A DNA stretch of 37,692 nt from Candidatus Wallbacteria bacterium (GCA_028687545.1 JAQTZZ010000036.1:1-37692), one strand, 5' to 3'; counted from the stretch's first letter, positions 1-37,692 are shown. Program-made: numbers and translations. Notes: generated by a model from the letters alone, not told the origin.

Positions 1-526
1 CACGGGCCATTTTTTCTTCTTCCTTGGCAGAGATCATATCAGCCACAGTGTCAGCCTTTTCCTTTTTCAGCTCTTCCACCTGCCTCAGCAACTGCTGCAG
101 GTTGAGCTTGTGCTCCTGCAGATTCTTGCCATACGCGTTCACATTGGCTTCCAGGTCCGCAATCCTGGCTTCCTTTTCCGCCAGTGTAGACTTGATGTCA
201 TTGTATTCCTGCATCAGGGATACATACTCATCGCTTTCAGGTGTGCAGCTCTTCGCTTCTTCCACGATTGCTGACAGCTCTTCCTTGGATTCCTGGATTT
301 CCTTGGTGAGTTTTTTCAGATTCTGCAGGCTTTTTTCCCGCAGGACTTCAATCTGGGTCACTGCATTGATATACTCGTCGATCCGGCCTTTCTTATCCCT
401 GATGATCTCGTCGTACTTGAGTCCGACGACTCCGGGTCTGTTCGTAAATTCATCAGTGAATTTGTTGAATTGCAGGGTGACCAGATATCCCAGCGCCCTG
501 AAAAACTTGCCTAATGCTCCAAACAT
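1..526 (-). CDS. PspA/IM30-like coiled-coil protein, C-terminus cut by window edge
   Basis: The visible part is 175 residues, read on the minus strand from an ATG at 526. A GGAGAA ribosome site sits just upstream. The N-terminus (MFGALGKFFRALGYLVTLQF) is an amphipathic helix like the membrane-binding helix of PspA/IM30/Vipp1. The rest is almost continuous charged heptad-type helix, running off the window edge. PspA-family proteins polymerise on the inner membrane and counter membrane stress; that role is inferred here from helix plus coiled coil, not from a diagnostic motif. It is the last visible gene of a minus-strand run in which the exported STN-like protein lies only 32 nt upstream, so the two are probably co-transcribed. 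A divergent member of the family or another coiled-coil membrane-remodelling protein remains possible. Confidence 0.7.
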   Translation of the reverse strand, partial: MFGALGKFFRALGYLVTLQFNKFTDEFTNRPGVVGLKYDEIIRDKKGRIDEYINAVTQIEVLREKSLQNLKKLTKEIQESKEELSAIVEEAKSCTPESDEYVSLMQEYNDIKSTLAEKEARIADLEANVNAYGKNLQEHKLNLQQLLRQVEELKKEKADTVADMISAKEEEKMAR

Positions 527-558
527 GTGTTCTCCTTCCGGATAATATAAAGTCGGCC

Positions 559-1122
559 TTAATAAAGATAAACAGCATCAGTGTCGATTTTAATCCTGAT
601 CCCGCTCTTTCCGCAGAATTGTTTGAGCAATTCTTCCAGAGAAATTTTCTCAAAAGAAAAATCAATGGCAGTTTTAGCGATGGCAGGAGTGAGATAGATC
701 GGGAGTCCGGTGTTGGTGTAGGTAGAAAGGAATTCCTTCAGCGTCCCTTTTTTCTGGATACCTGTCTGGCCGGTCAGGGCTTTTTTCAGAAGTGCTTCCT
801 TGTCGTTCAATACGACATTATCAAGTTTGCGGACTAACCGTCTCATATTCAGTTTTTTGTCAAAGAGCGTCAGTTCATCAGTGGCGACAGTTAAGGCTTC
901 GAGTATCTCATTGGAATCCCGTTCCCTGAAGAGAGTATATTCATTCTGCTCCACAAACAGAATGCGGCCGTACTTCACTCCGTCCAGATCCAGGATGCCA
1001 AGATATTCAATTCTTGCAGGCCTGGGTGCCGTCACAGGGGTGATTGGAGCCACTTCAGAGGTCCCTTCAGCAAACAGCGGACACAACTGAAGCAGCAGTA
1101 TGGTCAATAGAATTTTCTTCAT
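559..1122 (-). CDS. Small exported protein with STN-like C-terminal segment
   Basis: This encodes 187 residues. I chose the ATG at 1122 rather than the in-frame ATG at 1143 because a strong GGGAGGG site precedes 1122 and the signal peptide (MKKILLTILLLQLCPLFAEG) begins there. The central region is charged and unrecognised. The last ~39 residues (AIDFSFEKISLEELLKQFCG, then GIRIKI) resemble the STN fold found at the N-terminus of secretins and TonB-dependent receptors: hydrophobic strand, LxxLL helix, strand. In those families the domain faces the periplasm and makes protein contacts. Here it stands alone at the C-terminus with no secretin channel, so it is probably a soluble periplasmic adaptor. 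It lies between the two-TM coiled-coil gene and the PspA-like gene on the same strand with short gaps. The STN call is from pattern only. Confidence 0.65.
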   Translation of the reverse strand: MKKILLTILLLQLCPLFAEGTSEVAPITPVTAPRPARIEYLGILDLDGVKYGRILFVEQNEYTLFRERDSNEILEALTVATDELTLFDKKLNMRRLVRKLDNVVLNDKEALLKKALTGQTGIQKKGTLKEFLSTYTNTGLPIYLTPAIAKTAIDFSFEKISLEELLKQFCGKSGIRIKIDTDAVYLY

Positions 1123-1182
1123 GATCCCTCCCGTTTTTTTCACATTTTATATCATGTCGAATGGATTTTCAAATGAAGCAGT

Positions 1183-1911
1183 TTACGCTTTCCGCTTCCT
1201 GCGGATCCCTTCCCCTTTTTTCAATCCTTCCATCTCCAGATCCACCTTTCTGGCAATCTCCAGAGTATCCGCCAGATCATTGTTCAATTCCACGAATTTC
1301 TCCTCGTCTTCACCATCCATTGCCAGCAGTTTGGTCAGACTGTCCCTGAGATTCTCCACTGTCTGCCCGATATCGCCGATGATCCGCTCCCGCTGGTCCC
1401 TGATCACTTCATAAGCTTTTGAAGCAGGATCCAGCAGCCTGAGTTCATCTCTCAGATTCAGGTTAGTCCTCAGCTGCCCGACGCAATGATCATAGAGCTC
1501 GTTCACGTTGTAGGTGATGGATGAGATTTTCTTCTGGCAGAGAGCTTTGTCGTTCAACAGTCTGTTCAGGTTCCGCAGTTCGCAAAGCAGATTTTCATCG
1601 CGGGCGTCGTTGTCCTTGCGCAGTTCCTGATCCAGTATGTCCAGTTCATGTTCTTTCCCTTCAAGTTCTTCAGTCCGCATGTCTTCAAAGACCCGTTCAG
1701 CGAATTTAGTGCTGGAGAGCAGATTCATGCCAAACATTCCTGACCCGATGATCAGGCTGCCAAGACCCAGAAAAGTCACCACAGGTTCTCCCACATTGAA
1801 ACCCCACTGCAGAAGAAGCAGGCTCAATCCTCCGAGTGACGGATACAGGCTCGCAGGTTCTGCCATGATCCTCAGGAACACTCTTTTGCGGAAATCCTTG
1901 TCATTAAACAT
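1183..1911 (-). CDS. Two-TM protein with long cytosolic coiled coil
   Basis: This is a 242-residue protein with no family I recognise. The start at 1911 follows a GGTGAAGGTG stretch about 8 nt upstream. After ~20 polar residues there are two closely spaced hydrophobic segments (roughly residues 22-38 and 44-66, the second rich in Gly: FLGLGSLIIGSGMFGMNLL). The remaining ~170 residues are highly charged helix with heptad character, ending in a basic tail (RRKRKA). Such a hairpin anchor plus coiled coil suits a membrane partner of the PspA-like protein encoded two genes downstream, but that is inference from context. The gene ends 60 nt before the STN-like gene. It begins 185 nt after the upstream SBP-OmpA gene, across an octamer-repeat hairpin, so it may start a second transcript. 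Confidence 0.7.
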   Translation of the reverse strand: MFNDKDFRKRVFLRIMAEPASLYPSLGGLSLLLLQWGFNVGEPVVTFLGLGSLIIGSGMFGMNLLSSTKFAERVFEDMRTEELEGKEHELDILDQELRKDNDARDENLLCELRNLNRLLNDKALCQKKISSITYNVNELYDHCVGQLRTNLNLRDELRLLDPASKAYEVIRDQRERIIGDIGQTVENLRDSLTKLLAMDGEDEEKFVELNNDLADTLEIARKVDLEMEGLKKGEGIRRKRKA

Positions 1912-1951
1912 TTAGAAAACACCTTCACCAGAAAACTGTCATTTTGCAAAA

Positions 1952-2058
1952 AAGTTGGTAAGTTAGTAAGGTGGTAAGTTTTTAAGAGGAGAAGGCGTCG
2001 CTTGAACTATTACAATCTTATAAACTTACTAACCTGCCAACATACTAACATACCAACC
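1952..2058. repeat. Octamer repeat array (GTTRGTAN), two opposing arms
   Basis: The left arm (1952-1985) reads as consecutive 8-nt units GTTGGTAA, GTTAGTAA, GGTGGTAA, GTTTTTAA. The right arm (2019-2058) reads the same way on the minus strand (GTTGGTAT, GTTAGTAT, GTTGGCAG, GTTAGTAA, GTTTATAA). The opposed arms could fold into a long imperfect hairpin in the gap between the 526-aa SBP-OmpA gene and the coiled-coil gene. Related arrays occur at 8109-8247, 26860-26895 and 35576-35602. Confidence 0.75.
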
Positions 2059-2096
2059 ACATGCAGTGAATTCCCGTCTCATGCTGCACAGTCCGC

Positions 2097-3677
2097 CTAA
2101 TACGCCATCTGAAGAAGTTCAAAGGTCACGGACTGGGCCGAACCTCCAGTGCCGGCAGCAGGTTCAGCGCCGATCGACCTGAGCCTCTGTGGAGAAACCC
2201 CGTGCTGTTGCAGATAATCAGCCGCAGCCTTTGCCCGGTTTGAGGAAAGTGCCAGATTGGCGTCTCTGTCGCCTATGGCCATCGAATGCCCGACGACTTT
2301 TAAATAGTAATAGGGATAAGTTTTCAGCCGCTCCGCCAGATTGTCGAGATACAACCTTGAACTGACTGTGATTTCAGCATTTCCCCTGCCAAAGGCAATC
2401 TGTTCCACCCGCAATTCTCCCAGTGTTACCAGTTGAGACCATTGTTCATCAGTAAGTTCCCTGAGCGGTTCCTGTTCTGCGAGAATTTCCTCAGAAGATG
2501 AAGTGCCGTCTGCTACAATGTTGAGCTTTCTGGCAGGATGAAAATTTTCCTGCTGCAGGCTTTTCAGGCACCCGTCAAAAAAAATAGTGGCAACATTACC
2601 CTGAGTGGGGTCTTTGCTTATCCCATTGGTCTGGATTAAAACACCGGTGATGTTTCTGATCATATCCTCAAGGTGCAGCAGGCTGGTCTTTTGTTTAAGG
2701 ATTCCAAAATGCGCGTAATTTTCCAATGTGTTTTTCCAGCTGATCTTCCTGGAGATTACAATGGCTTGATCACGGGTCAGGGGCTGGTTCTGATTTTTTG
2801 CGTCGTGCACAAGCAGGTCGGTCAGTAAATCCGGTGATGACTGGTAATGGTAGAGAGCCTTGAAATATGACTTGAGAAGATCATTGAGCAGATCCGGCTC
2901 ATTGATCAAAAATTTCCGGTTGGCGATCAATACATCCACGATATAACCACGCACTTTGGATGAGTCAAAGAGAATCTGGATTGCTGAGTTTTCCAGGGCT
3001 TTTGAGACATATGGTTCCCAGAGGACATAAGCTTCTTTCCGGCCGGGGTTTTGGCTCAGTTTTTTATAAACGTCTTCTGCTCCATTGGCTGTTTCGTACC
3101 ATTTTGCAGAAAGCAGAGGGAGATTGAAATCAGCCTTCAGAATCCTGGCCAGGGTTTCGCTCGGTGAATCAGGAGTGAAGACAAATTTCACGCCCGGATC
3201 GTTCAAATCAGGCAGAGCAGGAATGGTTGATTTATAGGAGACAATGGCATCCGCGCCTACAGTCTCGTCAATCACTGCAATAATGGAGCCGGGAAAGTCT
3301 CCCCCTGTCACAGACGCGGATTTGATGTATGCGTCAATCGTGAATACCGCCAGATCAACCTTGCCATCCCTGAGCATTTCTATTCTTTTCTGATAATTCG
3401 CCTCATCATTTTCAAAGGACAGCAGCACACCCTTGGAAGACATTTCCTTAAAAACATCTTCCGAGCGCAGTACCGCATATCCGAGAAATGAATCGTGGGC
3501 AATTCTGATTTCTTTTCTGTAGATAGATTTTGTCGAGGTTTTTTCCACAATCTGCGAATTGAAATAGGGCATGATAAATTTTTTTCCAGCCAGAGCCAGA
3601 GCTGCAATCATCAGAAACAGCACAAAAATTTTCCCGATCCGTTCAGCAGATCGGTCGGAACTTCCTGAAGGGTTCAT
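2097..3677 (-). CDS. Membrane-anchored substrate-binding-protein/OmpA fusion, OmpA motifs degenerate
   Basis: This encodes 526 residues. ATG 3677 overlaps the upstream VWA stop codon (ATGA) and has GGGAGGG five nt before it. One N-terminal TM (about residues 16-34) anchors it with the bulk in the periplasm. Residues ~55-300 look like an NMT1/TauA-type periplasmic binding protein (KEIRIAHDSFLGYAVL; KVDLAVFTIDAYIKS; SETLARILKADFNLP). Residues ~420-526 are OmpA-like (RVEQIAFGRGNAEI; LALSSNRAKAAADYL). The usual peptidoglycan-contact motif GHxD reads GHSMA here (H464), and the usual C-terminal Arg region (RRVEF) reads SVTFELL, so diaminopimelate binding may be lost. It contrasts with its paralogue at 4572-6422, which keeps both. 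With no permease nearby, a sensing or structural role is more likely than import. Confidence 0.8.
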   Translation of the reverse strand: MNPSGSSDRSAERIGKIFVLFLMIAALALAGKKFIMPYFNSQIVEKTSTKSIYRKEIRIAHDSFLGYAVLRSEDVFKEMSSKGVLLSFENDEANYQKRIEMLRDGKVDLAVFTIDAYIKSASVTGGDFPGSIIAVIDETVGADAIVSYKSTIPALPDLNDPGVKFVFTPDSPSETLARILKADFNLPLLSAKWYETANGAEDVYKKLSQNPGRKEAYVLWEPYVSKALENSAIQILFDSSKVRGYIVDVLIANRKFLINEPDLLNDLLKSYFKALYHYQSSPDLLTDLLVHDAKNQNQPLTRDQAIVISRKISWKNTLENYAHFGILKQKTSLLHLEDMIRNITGVLIQTNGISKDPTQGNVATIFFDGCLKSLQQENFHPARKLNIVADGTSSSEEILAEQEPLRELTDEQWSQLVTLGELRVEQIAFGRGNAEITVSSRLYLDNLAERLKTYPYYYLKVVGHSMAIGDRDANLALSSNRAKAAADYLQQHGVSPQRLRSIGAEPAAGTGGSAQSVTFELLQMAY

Positions 3678-4558
3678 TTTCGCCCTCCCATTTTACGGAA
3701 AAGATACATGAAAACAATGATCATGAAGACTACGGCCCAGGGATTATCTTCATCGACTTTCCGAACCTGTTTGCCGGGAGAACTGCCTGACCCGGGCTGG
3801 TCACTTTTTTCTGAATTTTCAACAGCTGCATTCTCTCCGATCGGTTCGTTGCCGCTCACACTCAAACTCTTGACGATTTCCCTGGCCAGCTCGTCAGGCA
3901 GTGGGGCAATGGATGCGAAAGCCTCCTGCAGGGAAGCAGTGTCTGTCCCGCCGCCCACTTCGGCGAAGACTTCCCTGATCGCATTTTTCAATTCCTCGGG
4001 ATTGTCGGCTGTCCGATAGGAATGTGCTGAATTTGCCAGGATATGCTTTGCTTTCATATCAACGCCGATCACGTCGATCGTGATGCCCTTGCTCAGGATG
4101 TCGGGCAGATATTTTTTCACCACTTCCGGTGTGGTGGCTTCACCATCAGTCACGATCAGCATTTTGAATGTTCCATATCCGTTCTGGAGCTTTCTCTGTT
4201 CCAGCAGCCTGTCAGCCCCGATTTTCATATATTCACCGAGGGGAGTGTTTCCGTATGGTTTGGGGAGATCAATTGCAGCCATCAGCTTCTGATTGTCTTT
4301 AGGCCCCAGTTCAAAGATCCAGTCCTTGCAATTACCCGCTGAAAATACCAGCAAACCGATATTTGTAGTATCGGGAATCGTAGGCAGAACCTGTTTGAGG
4401 GCGTCTTTGGCGACCTGAATTTTGACACCGCCCTTCATGGAATCATTCATGGATCCTGACGCGTCCAGCACGATCACCACATTATCTTGATATGAACCGC
4501 CAGCGTTGGCACAGAAGGAAAAAAGCAGGAAAACTGCCAGCAAATGGTTTCTGGTCAT
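3674..4558 (-). CDS. Exported von Willebrand factor A protein with C-terminal TM anchor
   Basis: This is a 294-residue protein. I preferred ATG 4558 over the in-frame ATG 4582: GGAGG lies directly before 4558 and the signal peptide (MTRNHLLAVFLLFSFCANAG) starts there. The VWA domain spans about residues 25-205 with a complete metal site: DASGS (D32, S34, S36), a Thr in GNTPLG (~T105) and Asp in VTDGEA (~D138). A Ser/Gly/charged linker follows, then a single TM (AVVFMIIVFMYLF) and a basic cytosolic tail, placing the VWA domain in the periplasm. The gene lies 13 nt after the upstream SBP-OmpA stop and overlaps the downstream SBP-OmpA start by 4 nt, so all three are very likely co-translated. 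VWA domains bind partner proteins through Mg; the partners may be the two flanking fusions. Confidence 0.85.
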   Translation of the reverse strand: MTRNHLLAVFLLFSFCANAGGSYQDNVVIVLDASGSMNDSMKGGVKIQVAKDALKQVLPTIPDTTNIGLLVFSAGNCKDWIFELGPKDNQKLMAAIDLPKPYGNTPLGEYMKIGADRLLEQRKLQNGYGTFKMLIVTDGEATTPEVVKKYLPDILSKGITIDVIGVDMKAKHILANSAHSYRTADNPEELKNAIREVFAEVGGGTDTASLQEAFASIAPLPDELAREIVKSLSVSGNEPIGENAAVENSEKSDQPGSGSSPGKQVRKVDEDNPWAVVFMIIVFMYLFRKMGGRK

Positions 4559-4571
4559 CCATCCTCCAGAT

Positions 4572-6422
4572 TTAGAAGTCAAAATCAGTATCTTTCGTAA
4601 CTTCGCTGGAAACTTTGACCAGCCTGAATTCCACCCGCATGTTAACCTGGGCTTCTCCCTTGTCCTTCGGCTTGGGGATGATGGGCTCCCTGATTCCCAC
4701 TCCGATCGGCGTGATCTGCGATTTGTCTATAGCCAGCCCCTTTTTCTCCGCGAACTTTTCCAGTGCTTTGATCACTGACTCTGCTCTCTGCCTGGACAGA
4801 TTAACGGCAGCCTGCATCGTGTCGCGCGGATTGGATTCAGGTACCCCATCGAAAGCTCCGGACATGATTGAGTCGATCAGATTTTTTGTCTGTGAAAGAT
4901 CCAGCACTTTGCCGTTCAGGTAGTAAGTGTAGTTTCCAGAGGAGCCGGTTTTCTGGATGATCCCCTTTTTCAGGCCTGCGTTGATTACATTGAGAAGCGT
5001 GAGAGTCGGATCCGAGTGTCCCCTCACAGTCATGATCGCACCGGCGAACTTGCTGGCCTGGGTGATTGCCTTCTGAAAATCCTGGCTGTAGGCAGCTTCT
5101 GAAAATTCGGTCTGATTGGGCTCGAAATTGATGGTGAAGGTCAGAAGCGTATTCTCGTCTAGAGTCCCTTCGTTCAAGGCCAGAACCTGTTTTTCCACGG
5201 CTTCAGCATTGAACTTCTCCCTGTTGGTGAGTTCAGCCGCTGTCTTGATGGTAGAAAGATTTTCCTTGAAAATTTTGGAATCATAATCCAGTCCGGAAGG
5301 AAAAAAACCGGATTTTGTCCTGGCATAGCCAAGTTTCAGAGCGAGATTGAGGGATTTCTCATGGAAAGCATCAAAACCGTTGAGATTGTTCTTTTCCGTG
5401 AAAAAGACCACGTTTCCAGGGTGACCGACGAAGCTGCAGTCTGAAATCAGCCCGTGCACGTCATCGAGAGTTGGGAACCAGTCCTCGCCGTAAATCTTCT
5501 GCGCCATTTTTAGAATTGCAGTGTATTCGGGGCTGCCGGACTTTTCATAGATTTTCATCAGTTTAACCAGTTCTTCGCAGGCCATCAGATAGCCTGCCAC
5601 GAATTTTTCCACAAAGCTGAAATTGCTCTTGTAAAAATCATCCCTGAAGCCATAGACATCTGCGATCGAGCGGGACAGCTGCTTGGTGCTCATCAGCACC
5701 CGCGCCCCTTTAACAGTACCTTCAGCTCCTGAACCGGTGTTTTCGACTCCTCCTGTCAGGCCGGTGACATCCGGGCTGATTACAAAGGCGCCGTCAATGC
5801 TCGGGTCGTTCCTGAATTTGCTGGCTGGATAGGTGTTGTCCTTGATCCCAGGTCCTGATCCCAGATTGTCCACCCAGACTACTTTGATATCGTCCCAGGT
5901 CAGTCCGGCAGACTCCAGGACGTCGTCCAGCATTCCGACGTGGGGTCCTTCTTTCTGGAGCACGAATTTCTTGCCTTTCAGGTCATTCAGATTTTTGATG
6001 CCTGGTCTGACCACGAGATTATCGCCCCCTGTAGACCAGGTGAGCTGCATCACGACATGGGTTTTAGTTTTCTGGTTTGCTCCGATTGTCTCAGAGCACA
6101 TTCCTATCATCTGGAATGTGCCTCTCAGAGCCGGTGTTTTCCCGGCCAGGTATTCCTTCACCTGTCCGATGAAATCATCGCCCGGAAAGAGTTCGATGTC
6201 CAGTCCGAGCTTTCCGAAAATGGAATCTTTGGTGGTGGTCAGTCCGCCATTCGCATAAAAAGTGGCGATGTCGCCGCCCCAGGTGATGTATGGGATCCTG
6301 ATTCTGCCGGATGCAGGGGAGTTACCGACAGTCACAGGACCGACCAGGCTGTCAAAGGTATCAGCGCCAGCTGCCAGGCAGAGCAGCAGGCTGAAAATTA
6401 ATGTGTATGTCTGCTTTGTCAT
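4572..6422 (-). CDS. Secreted substrate-binding-protein/OmpA fusion
   Basis: This encodes 616 residues, with GGAGAG upstream of ATG 6422 and a cleavable signal peptide (MTKQTYTLIFSLLLCLAAGA). Residues ~40-340 resemble NMT1/THI5-type binding proteins (IRIPYITWGGDIATFYANGG; LNDLKGKKFVLQKEGP; FVEKFVAGYLMACEELVKLM). Residues ~420-605 form an OmpA-type peptidoglycan-binding domain (TINFEPNQTEF; RGHSDPT with H469 and D471; LSRQRAESVI; MRVEFRL with R596), interrupted by an insert of ~60 residues after GHSD. The Asp and Arg that grip the wall peptide in OmpA proteins are both present, so it is probably a wall-tethered periplasmic binding protein. It heads the tight three-gene unit SBP-OmpA, VWA, SBP-OmpA. 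No import genes are nearby, and the ligand cannot be read from the sequence. Confidence 0.82.
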   Translation of the reverse strand: MTKQTYTLIFSLLLCLAAGADTFDSLVGPVTVGNSPASGRIRIPYITWGGDIATFYANGGLTTTKDSIFGKLGLDIELFPGDDFIGQVKEYLAGKTPALRGTFQMIGMCSETIGANQKTKTHVVMQLTWSTGGDNLVVRPGIKNLNDLKGKKFVLQKEGPHVGMLDDVLESAGLTWDDIKVVWVDNLGSGPGIKDNTYPASKFRNDPSIDGAFVISPDVTGLTGGVENTGSGAEGTVKGARVLMSTKQLSRSIADVYGFRDDFYKSNFSFVEKFVAGYLMACEELVKLMKIYEKSGSPEYTAILKMAQKIYGEDWFPTLDDVHGLISDCSFVGHPGNVVFFTEKNNLNGFDAFHEKSLNLALKLGYARTKSGFFPSGLDYDSKIFKENLSTIKTAAELTNREKFNAEAVEKQVLALNEGTLDENTLLTFTINFEPNQTEFSEAAYSQDFQKAITQASKFAGAIMTVRGHSDPTLTLLNVINAGLKKGIIQKTGSSGNYTYYLNGKVLDLSQTKNLIDSIMSGAFDGVPESNPRDTMQAAVNLSRQRAESVIKALEKFAEKKGLAIDKSQITPIGVGIREPIIPKPKDKGEAQVNMRVEFRLVKVSSEVTKDTDFDF

Positions 6423-6547
6423 ATTCTCTCCTTTTTTACAAAAGACTTTTTAATAACTAAAAGAATATCAGATCAGAGTGATAAATTACAGTACCTCCGC
6501 TTCCTGAGTACACATCAAACATATATGCTCCGGTCGACGATTTCTGA

Positions 6548-6553
6548 TACCAT
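6548..6553 (+). promoter_or_regulatory. Possible -10 element for a leaderless rtcB transcript
   Basis: TACCAT fits TAnnnT and ends six nt before ATG 6560, which has no ribosome-binding sequence. Transcription starting about 7 nt downstream of this element would begin at the start codon. There is no convincing -35 hexamer. The same arrangement occurs at three other genes in the window. Confidence 0.3.
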
Positions 6554-6559
6554 TTCAGT

Positions 6560-7987
6560 ATGAACTATGAATTAAAAAAGATCGCGGAAAATTTTTTCAT
6601 GGTGAAACGGCACGGCAGAATGAAAGTGAATGCTGTGGTCGTATCCCGCGAAGACCAGCTCGCTCAGATCGGCAAAGATAAGTCCCTGCACCAGCTCGTA
6701 AACATGGCGGCACTGCCGGGAGCAGTCGACCCTGTGCTCGCCATGCCGGACATGCATCAGGGCTATGGATTTCCCATCGGCGGAGTGGGCGTCTTTAATA
6801 CTGACGAAGGCATAGTTTCACCGGGTGGAGTAGGCTATGACATCAACTGCGGGGTAAGGCTTCTTGCCACAGGGCTGCATTTTGGGGATATAGAGAAGGA
6901 AACCGGGAAAATTTCCGGACTGCTCGGGAGTTTCGTGCCTGCAGGAGTCGGACGCGGCGGAAAATACACTGTCAAAGACAGGGATCTGGAAAATGTGCTG
7001 GAGCAGGGCTGCCGCTGGGCTGTGAAAAAGGGGTTTGCTGATCAGTCCGACCTTGAGAGGATCGAAGACGGAGGATGCCTCACCGGAGCCGAGCCTGACT
7101 CAGTTTCAGAGCGGGCCAAAAAGCGCGGCTTCGACCAGCTCGGCACACTCGGCTCAGGCAATCATTTCCTCGAAATCCAGCGTGTGGATCAAATCTACAA
7201 TCCTGCAGCAGCCCGCCATTTCGGGCTCTCTGACGGCCAGGTCACTGTGATGATCCATTCAGGTTCCCGCGGACTTGGATACCAGGTCTGTGACGATTAC
7301 CTGGCTGAATTTCTCAAGTACGCGCATAGAGAGAAGATCGAGCTGCCTGAACGGGAGCTTGCGTATGCAGCTCTTGATTCGGATGAAGCCAGGTCATATC
7401 TTGGAGCGATGTCTGCGGCAGCCAATTATGCCTTTGTCAACCGCCAGCTCCTGTCATTTCTGACCGAGGAGACCCTGCAGCGGATGTTCCCTGGGTTGCG
7501 GCTCTCACTGATCTATGATGTCTGCCACAATATCGCCAAATTCGAGGAATTCGAAATCAATGGCAGAACGCGCCAGTACTGCGTACACAGGAAAGGCGCC
7601 ACCAGAGCCCTGCCTCCAGGGCATCCTCTGCTTCCGGAATGCTACCGCCCGATCGGCCAGCCTGCCATCATCCCCGGCAGCATGGGTACTGCTTCATATC
7701 TGCTGGTGGGAAAGCCTGAAATCACGCAGAAAACCTTCAATTCTGTCTGCCACGGCGCAGGCCGCCTTTTTTCCCGTAAAGCAGCGACCAGGAAACTCGA
7801 TTTTACCAGCCTGATGCGAGATCTGGAGCAGAAAGGCATTGTTATTTTCGGTCATTCAAAAAGAGGACTGCTTGAAGAAATGCCTGATGCCTATAAAGAT
7901 ATAGATACAGTAGTGGATGTAGTGGAAAAAGCCGGCCTGGCTGTAAAAATTGCCAGATTCGTGCCGATGGTGGTGATCAAGGGTTAG
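6560..7987 (+). CDS. rtcB: RtcB RNA ligase (3'-phosphate RNA splicing ligase)
   Basis: This is a 475-residue RtcB, close in length to the archaeal type (~480 aa) and longer than E. coli RtcB (~408). RtcB joins RNA 2',3'-cyclic phosphate or 3'-phosphate ends to 5'-OH ends using GTP and Mn, for RNA repair or tRNA splicing. Metal-site signatures are intact: GGVGYDINCGVR (D94, C97), GSGNHFLEIQ, IHSGSRGLGYQ and YDVCHNIAKFE. The guanylylated histidine is H398 in CHGAGRLFSR. YCVHRKGATRALPPGHP and the C-terminal VVEKAGLAVKIARFVPMVVI are also canonical. No archease, RtcA or RtcR gene is adjacent. No Shine-Dalgarno sequence precedes the ATG. The stop codon directly abuts a 56-nt palindrome. Confidence 0.97.
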   Translation: MNYELKKIAENFFMVKRHGRMKVNAVVVSREDQLAQIGKDKSLHQLVNMAALPGAVDPVLAMPDMHQGYGFPIGGVGVFNTDEGIVSPGGVGYDINCGVRLLATGLHFGDIEKETGKISGLLGSFVPAGVGRGGKYTVKDRDLENVLEQGCRWAVKKGFADQSDLERIEDGGCLTGAEPDSVSERAKKRGFDQLGTLGSGNHFLEIQRVDQIYNPAAARHFGLSDGQVTVMIHSGSRGLGYQVCDDYLAEFLKYAHREKIELPERELAYAALDSDEARSYLGAMSAAANYAFVNRQLLSFLTEETLQRMFPGLRLSLIYDVCHNIAKFEEFEINGRTRQYCVHRKGATRALPPGHPLLPECYRPIGQPAIIPGSMGTASYLLVGKPEITQKTFNSVCHGAGRLFSRKAATRKLDFTSLMRDLEQKGIVIFGHSKRGLLEEMPDAYKDIDTVVDVVEKAGLAVKIARFVPMVVIKG

Positions 7988-8043
7988 TGGGGTCAGGTCT
8001 TGAAAATTAGCGTTTTAACGCTAATTTTCAAGACCTGACCCCA
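7988..8043. repeat. 56-nt perfect palindrome after rtcB
   Basis: Two 27-nt arms (outer end TGGGGTCAGGTCTTG) are exact reverse complements separated by TT. The element begins at the first base after the rtcB TAG stop. It has no T-run, so it is not a classical terminator, but its transcript would form a very stable hairpin. Its resemblance to GGGGTCAGGTCT-type palindromes near Y1 transposases in other genomes is from memory and unverified. Confidence 0.85.
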
Positions 8044-8108
8044 TAGCACGAAGGCGCGGATCGCTCCACGCCTTCAGCTTATATATGCGTAACCCCAATT
8101 ATGTTTAT

Positions 8109-8247
8109 ATGTTGGTAGGTCCGTAGCTGTACAAAATCCGCAGAACGGATTTTGAAACAGCTTCGGATAGGTTAGTAGGTTAATAAATATTTCCGTATTT
8201 CTTCAACATACCAACATACTAACCTACTGACATACTAACTACTTAAC
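8109..8247. repeat. Octamer repeat array (GTTRGTAN), arms interrupted by a hairpin
   Basis: The left part holds GTTGGTAG (8111) and, after an interruption, GTTAGTAG GTTAATAA (8171-8186). The right part (about 8203-8247), read on the minus strand, is GTTAAGTA, GTTAGTAT, GTCAGTAG, GTTAGTAT, GTTGGTAT. The right arm supplies the last codons (LSS) and the TAG stop of the ABC ATPase gene. The arms are opposed and can pair. Confidence 0.7.
8123..8164. repeat. GTAG-headed hairpin nested in octamer array
   Basis: After GTAG at 8123, AGCTGT (8125-8130) pairs with ACAGCT (8157-8162) and CAAAATCCG (8132-8140) pairs with CGGATTTTG (8146-8154) around a CAGAA loop. The hairpin splits the octamer array, as though it had inserted there. 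Confidence 0.6.
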
Positions 8248-8891
8248 TTTCCATCTTTCAGCTCTAATATTCTGCTCGCGAAACCATCGAAAGCCTTGCT
8301 GTGCGTTACGATTACGAATCCGGTTCCTCGCTCCTGCCGGCTTTTTTTCACAAGTTCCACGATCTTTCTTTCATTCACCTGGTCCAGGCTGCCTGTCGGT
8401 TCGTCGCAGAAACAGATCAGAGGCTCATGGATCACGCTGCGGATAAAGGCGATCCTGGAGCGCTCGCCGCCGGACAGCATCCTGACATGCTGCCTTGCTG
8501 TTTCCTGGGTAATCCCGGTTTTTTCCAGGAACACCCTCGCCATTTCCTTCCAGTGCTTCTCCTTGAATTTTCCGGACACCGCAAGTGGCAGATAAAGATT
8601 TTCGTAACAATTCAGATCTTCCATCAAAAACAGATCCTGGAACAGAAATCCAAATTTCTGTCTGCGGACTGCATCCCATTTTCCCCGGGAAACTTCGGTA
8701 TCCTCTATCAGGATTCTCCCTGAATCCTGAGCTTCCAGCAGAGATAATAAATACATCAGCGTGCTCTTACCGGCTCCAGATTCACCTTTGACCAGCAGAA
8801 TTTCACCCCTGCTGATTTCCAGTGAAACATCTTTGATAACGGATTTTGATCCGTATGTTTTGCAAATACTTTCAGCTTTTATCAATATCAT
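8235..8891 (-). CDS. ABC transporter ATPase, LolD/MacB-like, without adjacent permease
   Basis: This 218-residue nucleotide-binding subunit has all expected motifs: Walker A GESGAGKST, Q-loop FLFQDLFLM, signature LSGGERSRIAFIRSV, Walker B LICFCDEPTGSLD and H-loop VTHSK. The length and DEPTGSLD sequence place it in the LolD/MacB/FtsE group, which drives mechanotransmission or lipoprotein and drug export rather than import. No permease or MacA-like gene is beside it, so its partner must be encoded elsewhere or has been lost. The start at 8891 lacks a clear ribosome site. The final residues KLSS and the TAG stop are encoded inside an octamer repeat array, suggesting the original C-terminus was altered by repeat growth or insertion. 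Confidence 0.9.
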   Translation of the reverse strand: MILIKAESICKTYGSKSVIKDVSLEISRGEILLVKGESGAGKSTLMYLLSLLEAQDSGRILIEDTEVSRGKWDAVRRQKFGFLFQDLFLMEDLNCYENLYLPLAVSGKFKEKHWKEMARVFLEKTGITQETARQHVRMLSGGERSRIAFIRSVIHEPLICFCDEPTGSLDQVNERKIVELVKKSRQERGTGFVIVTHSKAFDGFASRILELKDGKLSS

Positions 8892-8902
8892 TTATCATCT
8901 GT

Positions 8903-8930
8903 GTAGAGACGCGCCATGGCACGTCTCTAC
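8903..8930. repeat. GTAG-headed hairpin, near-perfect 28-nt palindrome
   Basis: GTAGAGACG and CGTCTCTAC flank GCCATGGC, with one mismatched pair. It lies just upstream of the ABC ATPase start and downstream of the propeller lipoprotein gene on the same strand. It belongs to the class of GTAG-initiated hairpins seen throughout the window. Confidence 0.75.
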
Positions 8931-8957
8931 GAACATATTCAGAAAGCAAGAGAATGT

Positions 8958-8980
8958 TGGCGGTTTGAAACCGCCACTAC
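8958..8980 (-). repeat. GTAG-headed hairpin overlapping a stop codon
   Basis: On the minus strand this reads GTAG followed by the palindrome TGGCGGTTTCAAACCGCCA. The TAG within GTAG is the stop codon of the lipoprotein gene ending at 8977. Confidence 0.75.
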
Positions 8981-11292
8981 CTCGAATTAACCAGAAAAAC
9001 CTTGCGCAGAGTCGGATCTGACACATAGATGTTCCCAGTACTGTCTTCGTAATAAAGCTGCTCAATGCCTGCACCCAGATTGATACTGTCGCTCATCGTG
9101 AGGGATGTTGGTGAAATCTCGTACAGGAATCCATTGCCGCTTGCCGAGATGTAAACAGTGGAACCTGCAAGTACGCCAGCCACCGGCGTACCGCCATAAG
9201 ACAGGGTGTTGTATAGTGAATCGTTGCTCAAGGCGACGTTTATCAGATTGTCGCTGCCTGAGTCGACGATCACCAGATAACTGTCGGTTTTCACCATGTC
9301 CGAAGCTTCCAGTCCGACAGGGACCTGTGCCAGTTTGGCATGCGTGTCTGCGGCGTAAACTTCCAGTATCTGGGAAAGCTGGCAGAGCACGTAAATCTTG
9401 CCGCTGATCTTTTCCACTCTGACAGGTCCGTTTGAACAGGCCATAGAATCAGTAACCTGATAATTGGAAAGGCTGATCGTGCAGACAGTGTTGCTGCCGA
9501 AATTGGTCACCAGCAGCTGATTGTCGACTTTAGTCAGGAACACCGGGTAGACCCCGACTTCCACATCCTTGAAAAGCACTCCTGTGTCTTTTCTGAAAAT
9601 ACTGACTGTATTTGCCCATTTATTCGCAACATAGATATAGTTGTCATCCACGAGGATATGCTGCGGATTTTTTCCAGTGGCGATCGTGCCCATTTCCTCC
9701 AGAGTGTTCTTGTCATAGAGATGAATCAAGTCATGGGACTGGTCGAGCACATAAAGCAGGCTGTTCGAAACAGTGACTTTACCTGGTGTATAGTCAGGAT
9801 TAAGAGTTGCAATCACTGAATTTCTGGGCATCTTGTTGAGCACTATCCTGCCCAGGTCTTTATTTTCACCTGAAATCAGCACTTGAGTGCCAGGCAGCTT
9901 GTTGATCTGATAACCAGTCTTGGAGAAAGTGAAAGAATAGGTGCCGGGCGGCATATTCTCAAAAAGGAATGTGCCGGCAGAGCCGGAAAAAACCTTGTTG
10001 CCGCTGGCATCCACCTGCACGTTCGGAACAGGTGCACCGGTTCCATCCACGATTGTACCCATGAGCTTTCCTGGGGCAGGGCTCAGAGTGATGTCTGCCT
10101 TGGAAGTCTTACCGACCTCCACGATCAGGCCTTTTACACTGGTATTGGTCACAAAGCCTGCTGAAATTATCACCAGATCGTATGTACCTGGTTCAATCGG
10201 GAAATAGAATGTCCCATTGTTCAATATTTTGGAGGTGATTTCCACACCTGTTTTCTGAATACTCACCATACTGGGTGCTGCCGGAAAGATCTTCCCGTCG
10301 ATGATGCCAAGCTCTGGTTTGGTCAGGTCAAAATAAGTGGGGTCGATCTGCGTATTGTGCTTACTCTGCACATACACGTTTTCAACTTCCTGCATCCAGT
10401 AGAGATATTCAAATCTCAGGGTATATTTTCCAGCCGGCAGATTTTCAAACAGATAATTTCCGACTGAATTTGTGACTGTCGTAAATTGAGGCAGTTCCTT
10501 TACAGTCACTTCCACGCTGGAAAGTGGGGACAGATTCTGGCTTCTGACCTCTCCGGCGATCGCACCGAAAATGCTCTGTGAAGCGATCTTTTCCAGAACA
10601 ATCTCACCCAGGTCTTTAGTTTTGTTCTTTTCAATCAGCACAACCTGCTTGTAGGTTTCAAAACCATATTCCTTGACCGTGATCTCATAGGTGCCTGGCT
10701 GCAGGGAATCGAAAGTGAACTTGCCGCTGTCGTTTGAGAGCACGAAATTCTGATTCGTGAGATAGCAGATCACCCCGCCTGAATTGGATTCGCCCTGTAA
10801 AATCACTTTTCCGGTCAGAGTGCCGGGTGATTCCAGTGCTACATTCACTGTTGAGACCTGATCAGGCTTCACGTCCACATTAGGAGTGGCATTCTGTACA
10901 TATTTTGGTTTGTATGCCTTGACCAGATATGTGCCGGACGGAACCTTGGAGATCGTGAAATTCCCGTCAGTGTTGGTATTGGCCTGGAGTGTGCTAGTGG
11001 CAGAGGCAGAGGCCATTTTTTTCTGCAGATTCGCCTTGAAAGACGGACTGCGGCGCGCAGCCCTTTCGTAGCGTTCTGCTGCAGCCAGTACCTGCCCGGA
11101 ATCCGCCTCCGGATCAAGGGTAATCACGATATTGCTGTAATCAGAACCACCGTTGGTCACAGTGGCTCTGCCGGCCACGACACCATTACCCACCAGAGTT
11201 CCGTTCAAAGTGCTGCTCCCGCCTGAGCAGCCGATGAATACGCTCAGAAGAAAGAGCAGAAAGGTCATTATCAGTCGTTTTACCAGGGTCAT
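8977..11292 (-). CDS. Lipoprotein with carboxypeptidase-regulatory-like repeats and a YVTN-type beta-propeller
   Basis: This encodes 771 residues. ATG 11292 is preferred to ATG 11298 because AAGGAG lies 7 nt before 11292 but only 1 nt before 11298. The signal peptide ends in a lipobox (SVFIGC). About five carboxypeptidase-regulatory-like Ig domains follow (roughly residues 35-495), each with the GxFxFxxLxPGTYxxxxxxxGY pattern, e.g. GKFTFDSLQPGTYEITVKEY and GTFLFENMPPGTYSFTFSKT. The first holds an unusual Ala/Arg-rich helical insert. The C-terminal ~270 residues form a YVTN/NHL-like propeller with repeated Y-V units (NYIYVANKWANTVSIF; GNIYVSDPTLRKVFLV). It is probably an outer-membrane or surface lipoprotein that binds protein or glycan, co-transcribed with the TPR lipoprotein 19 nt upstream. 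No enzyme domain is seen. Confidence 0.88.
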   Translation of the reverse strand: MTLVKRLIMTFLLFLLSVFIGCSGGSSTLNGTLVGNGVVAGRATVTNGGSDYSNIVITLDPEADSGQVLAAAERYERAARRSPSFKANLQKKMASASATSTLQANTNTDGNFTISKVPSGTYLVKAYKPKYVQNATPNVDVKPDQVSTVNVALESPGTLTGKVILQGESNSGGVICYLTNQNFVLSNDSGKFTFDSLQPGTYEITVKEYGFETYKQVVLIEKNKTKDLGEIVLEKIASQSIFGAIAGEVRSQNLSPLSSVEVTVKELPQFTTVTNSVGNYLFENLPAGKYTLRFEYLYWMQEVENVYVQSKHNTQIDPTYFDLTKPELGIIDGKIFPAAPSMVSIQKTGVEITSKILNNGTFYFPIEPGTYDLVIISAGFVTNTSVKGLIVEVGKTSKADITLSPAPGKLMGTIVDGTGAPVPNVQVDASGNKVFSGSAGTFLFENMPPGTYSFTFSKTGYQINKLPGTQVLISGENKDLGRIVLNKMPRNSVIATLNPDYTPGKVTVSNSLLYVLDQSHDLIHLYDKNTLEEMGTIATGKNPQHILVDDNYIYVANKWANTVSIFRKDTGVLFKDVEVGVYPVFLTKVDNQLLVTNFGSNTVCTISLSNYQVTDSMACSNGPVRVEKISGKIYVLCQLSQILEVYAADTHAKLAQVPVGLEASDMVKTDSYLVIVDSGSDNLINVALSNDSLYNTLSYGGTPVAGVLAGSTVYISASGNGFLYEISPTSLTMSDSINLGAGIEQLYYEDSTGNIYVSDPTLRKVFLVNSR

Positions 11293-11311
11293 ACGCATAC
11301 TCCTTCTTTGT

Positions 11312-11983
11312 TTATTTTTTAATTCTTTTCTTGGCTTCTTTAATATTTTCTTCTGCCTGCTTGGATTCGAAACTTCCGGGAGCCATCTTGATCACCCGTT
11401 CCCATTCTTTGACGGCTTCGTCATACAGGCCGCGGTTAAAATACATTTCCCCCAACACTCCGTAAGCTCTGGACATCGTGGAATCAATTTTTGTCACTCC
11501 GGCGTCTTCTTTCCATTTGTCGTTCTCTACGACTGAATATGGCTGCATCACCACGTTCATTCCGATGCTGTCGTAGTCAGTGATGTATTCCCGCTTGAGA
11601 TCCGGATTTATTTCCACGGCTTTCTTCCAGTATGCGACCGCATCATTATATTTTTCCCTGTAATACGACAGATTTCCCATGCAGATATATGCCTTGTAGT
11701 TCTTGGCATCAGCAGCCAGGATCTTGCTATAGGCTGCTTCGGCTTTGACATACATTCCCTTTCTGGTGTAAAGACCTCCAAGTCTGAAGAGCATTTCCAC
11801 GTTGTTCGGGTCTTTTTCCAGAGCTTTTTCAATCTTGCTGATGGCAAGCACATCATTCCCCTGATACTCATAAAACTTGGCTCTGCTGTATAGATAATCG
11901 GAGGTTTCCTTCACATCCTGGTTGCATGAAGCCAGAATAAACAGTGTGGCAACCAAATACAGCAGAAGGATATATTTTTTCAT
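11312..11983 (-). CDS. TPR-repeat lipoprotein
   Basis: This encodes 223 residues. A GGAG sequence lies 8 nt before ATG 11983. The signal peptide carries a lipobox (LFILASC). At least four tetratricopeptide units follow: YSRAKFYEYQGNDVLAISKI, NNVEMLFRLGGLYTRKGMYV, YKAYICMGNLSYYREKYNDA and AYGVLGEMYFNRGLYDEAVK. TPR lipoproteins usually scaffold complexes at the outer membrane (BamD, PilF/PilW type); which one this serves cannot be told. The next gene, the propeller lipoprotein, begins 19 nt downstream, so they form a two-gene operon and may interact. The 128-nt upstream region is shared with the divergent peptide-binding lipoprotein gene. Confidence 0.9.
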   Translation of the reverse strand: MKKYILLLYLVATLFILASCNQDVKETSDYLYSRAKFYEYQGNDVLAISKIEKALEKDPNNVEMLFRLGGLYTRKGMYVKAEAAYSKILAADAKNYKAYICMGNLSYYREKYNDAVAYWKKAVEINPDLKREYITDYDSIGMNVVMQPYSVVENDKWKEDAGVTKIDSTMSRAYGVLGEMYFNRGLYDEAVKEWERVIKMAPGSFESKQAEENIKEAKKRIKK

Positions 11984-12111
11984 CTGAAACTCCGTCCTGT
12001 TTTTTCTTTGTATCGGTATATTCAGGGAAGATTTAATTGGTCAAGCGGTATTTTTGAAGTGTTTTCTTTTTAATTTTCATTGCTTCCCATAGAATTGTTT
12101 CGGCAGGAAGA

Positions 12112-13782
12112 ATGAAATTATACATTATTCTGATTTCAGGAATCTTTATCTTCGCAGAGGGATGCGGCACCAGGCAGGAAATCTCTATGCAACCCAAAGA
12201 GATCTTCCCGTCCGTTTCTAACGTTTCAACCCAGACCTCTGAAACCAGTCTCTCTCCAGCTTATGGAGATTCCCTGATTGAAATCTATCTATCAGACGCT
12301 GTCACTCTGAACCCAGTGTTAATCGCTGACGTTCCTTCCAGAAGAATTTCCCAGCTGATTTTCGGAAGCCTGGTGAAGGAAAGTCCATACTATGACATTC
12401 TTCCGGATCTTGCTGAAACCTGGGAAACACGGGCCGATGGAAGAGCCATTACTTTCCATCTGCGCGATGGAGTCAAATGGCAGGATGGTGTTCCTTTTTC
12501 TGCAGATGATGTCAAATTCACTTATGAAAAAATCATGGATCCCAAAACTCAGACCTATGTCAGGGATGATTTCACACTGGTGAGCACCGTTGAAGTGCTG
12601 GACAGGCTGACTCTGAGAGTAGAATATTCCGAACCATTCGCTCCAGCGCTCTGCGGCTGGACAATCGGCATCATACCAAAGCATCTTTATGCCAGTGAAG
12701 AGATCAACAGCTGCCGCTACAACAGGGCTCCGATAGGAACCGGTCCCTTCAGATTCGTGGAGTGGAAGCCTCAGGAGCAGATCATCCTGGAAGGAAATCA
12801 GGACTATTTCGGAGGCCGTCCATACCTCAACCGATATATCTGCAAAAACATCCCTGACCCTTCCATGGCTTTTCTCTGCCTGTTGCGCGGGGAAGCGGAC
12901 ATGATGGAACTGACTCCTGACCAGTATGTGAAAAAGGCCAATACCGGTGATTTTTTAAGCAGATTCAATGTCTACCGCTATCCCTCTACTTTATATACCT
13001 ATCTCGGATTCAATCTGACCAATCCGCTGTTTTCCGACAAGTCTGTCCGCCAAGCACTTACGATGGCCGCTGACAGGCAGGCGATCATAGATAATGTCCT
13101 CTATGGCATGGGAATGGTTCTTTCAGGTCCCTTTCCTCCTTCTTTCTGGGCTTACGACAATACGGTCAAGCCTCTTCCCTTTGACATTGAAAAATCAAGG
13201 GCATTGCTTTCAGAGGCAGGGTGGAAAGATCTGGATGGAGATGGAATTCTGGAGCGCGGGGGTAAAAAGTTCGATTTCGAGCTGGTCACAAACAACGGCA
13301 ATGAAATGCGCAGACTGGCCGCCAGTCTGATCCGGGATGACTGGAAGAAAATCGGCGTGAATGTACGCCTGAAATTCGTGGAATGGGGCGTGCTGATGGA
13401 TGTCTGCGATTACAAGTCCTTCGATGCACTGATCATGGGCTGGTCACACCGGACTGATCCTGATCCGTTCAGCCGTTTTCATTCCTCAGTGATCCCTGAC
13501 AAAGCGAGGGGATTCGTAGCCGACAATTTCTGCTCATATATTAACCCTGCAGCAGACAAGCTGATGGTGGAAGGCAGAACCACCTTTGAGCTTGAAAAAC
13601 GCAGGAAAATCTACCATGAATTTCACCGGATCATCAGCGAAGACCAGCCTTATGTCTTCCTTTTTTCGCAGGATACCATCATCGCGGTTTCCAACAGAGT
13701 GATGGGAATCGAAGTGGCACCCGCTGGAATCAGATACAACATCCAGGGATGGTATGTTCCAAAACAGTTTCAGAAGTATTGA
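12112..13782 (+). CDS. Family-5 (DppA/OppA-type) peptide-binding lipoprotein, copy 1
   Basis: This 556-residue solute-binding lipoprotein starts after GGCAGGAAGA and has a lipobox at FAEGC. It has the SBP_bac_5 layout: SDAVTLNPVLIADVPSRRIS near the N-terminus, LAETWETRADGRAITFHLRD GVKWQDG, then FTYEKIMDPKTQT, IGTGPFRFVEW and FSDKSVRQALTMAADRQAII. An acidic DLDGDG loop (residues ~375-380) is typical of the family. Such proteins capture oligopeptides or similar ligands for a two-permease, two-ATPase importer, none of which lies in this window. The gene is followed after 53 nt by a paralogue that aligns along its whole length, a tandem duplication. Confidence 0.93.
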   Translation: MKLYIILISGIFIFAEGCGTRQEISMQPKEIFPSVSNVSTQTSETSLSPAYGDSLIEIYLSDAVTLNPVLIADVPSRRISQLIFGSLVKESPYYDILPDLAETWETRADGRAITFHLRDGVKWQDGVPFSADDVKFTYEKIMDPKTQTYVRDDFTLVSTVEVLDRLTLRVEYSEPFAPALCGWTIGIIPKHLYASEEINSCRYNRAPIGTGPFRFVEWKPQEQIILEGNQDYFGGRPYLNRYICKNIPDPSMAFLCLLRGEADMMELTPDQYVKKANTGDFLSRFNVYRYPSTLYTYLGFNLTNPLFSDKSVRQALTMAADRQAIIDNVLYGMGMVLSGPFPPSFWAYDNTVKPLPFDIEKSRALLSEAGWKDLDGDGILERGGKKFDFELVTNNGNEMRRLAASLIRDDWKKIGVNVRLKFVEWGVLMDVCDYKSFDALIMGWSHRTDPDPFSRFHSSVIPDKARGFVADNFCSYINPAADKLMVEGRTTFELEKRRKIYHEFHRIISEDQPYVFLFSQDTIIAVSNRVMGIEVAPAGIRYNIQGWYVPKQFQKY

Positions 13783-13835
13783 CCTCCTTTTTGCTTACCT
13801 GCCCTGAATCTGTTAAGCTGTTTTGCGAGGCGGGA

Positions 13836-15512
13836 ATGAATAGATTATTCATAATTCTGGCAATTTTTGTTTATTTTTTAATCGGGTGTTCCAAAGATGT
13901 ACCACCCTCTAACCCACAACCTCAACTGCCTCCTCCAATTGAGCAGACTGTCGAAGTCAAGGAAGACACTATTTCCCTGTCTCCGGAATACGGTGACACG
14001 CTAGTCCGGGCTACTTTTGCTGATGCGGTAATCCTGAATCCGATCCTGACTCCAGACGTTCCGTCCGGAGTGATTACCGACCTCGTTTTCAATGGTCTTC
14101 TCCGTGAAAATGAAAACCTCGAACTGGAACCGGATCTGGCAGAAAAATACATTGTCAGCAAGGATGGACTTGAGCTCGATTTTGTGCTGAAAAAGGGCGT
14201 GCGCTGGCACGACGGTGTTGAATTCACGGCTGAAGACGTCAAATTCACCTATGATAAAATCATGGATCCAAAAACCCAGACTTATGACAGGGAAAGCTTT
14301 GCATTGGTAAAAACCCTGGAAGTAATAGATCCCTATCGCGTGAAAGTTATTTATTCCAAACCTTTTGCCCCGGCTCTCTATGCCTGGGAGGAAGGCATAA
14401 TTCCCAAGCATATCTATGAAAAAGATGATATCAACACCAGTAAATACAATCGCTGTCCGGTCGGTACTGGTCCATTCAAATTCGTGGAATGGTCTCCTCA
14501 CGAGCAGATCCTGCTGGAAACCAACAAGGATTATTTCGCGGGAAGGACATATCTGGACCGTTTTATTTTCAAAGTGATTCCTGACCCCACGATGTGCTTT
14601 CTTTCCCTTCTCAAAGGTGAGGCTGACATGATGCCTCTGACTCCTGACCAGTATAAGAAACAGGCTCAGTCTGCTGAGTTTCTTGACAAATTCGATGTCT
14701 ACCGTTACCCGAGTGACGCCTATAGCTACCTTGGATTCAACCTCACCAAGCCCATTTTCCAGGATCAGCGCGTGCGCCAGGCTCTCTCTTACGCCACAGA
14801 TAAGAAATTGATCATCGACGATATCCTGTACGGCTATGGCCAGGCAACCAGCGGCCCGTTTATCCCTTCATCCTGGGCCTATGATAAAAGCATTGCACCC
14901 TATCCGTTTGACCAGGAGAAGGCCAGGAAACTGCTGACTGAAGCGGGCTGGACAGACAGGGACGGGGACGGCATACTGGAACTGAATGACCAGAAGTTCA
15001 TCGTCACCATCACGACCAATAAGGGCAATGAGACCAGGAAGCTTGCAGGGAGCCTGATCCAGAGCCTCTGGGAAAAAGTCGGGATCAAAGTCAACCTGGA
15101 GATCGTGGAATGGGGAGTCTTCAACGACCTGCTCGACTATAAAAAATTCGATATCGCCTTCCTGGGCTGGGGCGACCTGACCGGAGATCCTGACCCGTAT
15201 TCCATGTGGCATTCTTCGGCAATCACAGATAAGGAAAAAGGCAAGGTAGGCGACAATTTCACCTCATACAGCAATCCGGAAGTCGACAAACTCCTGGAAG
15301 AGGGTAGGACCACCTTTGATCTTGAGAAGCGGAAACAGATCTACCATAAATTTCATGCGATCATCGCTACGGAACAGCCCTATATTTTCCTATTTGTCGC
15401 TGACAACATCTATGCGCTGGACAAACGCATCCACGGCATCACAGTGGCACCTGCAGGCATCACATACAATCTGGAAAAATGGTATGTGCCCAAGGGAATG
15501 CAAAAATATTGA
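13836..15512 (+). CDS. Family-5 (DppA/OppA-type) peptide-binding lipoprotein, copy 2
   Basis: This encodes 558 residues. The reading frame is open from 13749, but ATG 13836 is chosen because GAGGCGGGA immediately precedes it and the signal peptide with lipobox (FVYFLIGC) starts there. Whole stretches match copy 1, for example FTYDKIMDPKTQTY, GTGPFKFVEW, GEADMMPLTPDQYKK, AGWTDRDGDGILE, LEEGRTTFDLEKRKQIYHKF and VAPAGITYN. The near-N-terminal proline-rich linker (PPSNPQPQLPPP) differs from copy 1 and may act as a lipoprotein tether. Ligand-pocket differences between the copies suggest diverged specificity. It probably shares a transcript with copy 1. A sigma70-like promoter begins just after its stop codon. 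Confidence 0.93.
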   Translation: MNRLFIILAIFVYFLIGCSKDVPPSNPQPQLPPPIEQTVEVKEDTISLSPEYGDTLVRATFADAVILNPILTPDVPSGVITDLVFNGLLRENENLELEPDLAEKYIVSKDGLELDFVLKKGVRWHDGVEFTAEDVKFTYDKIMDPKTQTYDRESFALVKTLEVIDPYRVKVIYSKPFAPALYAWEEGIIPKHIYEKDDINTSKYNRCPVGTGPFKFVEWSPHEQILLETNKDYFAGRTYLDRFIFKVIPDPTMCFLSLLKGEADMMPLTPDQYKKQAQSAEFLDKFDVYRYPSDAYSYLGFNLTKPIFQDQRVRQALSYATDKKLIIDDILYGYGQATSGPFIPSSWAYDKSIAPYPFDQEKARKLLTEAGWTDRDGDGILELNDQKFIVTITTNKGNETRKLAGSLIQSLWEKVGIKVNLEIVEWGVFNDLLDYKKFDIAFLGWGDLTGDPDPYSMWHSSAITDKEKGKVGDNFTSYSNPEVDKLLEEGRTTFDLEKRKQIYHKFHAIIATEQPYIFLFVADNIYALDKRIHGITVAPAGITYNLEKWYVPKGMQKY

Positions 15513-15513
15513 T

Positions 15514-15542
15514 TTGCTTTTGAGATCTGTTTCAGATATAAT
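15514..15542 (+). promoter_or_regulatory. Sigma70-like promoter for the subtilase gene
   Basis: TTGCTT (15514-15519) and a perfect TATAAT (15537-15542) are separated by exactly 17 nt. They lie in the gap after the copy-2 binding protein and ~49 nt before the subtilase ATG, leaving room for a leader with the GGAGGGAG ribosome site. Confidence 0.6.
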
Positions 15543-15590
15543 AAAATTGTACGTAAGAGAATTATTTAGAGTATTCAGTATGGAGGGAGT

Positions 15591-17024
15591 ATGAAGCTAT
15601 CCGTGATTTTGATTCTATTATTTTCCTTTGTAATTTATGCCGCTGACACTGCTGAAATCAGGATCGGAGTCCTGGATTCAGGCACTGATTTCACCCATGA
15701 TCTGCTGAAACGGGTGATTGACAAGCATAATCCGGAATTCACGGGCCAGAAAGATGTTGACGATGATAAAAACAGCTATGTAGACGATATTTTCGGCTGG
15801 AATTTCAATGATAACAGCTCCCAGCTTGTGGATCTCGCGCTCGCACCCGCGAATTACGACGAAATCCTCCATTTCATGGAAATCTATTGCAAATTTCAGG
15901 AAGTAGGCATGGCCGGACTCGGCGCTGACGATCAGAAGTACCTGAAGGAAAAAGCTGAGGATGATGCGTTCATGGCAAAAGTAACGTCAACAGCTGAATG
16001 GGCGCATGGAACCCATGTCGGCGGCATCACTGCCGGCGAATCTTCACCGGTCGTGATCAGAGGCATCTCCCAGGCAGGGCTGGGAGCCAGCGCATTAATA
16101 GATATCGATGAAGCCGTAGGGCAGGTCTGCTTTGCGGTCTCCTCAAATTCCAGAGGGAACGGCCGGGCCGAATGGCGTGGCATTCAGGATAATCCTAACT
16201 TCAAGGAAATCGTGGCAGAACTTGAAAAAGTGGGCCAGAGCAAAGCTGAAAAAATGATTGCAGAGGGAAAATATCTGGCAGGCCAGGGCATGAAAATAGT
16301 CAACTGCTCCTGGGGTTCAGACTTTGTCTCCCTCTTCAAGACAGTGCAGCAGATGATGCCGCAGCTCGGCTATGAAAAAGCGACTACTGCAGAAGTCATC
16401 GAAATGACGAACCTGTTCGTGGAAAAAGCGCTTCTGCCGTCAGGAGCTGAACTTTTCAAAAACCTGAACGGCTCCCTGATCGTAATCGCGGCAGGCAACA
16501 CTCCCTTTAATACAGACAATTACAAATCCCTTCCGGTTGATGTCGCTGAAGGCTGCAAGCTTGTGGTGGCGGCTACCAACGGCGATAAATCCCTGGCCAA
16601 TTTCTCCACCTGGGGTCCCAAGAAAGTAGACGTGGCTGTTCCGGGCGTGAATGTGCTGTCATCCTATCCGGGCGGCAAGATGGGCCGCATGAGCGGTACT
16701 TCGCAGGCAGCTCCGCTGGCTGTGCGTTACGCATCAGTGGTACTCGCTACGAATCCCTCGCTCACAGCGGAAAAGCTCAAGGAAGTCATCCTGTCCACTG
16801 TGGACAAGAAACCCTGGCTGGAGGGTAAAGTGCGCTCTGGCGGCATGATCAACGTGAAACGGGCTGCATCAGCCGCCAGGGCCATGTCTGAAGGTGCCGG
16901 ACTTGAGGAAGCTGTAACCAAGGCTTTCCAGGCTGTGCCTGAGTCCAAAGCCTTCCGCGGCGGGGAGCAGCTGCGCTTCGGGTCAGAATTTGAAAAGGAA
17001 CTGTATTTCAAGATAGTGTTCTGA
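15591..17024 (+). CDS. Exported subtilisin-like serine protease (S8 family)
   Basis: This 477-residue protein has a signal peptide (MKLSVILILLFSFVIYAADT) and GGAGGGAGT directly before the ATG. The full S8 catalytic machinery is visible: Asp in IGVLDSGTDFTH (~D30), His in WAHGTHVGGITAG (~H142), oxyanion Asn in IVIAAGNTPFN (~N304) and Ser in MSGTSQAAPLAVRYA (~S369). Between Asp and His is a long insert beginning DVDDDKNSYVDDIFGWNF, a pattern common in large subtilases. There is no obvious propeptide and no C-terminal sorting or beta-sandwich domain, so it is probably a periplasmic or secreted protease. It has its own promoter but sits behind two peptide-binding lipoproteins; protein degradation coupled to peptide capture is a reasonable inference. 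GTAG hairpins start 13 nt after the stop. Confidence 0.94.
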   Translation: MKLSVILILLFSFVIYAADTAEIRIGVLDSGTDFTHDLLKRVIDKHNPEFTGQKDVDDDKNSYVDDIFGWNFNDNSSQLVDLALAPANYDEILHFMEIYCKFQEVGMAGLGADDQKYLKEKAEDDAFMAKVTSTAEWAHGTHVGGITAGESSPVVIRGISQAGLGASALIDIDEAVGQVCFAVSSNSRGNGRAEWRGIQDNPNFKEIVAELEKVGQSKAEKMIAEGKYLAGQGMKIVNCSWGSDFVSLFKTVQQMMPQLGYEKATTAEVIEMTNLFVEKALLPSGAELFKNLNGSLIVIAAGNTPFNTDNYKSLPVDVAEGCKLVVAATNGDKSLANFSTWGPKKVDVAVPGVNVLSSYPGGKMGRMSGTSQAAPLAVRYASVVLATNPSLTAEKLKEVILSTVDKKPWLEGKVRSGGMINVKRAASAARAMSEGAGLEEAVTKAFQAVPESKAFRGGEQLRFGSEFEKELYFKIVF

Positions 17025-17036
17025 AAAATAATCCAA

Positions 17037-17195
17037 GGGGCACCCCTCGCGGGTGCCCGACCACCATGATTAACCAACCCATGATTCCACAAATAACATT
17101 GATCATTCGCCTGGATTTCGGGCAACGGCAAGCGTTGCCCCTACACGGGATTTTCATGCGATGATCATCGTAGGGGCACCCTTTACGGGTGCCCG
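17037..17195. repeat. Three GTAG-hairpin (REP-like) repeats
   Basis: Copies are 17037-17059 (type A variant, GGGGCACCCCTCGCGGGTGCCC), 17119-17144 (type B, inverted: GGGCAACGGCAAGCGTTGCCC plus CTAC) and 17170-17195 (type A: GTAGGGGCACCC, TTTAC loop, GGGTGCCCG). They fill the gap between the convergent subtilase and AlkD genes and may also act as 3'-end hairpins for both transcripts. Confidence 0.85.
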
Positions 17196-17244
17196 AACTA
17201 CCATTGAATAAATCAATGATTCAAAAAATACCAATGTAAATGAT

Positions 17245-17964
17245 TTACCGCAATTTAAAAGCCAGCATTTCCTGCCTTAGATCAGGTTCCATTTTTTCAA
17301 TGGCGTAACGCAGCCCTTCTCTTGAGAAATGCCTGTAATTTGCCTTGATGAATTTAATGGTCAGGTCAAGGTCGGCAAGGCTCAGTTCCCTGAGCATCCA
17401 GCCAAGTCCAAGCTGCACGAAGCGCTCAGGATTTTTCACGCAGGCTGAGCCTATTTTTATGATCGTATCATTGTGTTTGCCGAATCGAGCGACATTCACG
17501 AAACTCACGCAAGCGGAACGCTGACGCCAGAGACATTTTGCGTCCTTCCAGGGGATCAGTAATTTCCCGTATTCAGGATGAGCTTCGATCATCCTGGAAA
17601 TGATCTTGCCGGACAGGCTGTCGCTGGTACCCCAGTCATAGATATGTTTATCAATGATCGGCTCAAAGTCTTTTATGTGTGAATGATCCAGCTTTTTCAG
17701 ATTTTTCTTCAATATCCCTATTCCAAAGGATTTTTCCTCAGCATATTTTGACTCGAAAAGCCTGTAAGCTAGCTCTATTTGCTCGTCAAAAGGCATCGTT
17801 TTAATGCTTTTTGAGTAATATTCAGAAAAAAGATTTCTGATTTCCGGGGTCTTCAGACCGTGGAATCTGATCACCTTTTTGAAATACTGTTCGTAATTGG
17901 CAGCAACCTTTGGATCTGCCTGGGATTTCAACAATGCCGTAATTTCATCAATGATATTTTTCAT
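17245..17964 (-). CDS. AlkD-like DNA alkylation repair glycosylase
   Basis: This is a 239-residue all-helical HEAT-like repeat protein of the AlkC/AlkD superfamily, which excises bulky or cationic alkylated bases without base flipping. The AlkD active-site residues are recognisable at matching spacing: W111 and D115 in WGTSDSL, R149 in WRQRSACVSF and W189 in GLGWMLREL. N-terminal helices contain the usual NYEQYFKKVIRFHGLKTPEI. It stands alone between repeat clusters, convergent with the subtilase gene. There is no ribosome site before ATG 17964; a TAATAT hexamer ends six nt upstream, so the message may be leaderless. Confidence 0.92.
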   Translation of the reverse strand: MKNIIDEITALLKSQADPKVAANYEQYFKKVIRFHGLKTPEIRNLFSEYYSKSIKTMPFDEQIELAYRLFESKYAEEKSFGIGILKKNLKKLDHSHIKDFEPIIDKHIYDWGTSDSLSGKIISRMIEAHPEYGKLLIPWKDAKCLWRQRSACVSFVNVARFGKHNDTIIKIGSACVKNPERFVQLGLGWMLRELSLADLDLTIKFIKANYRHFSREGLRYAIEKMEPDLRQEMLAFKLR

Positions 17965-17970
17965 TGTTAA

Positions 17971-17976
17971 ATATTA
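17971..17976 (-). promoter_or_regulatory. Possible -10 element for a leaderless alkD-like transcript
   Basis: On the minus strand TAATAT ends six nt before the ATG, which lacks a Shine-Dalgarno sequence. No good -35 hexamer is seen. Confidence 0.3.
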
Positions 17977-18003
17977 TCAGAATCAGAACAATGATTAAAC
18001 ATC

Positions 18004-18202
18004 GTAGGGGCAACGCTTGCCGTTGCCCGTTCTCCAGGCGATGATTCTACCGTTGCCCATAATCCAACGAAAACATTGGCCAAATCCATGGTTATTGAAT
18101 TTCCATTTGACGATCCCATTGCAGTTCGGGCACCCGTGAAGGGTGCCCCTACGATGTTTGCCGCATGATAATCCCCGTAGGGGCAACGCTTGCCGTTGCC
18201 CG
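18004..18202. repeat. Three GTAG-hairpin (REP-like) repeats
   Basis: Copies are 18004-18029 (type B: GTAGGGGCAACG, CTTGC, CGTTGCCCG), 18127-18152 (type A, inverted) and 18177-18202 (type B). They occupy most of the 267-nt gap between the AlkD-like gene and the membrane-protein gene at 18232. Spacers also share short segments such as GCGATGATTC. Confidence 0.85.
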
Positions 18203-18231
18203 TTCTTCAGGCGATGATTCAATCCAATAGA

Positions 18232-19971
18232 TCATTCCACAAACATTAAATACCCTGCCACAGCCTGCACCAGGAATGTCAGGGTCAGAAAAATCAGACT
18301 GGTGTATAGGACAAATCGGTTTTTAAGTGCAGAAAATATCAGATGCAAAAACAAACAAATGAAAATCATCATGGAAATATCTTTCACAATAATCATAGAA
18401 ATGTTCAGAATCATCCCGATTATCACAATACATAAAAATGAGGAAAAGCCTTTGAATTTCCAGGCATTCAAGGCGGTGATGGCTAAAACTCCGTAAGATA
18501 GTATTATCATTGCTGGTGAATCATTATTACCGCCCACGACAGCAAGAAAACAAGCTATTGTTATTCCAATACTATAGTAGAATGTCTTGTTGTTGTAATC
18601 CTTCAACCCGAATATCAGTACTGGCAGGAACATGGCAAGAGACATGGCTGGACTCTTGCCAAAAATTCTTAAAAGAAGGGGAAGATTTGCGTCTCCCATT
18701 CCGATTGACATCTGATACGCATCCCAGGCCACATAAGCAAAAGCCAGGGCATAGCAGATCAACCCTAATCCCCATGCTTTCGAAGAAATTCTGTCATTTT
18801 CCCCGTCCAGTCCATTGAATCTGGCAGCCAGATAAATACCTGGAGCCCCAAAATAATTAGTAACACCGTAACCAATGCTTTTTTGAAAGCTGCGCTTGAG
18901 GAGCAATCCAGCCAGACCGGCTGAAATACAAGATAAAAGAAAAAGACAAAAATCAAATCTGAAAATCATCCTAAACAGATAATGTATGGATGCCTTGAAG
19001 TAAAACCAGGCCGAAACATGGCTAAATCGCAAATCTGTTCGGAACTCTTTTGCCGATAGATTGATTCTGCACCTTGTGTAAATACCTTTAAATGGTAACA
19101 ATCCGGGATTACAGAAATAATCTAGTTTTACCAGACCATGCATCCAGGAAAAATCTTCAACTCCATAAGCATCCTTTAGGTATAGATTGACAGGTATTAT
19201 AAGTTCACCATAATTCGCAGTCAGTCCCATCGGATAAAAAGGCATGTTTGAGGGAAATGTTACTTCAATACATGGTGTTCGATTTTCCCATAATCCTGTA
19301 TCTGTAGCTGGAAAAGATTGCTTCAATTTTTCGCGGGAATCGATCCAGCAGATCACAAGAAAATAGCTGGAGTTTAAGTAATTTTTGAAGAGCTTTTCTG
19401 AGTCAGCCGGAGATTTTCTTCCCCTGTCATTGAAAAACGATTCCAGTCCTTTGGAAGTTTCTGTTTTGACAAGTTCAAGGTGCAGTCCGTATTTTTCCTC
19501 TTTTTGCACTGATTGATATTCAGTATCATTCCCGGAAGCCGCTGTTCCAAGCGTTGCTGTAACAATAACATGAAAAATTTCCAACGGTAATGTCAGAAAT
19601 TGATGGAATCTCATTTCAAAAAATGTTTCCTTGAATTCATACTTGGAAACTGGAAACATGTTTTTCCCATGAAAAATGGGAAATTTATCAGCAATCGAAG
19701 CTTGGACCTCATTCGTTCCTCCAGGTACAGGAAAAATCCAGACAGCGGATTCCGCGGTCGCGGCTGTAAAATCAACGCTGATTACGAGCCTTTCGCGGCC
19801 ATTTTTCATGAAAATAGCGCCTCTCTGCTCATTTTCATTGATTGGCGTCATCAAGGAACCATCGTTGGTTTCACTTAAAACTATGCCGTCAGCGTAAAGA
19901 AAATTGGTTAGGAGAAACCAGAGCATGATTATTAGTCTAGAGAATATGAATTTAGTGTTAAGAGTGTGCAT
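18232..19971 (-). CDS. Unrecognised exported/polytopic membrane protein
   Basis: This encodes 579 residues of no family I recognise. A signal peptide (FSRLIIMLWFLLTNFLYADG) leads into a ~300-residue soluble, probably periplasmic part containing RLVISVDFTAATAESAVWIF followed by PVPGG. That part ends in a long amphipathic stretch leading to about eight hydrophobic segments (from ~FDFCLFLLSCISAGLAGLLL to VLYTSLIFLTLTFLVQAVAG). The layout, an extracytoplasmic domain followed by a multi-pass C-terminal half, suggests a sensor or transporter-like protein, but no motif settles it. The DNA is visibly more A/T-rich than its neighbours and lies between two repeat clusters and a transposase gene, which may indicate acquisition. 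There is no clear ribosome site at 19971; the internal ATG at Met16 would shorten the signal peptide. Confidence 0.7.
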   Translation of the reverse strand: MHTLNTKFIFSRLIIMLWFLLTNFLYADGIVLSETNDGSLMTPINENEQRGAIFMKNGRERLVISVDFTAATAESAVWIFPVPGGTNEVQASIADKFPIFHGKNMFPVSKYEFKETFFEMRFHQFLTLPLEIFHVIVTATLGTAASGNDTEYQSVQKEEKYGLHLELVKTETSKGLESFFNDRGRKSPADSEKLFKNYLNSSYFLVICWIDSREKLKQSFPATDTGLWENRTPCIEVTFPSNMPFYPMGLTANYGELIIPVNLYLKDAYGVEDFSWMHGLVKLDYFCNPGLLPFKGIYTRCRINLSAKEFRTDLRFSHVSAWFYFKASIHYLFRMIFRFDFCLFLLSCISAGLAGLLLKRSFQKSIGYGVTNYFGAPGIYLAARFNGLDGENDRISSKAWGLGLICYALAFAYVAWDAYQMSIGMGDANLPLLLRIFGKSPAMSLAMFLPVLIFGLKDYNNKTFYYSIGITIACFLAVVGGNNDSPAMIILSYGVLAITALNAWKFKGFSSFLCIVIIGMILNISMIIVKDISMMIFICLFLHLIFSALKNRFVLYTSLIFLTLTFLVQAVAGYLMFVE

Positions 19972-19991
19972 AATTTATACTGAAAACTATA

Positions 19992-20660
19992 TCATCTTTT
20001 CAGTAATTTGTATTTACTGGATGAGGGATTTTCCGTGTCGGTTTCCCATTGTGCAGGATTGTCTGCGATGTATTTCCGGATCCTGGTCATTTCATCCTCT
20101 TCCCTGATAATTTGCTCGTAATAATTCCTCTGCCAGATTTTCCCCATTTCTTTACCTGGGTGTTTTGTTTTGAAATCAGCCAGACATTTTCTTGCGCATA
20201 AAGATTTGAATACACCAACGATTTTCCCTAATGAAATGGTTGGGTCCTTTAATGATTCAATGGCAGTTCGGGCACCCGTGAAGGGTGCCCCCACGGCGTT
20301 CATCACATGATCATCCCTCGTAGGGGCAACGCTTGCCGTTGCCCGTTCTCCAGGCGATGATTCAATCGTTACCGGTATTTCAATTGTTGAATTCATCGAT
20401 GTCCCAATGATAATTATCCCATGAAAATGGTTTGGCATGATGATCGATTCATCCAATAAAATTTCCGGAAACCGCTTTGGCAACGACATCCATTCCTGGA
20501 TAATGATTTTTCCTATGCCTGACAGGGTCATTTCCCCGTGCAGAATTTCTCCGAAAAGATTTTCCCGTTTGCATGAACAGATTGTAATGAAATACACGCC
20601 ATCCTGCGAATAATCGAATCCCTTCAAACGGATGGATCTGCGTTTCAGGATTTTTTTCAA
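19992..20660 (-). CDS. REP-associated tyrosine transposase (RAYT, Y1/IS200-like), repeats inserted in frame
   Basis: This is a 222-residue HUH/Y1 transposase of the TnpA_REP (RAYT) type, which nicks single-stranded REP hairpins in other bacteria. Seen: the N-terminal signature RRSIRLKGFDYSQDGVYFIT, the metal-binding HUH motif PNHFHGIIII (H78, H80) and the catalytic Tyr region IWQRNYYEQIIREEDE (Y180/Y181). The start must be a non-ATG codon, most simply TTG 20660: the frame closes with TAA just upstream, and the nearby ATG is in another frame and stops after five codons. Residues ~105-132 (GERATASVAPTRD, VGAPFTGAR) are translations of two GTAG-hairpin repeats lodged in the linker between HUH and Tyr. 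No IS-type ends were found, consistent with a domesticated single-copy RAYT. Confidence 0.9.
   Translation of the reverse strand: MKKILKRRSIRLKGFDYSQDGVYFITICSCKRENLFGEILHGEMTLSGIGKIIIQEWMSLPKRFPEILLDESIIMPNHFHGIIIIGTSMNSTIEIPVTIESSPGERATASVAPTRDDHVMNAVGAPFTGARTAIESLKDPTISLGKIVGVFKSLCARKCLADFKTKHPGKEMGKIWQRNYYEQIIREEDEMTRIRKYIADNPAQWETDTENPSSSKYKLLKR
20269..20345. repeat. Two GTAG-hairpin repeats inside the RAYT gene
   Basis: Copies are 20269-20294 (type A, inverted, ending CCCCCAC instead of CCCCTAC) and 20320-20345 (type B). Both are within the RAYT coding sequence and keep its frame open. They encode VGAPFTGAR and GERATASVAPT on the gene's strand. Confidence 0.88.
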
Positions 20661-20711
20661 TTGTTTGTATCCATGGTTTTAGGATTCCCCTTGGATGATT
20701 CAATTGCAGTT

Positions 20712-20877
20712 CGGGCACCCGTAAAGGGTGCCCCTACGATGTTCATCGCATGATAATCCCCGTAGGGGCAACGTTCACCGTTGCCCGAACTCCAGGCGAT
20801 TTACCATTTTCACATGATGATTCTGGCACAATTCCGGATTCCATTGCAGTTCGGGCACCCGTAAAGGGTGCCCCTAC
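20712..20877. repeat. Three GTAG-hairpin (REP-like) repeats upstream of RAYT
   Basis: Copies are 20712-20737 (type A, inverted), 20762-20787 (type B with ACGTTCACCGT core) and 20852-20877 (type A, inverted). They fill the 226-nt gap between the alpha-2-macroglobulin stop and the RAYT start. The alternating A/B orientation resembles the paired REP (BIME) arrangement known from enterobacteria and pseudomonads. Confidence 0.85.
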
Positions 20878-20886
20878 AAATATTCC

Positions 20887-23800
20887 CTATTCGCCGACCT
20901 TTAACATGAAACTTTCGGAATGGCTCGAGAATTCAGGTGCATACATGCACTGGATATTGGCGATGCCGGTCTGGTATTCGCCTTTCAGCTGTACCCGCAG
21001 GCTGTATTCGAATACGTACGTTCCCTTGGGCAGGTAATCGATGAAGAAATCCGTGGCAGTGTCCCTGGTGGCTTCGTAGTAAGCCAGGCCGTCCTGGTAC
21101 TTATACTGGGAAAGCACGTTTTCAGGCTCAGTGCCTGATCCGCGCATGTCGCGCAGATGCACATATTCCATGTCGCGGTCAGTCCTCAATTCGATCCTGA
21201 TCTTGAGCCTGTCACCCACTTCCAGTTTATCCCCGTCCTTGAACGGCTCGATCACTTTGCCGGACTTGGTGTCCCGTTCCACGAAAACCGCCTTGTGAAG
21301 CTTCAGATTCGTCTCGTGCGGGGTGACCTTGGTCATGTCTTCCAGATAATGCCAGTGGCAGCCGCCCCAGGCTATGCCCTTGTCCTCCTTCACCACTTCG
21401 ATATCTCCGAAATTGGATTTGACTTCAGAGCCGGAATAGCGCTTTTCATAGAATCCAGTGCCTGCTTCCACTGAGACGGGAACCACAGGTTCTCCACCCA
21501 GCTTAACTGTCACGATCTTGTCTGATGCGAGCAGATTCGTGCCGCGCAGCAGCAGGGCATAAATCGCATCAGCCGTAGCTTTGGTGGTTTTCCAGTCCTG
21601 GGTCTGCTTCTGCTTCAGAAGCCAGACCTTGCAGTCTTCCATGGATTTGTCGTCTTTGGCCACTTCATCGAACAGTTCGATCATGATGGCCTGGGTTTCG
21701 ATCGGAGCCCTGTACCACCACCAGGAAAGCTCGGTTTCCCGCCAGTACATGCCAAGCTCTTCATCGGATTTGCTGCGTTCCCGGATCGAATTCACGATTT
21801 TCTGCGGAGTTTCTTTTTCCCCGAATCTGTTGAGAGCTAGAGCAAGCTGACCCTGTGACATGCGGCTGTCAAGCTGCAGCCAGTATTTCCTGGACTGTCC
21901 CATGAAATAATCAAATGCTTCTTTGGCGAAGCCAGGGATCTCCTTGTCCTTGAGGAAAAAGCTTCGTCCGTATAGATACATGGCTATGGTGGAACTCAGA
22001 TGATTTTCTTCCAGATGCCCATAACGCTTGATTTCCTCGTATGTTCTAACCAGCCAGTGATCGATGAAATCCAGTGCTTTAACCGCACAGGCAGTATCCA
22101 CCTTCACTCCTAGATGCTCCAGCCTGCCGAAGCCGGTTACAATGTACATGGTAATATATGCATCCGGCCTGCCGCCAGGGAACCAGGGCCAGCCCCCGTC
22201 CGAGAGCTGCATGTTCACAAGCTTGGACATGGCGCTCTGCAGCGAGGCCCTGGTGCAGTTATCATCGAACAGTACAGCGATCTTTTCCTTGGCCTGGGTT
22301 TCGTTCTTCGCCTCGCAGACCCAGGGAGTTTCCTGGAGCAGGACATTCTTCAGGTCCTGATTCTTTTCCAGGTTCGAAGTGAGAGTCTTGGTGCCCTTCC
22401 ACTGGTCGAAGATCCGCTTGATCTTGGGGTCTGAATTGGCGATGTAGGCTGCCAGCGCATTGGCGTACAGCCTGTTGAAGACCTGTTCCGAGCATTCGTA
22501 GGGGAATTCCATCAGGTAGGGCAGCGCCTGCACAGCATACCAGGACGGATTGGACGCCATCTGGACTGTATAATCGAGATTGACCAGTGTTTCGGATGTA
22601 GCGGACTCTGCGATCTTTTTGAACTGGAATTTCCTGCTGCCTGCATCCCTGATCCAGAGCGGAATCGATTCCCGCACTTCAATCCTGCGGGAGAGCACAG
22701 GCAGTATTCCCTCTTCCCCATCGGAGAATTTGTCGGTAGCGCCCACTACTTTATATTGCAGGGCTCCGATGTAATTGGGGACTTTGATCTTCCAGGAAAA
22801 CCCGAGCGACTGATTGCCAGGGATCGAGAATTTCTTCTCAGATTCGATGTTTCCGAAATCAGTATCCATTGAAGCAAGGCTTTCAGCATTTGCGAGGCTC
22901 AGTTTCACCACTCCTTCTGCGGTATCAGCGGTCATGTTTGTGACCTTGGCTGTGAATTCCAGGATGTCGCCTTCCCGCATGAAGCGCGGGGCATTGGGCT
23001 GCACCATCAGCTCTTTCCTGGTGACTGTCTTGCCGTTCAGCTGTCCTGACTTCAGATCAGTGGTATGAGCCATGGCCATGAATTTCCAGCTGGTAAGCGC
23101 TTCAGGCATCTGGAACTTGATGGACACCGCCCCGTCCTTGTCAGTGGTCAGCTGCGGGAAGAAGAAGGCTGTTTCATTGAGGTTTTTCCGGGCAGAAACC
23201 TTGCTCAGGTCCGGCTTAGGTGATTCGGGTCCGTTGACAGCTCCCTTGTCTGATGCGGTCCCTTCCTTTTTCTGTGCTTCTCCCGGAGCGGCTGAAGAAG
23301 GAGCAGGAGCCTGGGCTGCCAGCATGCTGTCAGAAGCAATTTCTTTCTCTTCCAACCTCCCGCCCGAGTCTTCTTTCCTGGCCATGCCTTTCATCTTCAC
23401 TGATCCCCGCATCATCTCGTACCCGAAATAATCCTCGGTCAGCTCATTGGAAAAGCGCCAGTATTCAGGTGTAAAGCCTGAAACATATGTGTTCCATTCG
23501 TTGTAGAAATTGTAGAAAGCTACCTGCTGATTCGTGAAAACCGGGAACAGGCTGCTCTGATGCAGCCGGAAGTAGTTTTTGAAATCCTGGAAGAAATGGG
23601 GATAGAAGGCATCCAGGGATTCATCATAGAGAGTAGCCACCATTTCCGCAGCAGCTGCCTCAGCTCCCGGTCCCTTGATTTCAACGCTCCATTCATCTTC
23701 CTGCCCTGGCTTGAGAACCGAGCGGAAGGTGGAAAACTTGAGAGACAGGTCTTTGTTGTCCCAGGGAACATTGATCTGGCGGGAAACGAGGTAAGCCCGG

Positions 23801-26800
23801 TTTTCCTGGACAAAGGTGGCATGGACAGTAAATCCGCCCCTCAGCTTCTCATCGATTCCCATGGTCAGGCGTCTCTGAGTCTCGCTCGCGTCTGTCCAGA
23901 ATTTCTGCAGGATTTTACCGTCCTGTTCGATTTCCAGATAGGCCTGTCCCTTGTCGTATCCGGTACCCCACACGAATTCCAGTGTGTCGCCTACCTGCAG
24001 GTTTTCGGACCTGACGCAGTCAAATGACGGCACTTTGACAGGAAATTTTTTGGCTCCTGCTGCGAACACAAGAATCGGGAGGGCTGTTTCTATTTTTTTG
24101 CCGAAAGGATCAGTTCCTGTCGCCACGATCGTGTATGCACCCGCCGGAAGCGCAAACTTCGTGCTGAAAGCTTTGTCTTTTTCCTTGGAAAAACCGGATT
24201 CACGCACGGATTCTCCCCGCTCCCAGAGCCGGTAATCGGACTTATTGGGCTCGTTCAGTTCCCTGTACCAGTAACTCCATTTGAAAAGTTGCGCTTTGAC
24301 CGGTTTTTCCGGTTCCAAGAGTTTATAGACAGTCAGTTTTCCTTCACAATCGGCACTCACGCCGTCCAGACTTGCAGCATTCAGATTCAGGTCGAACTGA
24401 TTGTCTTCCTCTAACCATTCAGTTGCCGAAAGAGTCAGTTCAAGGGCTGCAAAGCCGAGCCGCACTGATAGAGAGGCAGACCTTGTTTCACCCGCTGAAT
24501 CAGTGCAGTCTGCTGAGACAGTGTAAATAAAGGTGGGATTGTCTTTTTCCAGGATCAGAGGATCAGGTTTTGCGAGAAAGGTCACTGAGAAAGTACCGTC
24601 AGTTCCTGTTTTGAGCTTGCCATGGACGATCTCCTGCGCACCTGACTGAGGCAGGTCGAATCCCCACCAGTACCACCAGGAAGGCATCTGGGCCTGCCTG
24701 GTCACTTTGAACTTCACTGCTGCGGAATCGATGGGAGCGCCTGTGTATGCCAGTGCCTTCCCCTTCAGAGTCACCTGTTCGCCCAGTTTTCCCGCTTTTT
24801 CAGGCGGCGACATTTCCAGATAGAATTTGGGTCTCTTGTATTCCTCGACTCTGACCATGGCGGTGCCGGGAGGGCTGTCGGCTGATATGGACATCGCGCC
24901 TGTCAATCTGCCCGAGGGTGCGGTGAAGGTCCCGGTGAAGCTTCCGAATTGATTGGACTTGAAGGTACGCCGCTCTATCTCCTGATAATTAGCATCCCGG
25001 AAAACTACAGCTACCTGTCGTTCCGGAATAGTTTTGTATTCGTCGTTCTTCTGGTCAATGCTGAAGACTATGCCCTTGAAATAGATGCTCTGTCCCGGCC
25101 TGTAAAGAGAGCGGTCTGTAAAGAAAAGCACGCTTTCATAAACCGGTTTGTCTCCCAAATAGCCACAATAATAAGGACCACTGACCAGTTCGTCTTTTCC
25201 ATTTTTAACTAAAATCAGCAGCTCCCCGCGATCGCCGGGAGCGGTTGAAAAAATTCCATCAACACTGGTCTCGGTTTCCTTCCATTTTTTATACAGGCCG
25301 TTGCGGTCCCGCTGATAGACTGTAACAGAAGCCGATTTAAGCGGAGTTCCGCTGAGATTATCGGTCACCATGCCTTCCAGCAGTTCTTTCCGCGGCCTTG
25401 TGATCAGCCCCATTTTGCTGACCCAGAGGGAAGCGAATTTTACGATGTTGCCGCTCTGGATGAATTCAGGATTGTAGCTCGCTATCACCCGGTAATACCC
25501 TTCGCTGAGGGCCGGAATCTCCTTGATCACCATTTTTTTCTTGTAATCAGGAGTTGGTTCAAGCTTGCATTCCCATTCCAGCAGGGGCTTTTTTTTGAGG
25601 AGTTTCTCAGTCCTGTCATAGGCATAGTTTTCCAGTTCAGCCCAGCGTTCTTCAAGCACCTGTGCCCAGTCGTCAGCAACGACTCTGAAATAGATATGAT
25701 CACAGTTTCTGTATTCGATCTTCAGGCTGGAAGTGCCGGGAGGAACTATTTTTTCAGACTCTATATCCAGTTCCTTGGCTGTGATCCTTGAAATCAGCGC
25801 TGAACAGTTGGCAGCTCCAGGAGAGTCATGGTGAAGGTCTCTGCCAGAGACTGCAGTCGCATAAGCCTTGACATAATCGCCTTCCGAAAAGAGAAGTTCA
25901 GCGATCTGATAAAGAGCAGTGCTCGCAGGCGCTTGATCTTTGTATTCGGTCGCGATCACAGTGAGCCTTTCCATCAGCGTCTTGTCCAGGTCCTGTCCGC
26001 TGCCCTTGTTTTTAATGAACAGGAGCCGTTTGATGTCGTTGTCCACCAGACCTGGGATATTCCCGGACTGATTGTAGGCAAGCAGTTCCTGATAAAGCTT
26101 GAGTGCTTTAAGCAGCGGAGAATTGACATCAGTTGTCTGCGGATCAAATTTCAGGAATTTGTCAAGGTCTGCGAAAGCGTCAGAAGTTCCTTCCAGTACA
26201 AAAGCATCTTCAGGCTGGGCAATGCTCTGATCGTCAGCCTCATAGAACATCAGGGCTTCGGCAGCAGCAAAATCATAGAGCGTAGGGCGCAAAGCAGGGT
26301 CCATATTCCCTTTATCCAGAAACTTTGAAAAATCCTCTGTTTTGACTGTCTTCAGATATTCCTTCTGGGAAAGCACGTCTGTATATACTGCGTCGATTTT
26401 ATTGAACAGCTTTGGAAGATCCCAGGTGGTGAAATCAACCTCGTCCAGAGAAGCCGTAGCAGACCGCTGCAGAAATCTCCAGCGGTTGCGGCTATAGTAC
26501 TGCCAGAACCAGCGGGCCTGGATCAGTTCCAGAAGCTGTTTCACTCCCTGGGGAGCCTTGGTAATCTCTGCTTCAATCCTCGTGATTTTTTCTTCCGGAT
26601 GGTTCCCTTCAATATTGCTCTCCAGCACGATTCTGGTCGTGATCGCTCGCAGGGCTTCTACTCTGTCCCCTTTTTCAAGGGCCTGTTTTTCGATCTGCAG
26701 TAAAACTGTGATCGCCGATTTAGGCAGGCCATCCTTTTTAGCTTTCTCGACTTCATCCCAGAGACTCCCTGCGTTCAAAAGTTTGAAGTTAAACAGCACA

Positions 26801-26835
26801 AAAGCCAGCAAACACAAAATCGAGAGGTTCTTCAT
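20887..26835 (-). CDS. Bacterial alpha-2-macroglobulin family protein with thioester motif
   Basis: This encodes 1982 residues, longer than E. coli YfhM (~1650). AGGAGG precedes ATG 26835 and a type I signal peptide (LLAFVLFNFKLLNAG) follows; there is no lipobox, unlike many bacterial relatives. Residues ~25-370 are mostly helical and family-specific. MG-type domains follow, including FTDRSLYRPGQSIYFKGIVF (MG2 region). A low-complexity Ala/Pro/Ser/Lys/Glu stretch (~1145-1215) may serve as bait or linker, and next comes the conserved region ETAFFFPQL...LTSWKFMAMAH. The thioester motif is C-S-E-Q with Cys at 1448 (FPYECSEQVF), followed by the helical thioester domain (LSDGGWPWFPGGRPDAY). These proteins trap proteases that enter the periplasm. 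The usual partner, PBP1C, is encoded at the right end of this window on the other strand. Confidence 0.95.
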   Translation of the reverse strand: MKNLSILCLLAFVLFNFKLLNAGSLWDEVEKAKKDGLPKSAITVLLQIEKQALEKGDRVEALRAITTRIVLESNIEGNHPEEKITRIEAEITKAPQGVKQLLELIQARWFWQYYSRNRWRFLQRSATASLDEVDFTTWDLPKLFNKIDAVYTDVLSQKEYLKTVKTEDFSKFLDKGNMDPALRPTLYDFAAAEALMFYEADDQSIAQPEDAFVLEGTSDAFADLDKFLKFDPQTTDVNSPLLKALKLYQELLAYNQSGNIPGLVDNDIKRLLFIKNKGSGQDLDKTLMERLTVIATEYKDQAPASTALYQIAELLFSEGDYVKAYATAVSGRDLHHDSPGAANCSALISRITAKELDIESEKIVPPGTSSLKIEYRNCDHIYFRVVADDWAQVLEERWAELENYAYDRTEKLLKKKPLLEWECKLEPTPDYKKKMVIKEIPALSEGYYRVIASYNPEFIQSGNIVKFASLWVSKMGLITRPRKELLEGMVTDNLSGTPLKSASVTVYQRDRNGLYKKWKETETSVDGIFSTAPGDRGELLILVKNGKDELVSGPYYCGYLGDKPVYESVLFFTDRSLYRPGQSIYFKGIVFSIDQKNDEYKTIPERQVAVVFRDANYQEIERRTFKSNQFGSFTGTFTAPSGRLTGAMSISADSPPGTAMVRVEEYKRPKFYLEMSPPEKAGKLGEQVTLKGKALAYTGAPIDSAAVKFKVTRQAQMPSWWYWWGFDLPQSGAQEIVHGKLKTGTDGTFSVTFLAKPDPLILEKDNPTFIYTVSADCTDSAGETRSASLSVRLGFAALELTLSATEWLEEDNQFDLNLNAASLDGVSADCEGKLTVYKLLEPEKPVKAQLFKWSYWYRELNEPNKSDYRLWERGESVRESGFSKEKDKAFSTKFALPAGAYTIVATGTDPFGKKIETALPILVFAAGAKKFPVKVPSFDCVRSENLQVGDTLEFVWGTGYDKGQAYLEIEQDGKILQKFWTDASETQRRLTMGIDEKLRGGFTVHATFVQENRAYLVSRQINVPWDNKDLSLKFSTFRSVLKPGQEDEWSVEIKGPGAEAAAAEMVATLYDESLDAFYPHFFQDFKNYFRLHQSSLFPVFTNQQVAFYNFYNEWNTYVSGFTPEYWRFSNELTEDYFGYEMMRGSVKMKGMARKEDSGGRLEEKEIASDSMLAAQAPAPSSAAPGEAQKKEGTASDKGAVNGPESPKPDLSKVSARKNLNETAFFFPQLTTDKDGAVSIKFQMPEALTSWKFMAMAHTTDLKSGQLNGKTVTRKELMVQPNAPRFMREGDILEFTAKVTNMTADTAEGVVKLSLANAESLASMDTDFGNIESEKKFSIPGNQSLGFSWKIKVPNYIGALQYKVVGATDKFSDGEEGILPVLSRRIEVRESIPLWIRDAGSRKFQFKKIAESATSETLVNLDYTVQMASNPSWYAVQALPYLMEFPYECSEQVFNRLYANALAAYIANSDPKIKRIFDQWKGTKTLTSNLEKNQDLKNVLLQETPWVCEAKNETQAKEKIAVLFDDNCTRASLQSAMSKLVNMQLSDGGWPWFPGGRPDAYITMYIVTGFGRLEHLGVKVDTACAVKALDFIDHWLVRTYEEIKRYGHLEENHLSSTIAMYLYGRSFFLKDKEIPGFAKEAFDYFMGQSRKYWLQLDSRMSQGQLALALNRFGEKETPQKIVNSIRERSKSDEELGMYWRETELSWWWYRAPIETQAIMIELFDEVAKDDKSMEDCKVWLLKQKQTQDWKTTKATADAIYALLLRGTNLLASDKIVTVKLGGEPVVPVSVEAGTGFYEKRYSGSEVKSNFGDIEVVKEDKGIAWGGCHWHYLEDMTKVTPHETNLKLHKAVFVERDTKSGKVIEPFKDGDKLEVGDRLKIRIELRTDRDMEYVHLRDMRGSGTEPENVLSQYKYQDGLAYYEATRDTATDFFIDYLPKGTYVFEYSLRVQLKGEYQTGIANIQCMYAPEFSSHSESFMLKVGE

Positions 26836-26859
26836 TTAATCCTCCTGAATTTATCTTCA

Positions 26860-26895
26860 ACTTACTGACGTACAAACTTACTAACATACAAACCT
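26860..26895. repeat. Octamer repeat array (GTTRGTAN), single arm
   Basis: On the minus strand the units read GTTTGTAT, GTTAGTAA, GTTTGTAC, GTCAGTAA. It lies 25 nt upstream of the alpha-2-macroglobulin start codon and would be in the leader or promoter. The rest of the 26836-27074 gap shows no gene. Confidence 0.65.
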
Positions 26896-27074
26896 CAAGG
26901 GTCTATTAGGGATGGCACTTTCAGTGCGCATCAGCAAATCATACTAGCTCATCCAGCTCCATATAAGATTCCAGCTTGGAACTTATGTTTTAATATTTTA
27001 CTCTTTTTCGAGAATTTTTTCAGCCTGAAATAAAGATTGATGAAATTCAGTCGTACTAAGGAAGAATCCGGATT

Positions 27075-27398
27075 TTACTTGAAGATCCTTTTCTGGATAT
27101 TGATATTGGTCTTGTCTTCTTCAGGATTCGAATACCAGCGGGTGGTTCTGTTTATCCATTGGTAAGGATAGCATCCAAGTTTAAACAGAAAAATGTATGG
27201 AATAACCATTAAAACGAGAAATGGTGATGGTGAACTGTATGTGTCGTCTACCGGCAGAAATTTCTTCAGATCGTATCTTTCAGACAATGATTTGCTGATC
27301 TTACCCCCTAGGATAAGGATGTCCAGCAATCCCAGAAGAGCTCCGGACACTGCAATGCCCATCAGTATCGCGAATCCCCAGATGAACAAATTTTCCAT
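27075..27398 (-). CDS. Small two-TM membrane protein, unknown
   Basis: This encodes 107 residues. An AAGGTAGAG sequence lies before ATG 27398. The first ~30 residues are a hydrophobic, glycine-bearing segment (FAILMGIAVSGALLGLLDIL), and a second TM (PFLVLMVIPYIFLFKLG) lies near residues 60-76. The ends are polar, the C-terminus basic. No family is recognised. It sits alone between the alpha-2-macroglobulin gene and the pseudopilin-domain membrane protein, all on the minus strand with gaps of 239 and 82 nt. Codon usage looks normal and there is no competing frame, so I take it as a real gene. Confidence 0.6.
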   Translation of the reverse strand: MENLFIWGFAILMGIAVSGALLGLLDILILGGKISKSLSERYDLKKFLPVDDTYSSPSPFLVLMVIPYIFLFKLGCYPYQWINRTTRWYSNPEEDKTNINIQKRIFK

Positions 27399-27480
27399 TA
27401 ATCTCTACCTTCTACCTTGGTTTATTCTACTGTATTCAATCTACTAAAAATCCGCACAATTTGCAAGTGATTCAAGTATT

Positions 27481-28929
27481 TTAATGCGGTTCTGGCGGGA
27501 TCGCTTCCATCGCGCTGCCCGGAGGAGCCGGCAGCGGCTGATACCAGTAGCCGACAGGGACTTCTTTTGTCTCATCCTGAAACGGGATCAGCTCGTCATC
27601 TCCGGAAATTCTACCGTCAGGACCATAAGAATAAAGCTGGAATATTCCGAGTCCTTTGCTGAAGATTATGAGGATCGGCCTGCCGAAATCGTCCAGACAG
27701 AAATCCGGCCAGGCGCTCGCTGCCTTATAATACGGACCGCGCCAGCACTCGGATAACGGCATTCCGTCAGACCTGGTTTTGGGTTTTTCAAGCAGATCCC
27801 ATAATTTCACCGGCATCTCTCCCACATCAGAGAGATATTCCTGGCAGGCAGTAATTCTGGCAGCCATCATGCTTTCCCGTCCCATCTTCAACCTGTTCCC
27901 GTAATCAAGACTTGCCAGCATGAAATCAATGTCATACTGTCCGATCTCCAGTCCGTAGAAACTGAATTCGAGATAATGAGTGTCATCACTGAAGATCAGC
28001 AGTTTGATCCTTGGATCCTTACCCGGATTTCCAAGTTGAAATGCCCTGCTGCTGCGATCCCTGCTTTCCACCAGAAATGATGAGCCATCTACCGGCAGGT
28101 TACTTTTGTTATCACGGAAGAGCAGACATTTTCCGCCTGCAGCGGCAAAAGATCGAACGATCTCAGCAAGATTCATGTCATAGGATAGATTCGACAGATT
28201 TGAGCGTAAAAGAGTTTCCACGAATCCTGACTCACAGGTATCGAGCAGATGCTCTACTCCAGGAATCAGCTGAGCAAGGTTTCTTGTCTCTCCCAGACGT
28301 GAGATCTGGTCTCTGATCAATGGCAGATTGCCGAAGTTGCAGGTGAGCCGGCGATCATCGAGCGTTGAGCGGATCATGAGCTGATTCTGGTTCCTGTAAT
28401 ATTCCTTAGCTGATCTCCAGGGCAGGTTAAAGCTCAGGTCTCCGCAAACAAACAAAGGAAACTCCGCCCTGTTGGCGACATTGACAGATAAGATCTTTCT
28501 GGATAGAGGTTTGTACAGTTCCGGATAGCGTTCGATAGGAGCAAATTGATGTACATTATGGATCACAGTCAGTCTGAAACCGATCACCAAAGCTGTGCCG
28601 AACAGGAACCCCAGGGCAACAGTCCAGGAAAACAACCAAGCTGTTTCTTTGGCAGTTCTTACTCTCACCTGCCAGAGGGCACCGATCTGGTCCTTGAATT
28701 TGTTGATAAAAGCCGTATATTGCGCTGCAATCAGATTCTGATAAAGGGAAAAGATAACCGCCAGAGCGAAGAAGCTCCACTTCCAGACGGCCTGGATAAA
28801 TGGTTCAGAGAGAGAAAAAATCAGCACTGCCAGAATAATGCCTGAGAGAAAGAAGCTGACACCCTGCCTCCTGTAAGCGGCTGCGGTTCTAAGAATGAAT
28901 TTTTTATCCAGATCTGTAATTTCAGGCAT
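27481..28929 (-). CDS. Membrane protein ending in a type II secretion pseudopilin-like (GspG) domain
   Basis: This encodes 482 residues. A cytosolic N-terminus is followed by three hydrophobic segments (FFLSGIILAVLIFSL; WSFFALAVIFSLYQN; AWLFSWTVALGFLFGTALVI). Residues ~125-370 are an unrecognised soluble region, probably periplasmic. The last ~110 residues resemble the C-terminal half of GspG-type major pseudopilins: helix MMAARITACQEYLSDVGEMP, then WRGPYYKA, LDDFGRPILII and the loop SYGPDGRISGDDELIPF, which matches the acidic calcium-loop style of GspG. It has no prepilin peptidase site, so it is not itself a pseudopilin. This domain on a multi-TM protein is unusual. The start at 28929 has only a weak ribosome site. 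No other secretion genes are in the window. Confidence 0.7.
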   Translation of the reverse strand: MPEITDLDKKFILRTAAAYRRQGVSFFLSGIILAVLIFSLSEPFIQAVWKWSFFALAVIFSLYQNLIAAQYTAFINKFKDQIGALWQVRVRTAKETAWLFSWTVALGFLFGTALVIGFRLTVIHNVHQFAPIERYPELYKPLSRKILSVNVANRAEFPLFVCGDLSFNLPWRSAKEYYRNQNQLMIRSTLDDRRLTCNFGNLPLIRDQISRLGETRNLAQLIPGVEHLLDTCESGFVETLLRSNLSNLSYDMNLAEIVRSFAAAGGKCLLFRDNKSNLPVDGSSFLVESRDRSSRAFQLGNPGKDPRIKLLIFSDDTHYLEFSFYGLEIGQYDIDFMLASLDYGNRLKMGRESMMAARITACQEYLSDVGEMPVKLWDLLEKPKTRSDGMPLSECWRGPYYKAASAWPDFCLDDFGRPILIIFSKGLGIFQLYSYGPDGRISGDDELIPFQDETKEVPVGYWYQPLPAPPGSAMEAIPPEPH

Positions 28930-28952
28930 GGGTATCTATCCGTTTAATTTCC

Positions 28953-28979
28953 AGGGGCGCAGCATGCTGCGCCCCTTAC
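28953..28979 (-). repeat. GTAA-headed perfect 24-nt palindrome
   Basis: AGGGGCGCAGCATGCTGCGC plus CCCT (28953-28976) is a perfect palindrome. On the minus strand it is preceded by GTA (GTAAGGGGC), resembling the GTAGGGGC heads of the REP-like repeats. Confidence 0.7.
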
Positions 28980-29003
28980 AAATCACCTGGCTAACTATCC
29001 TTT

Positions 29004-29031
29004 GTATGGACGAACGGCTGTTCGCCCCTAT
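29004..29031 (-). repeat. GTAG-type hairpin variant overlapping a stop codon
   Basis: On the minus strand it reads TAGGGGCGAACAGCCGTTCG plus TCC, a hairpin with one mismatched pair. The TAG at its head is the stop codon of the transglutaminase-like gene ending at 29028. Confidence 0.65.
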
Positions 29032-31088
29032 TGCTTCTCGATCACTATATATTCCTGGCCCAGTTTGGCCCGCTTTTCCATCAGACTCTTGTAATCCTTG
29101 TAATCTTTGACATCAAGCAGTTCGCCGTTTTTAACCATCTCGTCAGAGAAAACAATCACCCCGCCCTTCTCTGTGAAGGACGCCTTGTAAGCCACAGGCC
29201 CGGCTTTGGCATTGATCGGTTCGGGCATGTAATAGATTTTATAGCCTTCAGGGAGCTTGATTTCGAATTCCTGGGCATCTCTCTCGCAGGAGTTCCAGTA
29301 AAAGGGATATTCCCGATCAGTTTTGCCCACTGAGCTCGCGCTGTAGTCAAGTCCGGGCAGGCGGAAAACCATGAATTTTCCGGCATGCAGAGCATAGTTC
29401 CCTATCTGGTACTCGCAACTGAAAGCGGGCTTTCTGGAAAGTTCCTGGAGATTTTCGTACTTGTAGTTTTTCACCCTGGCATTGGGATGGATGCCGCTCA
29501 CCTGTCTCTCCACTTCCTTGTCCAGTTCTGCCTTGTTCATGGCTTTTTTGCTCCTGATATCCATTGCTCTGGCACCGAAAAATTCACATGATTCGCTCGC
29601 GCTGAGCGCATAGTCGCCGGACAGGCTGATCTTCACTCGATCCGCATAGCCCTCAGCTTCTGGCTTGAGCAGAGGTGTTTTTCCGAATTTTCCTGTATTG
29701 ACATCGAATACATCCGAATCCTGGTATGAGTCATAAAGCTCATCGAATGCCATCGAATCGCTGAGCGGTGCCACATACTTGTCTTCTTTTTTAAGATACA
29801 CGCAGTTGAAATCGAACTGACCGATGTTCCCGAGCTTTCCGTTGATCTTTCCATCAACCTTGCTGATACCGTAGCAGAAATCGCAGTCTATACCGGCACG
29901 TTTCAGCATCGCGTAATAGATAAATGCCATGTCCAGCCTGTTGGCGAATCGATTCTGGAAGATTTCAGAAACCGGCTTCGGCAGATAGGAATAATGCTGC
30001 ATTGAAACAGGCTGCTGTGGGATTTCCCGTACCACATAATCGAAAATCGCAACAGCTTTTTCCTTGTCATCTTTCAGTTTTCCGCAGATTTCATCCACTT
30101 TTTTTCCGACTTCATCTGATTTCCCGAGATTTTCCTCGAGTCTTGCTTGGATTTCTTTAGCCAGTTTATCGAAGCCATAGTCGATCCCGTAGGTCACATA
30201 AGGAAAGACCATTTTATAAGGAGGCATCTCATCCTCTGAGATATAACCGGGAAGGTTATCAGCGGAAAATGTATATGTTTCCTTGTCCGCTGAGATTTCT
30301 TTTTTCAGTTTCACTTTGTTCTCTTGGTTGTTTCCGATCTCAAACACGAAATTGGAACCCTTGGGAACTTCCACTACCAGCCTGCAGATTTTTTTGGGGT
30401 CCTGTTCTCTGAAATAGAATTCACCAAAAAACGGGTGCAGGATGTCTGTCTTCAAGGTCTTTTTCGTGAAACCATACTCGATCACCGAACCGATCGCAGC
30501 TCTAGGAACCGCGAATTTGACGCAATGCGTCTTTTCATAAGCCTTCAGCTGATAAAAAACGGATTCGTCCTGGATCGATTCTTCATTCAGGTAGAACAGG
30601 TCCTTATCCAGAATCGTGCGGGCAAAATCAATATTCTGGGTCTCCTCTCCCTTTTTGTAATAAAACCTTACATTGGAAAGGTCGCGGGAACGCTCTTTGA
30701 GAATCTTGGCTGCAATATGGTCGCGTTCAGTCGCAGACCCGTCTTTTGATAATGACACTCTGGCTTCGTCGATCAGGTTGATATGTCCGGCGTCCGGATA
30801 TTTTGCTTCGCTCAAGTCTTCCTTTAAAAGATCCCTGAGTTCCTTACTCTTGATTTCAGCCGGAGTGTTCTCCCCTTCCAGCTTCTTGAAGCCGAGAAAA
30901 GAAACTTTCAGCAGGTCTTTTTTGGCGAAGTCGTGATCTTTGCCTTTTAAGTCACTGATTTTTACGGACTCTTTTCCGATCGCGGTTATTTTTCCATAAA
31001 TCTCGTCCCCATTGTTTAAGGTAACCGTATCAGACCAAAGCTGGAGAGTGAACATCAGAATGATTAAAAAAGCTGCTTTCATCATCAT
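29028..31088 (-). CDS. DUF3857/transglutaminase-like exported protein, catalytic residues lost
   Basis: This encodes 686 residues. The frame is open from 31202, but ATG 31088 has AGGAGG six nt upstream and starts a signal peptide (MMMKAAFLIILMFTLQLWSD). A short exported N-terminal region (TVTLNNGDEIYGKITAIG) resembles SH3-like metal-free repeats found before DUF3857. DUF3857 (~80-290) and a transglutaminase-core region (~330-480) align with the upstream paralogue. However, the catalytic Cys block reads FANRLDMAFIYYAMLKRAGI (Cys to Arg), the His block reads GQFDFNCVYL (His to Phe), and the Asp block reads YVAPLSDS. It is therefore probably a non-catalytic partner. The 4-nt ATGA overlap with the upstream active paralogue implies coupled translation and perhaps a heteromer. 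The stop codon lies in a hairpin repeat. Confidence 0.85.
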   Translation of the reverse strand: MMMKAAFLIILMFTLQLWSDTVTLNNGDEIYGKITAIGKESVKISDLKGKDHDFAKKDLLKVSFLGFKKLEGENTPAEIKSKELRDLLKEDLSEAKYPDAGHINLIDEARVSLSKDGSATERDHIAAKILKERSRDLSNVRFYYKKGEETQNIDFARTILDKDLFYLNEESIQDESVFYQLKAYEKTHCVKFAVPRAAIGSVIEYGFTKKTLKTDILHPFFGEFYFREQDPKKICRLVVEVPKGSNFVFEIGNNQENKVKLKKEISADKETYTFSADNLPGYISEDEMPPYKMVFPYVTYGIDYGFDKLAKEIQARLEENLGKSDEVGKKVDEICGKLKDDKEKAVAIFDYVVREIPQQPVSMQHYSYLPKPVSEIFQNRFANRLDMAFIYYAMLKRAGIDCDFCYGISKVDGKINGKLGNIGQFDFNCVYLKKEDKYVAPLSDSMAFDELYDSYQDSDVFDVNTGKFGKTPLLKPEAEGYADRVKISLSGDYALSASESCEFFGARAMDIRSKKAMNKAELDKEVERQVSGIHPNARVKNYKYENLQELSRKPAFSCEYQIGNYALHAGKFMVFRLPGLDYSASSVGKTDREYPFYWNSCERDAQEFEIKLPEGYKIYYMPEPINAKAGPVAYKASFTEKGGVIVFSDEMVKNGELLDVKDYKDYKSLMEKRAKLGQEYIVIEKQ

Positions 31089-33169
31089 GATTTGCCTCCT
31101 TTCTGACTGAGCTTGAGGAAAATCTTTTCTTTCGTATATTCCTCGATCTGCTTGTGGAGCTTCCGGTATTCCGTATATTCGCCGACCCTTACATAGCGGC
31201 ACTGGCGCTTGTAGCAGTCCTTGAAAATGATCTTGCCTTCCTTATTTCTGGAATACTCTGCGTCATAGGTGAAGTATTTGTGTGTGATATGCATGGGTTT
31301 CGGCAGTTCCAGCACTTCCATGTTCGCCGGGACGTTGATGATGAAGGTGTTTTCCTTCATGAACGGATAGCCGTACTCCAGATCGTACTTGCGCTGTTCC
31401 AGGCTCAGTTCCGGGAACTTCATGCTATAACCAGGCAGTGTGAAAATCACCAGGTCTGAGGCGAAGGTCGGGAAATGAGTTATTTCATACTCCTGCTCGA
31501 TCGAAAAAGCTTTGGTGATATCAAGCAGGTTGTTGAGTTTGTATTTGATCAGTGTGGAATTGGGCGAGATCTCGTTGACCATTTCCTGGAAGCGCTGCTC
31601 GACTTCGGATTCTTTGACTGTTTTCCAGTAACCCCTGAGCCAGGTCTCGTAATCGCCGTTATAGCGGGTCCACCAGGAAACCCTGCAGTCTCCATTTTCT
31701 TTCAGATTCACGATTGTGGTATAGCTCGCACGAGTTGAGGCCGGGTTCTCCTGAGGAATGAACTGCAGTTCGCGGTCCAGAGGATTTATGCAGTACACAC
31801 CCTGGTCGAATGTCCCAAAGGAGGGGTAACGGGAATTGTAGCCAGTGGAGTCCAGAATCATGCGCTTGCCATTCAGGTACACGCAGGTGATGGCATGCTG
31901 CACATAGATTCTTGGCAGGCTGGGATCAATGTCGTCGCCGTCAGTCACGTTGAGCAGAACCGGTGTAGACTTGACTCCGACTGCGTTCAGCATGCCTGAA
32001 AAAAGTACAGCCTTGTCCACGCAGCAGCCGAATTTGCGCTCGAACGTGGTATCGCACTTGTAGCTGCCGAAGATCGAGGAAAGGTCGCCCTTGATGATGA
32101 TGTAGCGGATGTTCTGCTGTATCCAGTGGTAAATGGCGGCAATTCTGTCTTCATCCGTCTTGCAGTCCTTGGTGAGGTCACGGGTGAAGGCGATCAGTTT
32201 TTCAGATGGTATGCAGTTTTCTTTGTAATAAGCCTGGATCCAGTCATAGATCACGCCCCAGTCCTTGAAGATCGTGCCGTAGATGTGGGCGACTGCGTCT
32301 GATGTAGCCGGCATGGAAGGTTCCTCTACGATCAGCGGAGGGTCGTTCACCTGCCAGGTATAGATCTTTTTTCCATCCCTGGTTTCAATCTGAGGGTCAT
32401 TCTTGCCGTCAGGGAAGTTCTTTGAAAGATAATAGAATTCCATCTTCTCAGGGATCACTACTCTGCAGCGGGAGAGCTGGACAGGATCTACGCCCTGGAA
32501 CGTGAACTGGGGAAAAAAGAATTCTTTCTTGGCAGGTTTAAAGGTGGTTTCCTTGTATGTATATTCGATCAGATCCCCGACCTCCACCTGTGCCAATTTG
32601 AAAATGAAGGTCGTTCCTGTGGTGAATGTATCCCCGCCGGAACTGGGTTTGCTGATCACCACATTTTTCGGGTCAAACGGGATCACTGTACCGTCTTTTT
32701 TGATGGTACGGGCTGAAATCAGTTCAACCTTGTCACGGCCATCCACAAAGTAGGTGCCCCCAGTGGCATATCCTTTATGGGTTTCTTTCATGATCAGGCC
32801 CAGGGCGTGGTATGTATTTGAATTTGTGCCGTCCTCATTGTATTCGAACAGCCCGTCGTCGATCAGGGTGATATAGCCTGCGTCAGGATACTTGGCCGCG
32901 AATTTGTAAGCGTCTTCCACCATTTTCCTGGTTTCTTCGGAAGACTGCACCACTTCAGCCGTGCCTGCTGCTTCCTTGGCGACAGTGCTGAAGTAAAGCT
33001 CCTTCACCTGGTTCAGATCCAGGTCAGTTCCGGTATCAGGATGAATCTTTCCTTTCTCCAGAGTGTAAGTCGCAGATTCAAGCTCTTCGCCGGTCTTGAG
33101 AATCGCTTTCTCCCCGGCCGAAAGAACCGTCAGACTGAACAGAACGAGAAAAATAATTGTCAGCCGCAC
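31085..33169 (-). CDS. DUF3857/transglutaminase-like exported protein, triad intact
   Basis: This encodes 694 residues from a GTG at 33169. AGGAGG lies six nt before it and the signal peptide (RLTIIFLVLFSLTVLSAG) starts there; the ATG at 33235 would add an implausible 22-residue polar leader. DUF3857 (~95-300) contains SARTIKKDGTVIPFDPKNV and QVEVGDLIEYTYKET. The transglutaminase/papain-like core keeps Cys383 (FGCCVDKAVLFSGMLNAVGV), His425 (YVQHAITCVYL) and Asp440 (MILDST). Such periplasmic proteins are proposed to act as peptidases or crosslinkers; the substrate is unknown. It is followed with a 4-nt overlap by a paralogue lacking the triad. C-terminal residues ~530-690 are beta-rich and end in basic YTKEKIFLKLSQ. 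Confidence 0.9.
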   Translation of the reverse strand: MRLTIIFLVLFSLTVLSAGEKAILKTGEELESATYTLEKGKIHPDTGTDLDLNQVKELYFSTVAKEAAGTAEVVQSSEETRKMVEDAYKFAAKYPDAGYITLIDDGLFEYNEDGTNSNTYHALGLIMKETHKGYATGGTYFVDGRDKVELISARTIKKDGTVIPFDPKNVVISKPSSGGDTFTTGTTFIFKLAQVEVGDLIEYTYKETTFKPAKKEFFFPQFTFQGVDPVQLSRCRVVIPEKMEFYYLSKNFPDGKNDPQIETRDGKKIYTWQVNDPPLIVEEPSMPATSDAVAHIYGTIFKDWGVIYDWIQAYYKENCIPSEKLIAFTRDLTKDCKTDEDRIAAIYHWIQQNIRYIIIKGDLSSIFGSYKCDTTFERKFGCCVDKAVLFSGMLNAVGVKSTPVLLNVTDGDDIDPSLPRIYVQHAITCVYLNGKRMILDSTGYNSRYPSFGTFDQGVYCINPLDRELQFIPQENPASTRASYTTIVNLKENGDCRVSWWTRYNGDYETWLRGYWKTVKESEVEQRFQEMVNEISPNSTLIKYKLNNLLDITKAFSIEQEYEITHFPTFASDLVIFTLPGYSMKFPELSLEQRKYDLEYGYPFMKENTFIINVPANMEVLELPKPMHITHKYFTYDAEYSRNKEGKIIFKDCYKRQCRYVRVGEYTEYRKLHKQIEEYTKEKIFLKLSQKGGKS

Positions 33170-33255
33170 TGAATTCCTCCTGTGGTTTGTTCTTGGGAGT
33201 AATATACTCGATTTGGTTGATAATTTCGAGCCCAAAAAATATAATTTAAAATCTG

Positions 33256-33532
33256 CTTAGAACCTATTTCATAAGTCTGCATCGCCGCGTTGCCTTGCAC
33301 CGACAAGCAGTTCGAGGCCATCCGGTCGAAGGTGATGCGGCGCATCATCAAGACCGGATAACGAAGAAATGCGCAGTCTGGTGCCGGCAACCCTCCGGGT
33401 TCGGGCTGCAAAATTCAAAAGCGTCGTTGCGGTTTGTCGAAAATGCACCACATTTCCTTCCTCAACGCGCCTAGCTTTTGAACTATGGAGCTCCGAACGC
33501 GGTTGATGCAGACTTATGAAATAGATTCTAGG
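33256..33532. mobile_element. MITE-like element with 28-nt terminal inverted repeats
   Basis: The left end 33256-33283 (CTTAGAACCTATTTCATAAG, then TCTGCATC) and the right end 33505-33532 are inverted copies differing at two positions. The 277-bp element is more G/C-rich than the flanks and carries no plausible transposase gene, so it resembles a miniature inverted-repeat element or the remnant of an IS. It occupies most of the 372-nt gene-free stretch between the DUF2807 gene and the transglutaminase operon. No clear target-site duplication was found. The left 33170-33255 part holds the GTG-start ribosome site and presumably the operon promoter. Confidence 0.75.
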
Positions 33533-33541
33533 AGAAAGCTG

Positions 33542-34162
33542 TCATTTCCCTGCGCTGATCCTGCCCACTCCTGTAACGCTCTTTTTCACGGTAACCGGAT
33601 TTCCGTAATATACCACTTTCCCGGCTCCGGACAGCGAAACTGTCAGCGAGTTATCAGCGAAAACCGTAGTCTTGCCTGCTCCGCTCAGGTTGATCTCCAC
33701 GTCTCTTGCTTTGAGTTCCCTGGCTTCAAGATTGGCTGCGCCTGAGATCACAGCCTTGACTCTGGGGCTTTCACCGCGGCATTTGATTTTCGCAGCGCCT
33801 GAAACTGAAAACTCTATGTCTCCATCGAGCTTGTCAAACAGTCCGCTGCACGCTCCGGAAATTTCCACCAGGGATAAAGTACGGCTTCTGATCTTCACGT
33901 TAAGCCCGTCACTTGGATTCAACGACTGGGTATGATCCAGGATCAATGTGCTGTTCCTCACTTCGCAGCGGATATATTCCAGCAGGTTCTCATCAGTCGT
34001 GATTTCAGCTTCACAGGTTTCGGATTTAAGATAAGAGATGTTGAAAACACCACCCACCTGGATTGCAGTGAATTCATCCAGTTTGTACCCTGTCTTTCCG
34101 ATCCTGCCGTTTCCTTCAACGCTGTTTCTGATTTTCCCGATCAGTTTTTTAAGTATACCCAT
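33542..34162 (-). CDS. DUF2807 (GIN-domain) beta-helical protein
   Basis: This encodes 206 residues. GGAGG lies seven nt before ATG 34162. The body from ~residue 28 shows the repeating strand-turn pattern of the DUF2807/DUF4097 adhesin-head family: FTAIQVGGVFNISYL, VEISGACSGLFDKLDGDIEF, SVSGAAKIKC, VISGAANLEA, NLSGAGKTTV, SLSGAGKVVYYGNP and SVTGVGRIS. The repeated SGA/SGAG turns stack into a right-handed beta-solenoid. There is no signal peptide: the N-terminus (MGILKKLIGKIRNSV) is a short amphipathic basic helix, reminiscent of membrane-binding helices. Related beta-solenoid (Toastrack-like) domains occur in PspC-linked envelope-stress systems in other bacteria; a link with the PspA-like gene here is inference. 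It follows the MFS gene by 34 nt and is probably co-transcribed. Confidence 0.85.
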   Translation of the reverse strand: MGILKKLIGKIRNSVEGNGRIGKTGYKLDEFTAIQVGGVFNISYLKSETCEAEITTDENLLEYIRCEVRNSTLILDHTQSLNPSDGLNVKIRSRTLSLVEISGACSGLFDKLDGDIEFSVSGAAKIKCRGESPRVKAVISGAANLEARELKARDVEINLSGAGKTTVFADNSLTVSLSGAGKVVYYGNPVTVKKSVTGVGRISAGK

Positions 34163-34196
34163 TTTTTCCTCCAGTCTGATTATAATGTTTTACCAT

Positions 34197-35492
34197 CTAC
34201 TTAAGCCGTTCTTTCTTTGATTTGGGGAAAAGCGGTACTGTCTGCATGAACGAGGCTTCATCTTCCAGAATGAATCGCTCTTCCTTGCCGTTGAATGCCC
34301 ACCAGTAACATAAAATCGAAAGCAGATAGCTCACAATCGTGATGTAGAGCGGAAGGTCGTAGAGTTTCAGTTCCTGGCAGCGGCCTGCGAAGTAGGCGGC
34401 AAAGCACCAGGTGATGTTCCAGGAAAAATTCTTGGCAGCTGAAAGGAACGGCCGTTCCTCTTTTTCGAAGCAGGCCATCGAAAAATGCTCCTGTACAGGC
34501 CCGGCCATGTTCATCAGCCCCATGCGCATGGCATAAGCCAGCATGATCAGCCAGAAGTTGCGGAAATAGATGATCATGCAGATGAACGGAACTGATAACA
34601 GCTGGGACACGGTGACTATGGACGTGGGCCGGAAATAACGGGTGAAATATGGATTGAGAAAGACGAAAAAGGCCATGGAAAGCTGGGCTGCGGTAAATAT
34701 TGCACTGATTTCCAGCAGAGAAAACTGGAATTTCTGTCTGAAATAAAGGTTGAACAGTGGCACCATCGCTCCTGCTCCGAAACCGACCAGAATATTAGGC
34801 AGTAAAAATTTGTTGAGCGTTTTCCAGTTTTTAAAATTTCTCATGTGTGTGAAAACATTGCCTTCCATCTCCACTGTCTGGGTCACCTTTCTCTTTCTGA
34901 TGAAACGAAACAAATAGGTTGAGATCAGAACAAAAAAAAGTGCTGTAATGATGGTAAGGTGCTGGGACCTGATCACTGACAATTGGAACTGCTCAGTCAG
35001 CCAGGTCGGATACAGCCCGGCCAGGAAGCTGGCCAGGGTTCCCACCAGGATCAGGATGCCGCCTTTGACGGAAAAGAAGTAATTGCGCATGGGCGGAGCC
35101 ACGATTTCCATGGTCAGCGGGCTCTGCAGAACGTTCATGATTGTGGAGCCAAGGCCGTGGATGGCGAAGAGAATCAGGATCAGATAATAATTTCCTGTGA
35201 ACAGGATCAGGATCAGGGCGAACAGGCTCACGAAATTAGCCATGATCACTGAAGTGCGGTATCCGAAATGCGGTATGTATGATGAAAACAGCAATGAGAC
35301 AATGGCTCCCACAAATGAAGCGACAGAGGTGATGGTGCCGATCTGCCCTTCCCTGAGCCCTATTTCCAGAAGGTACAGGTTGAAGATCACGCCGAAGATG
35401 CCGAAAGCGAAGTTGTAGAAACTCATGGACGAAAGATAGAGCTTGGCAGATGGTGATAGTTTTTTGAAATTAGCCAGTGTGGATTTAAGCAT
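34197..35492 (-). CDS. Major facilitator superfamily transporter
   Basis: This 431-residue integral membrane protein has about 12 hydrophobic segments in two halves separated by a charged loop (FIRKRKVTQTVEMEGN, ~residues 196-211), the MFS layout. The loop between TM2 and TM3 (YIPHFGYR) is a weak version of the G-x-x-x-D-R-x-G-R-R/K motif. Substrate cannot be predicted. The first residues (STLANFKKLSPSAKLYLSSM) are typical of MFS efflux proteins of the group-specific putative-permease kind. No ribosome site precedes ATG 35492; a TAAAAT hexamer ends six nt upstream, compatible with a leaderless message. It heads a likely operon with the DUF2807 gene and is divergent from PBP1C. Confidence 0.88.
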   Translation of the reverse strand: MLKSTLANFKKLSPSAKLYLSSMSFYNFAFGIFGVIFNLYLLEIGLREGQIGTITSVASFVGAIVSLLFSSYIPHFGYRTSVIMANFVSLFALILILFTGNYYLILILFAIHGLGSTIMNVLQSPLTMEIVAPPMRNYFFSVKGGILILVGTLASFLAGLYPTWLTEQFQLSVIRSQHLTIITALFFVLISTYLFRFIRKRKVTQTVEMEGNVFTHMRNFKNWKTLNKFLLPNILVGFGAGAMVPLFNLYFRQKFQFSLLEISAIFTAAQLSMAFFVFLNPYFTRYFRPTSIVTVSQLLSVPFICMIIYFRNFWLIMLAYAMRMGLMNMAGPVQEHFSMACFEKEERPFLSAAKNFSWNITWCFAAYFAGRCQELKLYDLPLYITIVSYLLSILCYWWAFNGKEERFILEDEASFMQTVPLFPKSKKERLK

Positions 35493-35498
35493 GAAGTA

Positions 35499-35504
35499 AT
35501 TTTA
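35499..35504 (-). promoter_or_regulatory. Possible -10 element for a leaderless MFS transcript
   Basis: On the minus strand TAAAAT ends six nt before ATG 35492, which has no Shine-Dalgarno sequence. No clear -35 is seen. Confidence 0.3.
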
Positions 35505-35575
35505 TCTGATTAAATTCGGGTGTCAATCAGTGGTGTTTTAAACTGTATTCCAGGCAATCGCTTGTAAACTGCAAG

Positions 35576-35602
35576 ATGTTAGTAAGTTGGTAAGTTAGTA
35601 GA
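35576..35602. repeat. Octamer repeat array (GTTRGTAN), single arm
   Basis: On the plus strand it reads GTTAGTAA, GTTGGTAA, GTTAGTAG in register. It lies between the divergent MFS and PBP1C genes, just upstream of the latter's putative -10. Confidence 0.65.
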
Positions 35603-35637
35603 TTTGTATGAAGGGAAATACAATTTTCAGCTGGTAG

Positions 35638-35643
35638 TATAAT
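35638..35643 (+). promoter_or_regulatory. Possible -10 element for a leaderless PBP1C transcript
   Basis: A perfect TATAAT ends six nt before ATG 35650. No Shine-Dalgarno sequence is present, and a start about 7 nt downstream would coincide with the start codon. The -35 region is not recognisable. Confidence 0.4.
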
Positions 35644-35649
35644 TGTTCA

Positions 35650-37692
35650 ATGCTTAATAAAATTCTCTTTACAGTCATGATACTGATGCTCGCCATCACA
35701 GCGGGCTTTCTGGCAACTCCCCTGCCCTCGCCTCTTTTCCCGGACGATTACAGTACTGTGATTCTGGATGAAAACGGAGGGATTCTTCGAGTCTATCTCA
35801 ACAGTCACGAGCAGTGGTGCTTTCCCTCAAGTCCGCTCCAGATCCCGGACAAACTTGTGCAGGCAGTTGTGAACTTCGAAGACCGCCGCTTTTTTTCCCA
35901 TCATGGCGTTGATCCGGGGGCAGTGCTTCGTGCAGTAAAGCAGAATCTGACCAGAACCAAACGTGTGAGCGGCGCCAGTACGATCACGATGCAGGTAGCC
36001 AGGCTGATGGTTCCCAAGGAACGCACAATTCCCCATAAAATCCTGGAAATGCTGCAGGCCTTGAAAATTGAACAGCGTTTGAATAAGGTTCAGATCCTGG
36101 CTACATATCTGGAACACGCTCCATATGGTGGAAACATCATTGGATATCGCGCAGCCTCCTGGAAATACTTTGGCAAATTTCCGGAAAAGCTTACCTGGGC
36201 TGAGGCTGCCACTCTGGCGGTGCTGCCCAACAGCCCGCGCCTGATCAATCCGGTATCAGACAGCAGAGGACTGCTTGAAAAACGCAACCGGCTGCTGAAA
36301 AGCCTGTATGGAAAAAATCTGTTTGATGAAAACACCTATCTGCTGGCGCTTTTAGAGCCTGTCCCGGCCGCACAGAAGCAGTTCCCTGTTTCAGCACCTC
36401 ATCTTTGCGACTGGCTGCACTCATGCTTTCCCGGCCAGACAGTGGCTACGACAATTGACCGGAACTTTCAGCAAAGCTGCACCAGTCTGGTCAGGGACTA
36501 TTCCGCTTTTCTGAATTCCAGGGGTATCAAGAACGCCTGCGTTCTGGTCGCGGAAACCGATTCAGGCAAAGTCAGGGCCTATGTCGGTTCGCAGAACTAT
36601 TTTGATATGGAACGGCAGGGCATGGTAGACGGCATCCGCTCCCCCCGTTCCACAGGATCGATCCTGAAACCTTTTCTTTATGCTCTGGCCATGGATCGGG
36701 GCATGCTGCTGCCTGACACGAAAATCCCTGACGTACCCACTCACTATGGCTCCTTCTCCCCTGCCAATGCAGACCTTACTTATCGGGGCATGGTCACTGT
36801 GCACGACAGCCTTACCATGTCCCTGAATGTGCCTGCAGTGATGCTGCTCGATTGCTACGGTGTGGAAGATTTTTATGGATTCCTGAAAAAAGCGGGGCTT
36901 AAAAATCTCTTCCGCACGCCGGACGAATATGGCCTTCCTCTTGTAATCGGAGGAGCTGAAGCAACGGTCTGGGACCTGGCTGCCATGTTTGCAGGGCTGG
37001 GAAATCTCGGCAATTTCCGGAAAATCAGCGTTCTGCAGGGAATCGAGGATACAGCGGAAAACAGGCTGATCTCACGCGGTGCCGCCTGGCTCACTCTCTT
37101 GATGCTGCAGGATGTAAACCGGCCCGGGGCTGAGAATTACTGGCATCAGTTCAGTTCGCAATGGCCGATCGCCTGGAAGACAGGAACCAGCTTTGGCTTC
37201 CGTGATGCCTGGGCCATCGGAGTCACACCCCAGTGGACAATCGCTGTCTGGGCAGGTAATTTTACCGGCGAAGGCAATCCTGAACTCTTCGGCGCCCGCT
37301 CTGCGGGACATCTGCTTTTCGACATTTTCAACACCCTGCCCAGAAACCCTTTCAGAATCTGGTTCGACAAACCTGAATCTTCCCTGCAGAGCCTTAAAAT
37401 CTGCCAGGACAGCGGGTATCTTGCCGGTCAGGATTGCCCTCAAACCGTGGAACGGGAAGCGCCGCTTTCCATGGACCATCTGAAGGTCTGCCCATATCAT
37501 CGCAAGGTGTTCCTGAACCCGGACCGCAGCGAAACAGTCTGCTCCCTCTGCTGGGGAACAAGCGGGGAAGTAAGTGAACAGTATCTTGTCTATCCGCCTG
37601 AGGTGGTGCAGTATCTGCGTGAAACCGGTGGAGCGCCTCACACCATTCCTTCTCACAGAAAATCATGCCCGTCTCTTGGTGCCTACAACCCG
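35650..37692 (+). CDS. pbpC: Penicillin-binding protein 1C, C-terminus cut by window edge
   Basis: 681 residues are visible, with the frame open to the last base. A signal-anchor TM (ILFTVMILMLAITAGFLA) is followed by a GT51 peptidoglycan glycosyltransferase domain: catalytic Glu in VNFEDRRFFSHHGVDPGAV, GASTITMQVARL, and LATYLEHAPYGGNIIGYRAA with YFGK. The transpeptidase domain has SxxK in STGSILKPF, SxN in TMSLNVPAV and KTG in WKTGTSFGFRDAWAIGV. The Cys-containing tail (KICQDSGYLAGQDCP; VCPYHRKVFL; YPPEVVQYLRETG) is characteristic of PbpC. The missing end should hold the BiPBP_C domain. PBP1C polymerises and may crosslink wall glycan in the periplasm and is genetically linked to alpha-2-macroglobulin in enterobacteria; here the A2M gene is ~9 kb away on the other strand. 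Confidence 0.95.
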   Translation, partial: MLNKILFTVMILMLAITAGFLATPLPSPLFPDDYSTVILDENGGILRVYLNSHEQWCFPSSPLQIPDKLVQAVVNFEDRRFFSHHGVDPGAVLRAVKQNLTRTKRVSGASTITMQVARLMVPKERTIPHKILEMLQALKIEQRLNKVQILATYLEHAPYGGNIIGYRAASWKYFGKFPEKLTWAEAATLAVLPNSPRLINPVSDSRGLLEKRNRLLKSLYGKNLFDENTYLLALLEPVPAAQKQFPVSAPHLCDWLHSCFPGQTVATTIDRNFQQSCTSLVRDYSAFLNSRGIKNACVLVAETDSGKVRAYVGSQNYFDMERQGMVDGIRSPRSTGSILKPFLYALAMDRGMLLPDTKIPDVPTHYGSFSPANADLTYRGMVTVHDSLTMSLNVPAVMLLDCYGVEDFYGFLKKAGLKNLFRTPDEYGLPLVIGGAEATVWDLAAMFAGLGNLGNFRKISVLQGIEDTAENRLISRGAAWLTLLMLQDVNRPGAENYWHQFSSQWPIAWKTGTSFGFRDAWAIGVTPQWTIAVWAGNFTGEGNPELFGARSAGHLLFDIFNTLPRNPFRIWFDKPESSLQSLKICQDSGYLAGQDCPQTVEREAPLSMDHLKVCPYHRKVFLNPDRSETVCSLCWGTSGEVSEQYLVYPPEVVQYLRETGGAPHTIPSHRKSCPSLGAYNP

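Follow-up and report, generated by a model that had tools for sequence, protein, structure and literature searches.

Operons that encode PspA/Snf7 homologues together with an AAA+ ATPase have been described by Ravi et al. (2024; PMC11237479, section 18). The longer of these operons also encode an ABC ATPase, a permease and a PBPB-OmpA fusion, as exemplified by OGG56892.1. In this operon type, the AAA+ protein has two AAA domains, of which the N-terminal copy is inactive, and a link between remodelling and transport is proposed (PMC11237479). Here we report that six genes at the end of a Candidatus Wallbacteria contig form the first half of a bacterial gene cluster that is widespread and uncharacterised, and that the contig interrupts midway. 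Leaving aside whether its own PspA-like protein is a PspA family member, the cluster is of the kind reported in that section. The original prediction, made from the DNA sequence, could not place the gene set in a named system. Since an arrangement of PspA/Snf7, AAA+, ABC transporter and PBPB-OmpA genes had already been reported there, it can be placed.

The DNA stretch analysed, hereafter the window, is 37,692 nucleotides long and is the whole of contig C36 from genome G000 (4.54 Mb, 108 contigs). The six genes are as follows.

4572..6422, minus strand: SBP1-OmpA, 616 aa; signal peptide/TM, SsuA/TauA/NMT1-type solute-binding domain and C-terminal OmpA-like domain.
3674..4558, minus strand: VWA protein, 294 aa; complete MIDAS metal site and hydrophobic C-terminal segment.
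2097..3677, minus strand: SBP2-OmpA, 526 aa; N-terminal TM anchor, SsuA/TauA-type solute-binding domain and OmpA-like domain.
1183..1911, minus strand: 2TM-hairpin coiled-coil protein (ccTM); orthologues in genomes G006 and G001.
559..1122, minus strand: STN-like secreted protein, 187 aa; FecR_C match below cut-off.
2..526, minus strand: PspA-like protein (putative divergent ESCRT-III type), residues 1-175; truncated at the contig terminus.

All six are consecutive minus-strand ORFs, as predicted. The SBP1 stop codon is separated from the VWA ATG (4558) by 13 nt, and the VWA and SBP2 genes overlap at an ATGA. Gaps of 185, 60 and 32 nt precede the coiled-coil, STN-like and PspA-like genes respectively. 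A promoter-like site (TTGAAA-17-TAAAAT) is found 5' of the STN-like gene, the number of such sites being not above chance. Hence, the six genes need not share one transcript. The features of the encoded proteins support the view that they span wall, periplasm, inner membrane and cytosol.

Both predicted SBP-OmpA fusions were recovered. For SBP2 the assignment is clear: the OmpA domain scores 47 bits (cut-off 27.2) and the solute-binding domain matches SsuA_fam (E=1.7e-8). An AF2 model of SBP2 was built from four sequences and is of moderate confidence (mean pLDDT 61.8). In Foldseek searches of the PDB the model matched an OmpA-type domain, SsuA and TauA (E ~1e-10 to 1e-11) and, over a range of ~1e-8 to 1e-11, SsuA, TauA and NMT1/Thi5 proteins. 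SBP1 matches NMT1 (23.2 bits, cut-off 20.5). Its OmpA domain carries an insertion and is sub-threshold (18.9), but SBP1 aligns with SBP-OmpA proteins from elsewhere in the phylum. Thus, a solute-binding domain fused to an OmpA domain, as in the operons of Ravi et al. (2024), is present. SBP1 orthologues occur in G001 (78%; locus L064), labelled Candidatus Wallbacteria and of the same family, and in G006 (65%; locus L065), labelled Candidatus Muiribacteriota. The phylum grouping of these two genomes also holds Riflebacteria and Ozemobacter.

The VWA protein matches VWA and VWA_2 with 44-45 bits. Its metal site was predicted to be intact, and this is borne out: the D-x-S-x-S/T/D residues of the MIDAS (D31, S33, S35, T104 and D137 in the numbering of a 13-sequence comparison) are invariant in all 13 sequences, which come from several phyla. 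Within the phylum, orthologues are confined to the genomes with this type of SBP1 (G000, G001, G006 and G020), where they score 224-239 bits (next-best, 93) and always adjoin SBP1. More widely, VWA is a recurrent partner, found at about 20 loci and in several operon positions. It can follow SBP-OmpA (e.g. L070, L096, L097 and L109), precede PspA (L098, L128 and L130) or follow AAA+ (L120). Literature searches for VWA proteins with PspA or TelA found nothing beyond Ravi et al. (2024), the main text of which mentions neither VWA nor TelA.

Orthologues of ccTM are present in G006 (34%) and, as a fragment, in G001. At other loci of the cluster there is a conserved gene, x290, encoding a TM hairpin and a coiled coil. 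This gene adjoins AAA+ at L039, L042-L047, L070, L096, L120, L128 and others. None of the x290 copies tested matched Pfam or NCBIfam significantly, and this conserved gene apparently represents an undescribed family. A search for x290 in G000, G001, G006 and G020 returned nothing. Profile similarity between ccTM and x290 is weak (P=6e-4 to 1e-3; controls P>=0.02), and the coiled-coil gene of G020 is closer to x290 (63%) than ccTM is. Hence, ccTM possibly takes the role of x290; the sequence comparison is only suggestive of true homology. The STN-like label rests on a FecR_C match (14.3 bits, cut-off 24.4; E=0.042), and no STN family was matched. We rejected this protein as a core component because a search of 36 other genomes of the phylum found no orthologue; the gene is a local accessory outside the conserved set.

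The PspA-like label draws on weak profile and fold matches, and not on the Pfam family. In a PDB profile search PspA ranked first (E=0.016). We modelled the G006 homologue with AF2 (pLDDT 78.7, pTM 0.47). The model has helices at 2-28, 31-97, 108-188 and 194-268; an N-terminal helix, amphipathic by hydrophobic moment, is followed by a proline and a long helical hairpin, which is the shape of PspA/IM30. The top six PDB Foldseek matches were all Vipp1 or PspA, with weak E-values (2e-3 to 1e-2). Unlike PspA/Vipp1, the bacterial ESCRT-III proteins of PF04012, the proteins of the window and of G006 have no match to that family (cut-off 33.9). The G001 protein reached 17.6 bits, and no PF04012 match was found in G000. 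As direct comparison with the PspA profile is weak (hhalign, 26%), we do not assign the window protein to the PspA family. We call it PspA-like and consider it probably a distant ESCRT-III-type protein, judging from the profile and fold matches, the model, and the clear PspA encoded within the cluster in G020 and in f5, the largest family of the phylum.

Contig C36 ends inside the PspA-like gene, the reading frame of which runs off at residue 175. The terminus of a second contig of the same genome, C75 (L060), encodes a matching PspA-like C-terminal stretch (SSDTTDQELENLRQVRAEQ...), in the correct strand and frame. No overlap between the contigs was found. Compared with the G001 and G006 proteins, the two stretches are ~5-6 residues apart, which places the contig break within this single PspA-like gene. 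We infer from this homology that C36 and C75 join there. The relevant features of C75 are as follows.

L060:12796-13032, minus strand: C-terminal part of the PspA-like protein, by homology to the G001 and G006 proteins.
L060:11469-12626: SBP3, after the PspA-like C-terminal part.
L060:2499-3302: permease.
L060:1557-2489: ABC ATPase; visual inspection shows Walker A, signature and Walker B motifs.
L060:2-1564: AAA+ protein, cut by the contig end.

The permease matches BPD_transp_1 with 54 bits, and its nearest family is TauC (105 bits, below cut-off). SBP3 comes closest to the TIGR03427 and SsuA families (putative urea and sulfonate binders) and reaches the cut-off of none. The locus thus combines an SsuA/TauA-type binding protein, a BPD_transp_1 permease and an ABC ATPase, the make-up of a NitT/TauT-type transporter. 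The AAA+ protein scores 51.5 bits for AAA in its C-terminal half, with a single Walker A at 344 and none in the N-terminal half. Across loci, 47 of 49 AAA+ proteins have one Walker A, which lies in the C-terminal half wherever its position was inspected. In G000, ~8 kb of unrelated metabolic genes (L060:3364-11390) separates SBP3 from the permease. By eye, these encode a DEAD-box helicase, a glycyl radical enzyme with its activase, and a cysteine-metabolism pair (cystathionine beta-synthase-like and gamma-lyase-like). The insert is missing from G006 and G001.

The finding that no permease or ATPase is present therefore holds for the window alone, and is an artefact of the contig edge. A LolD-like ABC ATPase inside the window (8235-8891) was considered as the missing ATPase and rejected; it lies beyond rtcB and scores best against bacteriocin-export/LolD ATPases. 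On the content of the window alone, and given the topology of the six proteins, the cluster could be taken for a transport-free device that couples wall to membrane, mechanically or through a ligand, and ends at PspA. That proposal finds no support and is very improbable, since the set runs on into permease, ABC ATPase and AAA+ genes on C75; all three adjoin in G006 and G020, as do permease and ABC genes in G001.

The neighbourhood search suggested by the original prediction showed that the set recurs, with PspA-family genes, in many phyla. On one contig, G006 encodes SBP1, VWA, SBP2, coiled coil, HD, NFACT-R, PspA-like, SBP3, permease, ABC and AAA+ proteins. The HD-domain and NFACT-R RNA-binding-domain genes (L033:3690-4722) lie between the coiled-coil and PspA-like genes. 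In G001 the genes are split between two contigs, the first with SBP1-VWA-SBP2-coiled coil and the second with PspA-like-SBP3-permease-ABC; a divergent methyltransferase-like gene precedes the PspA-like gene on its upstream side. Because of the two contigs in G001, and the ~8 kb insert in G000, we make no claim of co-transcription in these genomes. In G020 the genes form a tight nine-gene operon (AAA+, PspA, SBP1, VWA, SBP2, SBP3, permease, ABC, TM/coiled coil), in which neighbouring genes are -35 to 109 nt apart. The PspA encoded there reaches 62 bits against PF04012. The order in f5 is SBP-OmpA, PspA, SBP-OmpA, permease, ABC, x290, AAA+. At L071 the order is AAA+, SBP1, VWA, SBP2, 2TM coiled coil, TelA, SBP3, permease, ABC. 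Here TelA (PF05816, 121 bits) and the 2TM coiled-coil gene (L071:14004-16176) replace the coiled-coil and PspA-like genes between SBP2 and SBP3. Hence, PspA itself is not obligatory. The L071 record bears the label uncultured archaeon, possibly through a mistake in binning or labelling.

Scanning GTDB species genomes with the SBP1 alignment gave 367 SBP-OmpA relatives, and the loci of the best 80 were examined. The hits include a culturable planctomycete, Planctomicrobium piriforme (L141). Counts refer to the 56 of these loci that are at least 12 kb long; they use profiles grown from the loci themselves and have no random-locus baseline. PspA was found at 41 of the 56, permease at 50, ABC at 49, x290 at 45, AAA+ at 38 and VWA at 15. 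PspA, permease, ABC, x290 and AAA+ occurred together at 35/56, in many phyla. The counts agree across Planctomycetota, Acidobacteriota, Verrucomicrobiota, Elusimicrobiota, Armatimonadota, Myxococcota and Riflebacteria. Because gene order varies from group to group, a retained association is favoured over an inherited neutral order.

Adjacent permease and ATPase genes in homologues had been named in advance as the mark of ordinary importers. Such genes do adjoin in G006, G001, G020 and most loci, but the cluster does not look like an ordinary importer because PspA and AAA+ are frequent companions. The SBP fold is shared with SsuABC/TauABC importers, to which the permease and SBP3 are also nearest, below cut-offs. 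In contrast to those importers, the SBPs here are OmpA-fused and membrane-anchored, and have VWA, coiled-coil, PspA and AAA+ partners. The cluster could still be an ordinary NitT/TauT importer beside which PspA and AAA+ genes lie by chance, or serve just in general envelope stress. SBP3, the permease and the ATPase are typical of that class, and OmpA fusions could simply localise the SBP. We consider this improbable given the very compact G020 operon and the presence, across phyla, of PspA (41), AAA+ (38) and the TM/coiled-coil gene (45) among the 56 long loci.

Binding proteins that are both anchored to peptidoglycan and tethered to the membrane are unusual among importers. The cluster might therefore be a sensor, in which SBP-OmpA proteins detect a ligand or wall stress and signal through the VWA and TM/coiled-coil proteins to PspA and AAA+, with the ABC transporter as a signalling partner or secondary. 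VWA, TM/coiled-coil and PspA proteins would suit a relay, and the permease is 8 kb from SBP3 in G000. Against this, ABC and/or permease genes occur at 50/56 long loci, the ABC ATPase and permease can both be recognised as belonging to importer families, and in the clade of the window the PspA-like gene adjoins that for SBP3, a free binding protein such as importers usually have. A sensor is thus doubtful, though less so than an ordinary importer.

On balance, the cluster is likely to be a conserved envelope system in which a peptidoglycan-tied SsuA/TauA (NitT/TauT-type) ABC importer is coupled to a PspA/ESCRT-III-like protein and an AAA+ ATPase, which would serve in membrane maintenance and repair. 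What the sequences themselves show is which genes are present, their domain composition, the preserved nucleotide and metal motifs, the linkage and the recurrence across phyla. The importer would be part of a complex that couples the inward transport of its ligand to remodelling. SBP1 and SBP2, lying between wall and inner membrane and tied to peptidoglycan by their OmpA domains, would capture a small ligand. SBP3 would hand the ligand to the permease and ABC ATPase. Through metal-dependent contacts, the MIDAS-bearing VWA protein may hold the periplasmic components or gate them. The TM/coiled-coil protein may connect the transporter to the cytosolic face and, with the PspA-like protein, provide a cytosolic scaffold. 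The PspA-like protein is predicted to polymerise on the membrane at that face, and the AAA+ ATPase may remodel the polymer or scaffold.

The cluster shares with the operons of Ravi et al. (2024, section 18) the SBP-OmpA fusion, permease, ABC ATPase, one-Walker-A AAA+ protein, a putative PspA-type protein and clustering. It differs by its pair of SBP-OmpA genes on either side of a MIDAS VWA gene, its free third SBP and its very divergent PspA-type protein. New relative to the main text of PMC11237479 are the VWA partner, the doubled SBP-OmpA around VWA and the third SBP that accompanies them, the strongly diverged PspA-like protein and, at one locus, the replacement of the latter by TelA.

Other observations were made in the window. 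A defence-system reading was rejected, as PADLOC yielded coiled-coil and MotB-type noise alone. A tandem pair of SBP_bac_5 solute-binding proteins is encoded at 12112-15512, with no adjoining permease gene in the window. Two adjacent genes at 29028-33235 encode DUF3857 proteins; one of the two also has a transglutaminase core domain. A bacterial alpha-2-macroglobulin (20887-26835) and a transglycosylase/transpeptidase penicillin-binding protein (PBP1C-like; 35650-37692) are encoded ~9 kb apart; pairing of these two proteins is known in other bacteria.

A contig edge can make half a system resemble a transport-free novelty. How bacteria turn over PspA/ESCRT-III polymers, and whether they have a dedicated AAA+ partner for this, are questions that Ravi et al. 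(2024; PMC11237479) raise in passing. A cluster found in many phyla, with PspA, a dedicated AAA+ protein, a wall-anchored transporter and a VWA protein with a metal site, is a concrete system for testing polymer turnover, and the VWA partner and the TelA replacement offer further components that can be checked. More speculatively, and with a rather small chance of being right, the cluster may be a phylum-spanning bacterial counterpart of ESCRT-III/Vps4 that forms one machine with a wall-anchored ABC transporter, in which ligand capture by the SBP-OmpA proteins and metal-dependent VWA contacts control assembly of a PspA-type polymer by AAA+. If so, uptake of a nutrient or envelope lipid and membrane remodelling would be a single process.
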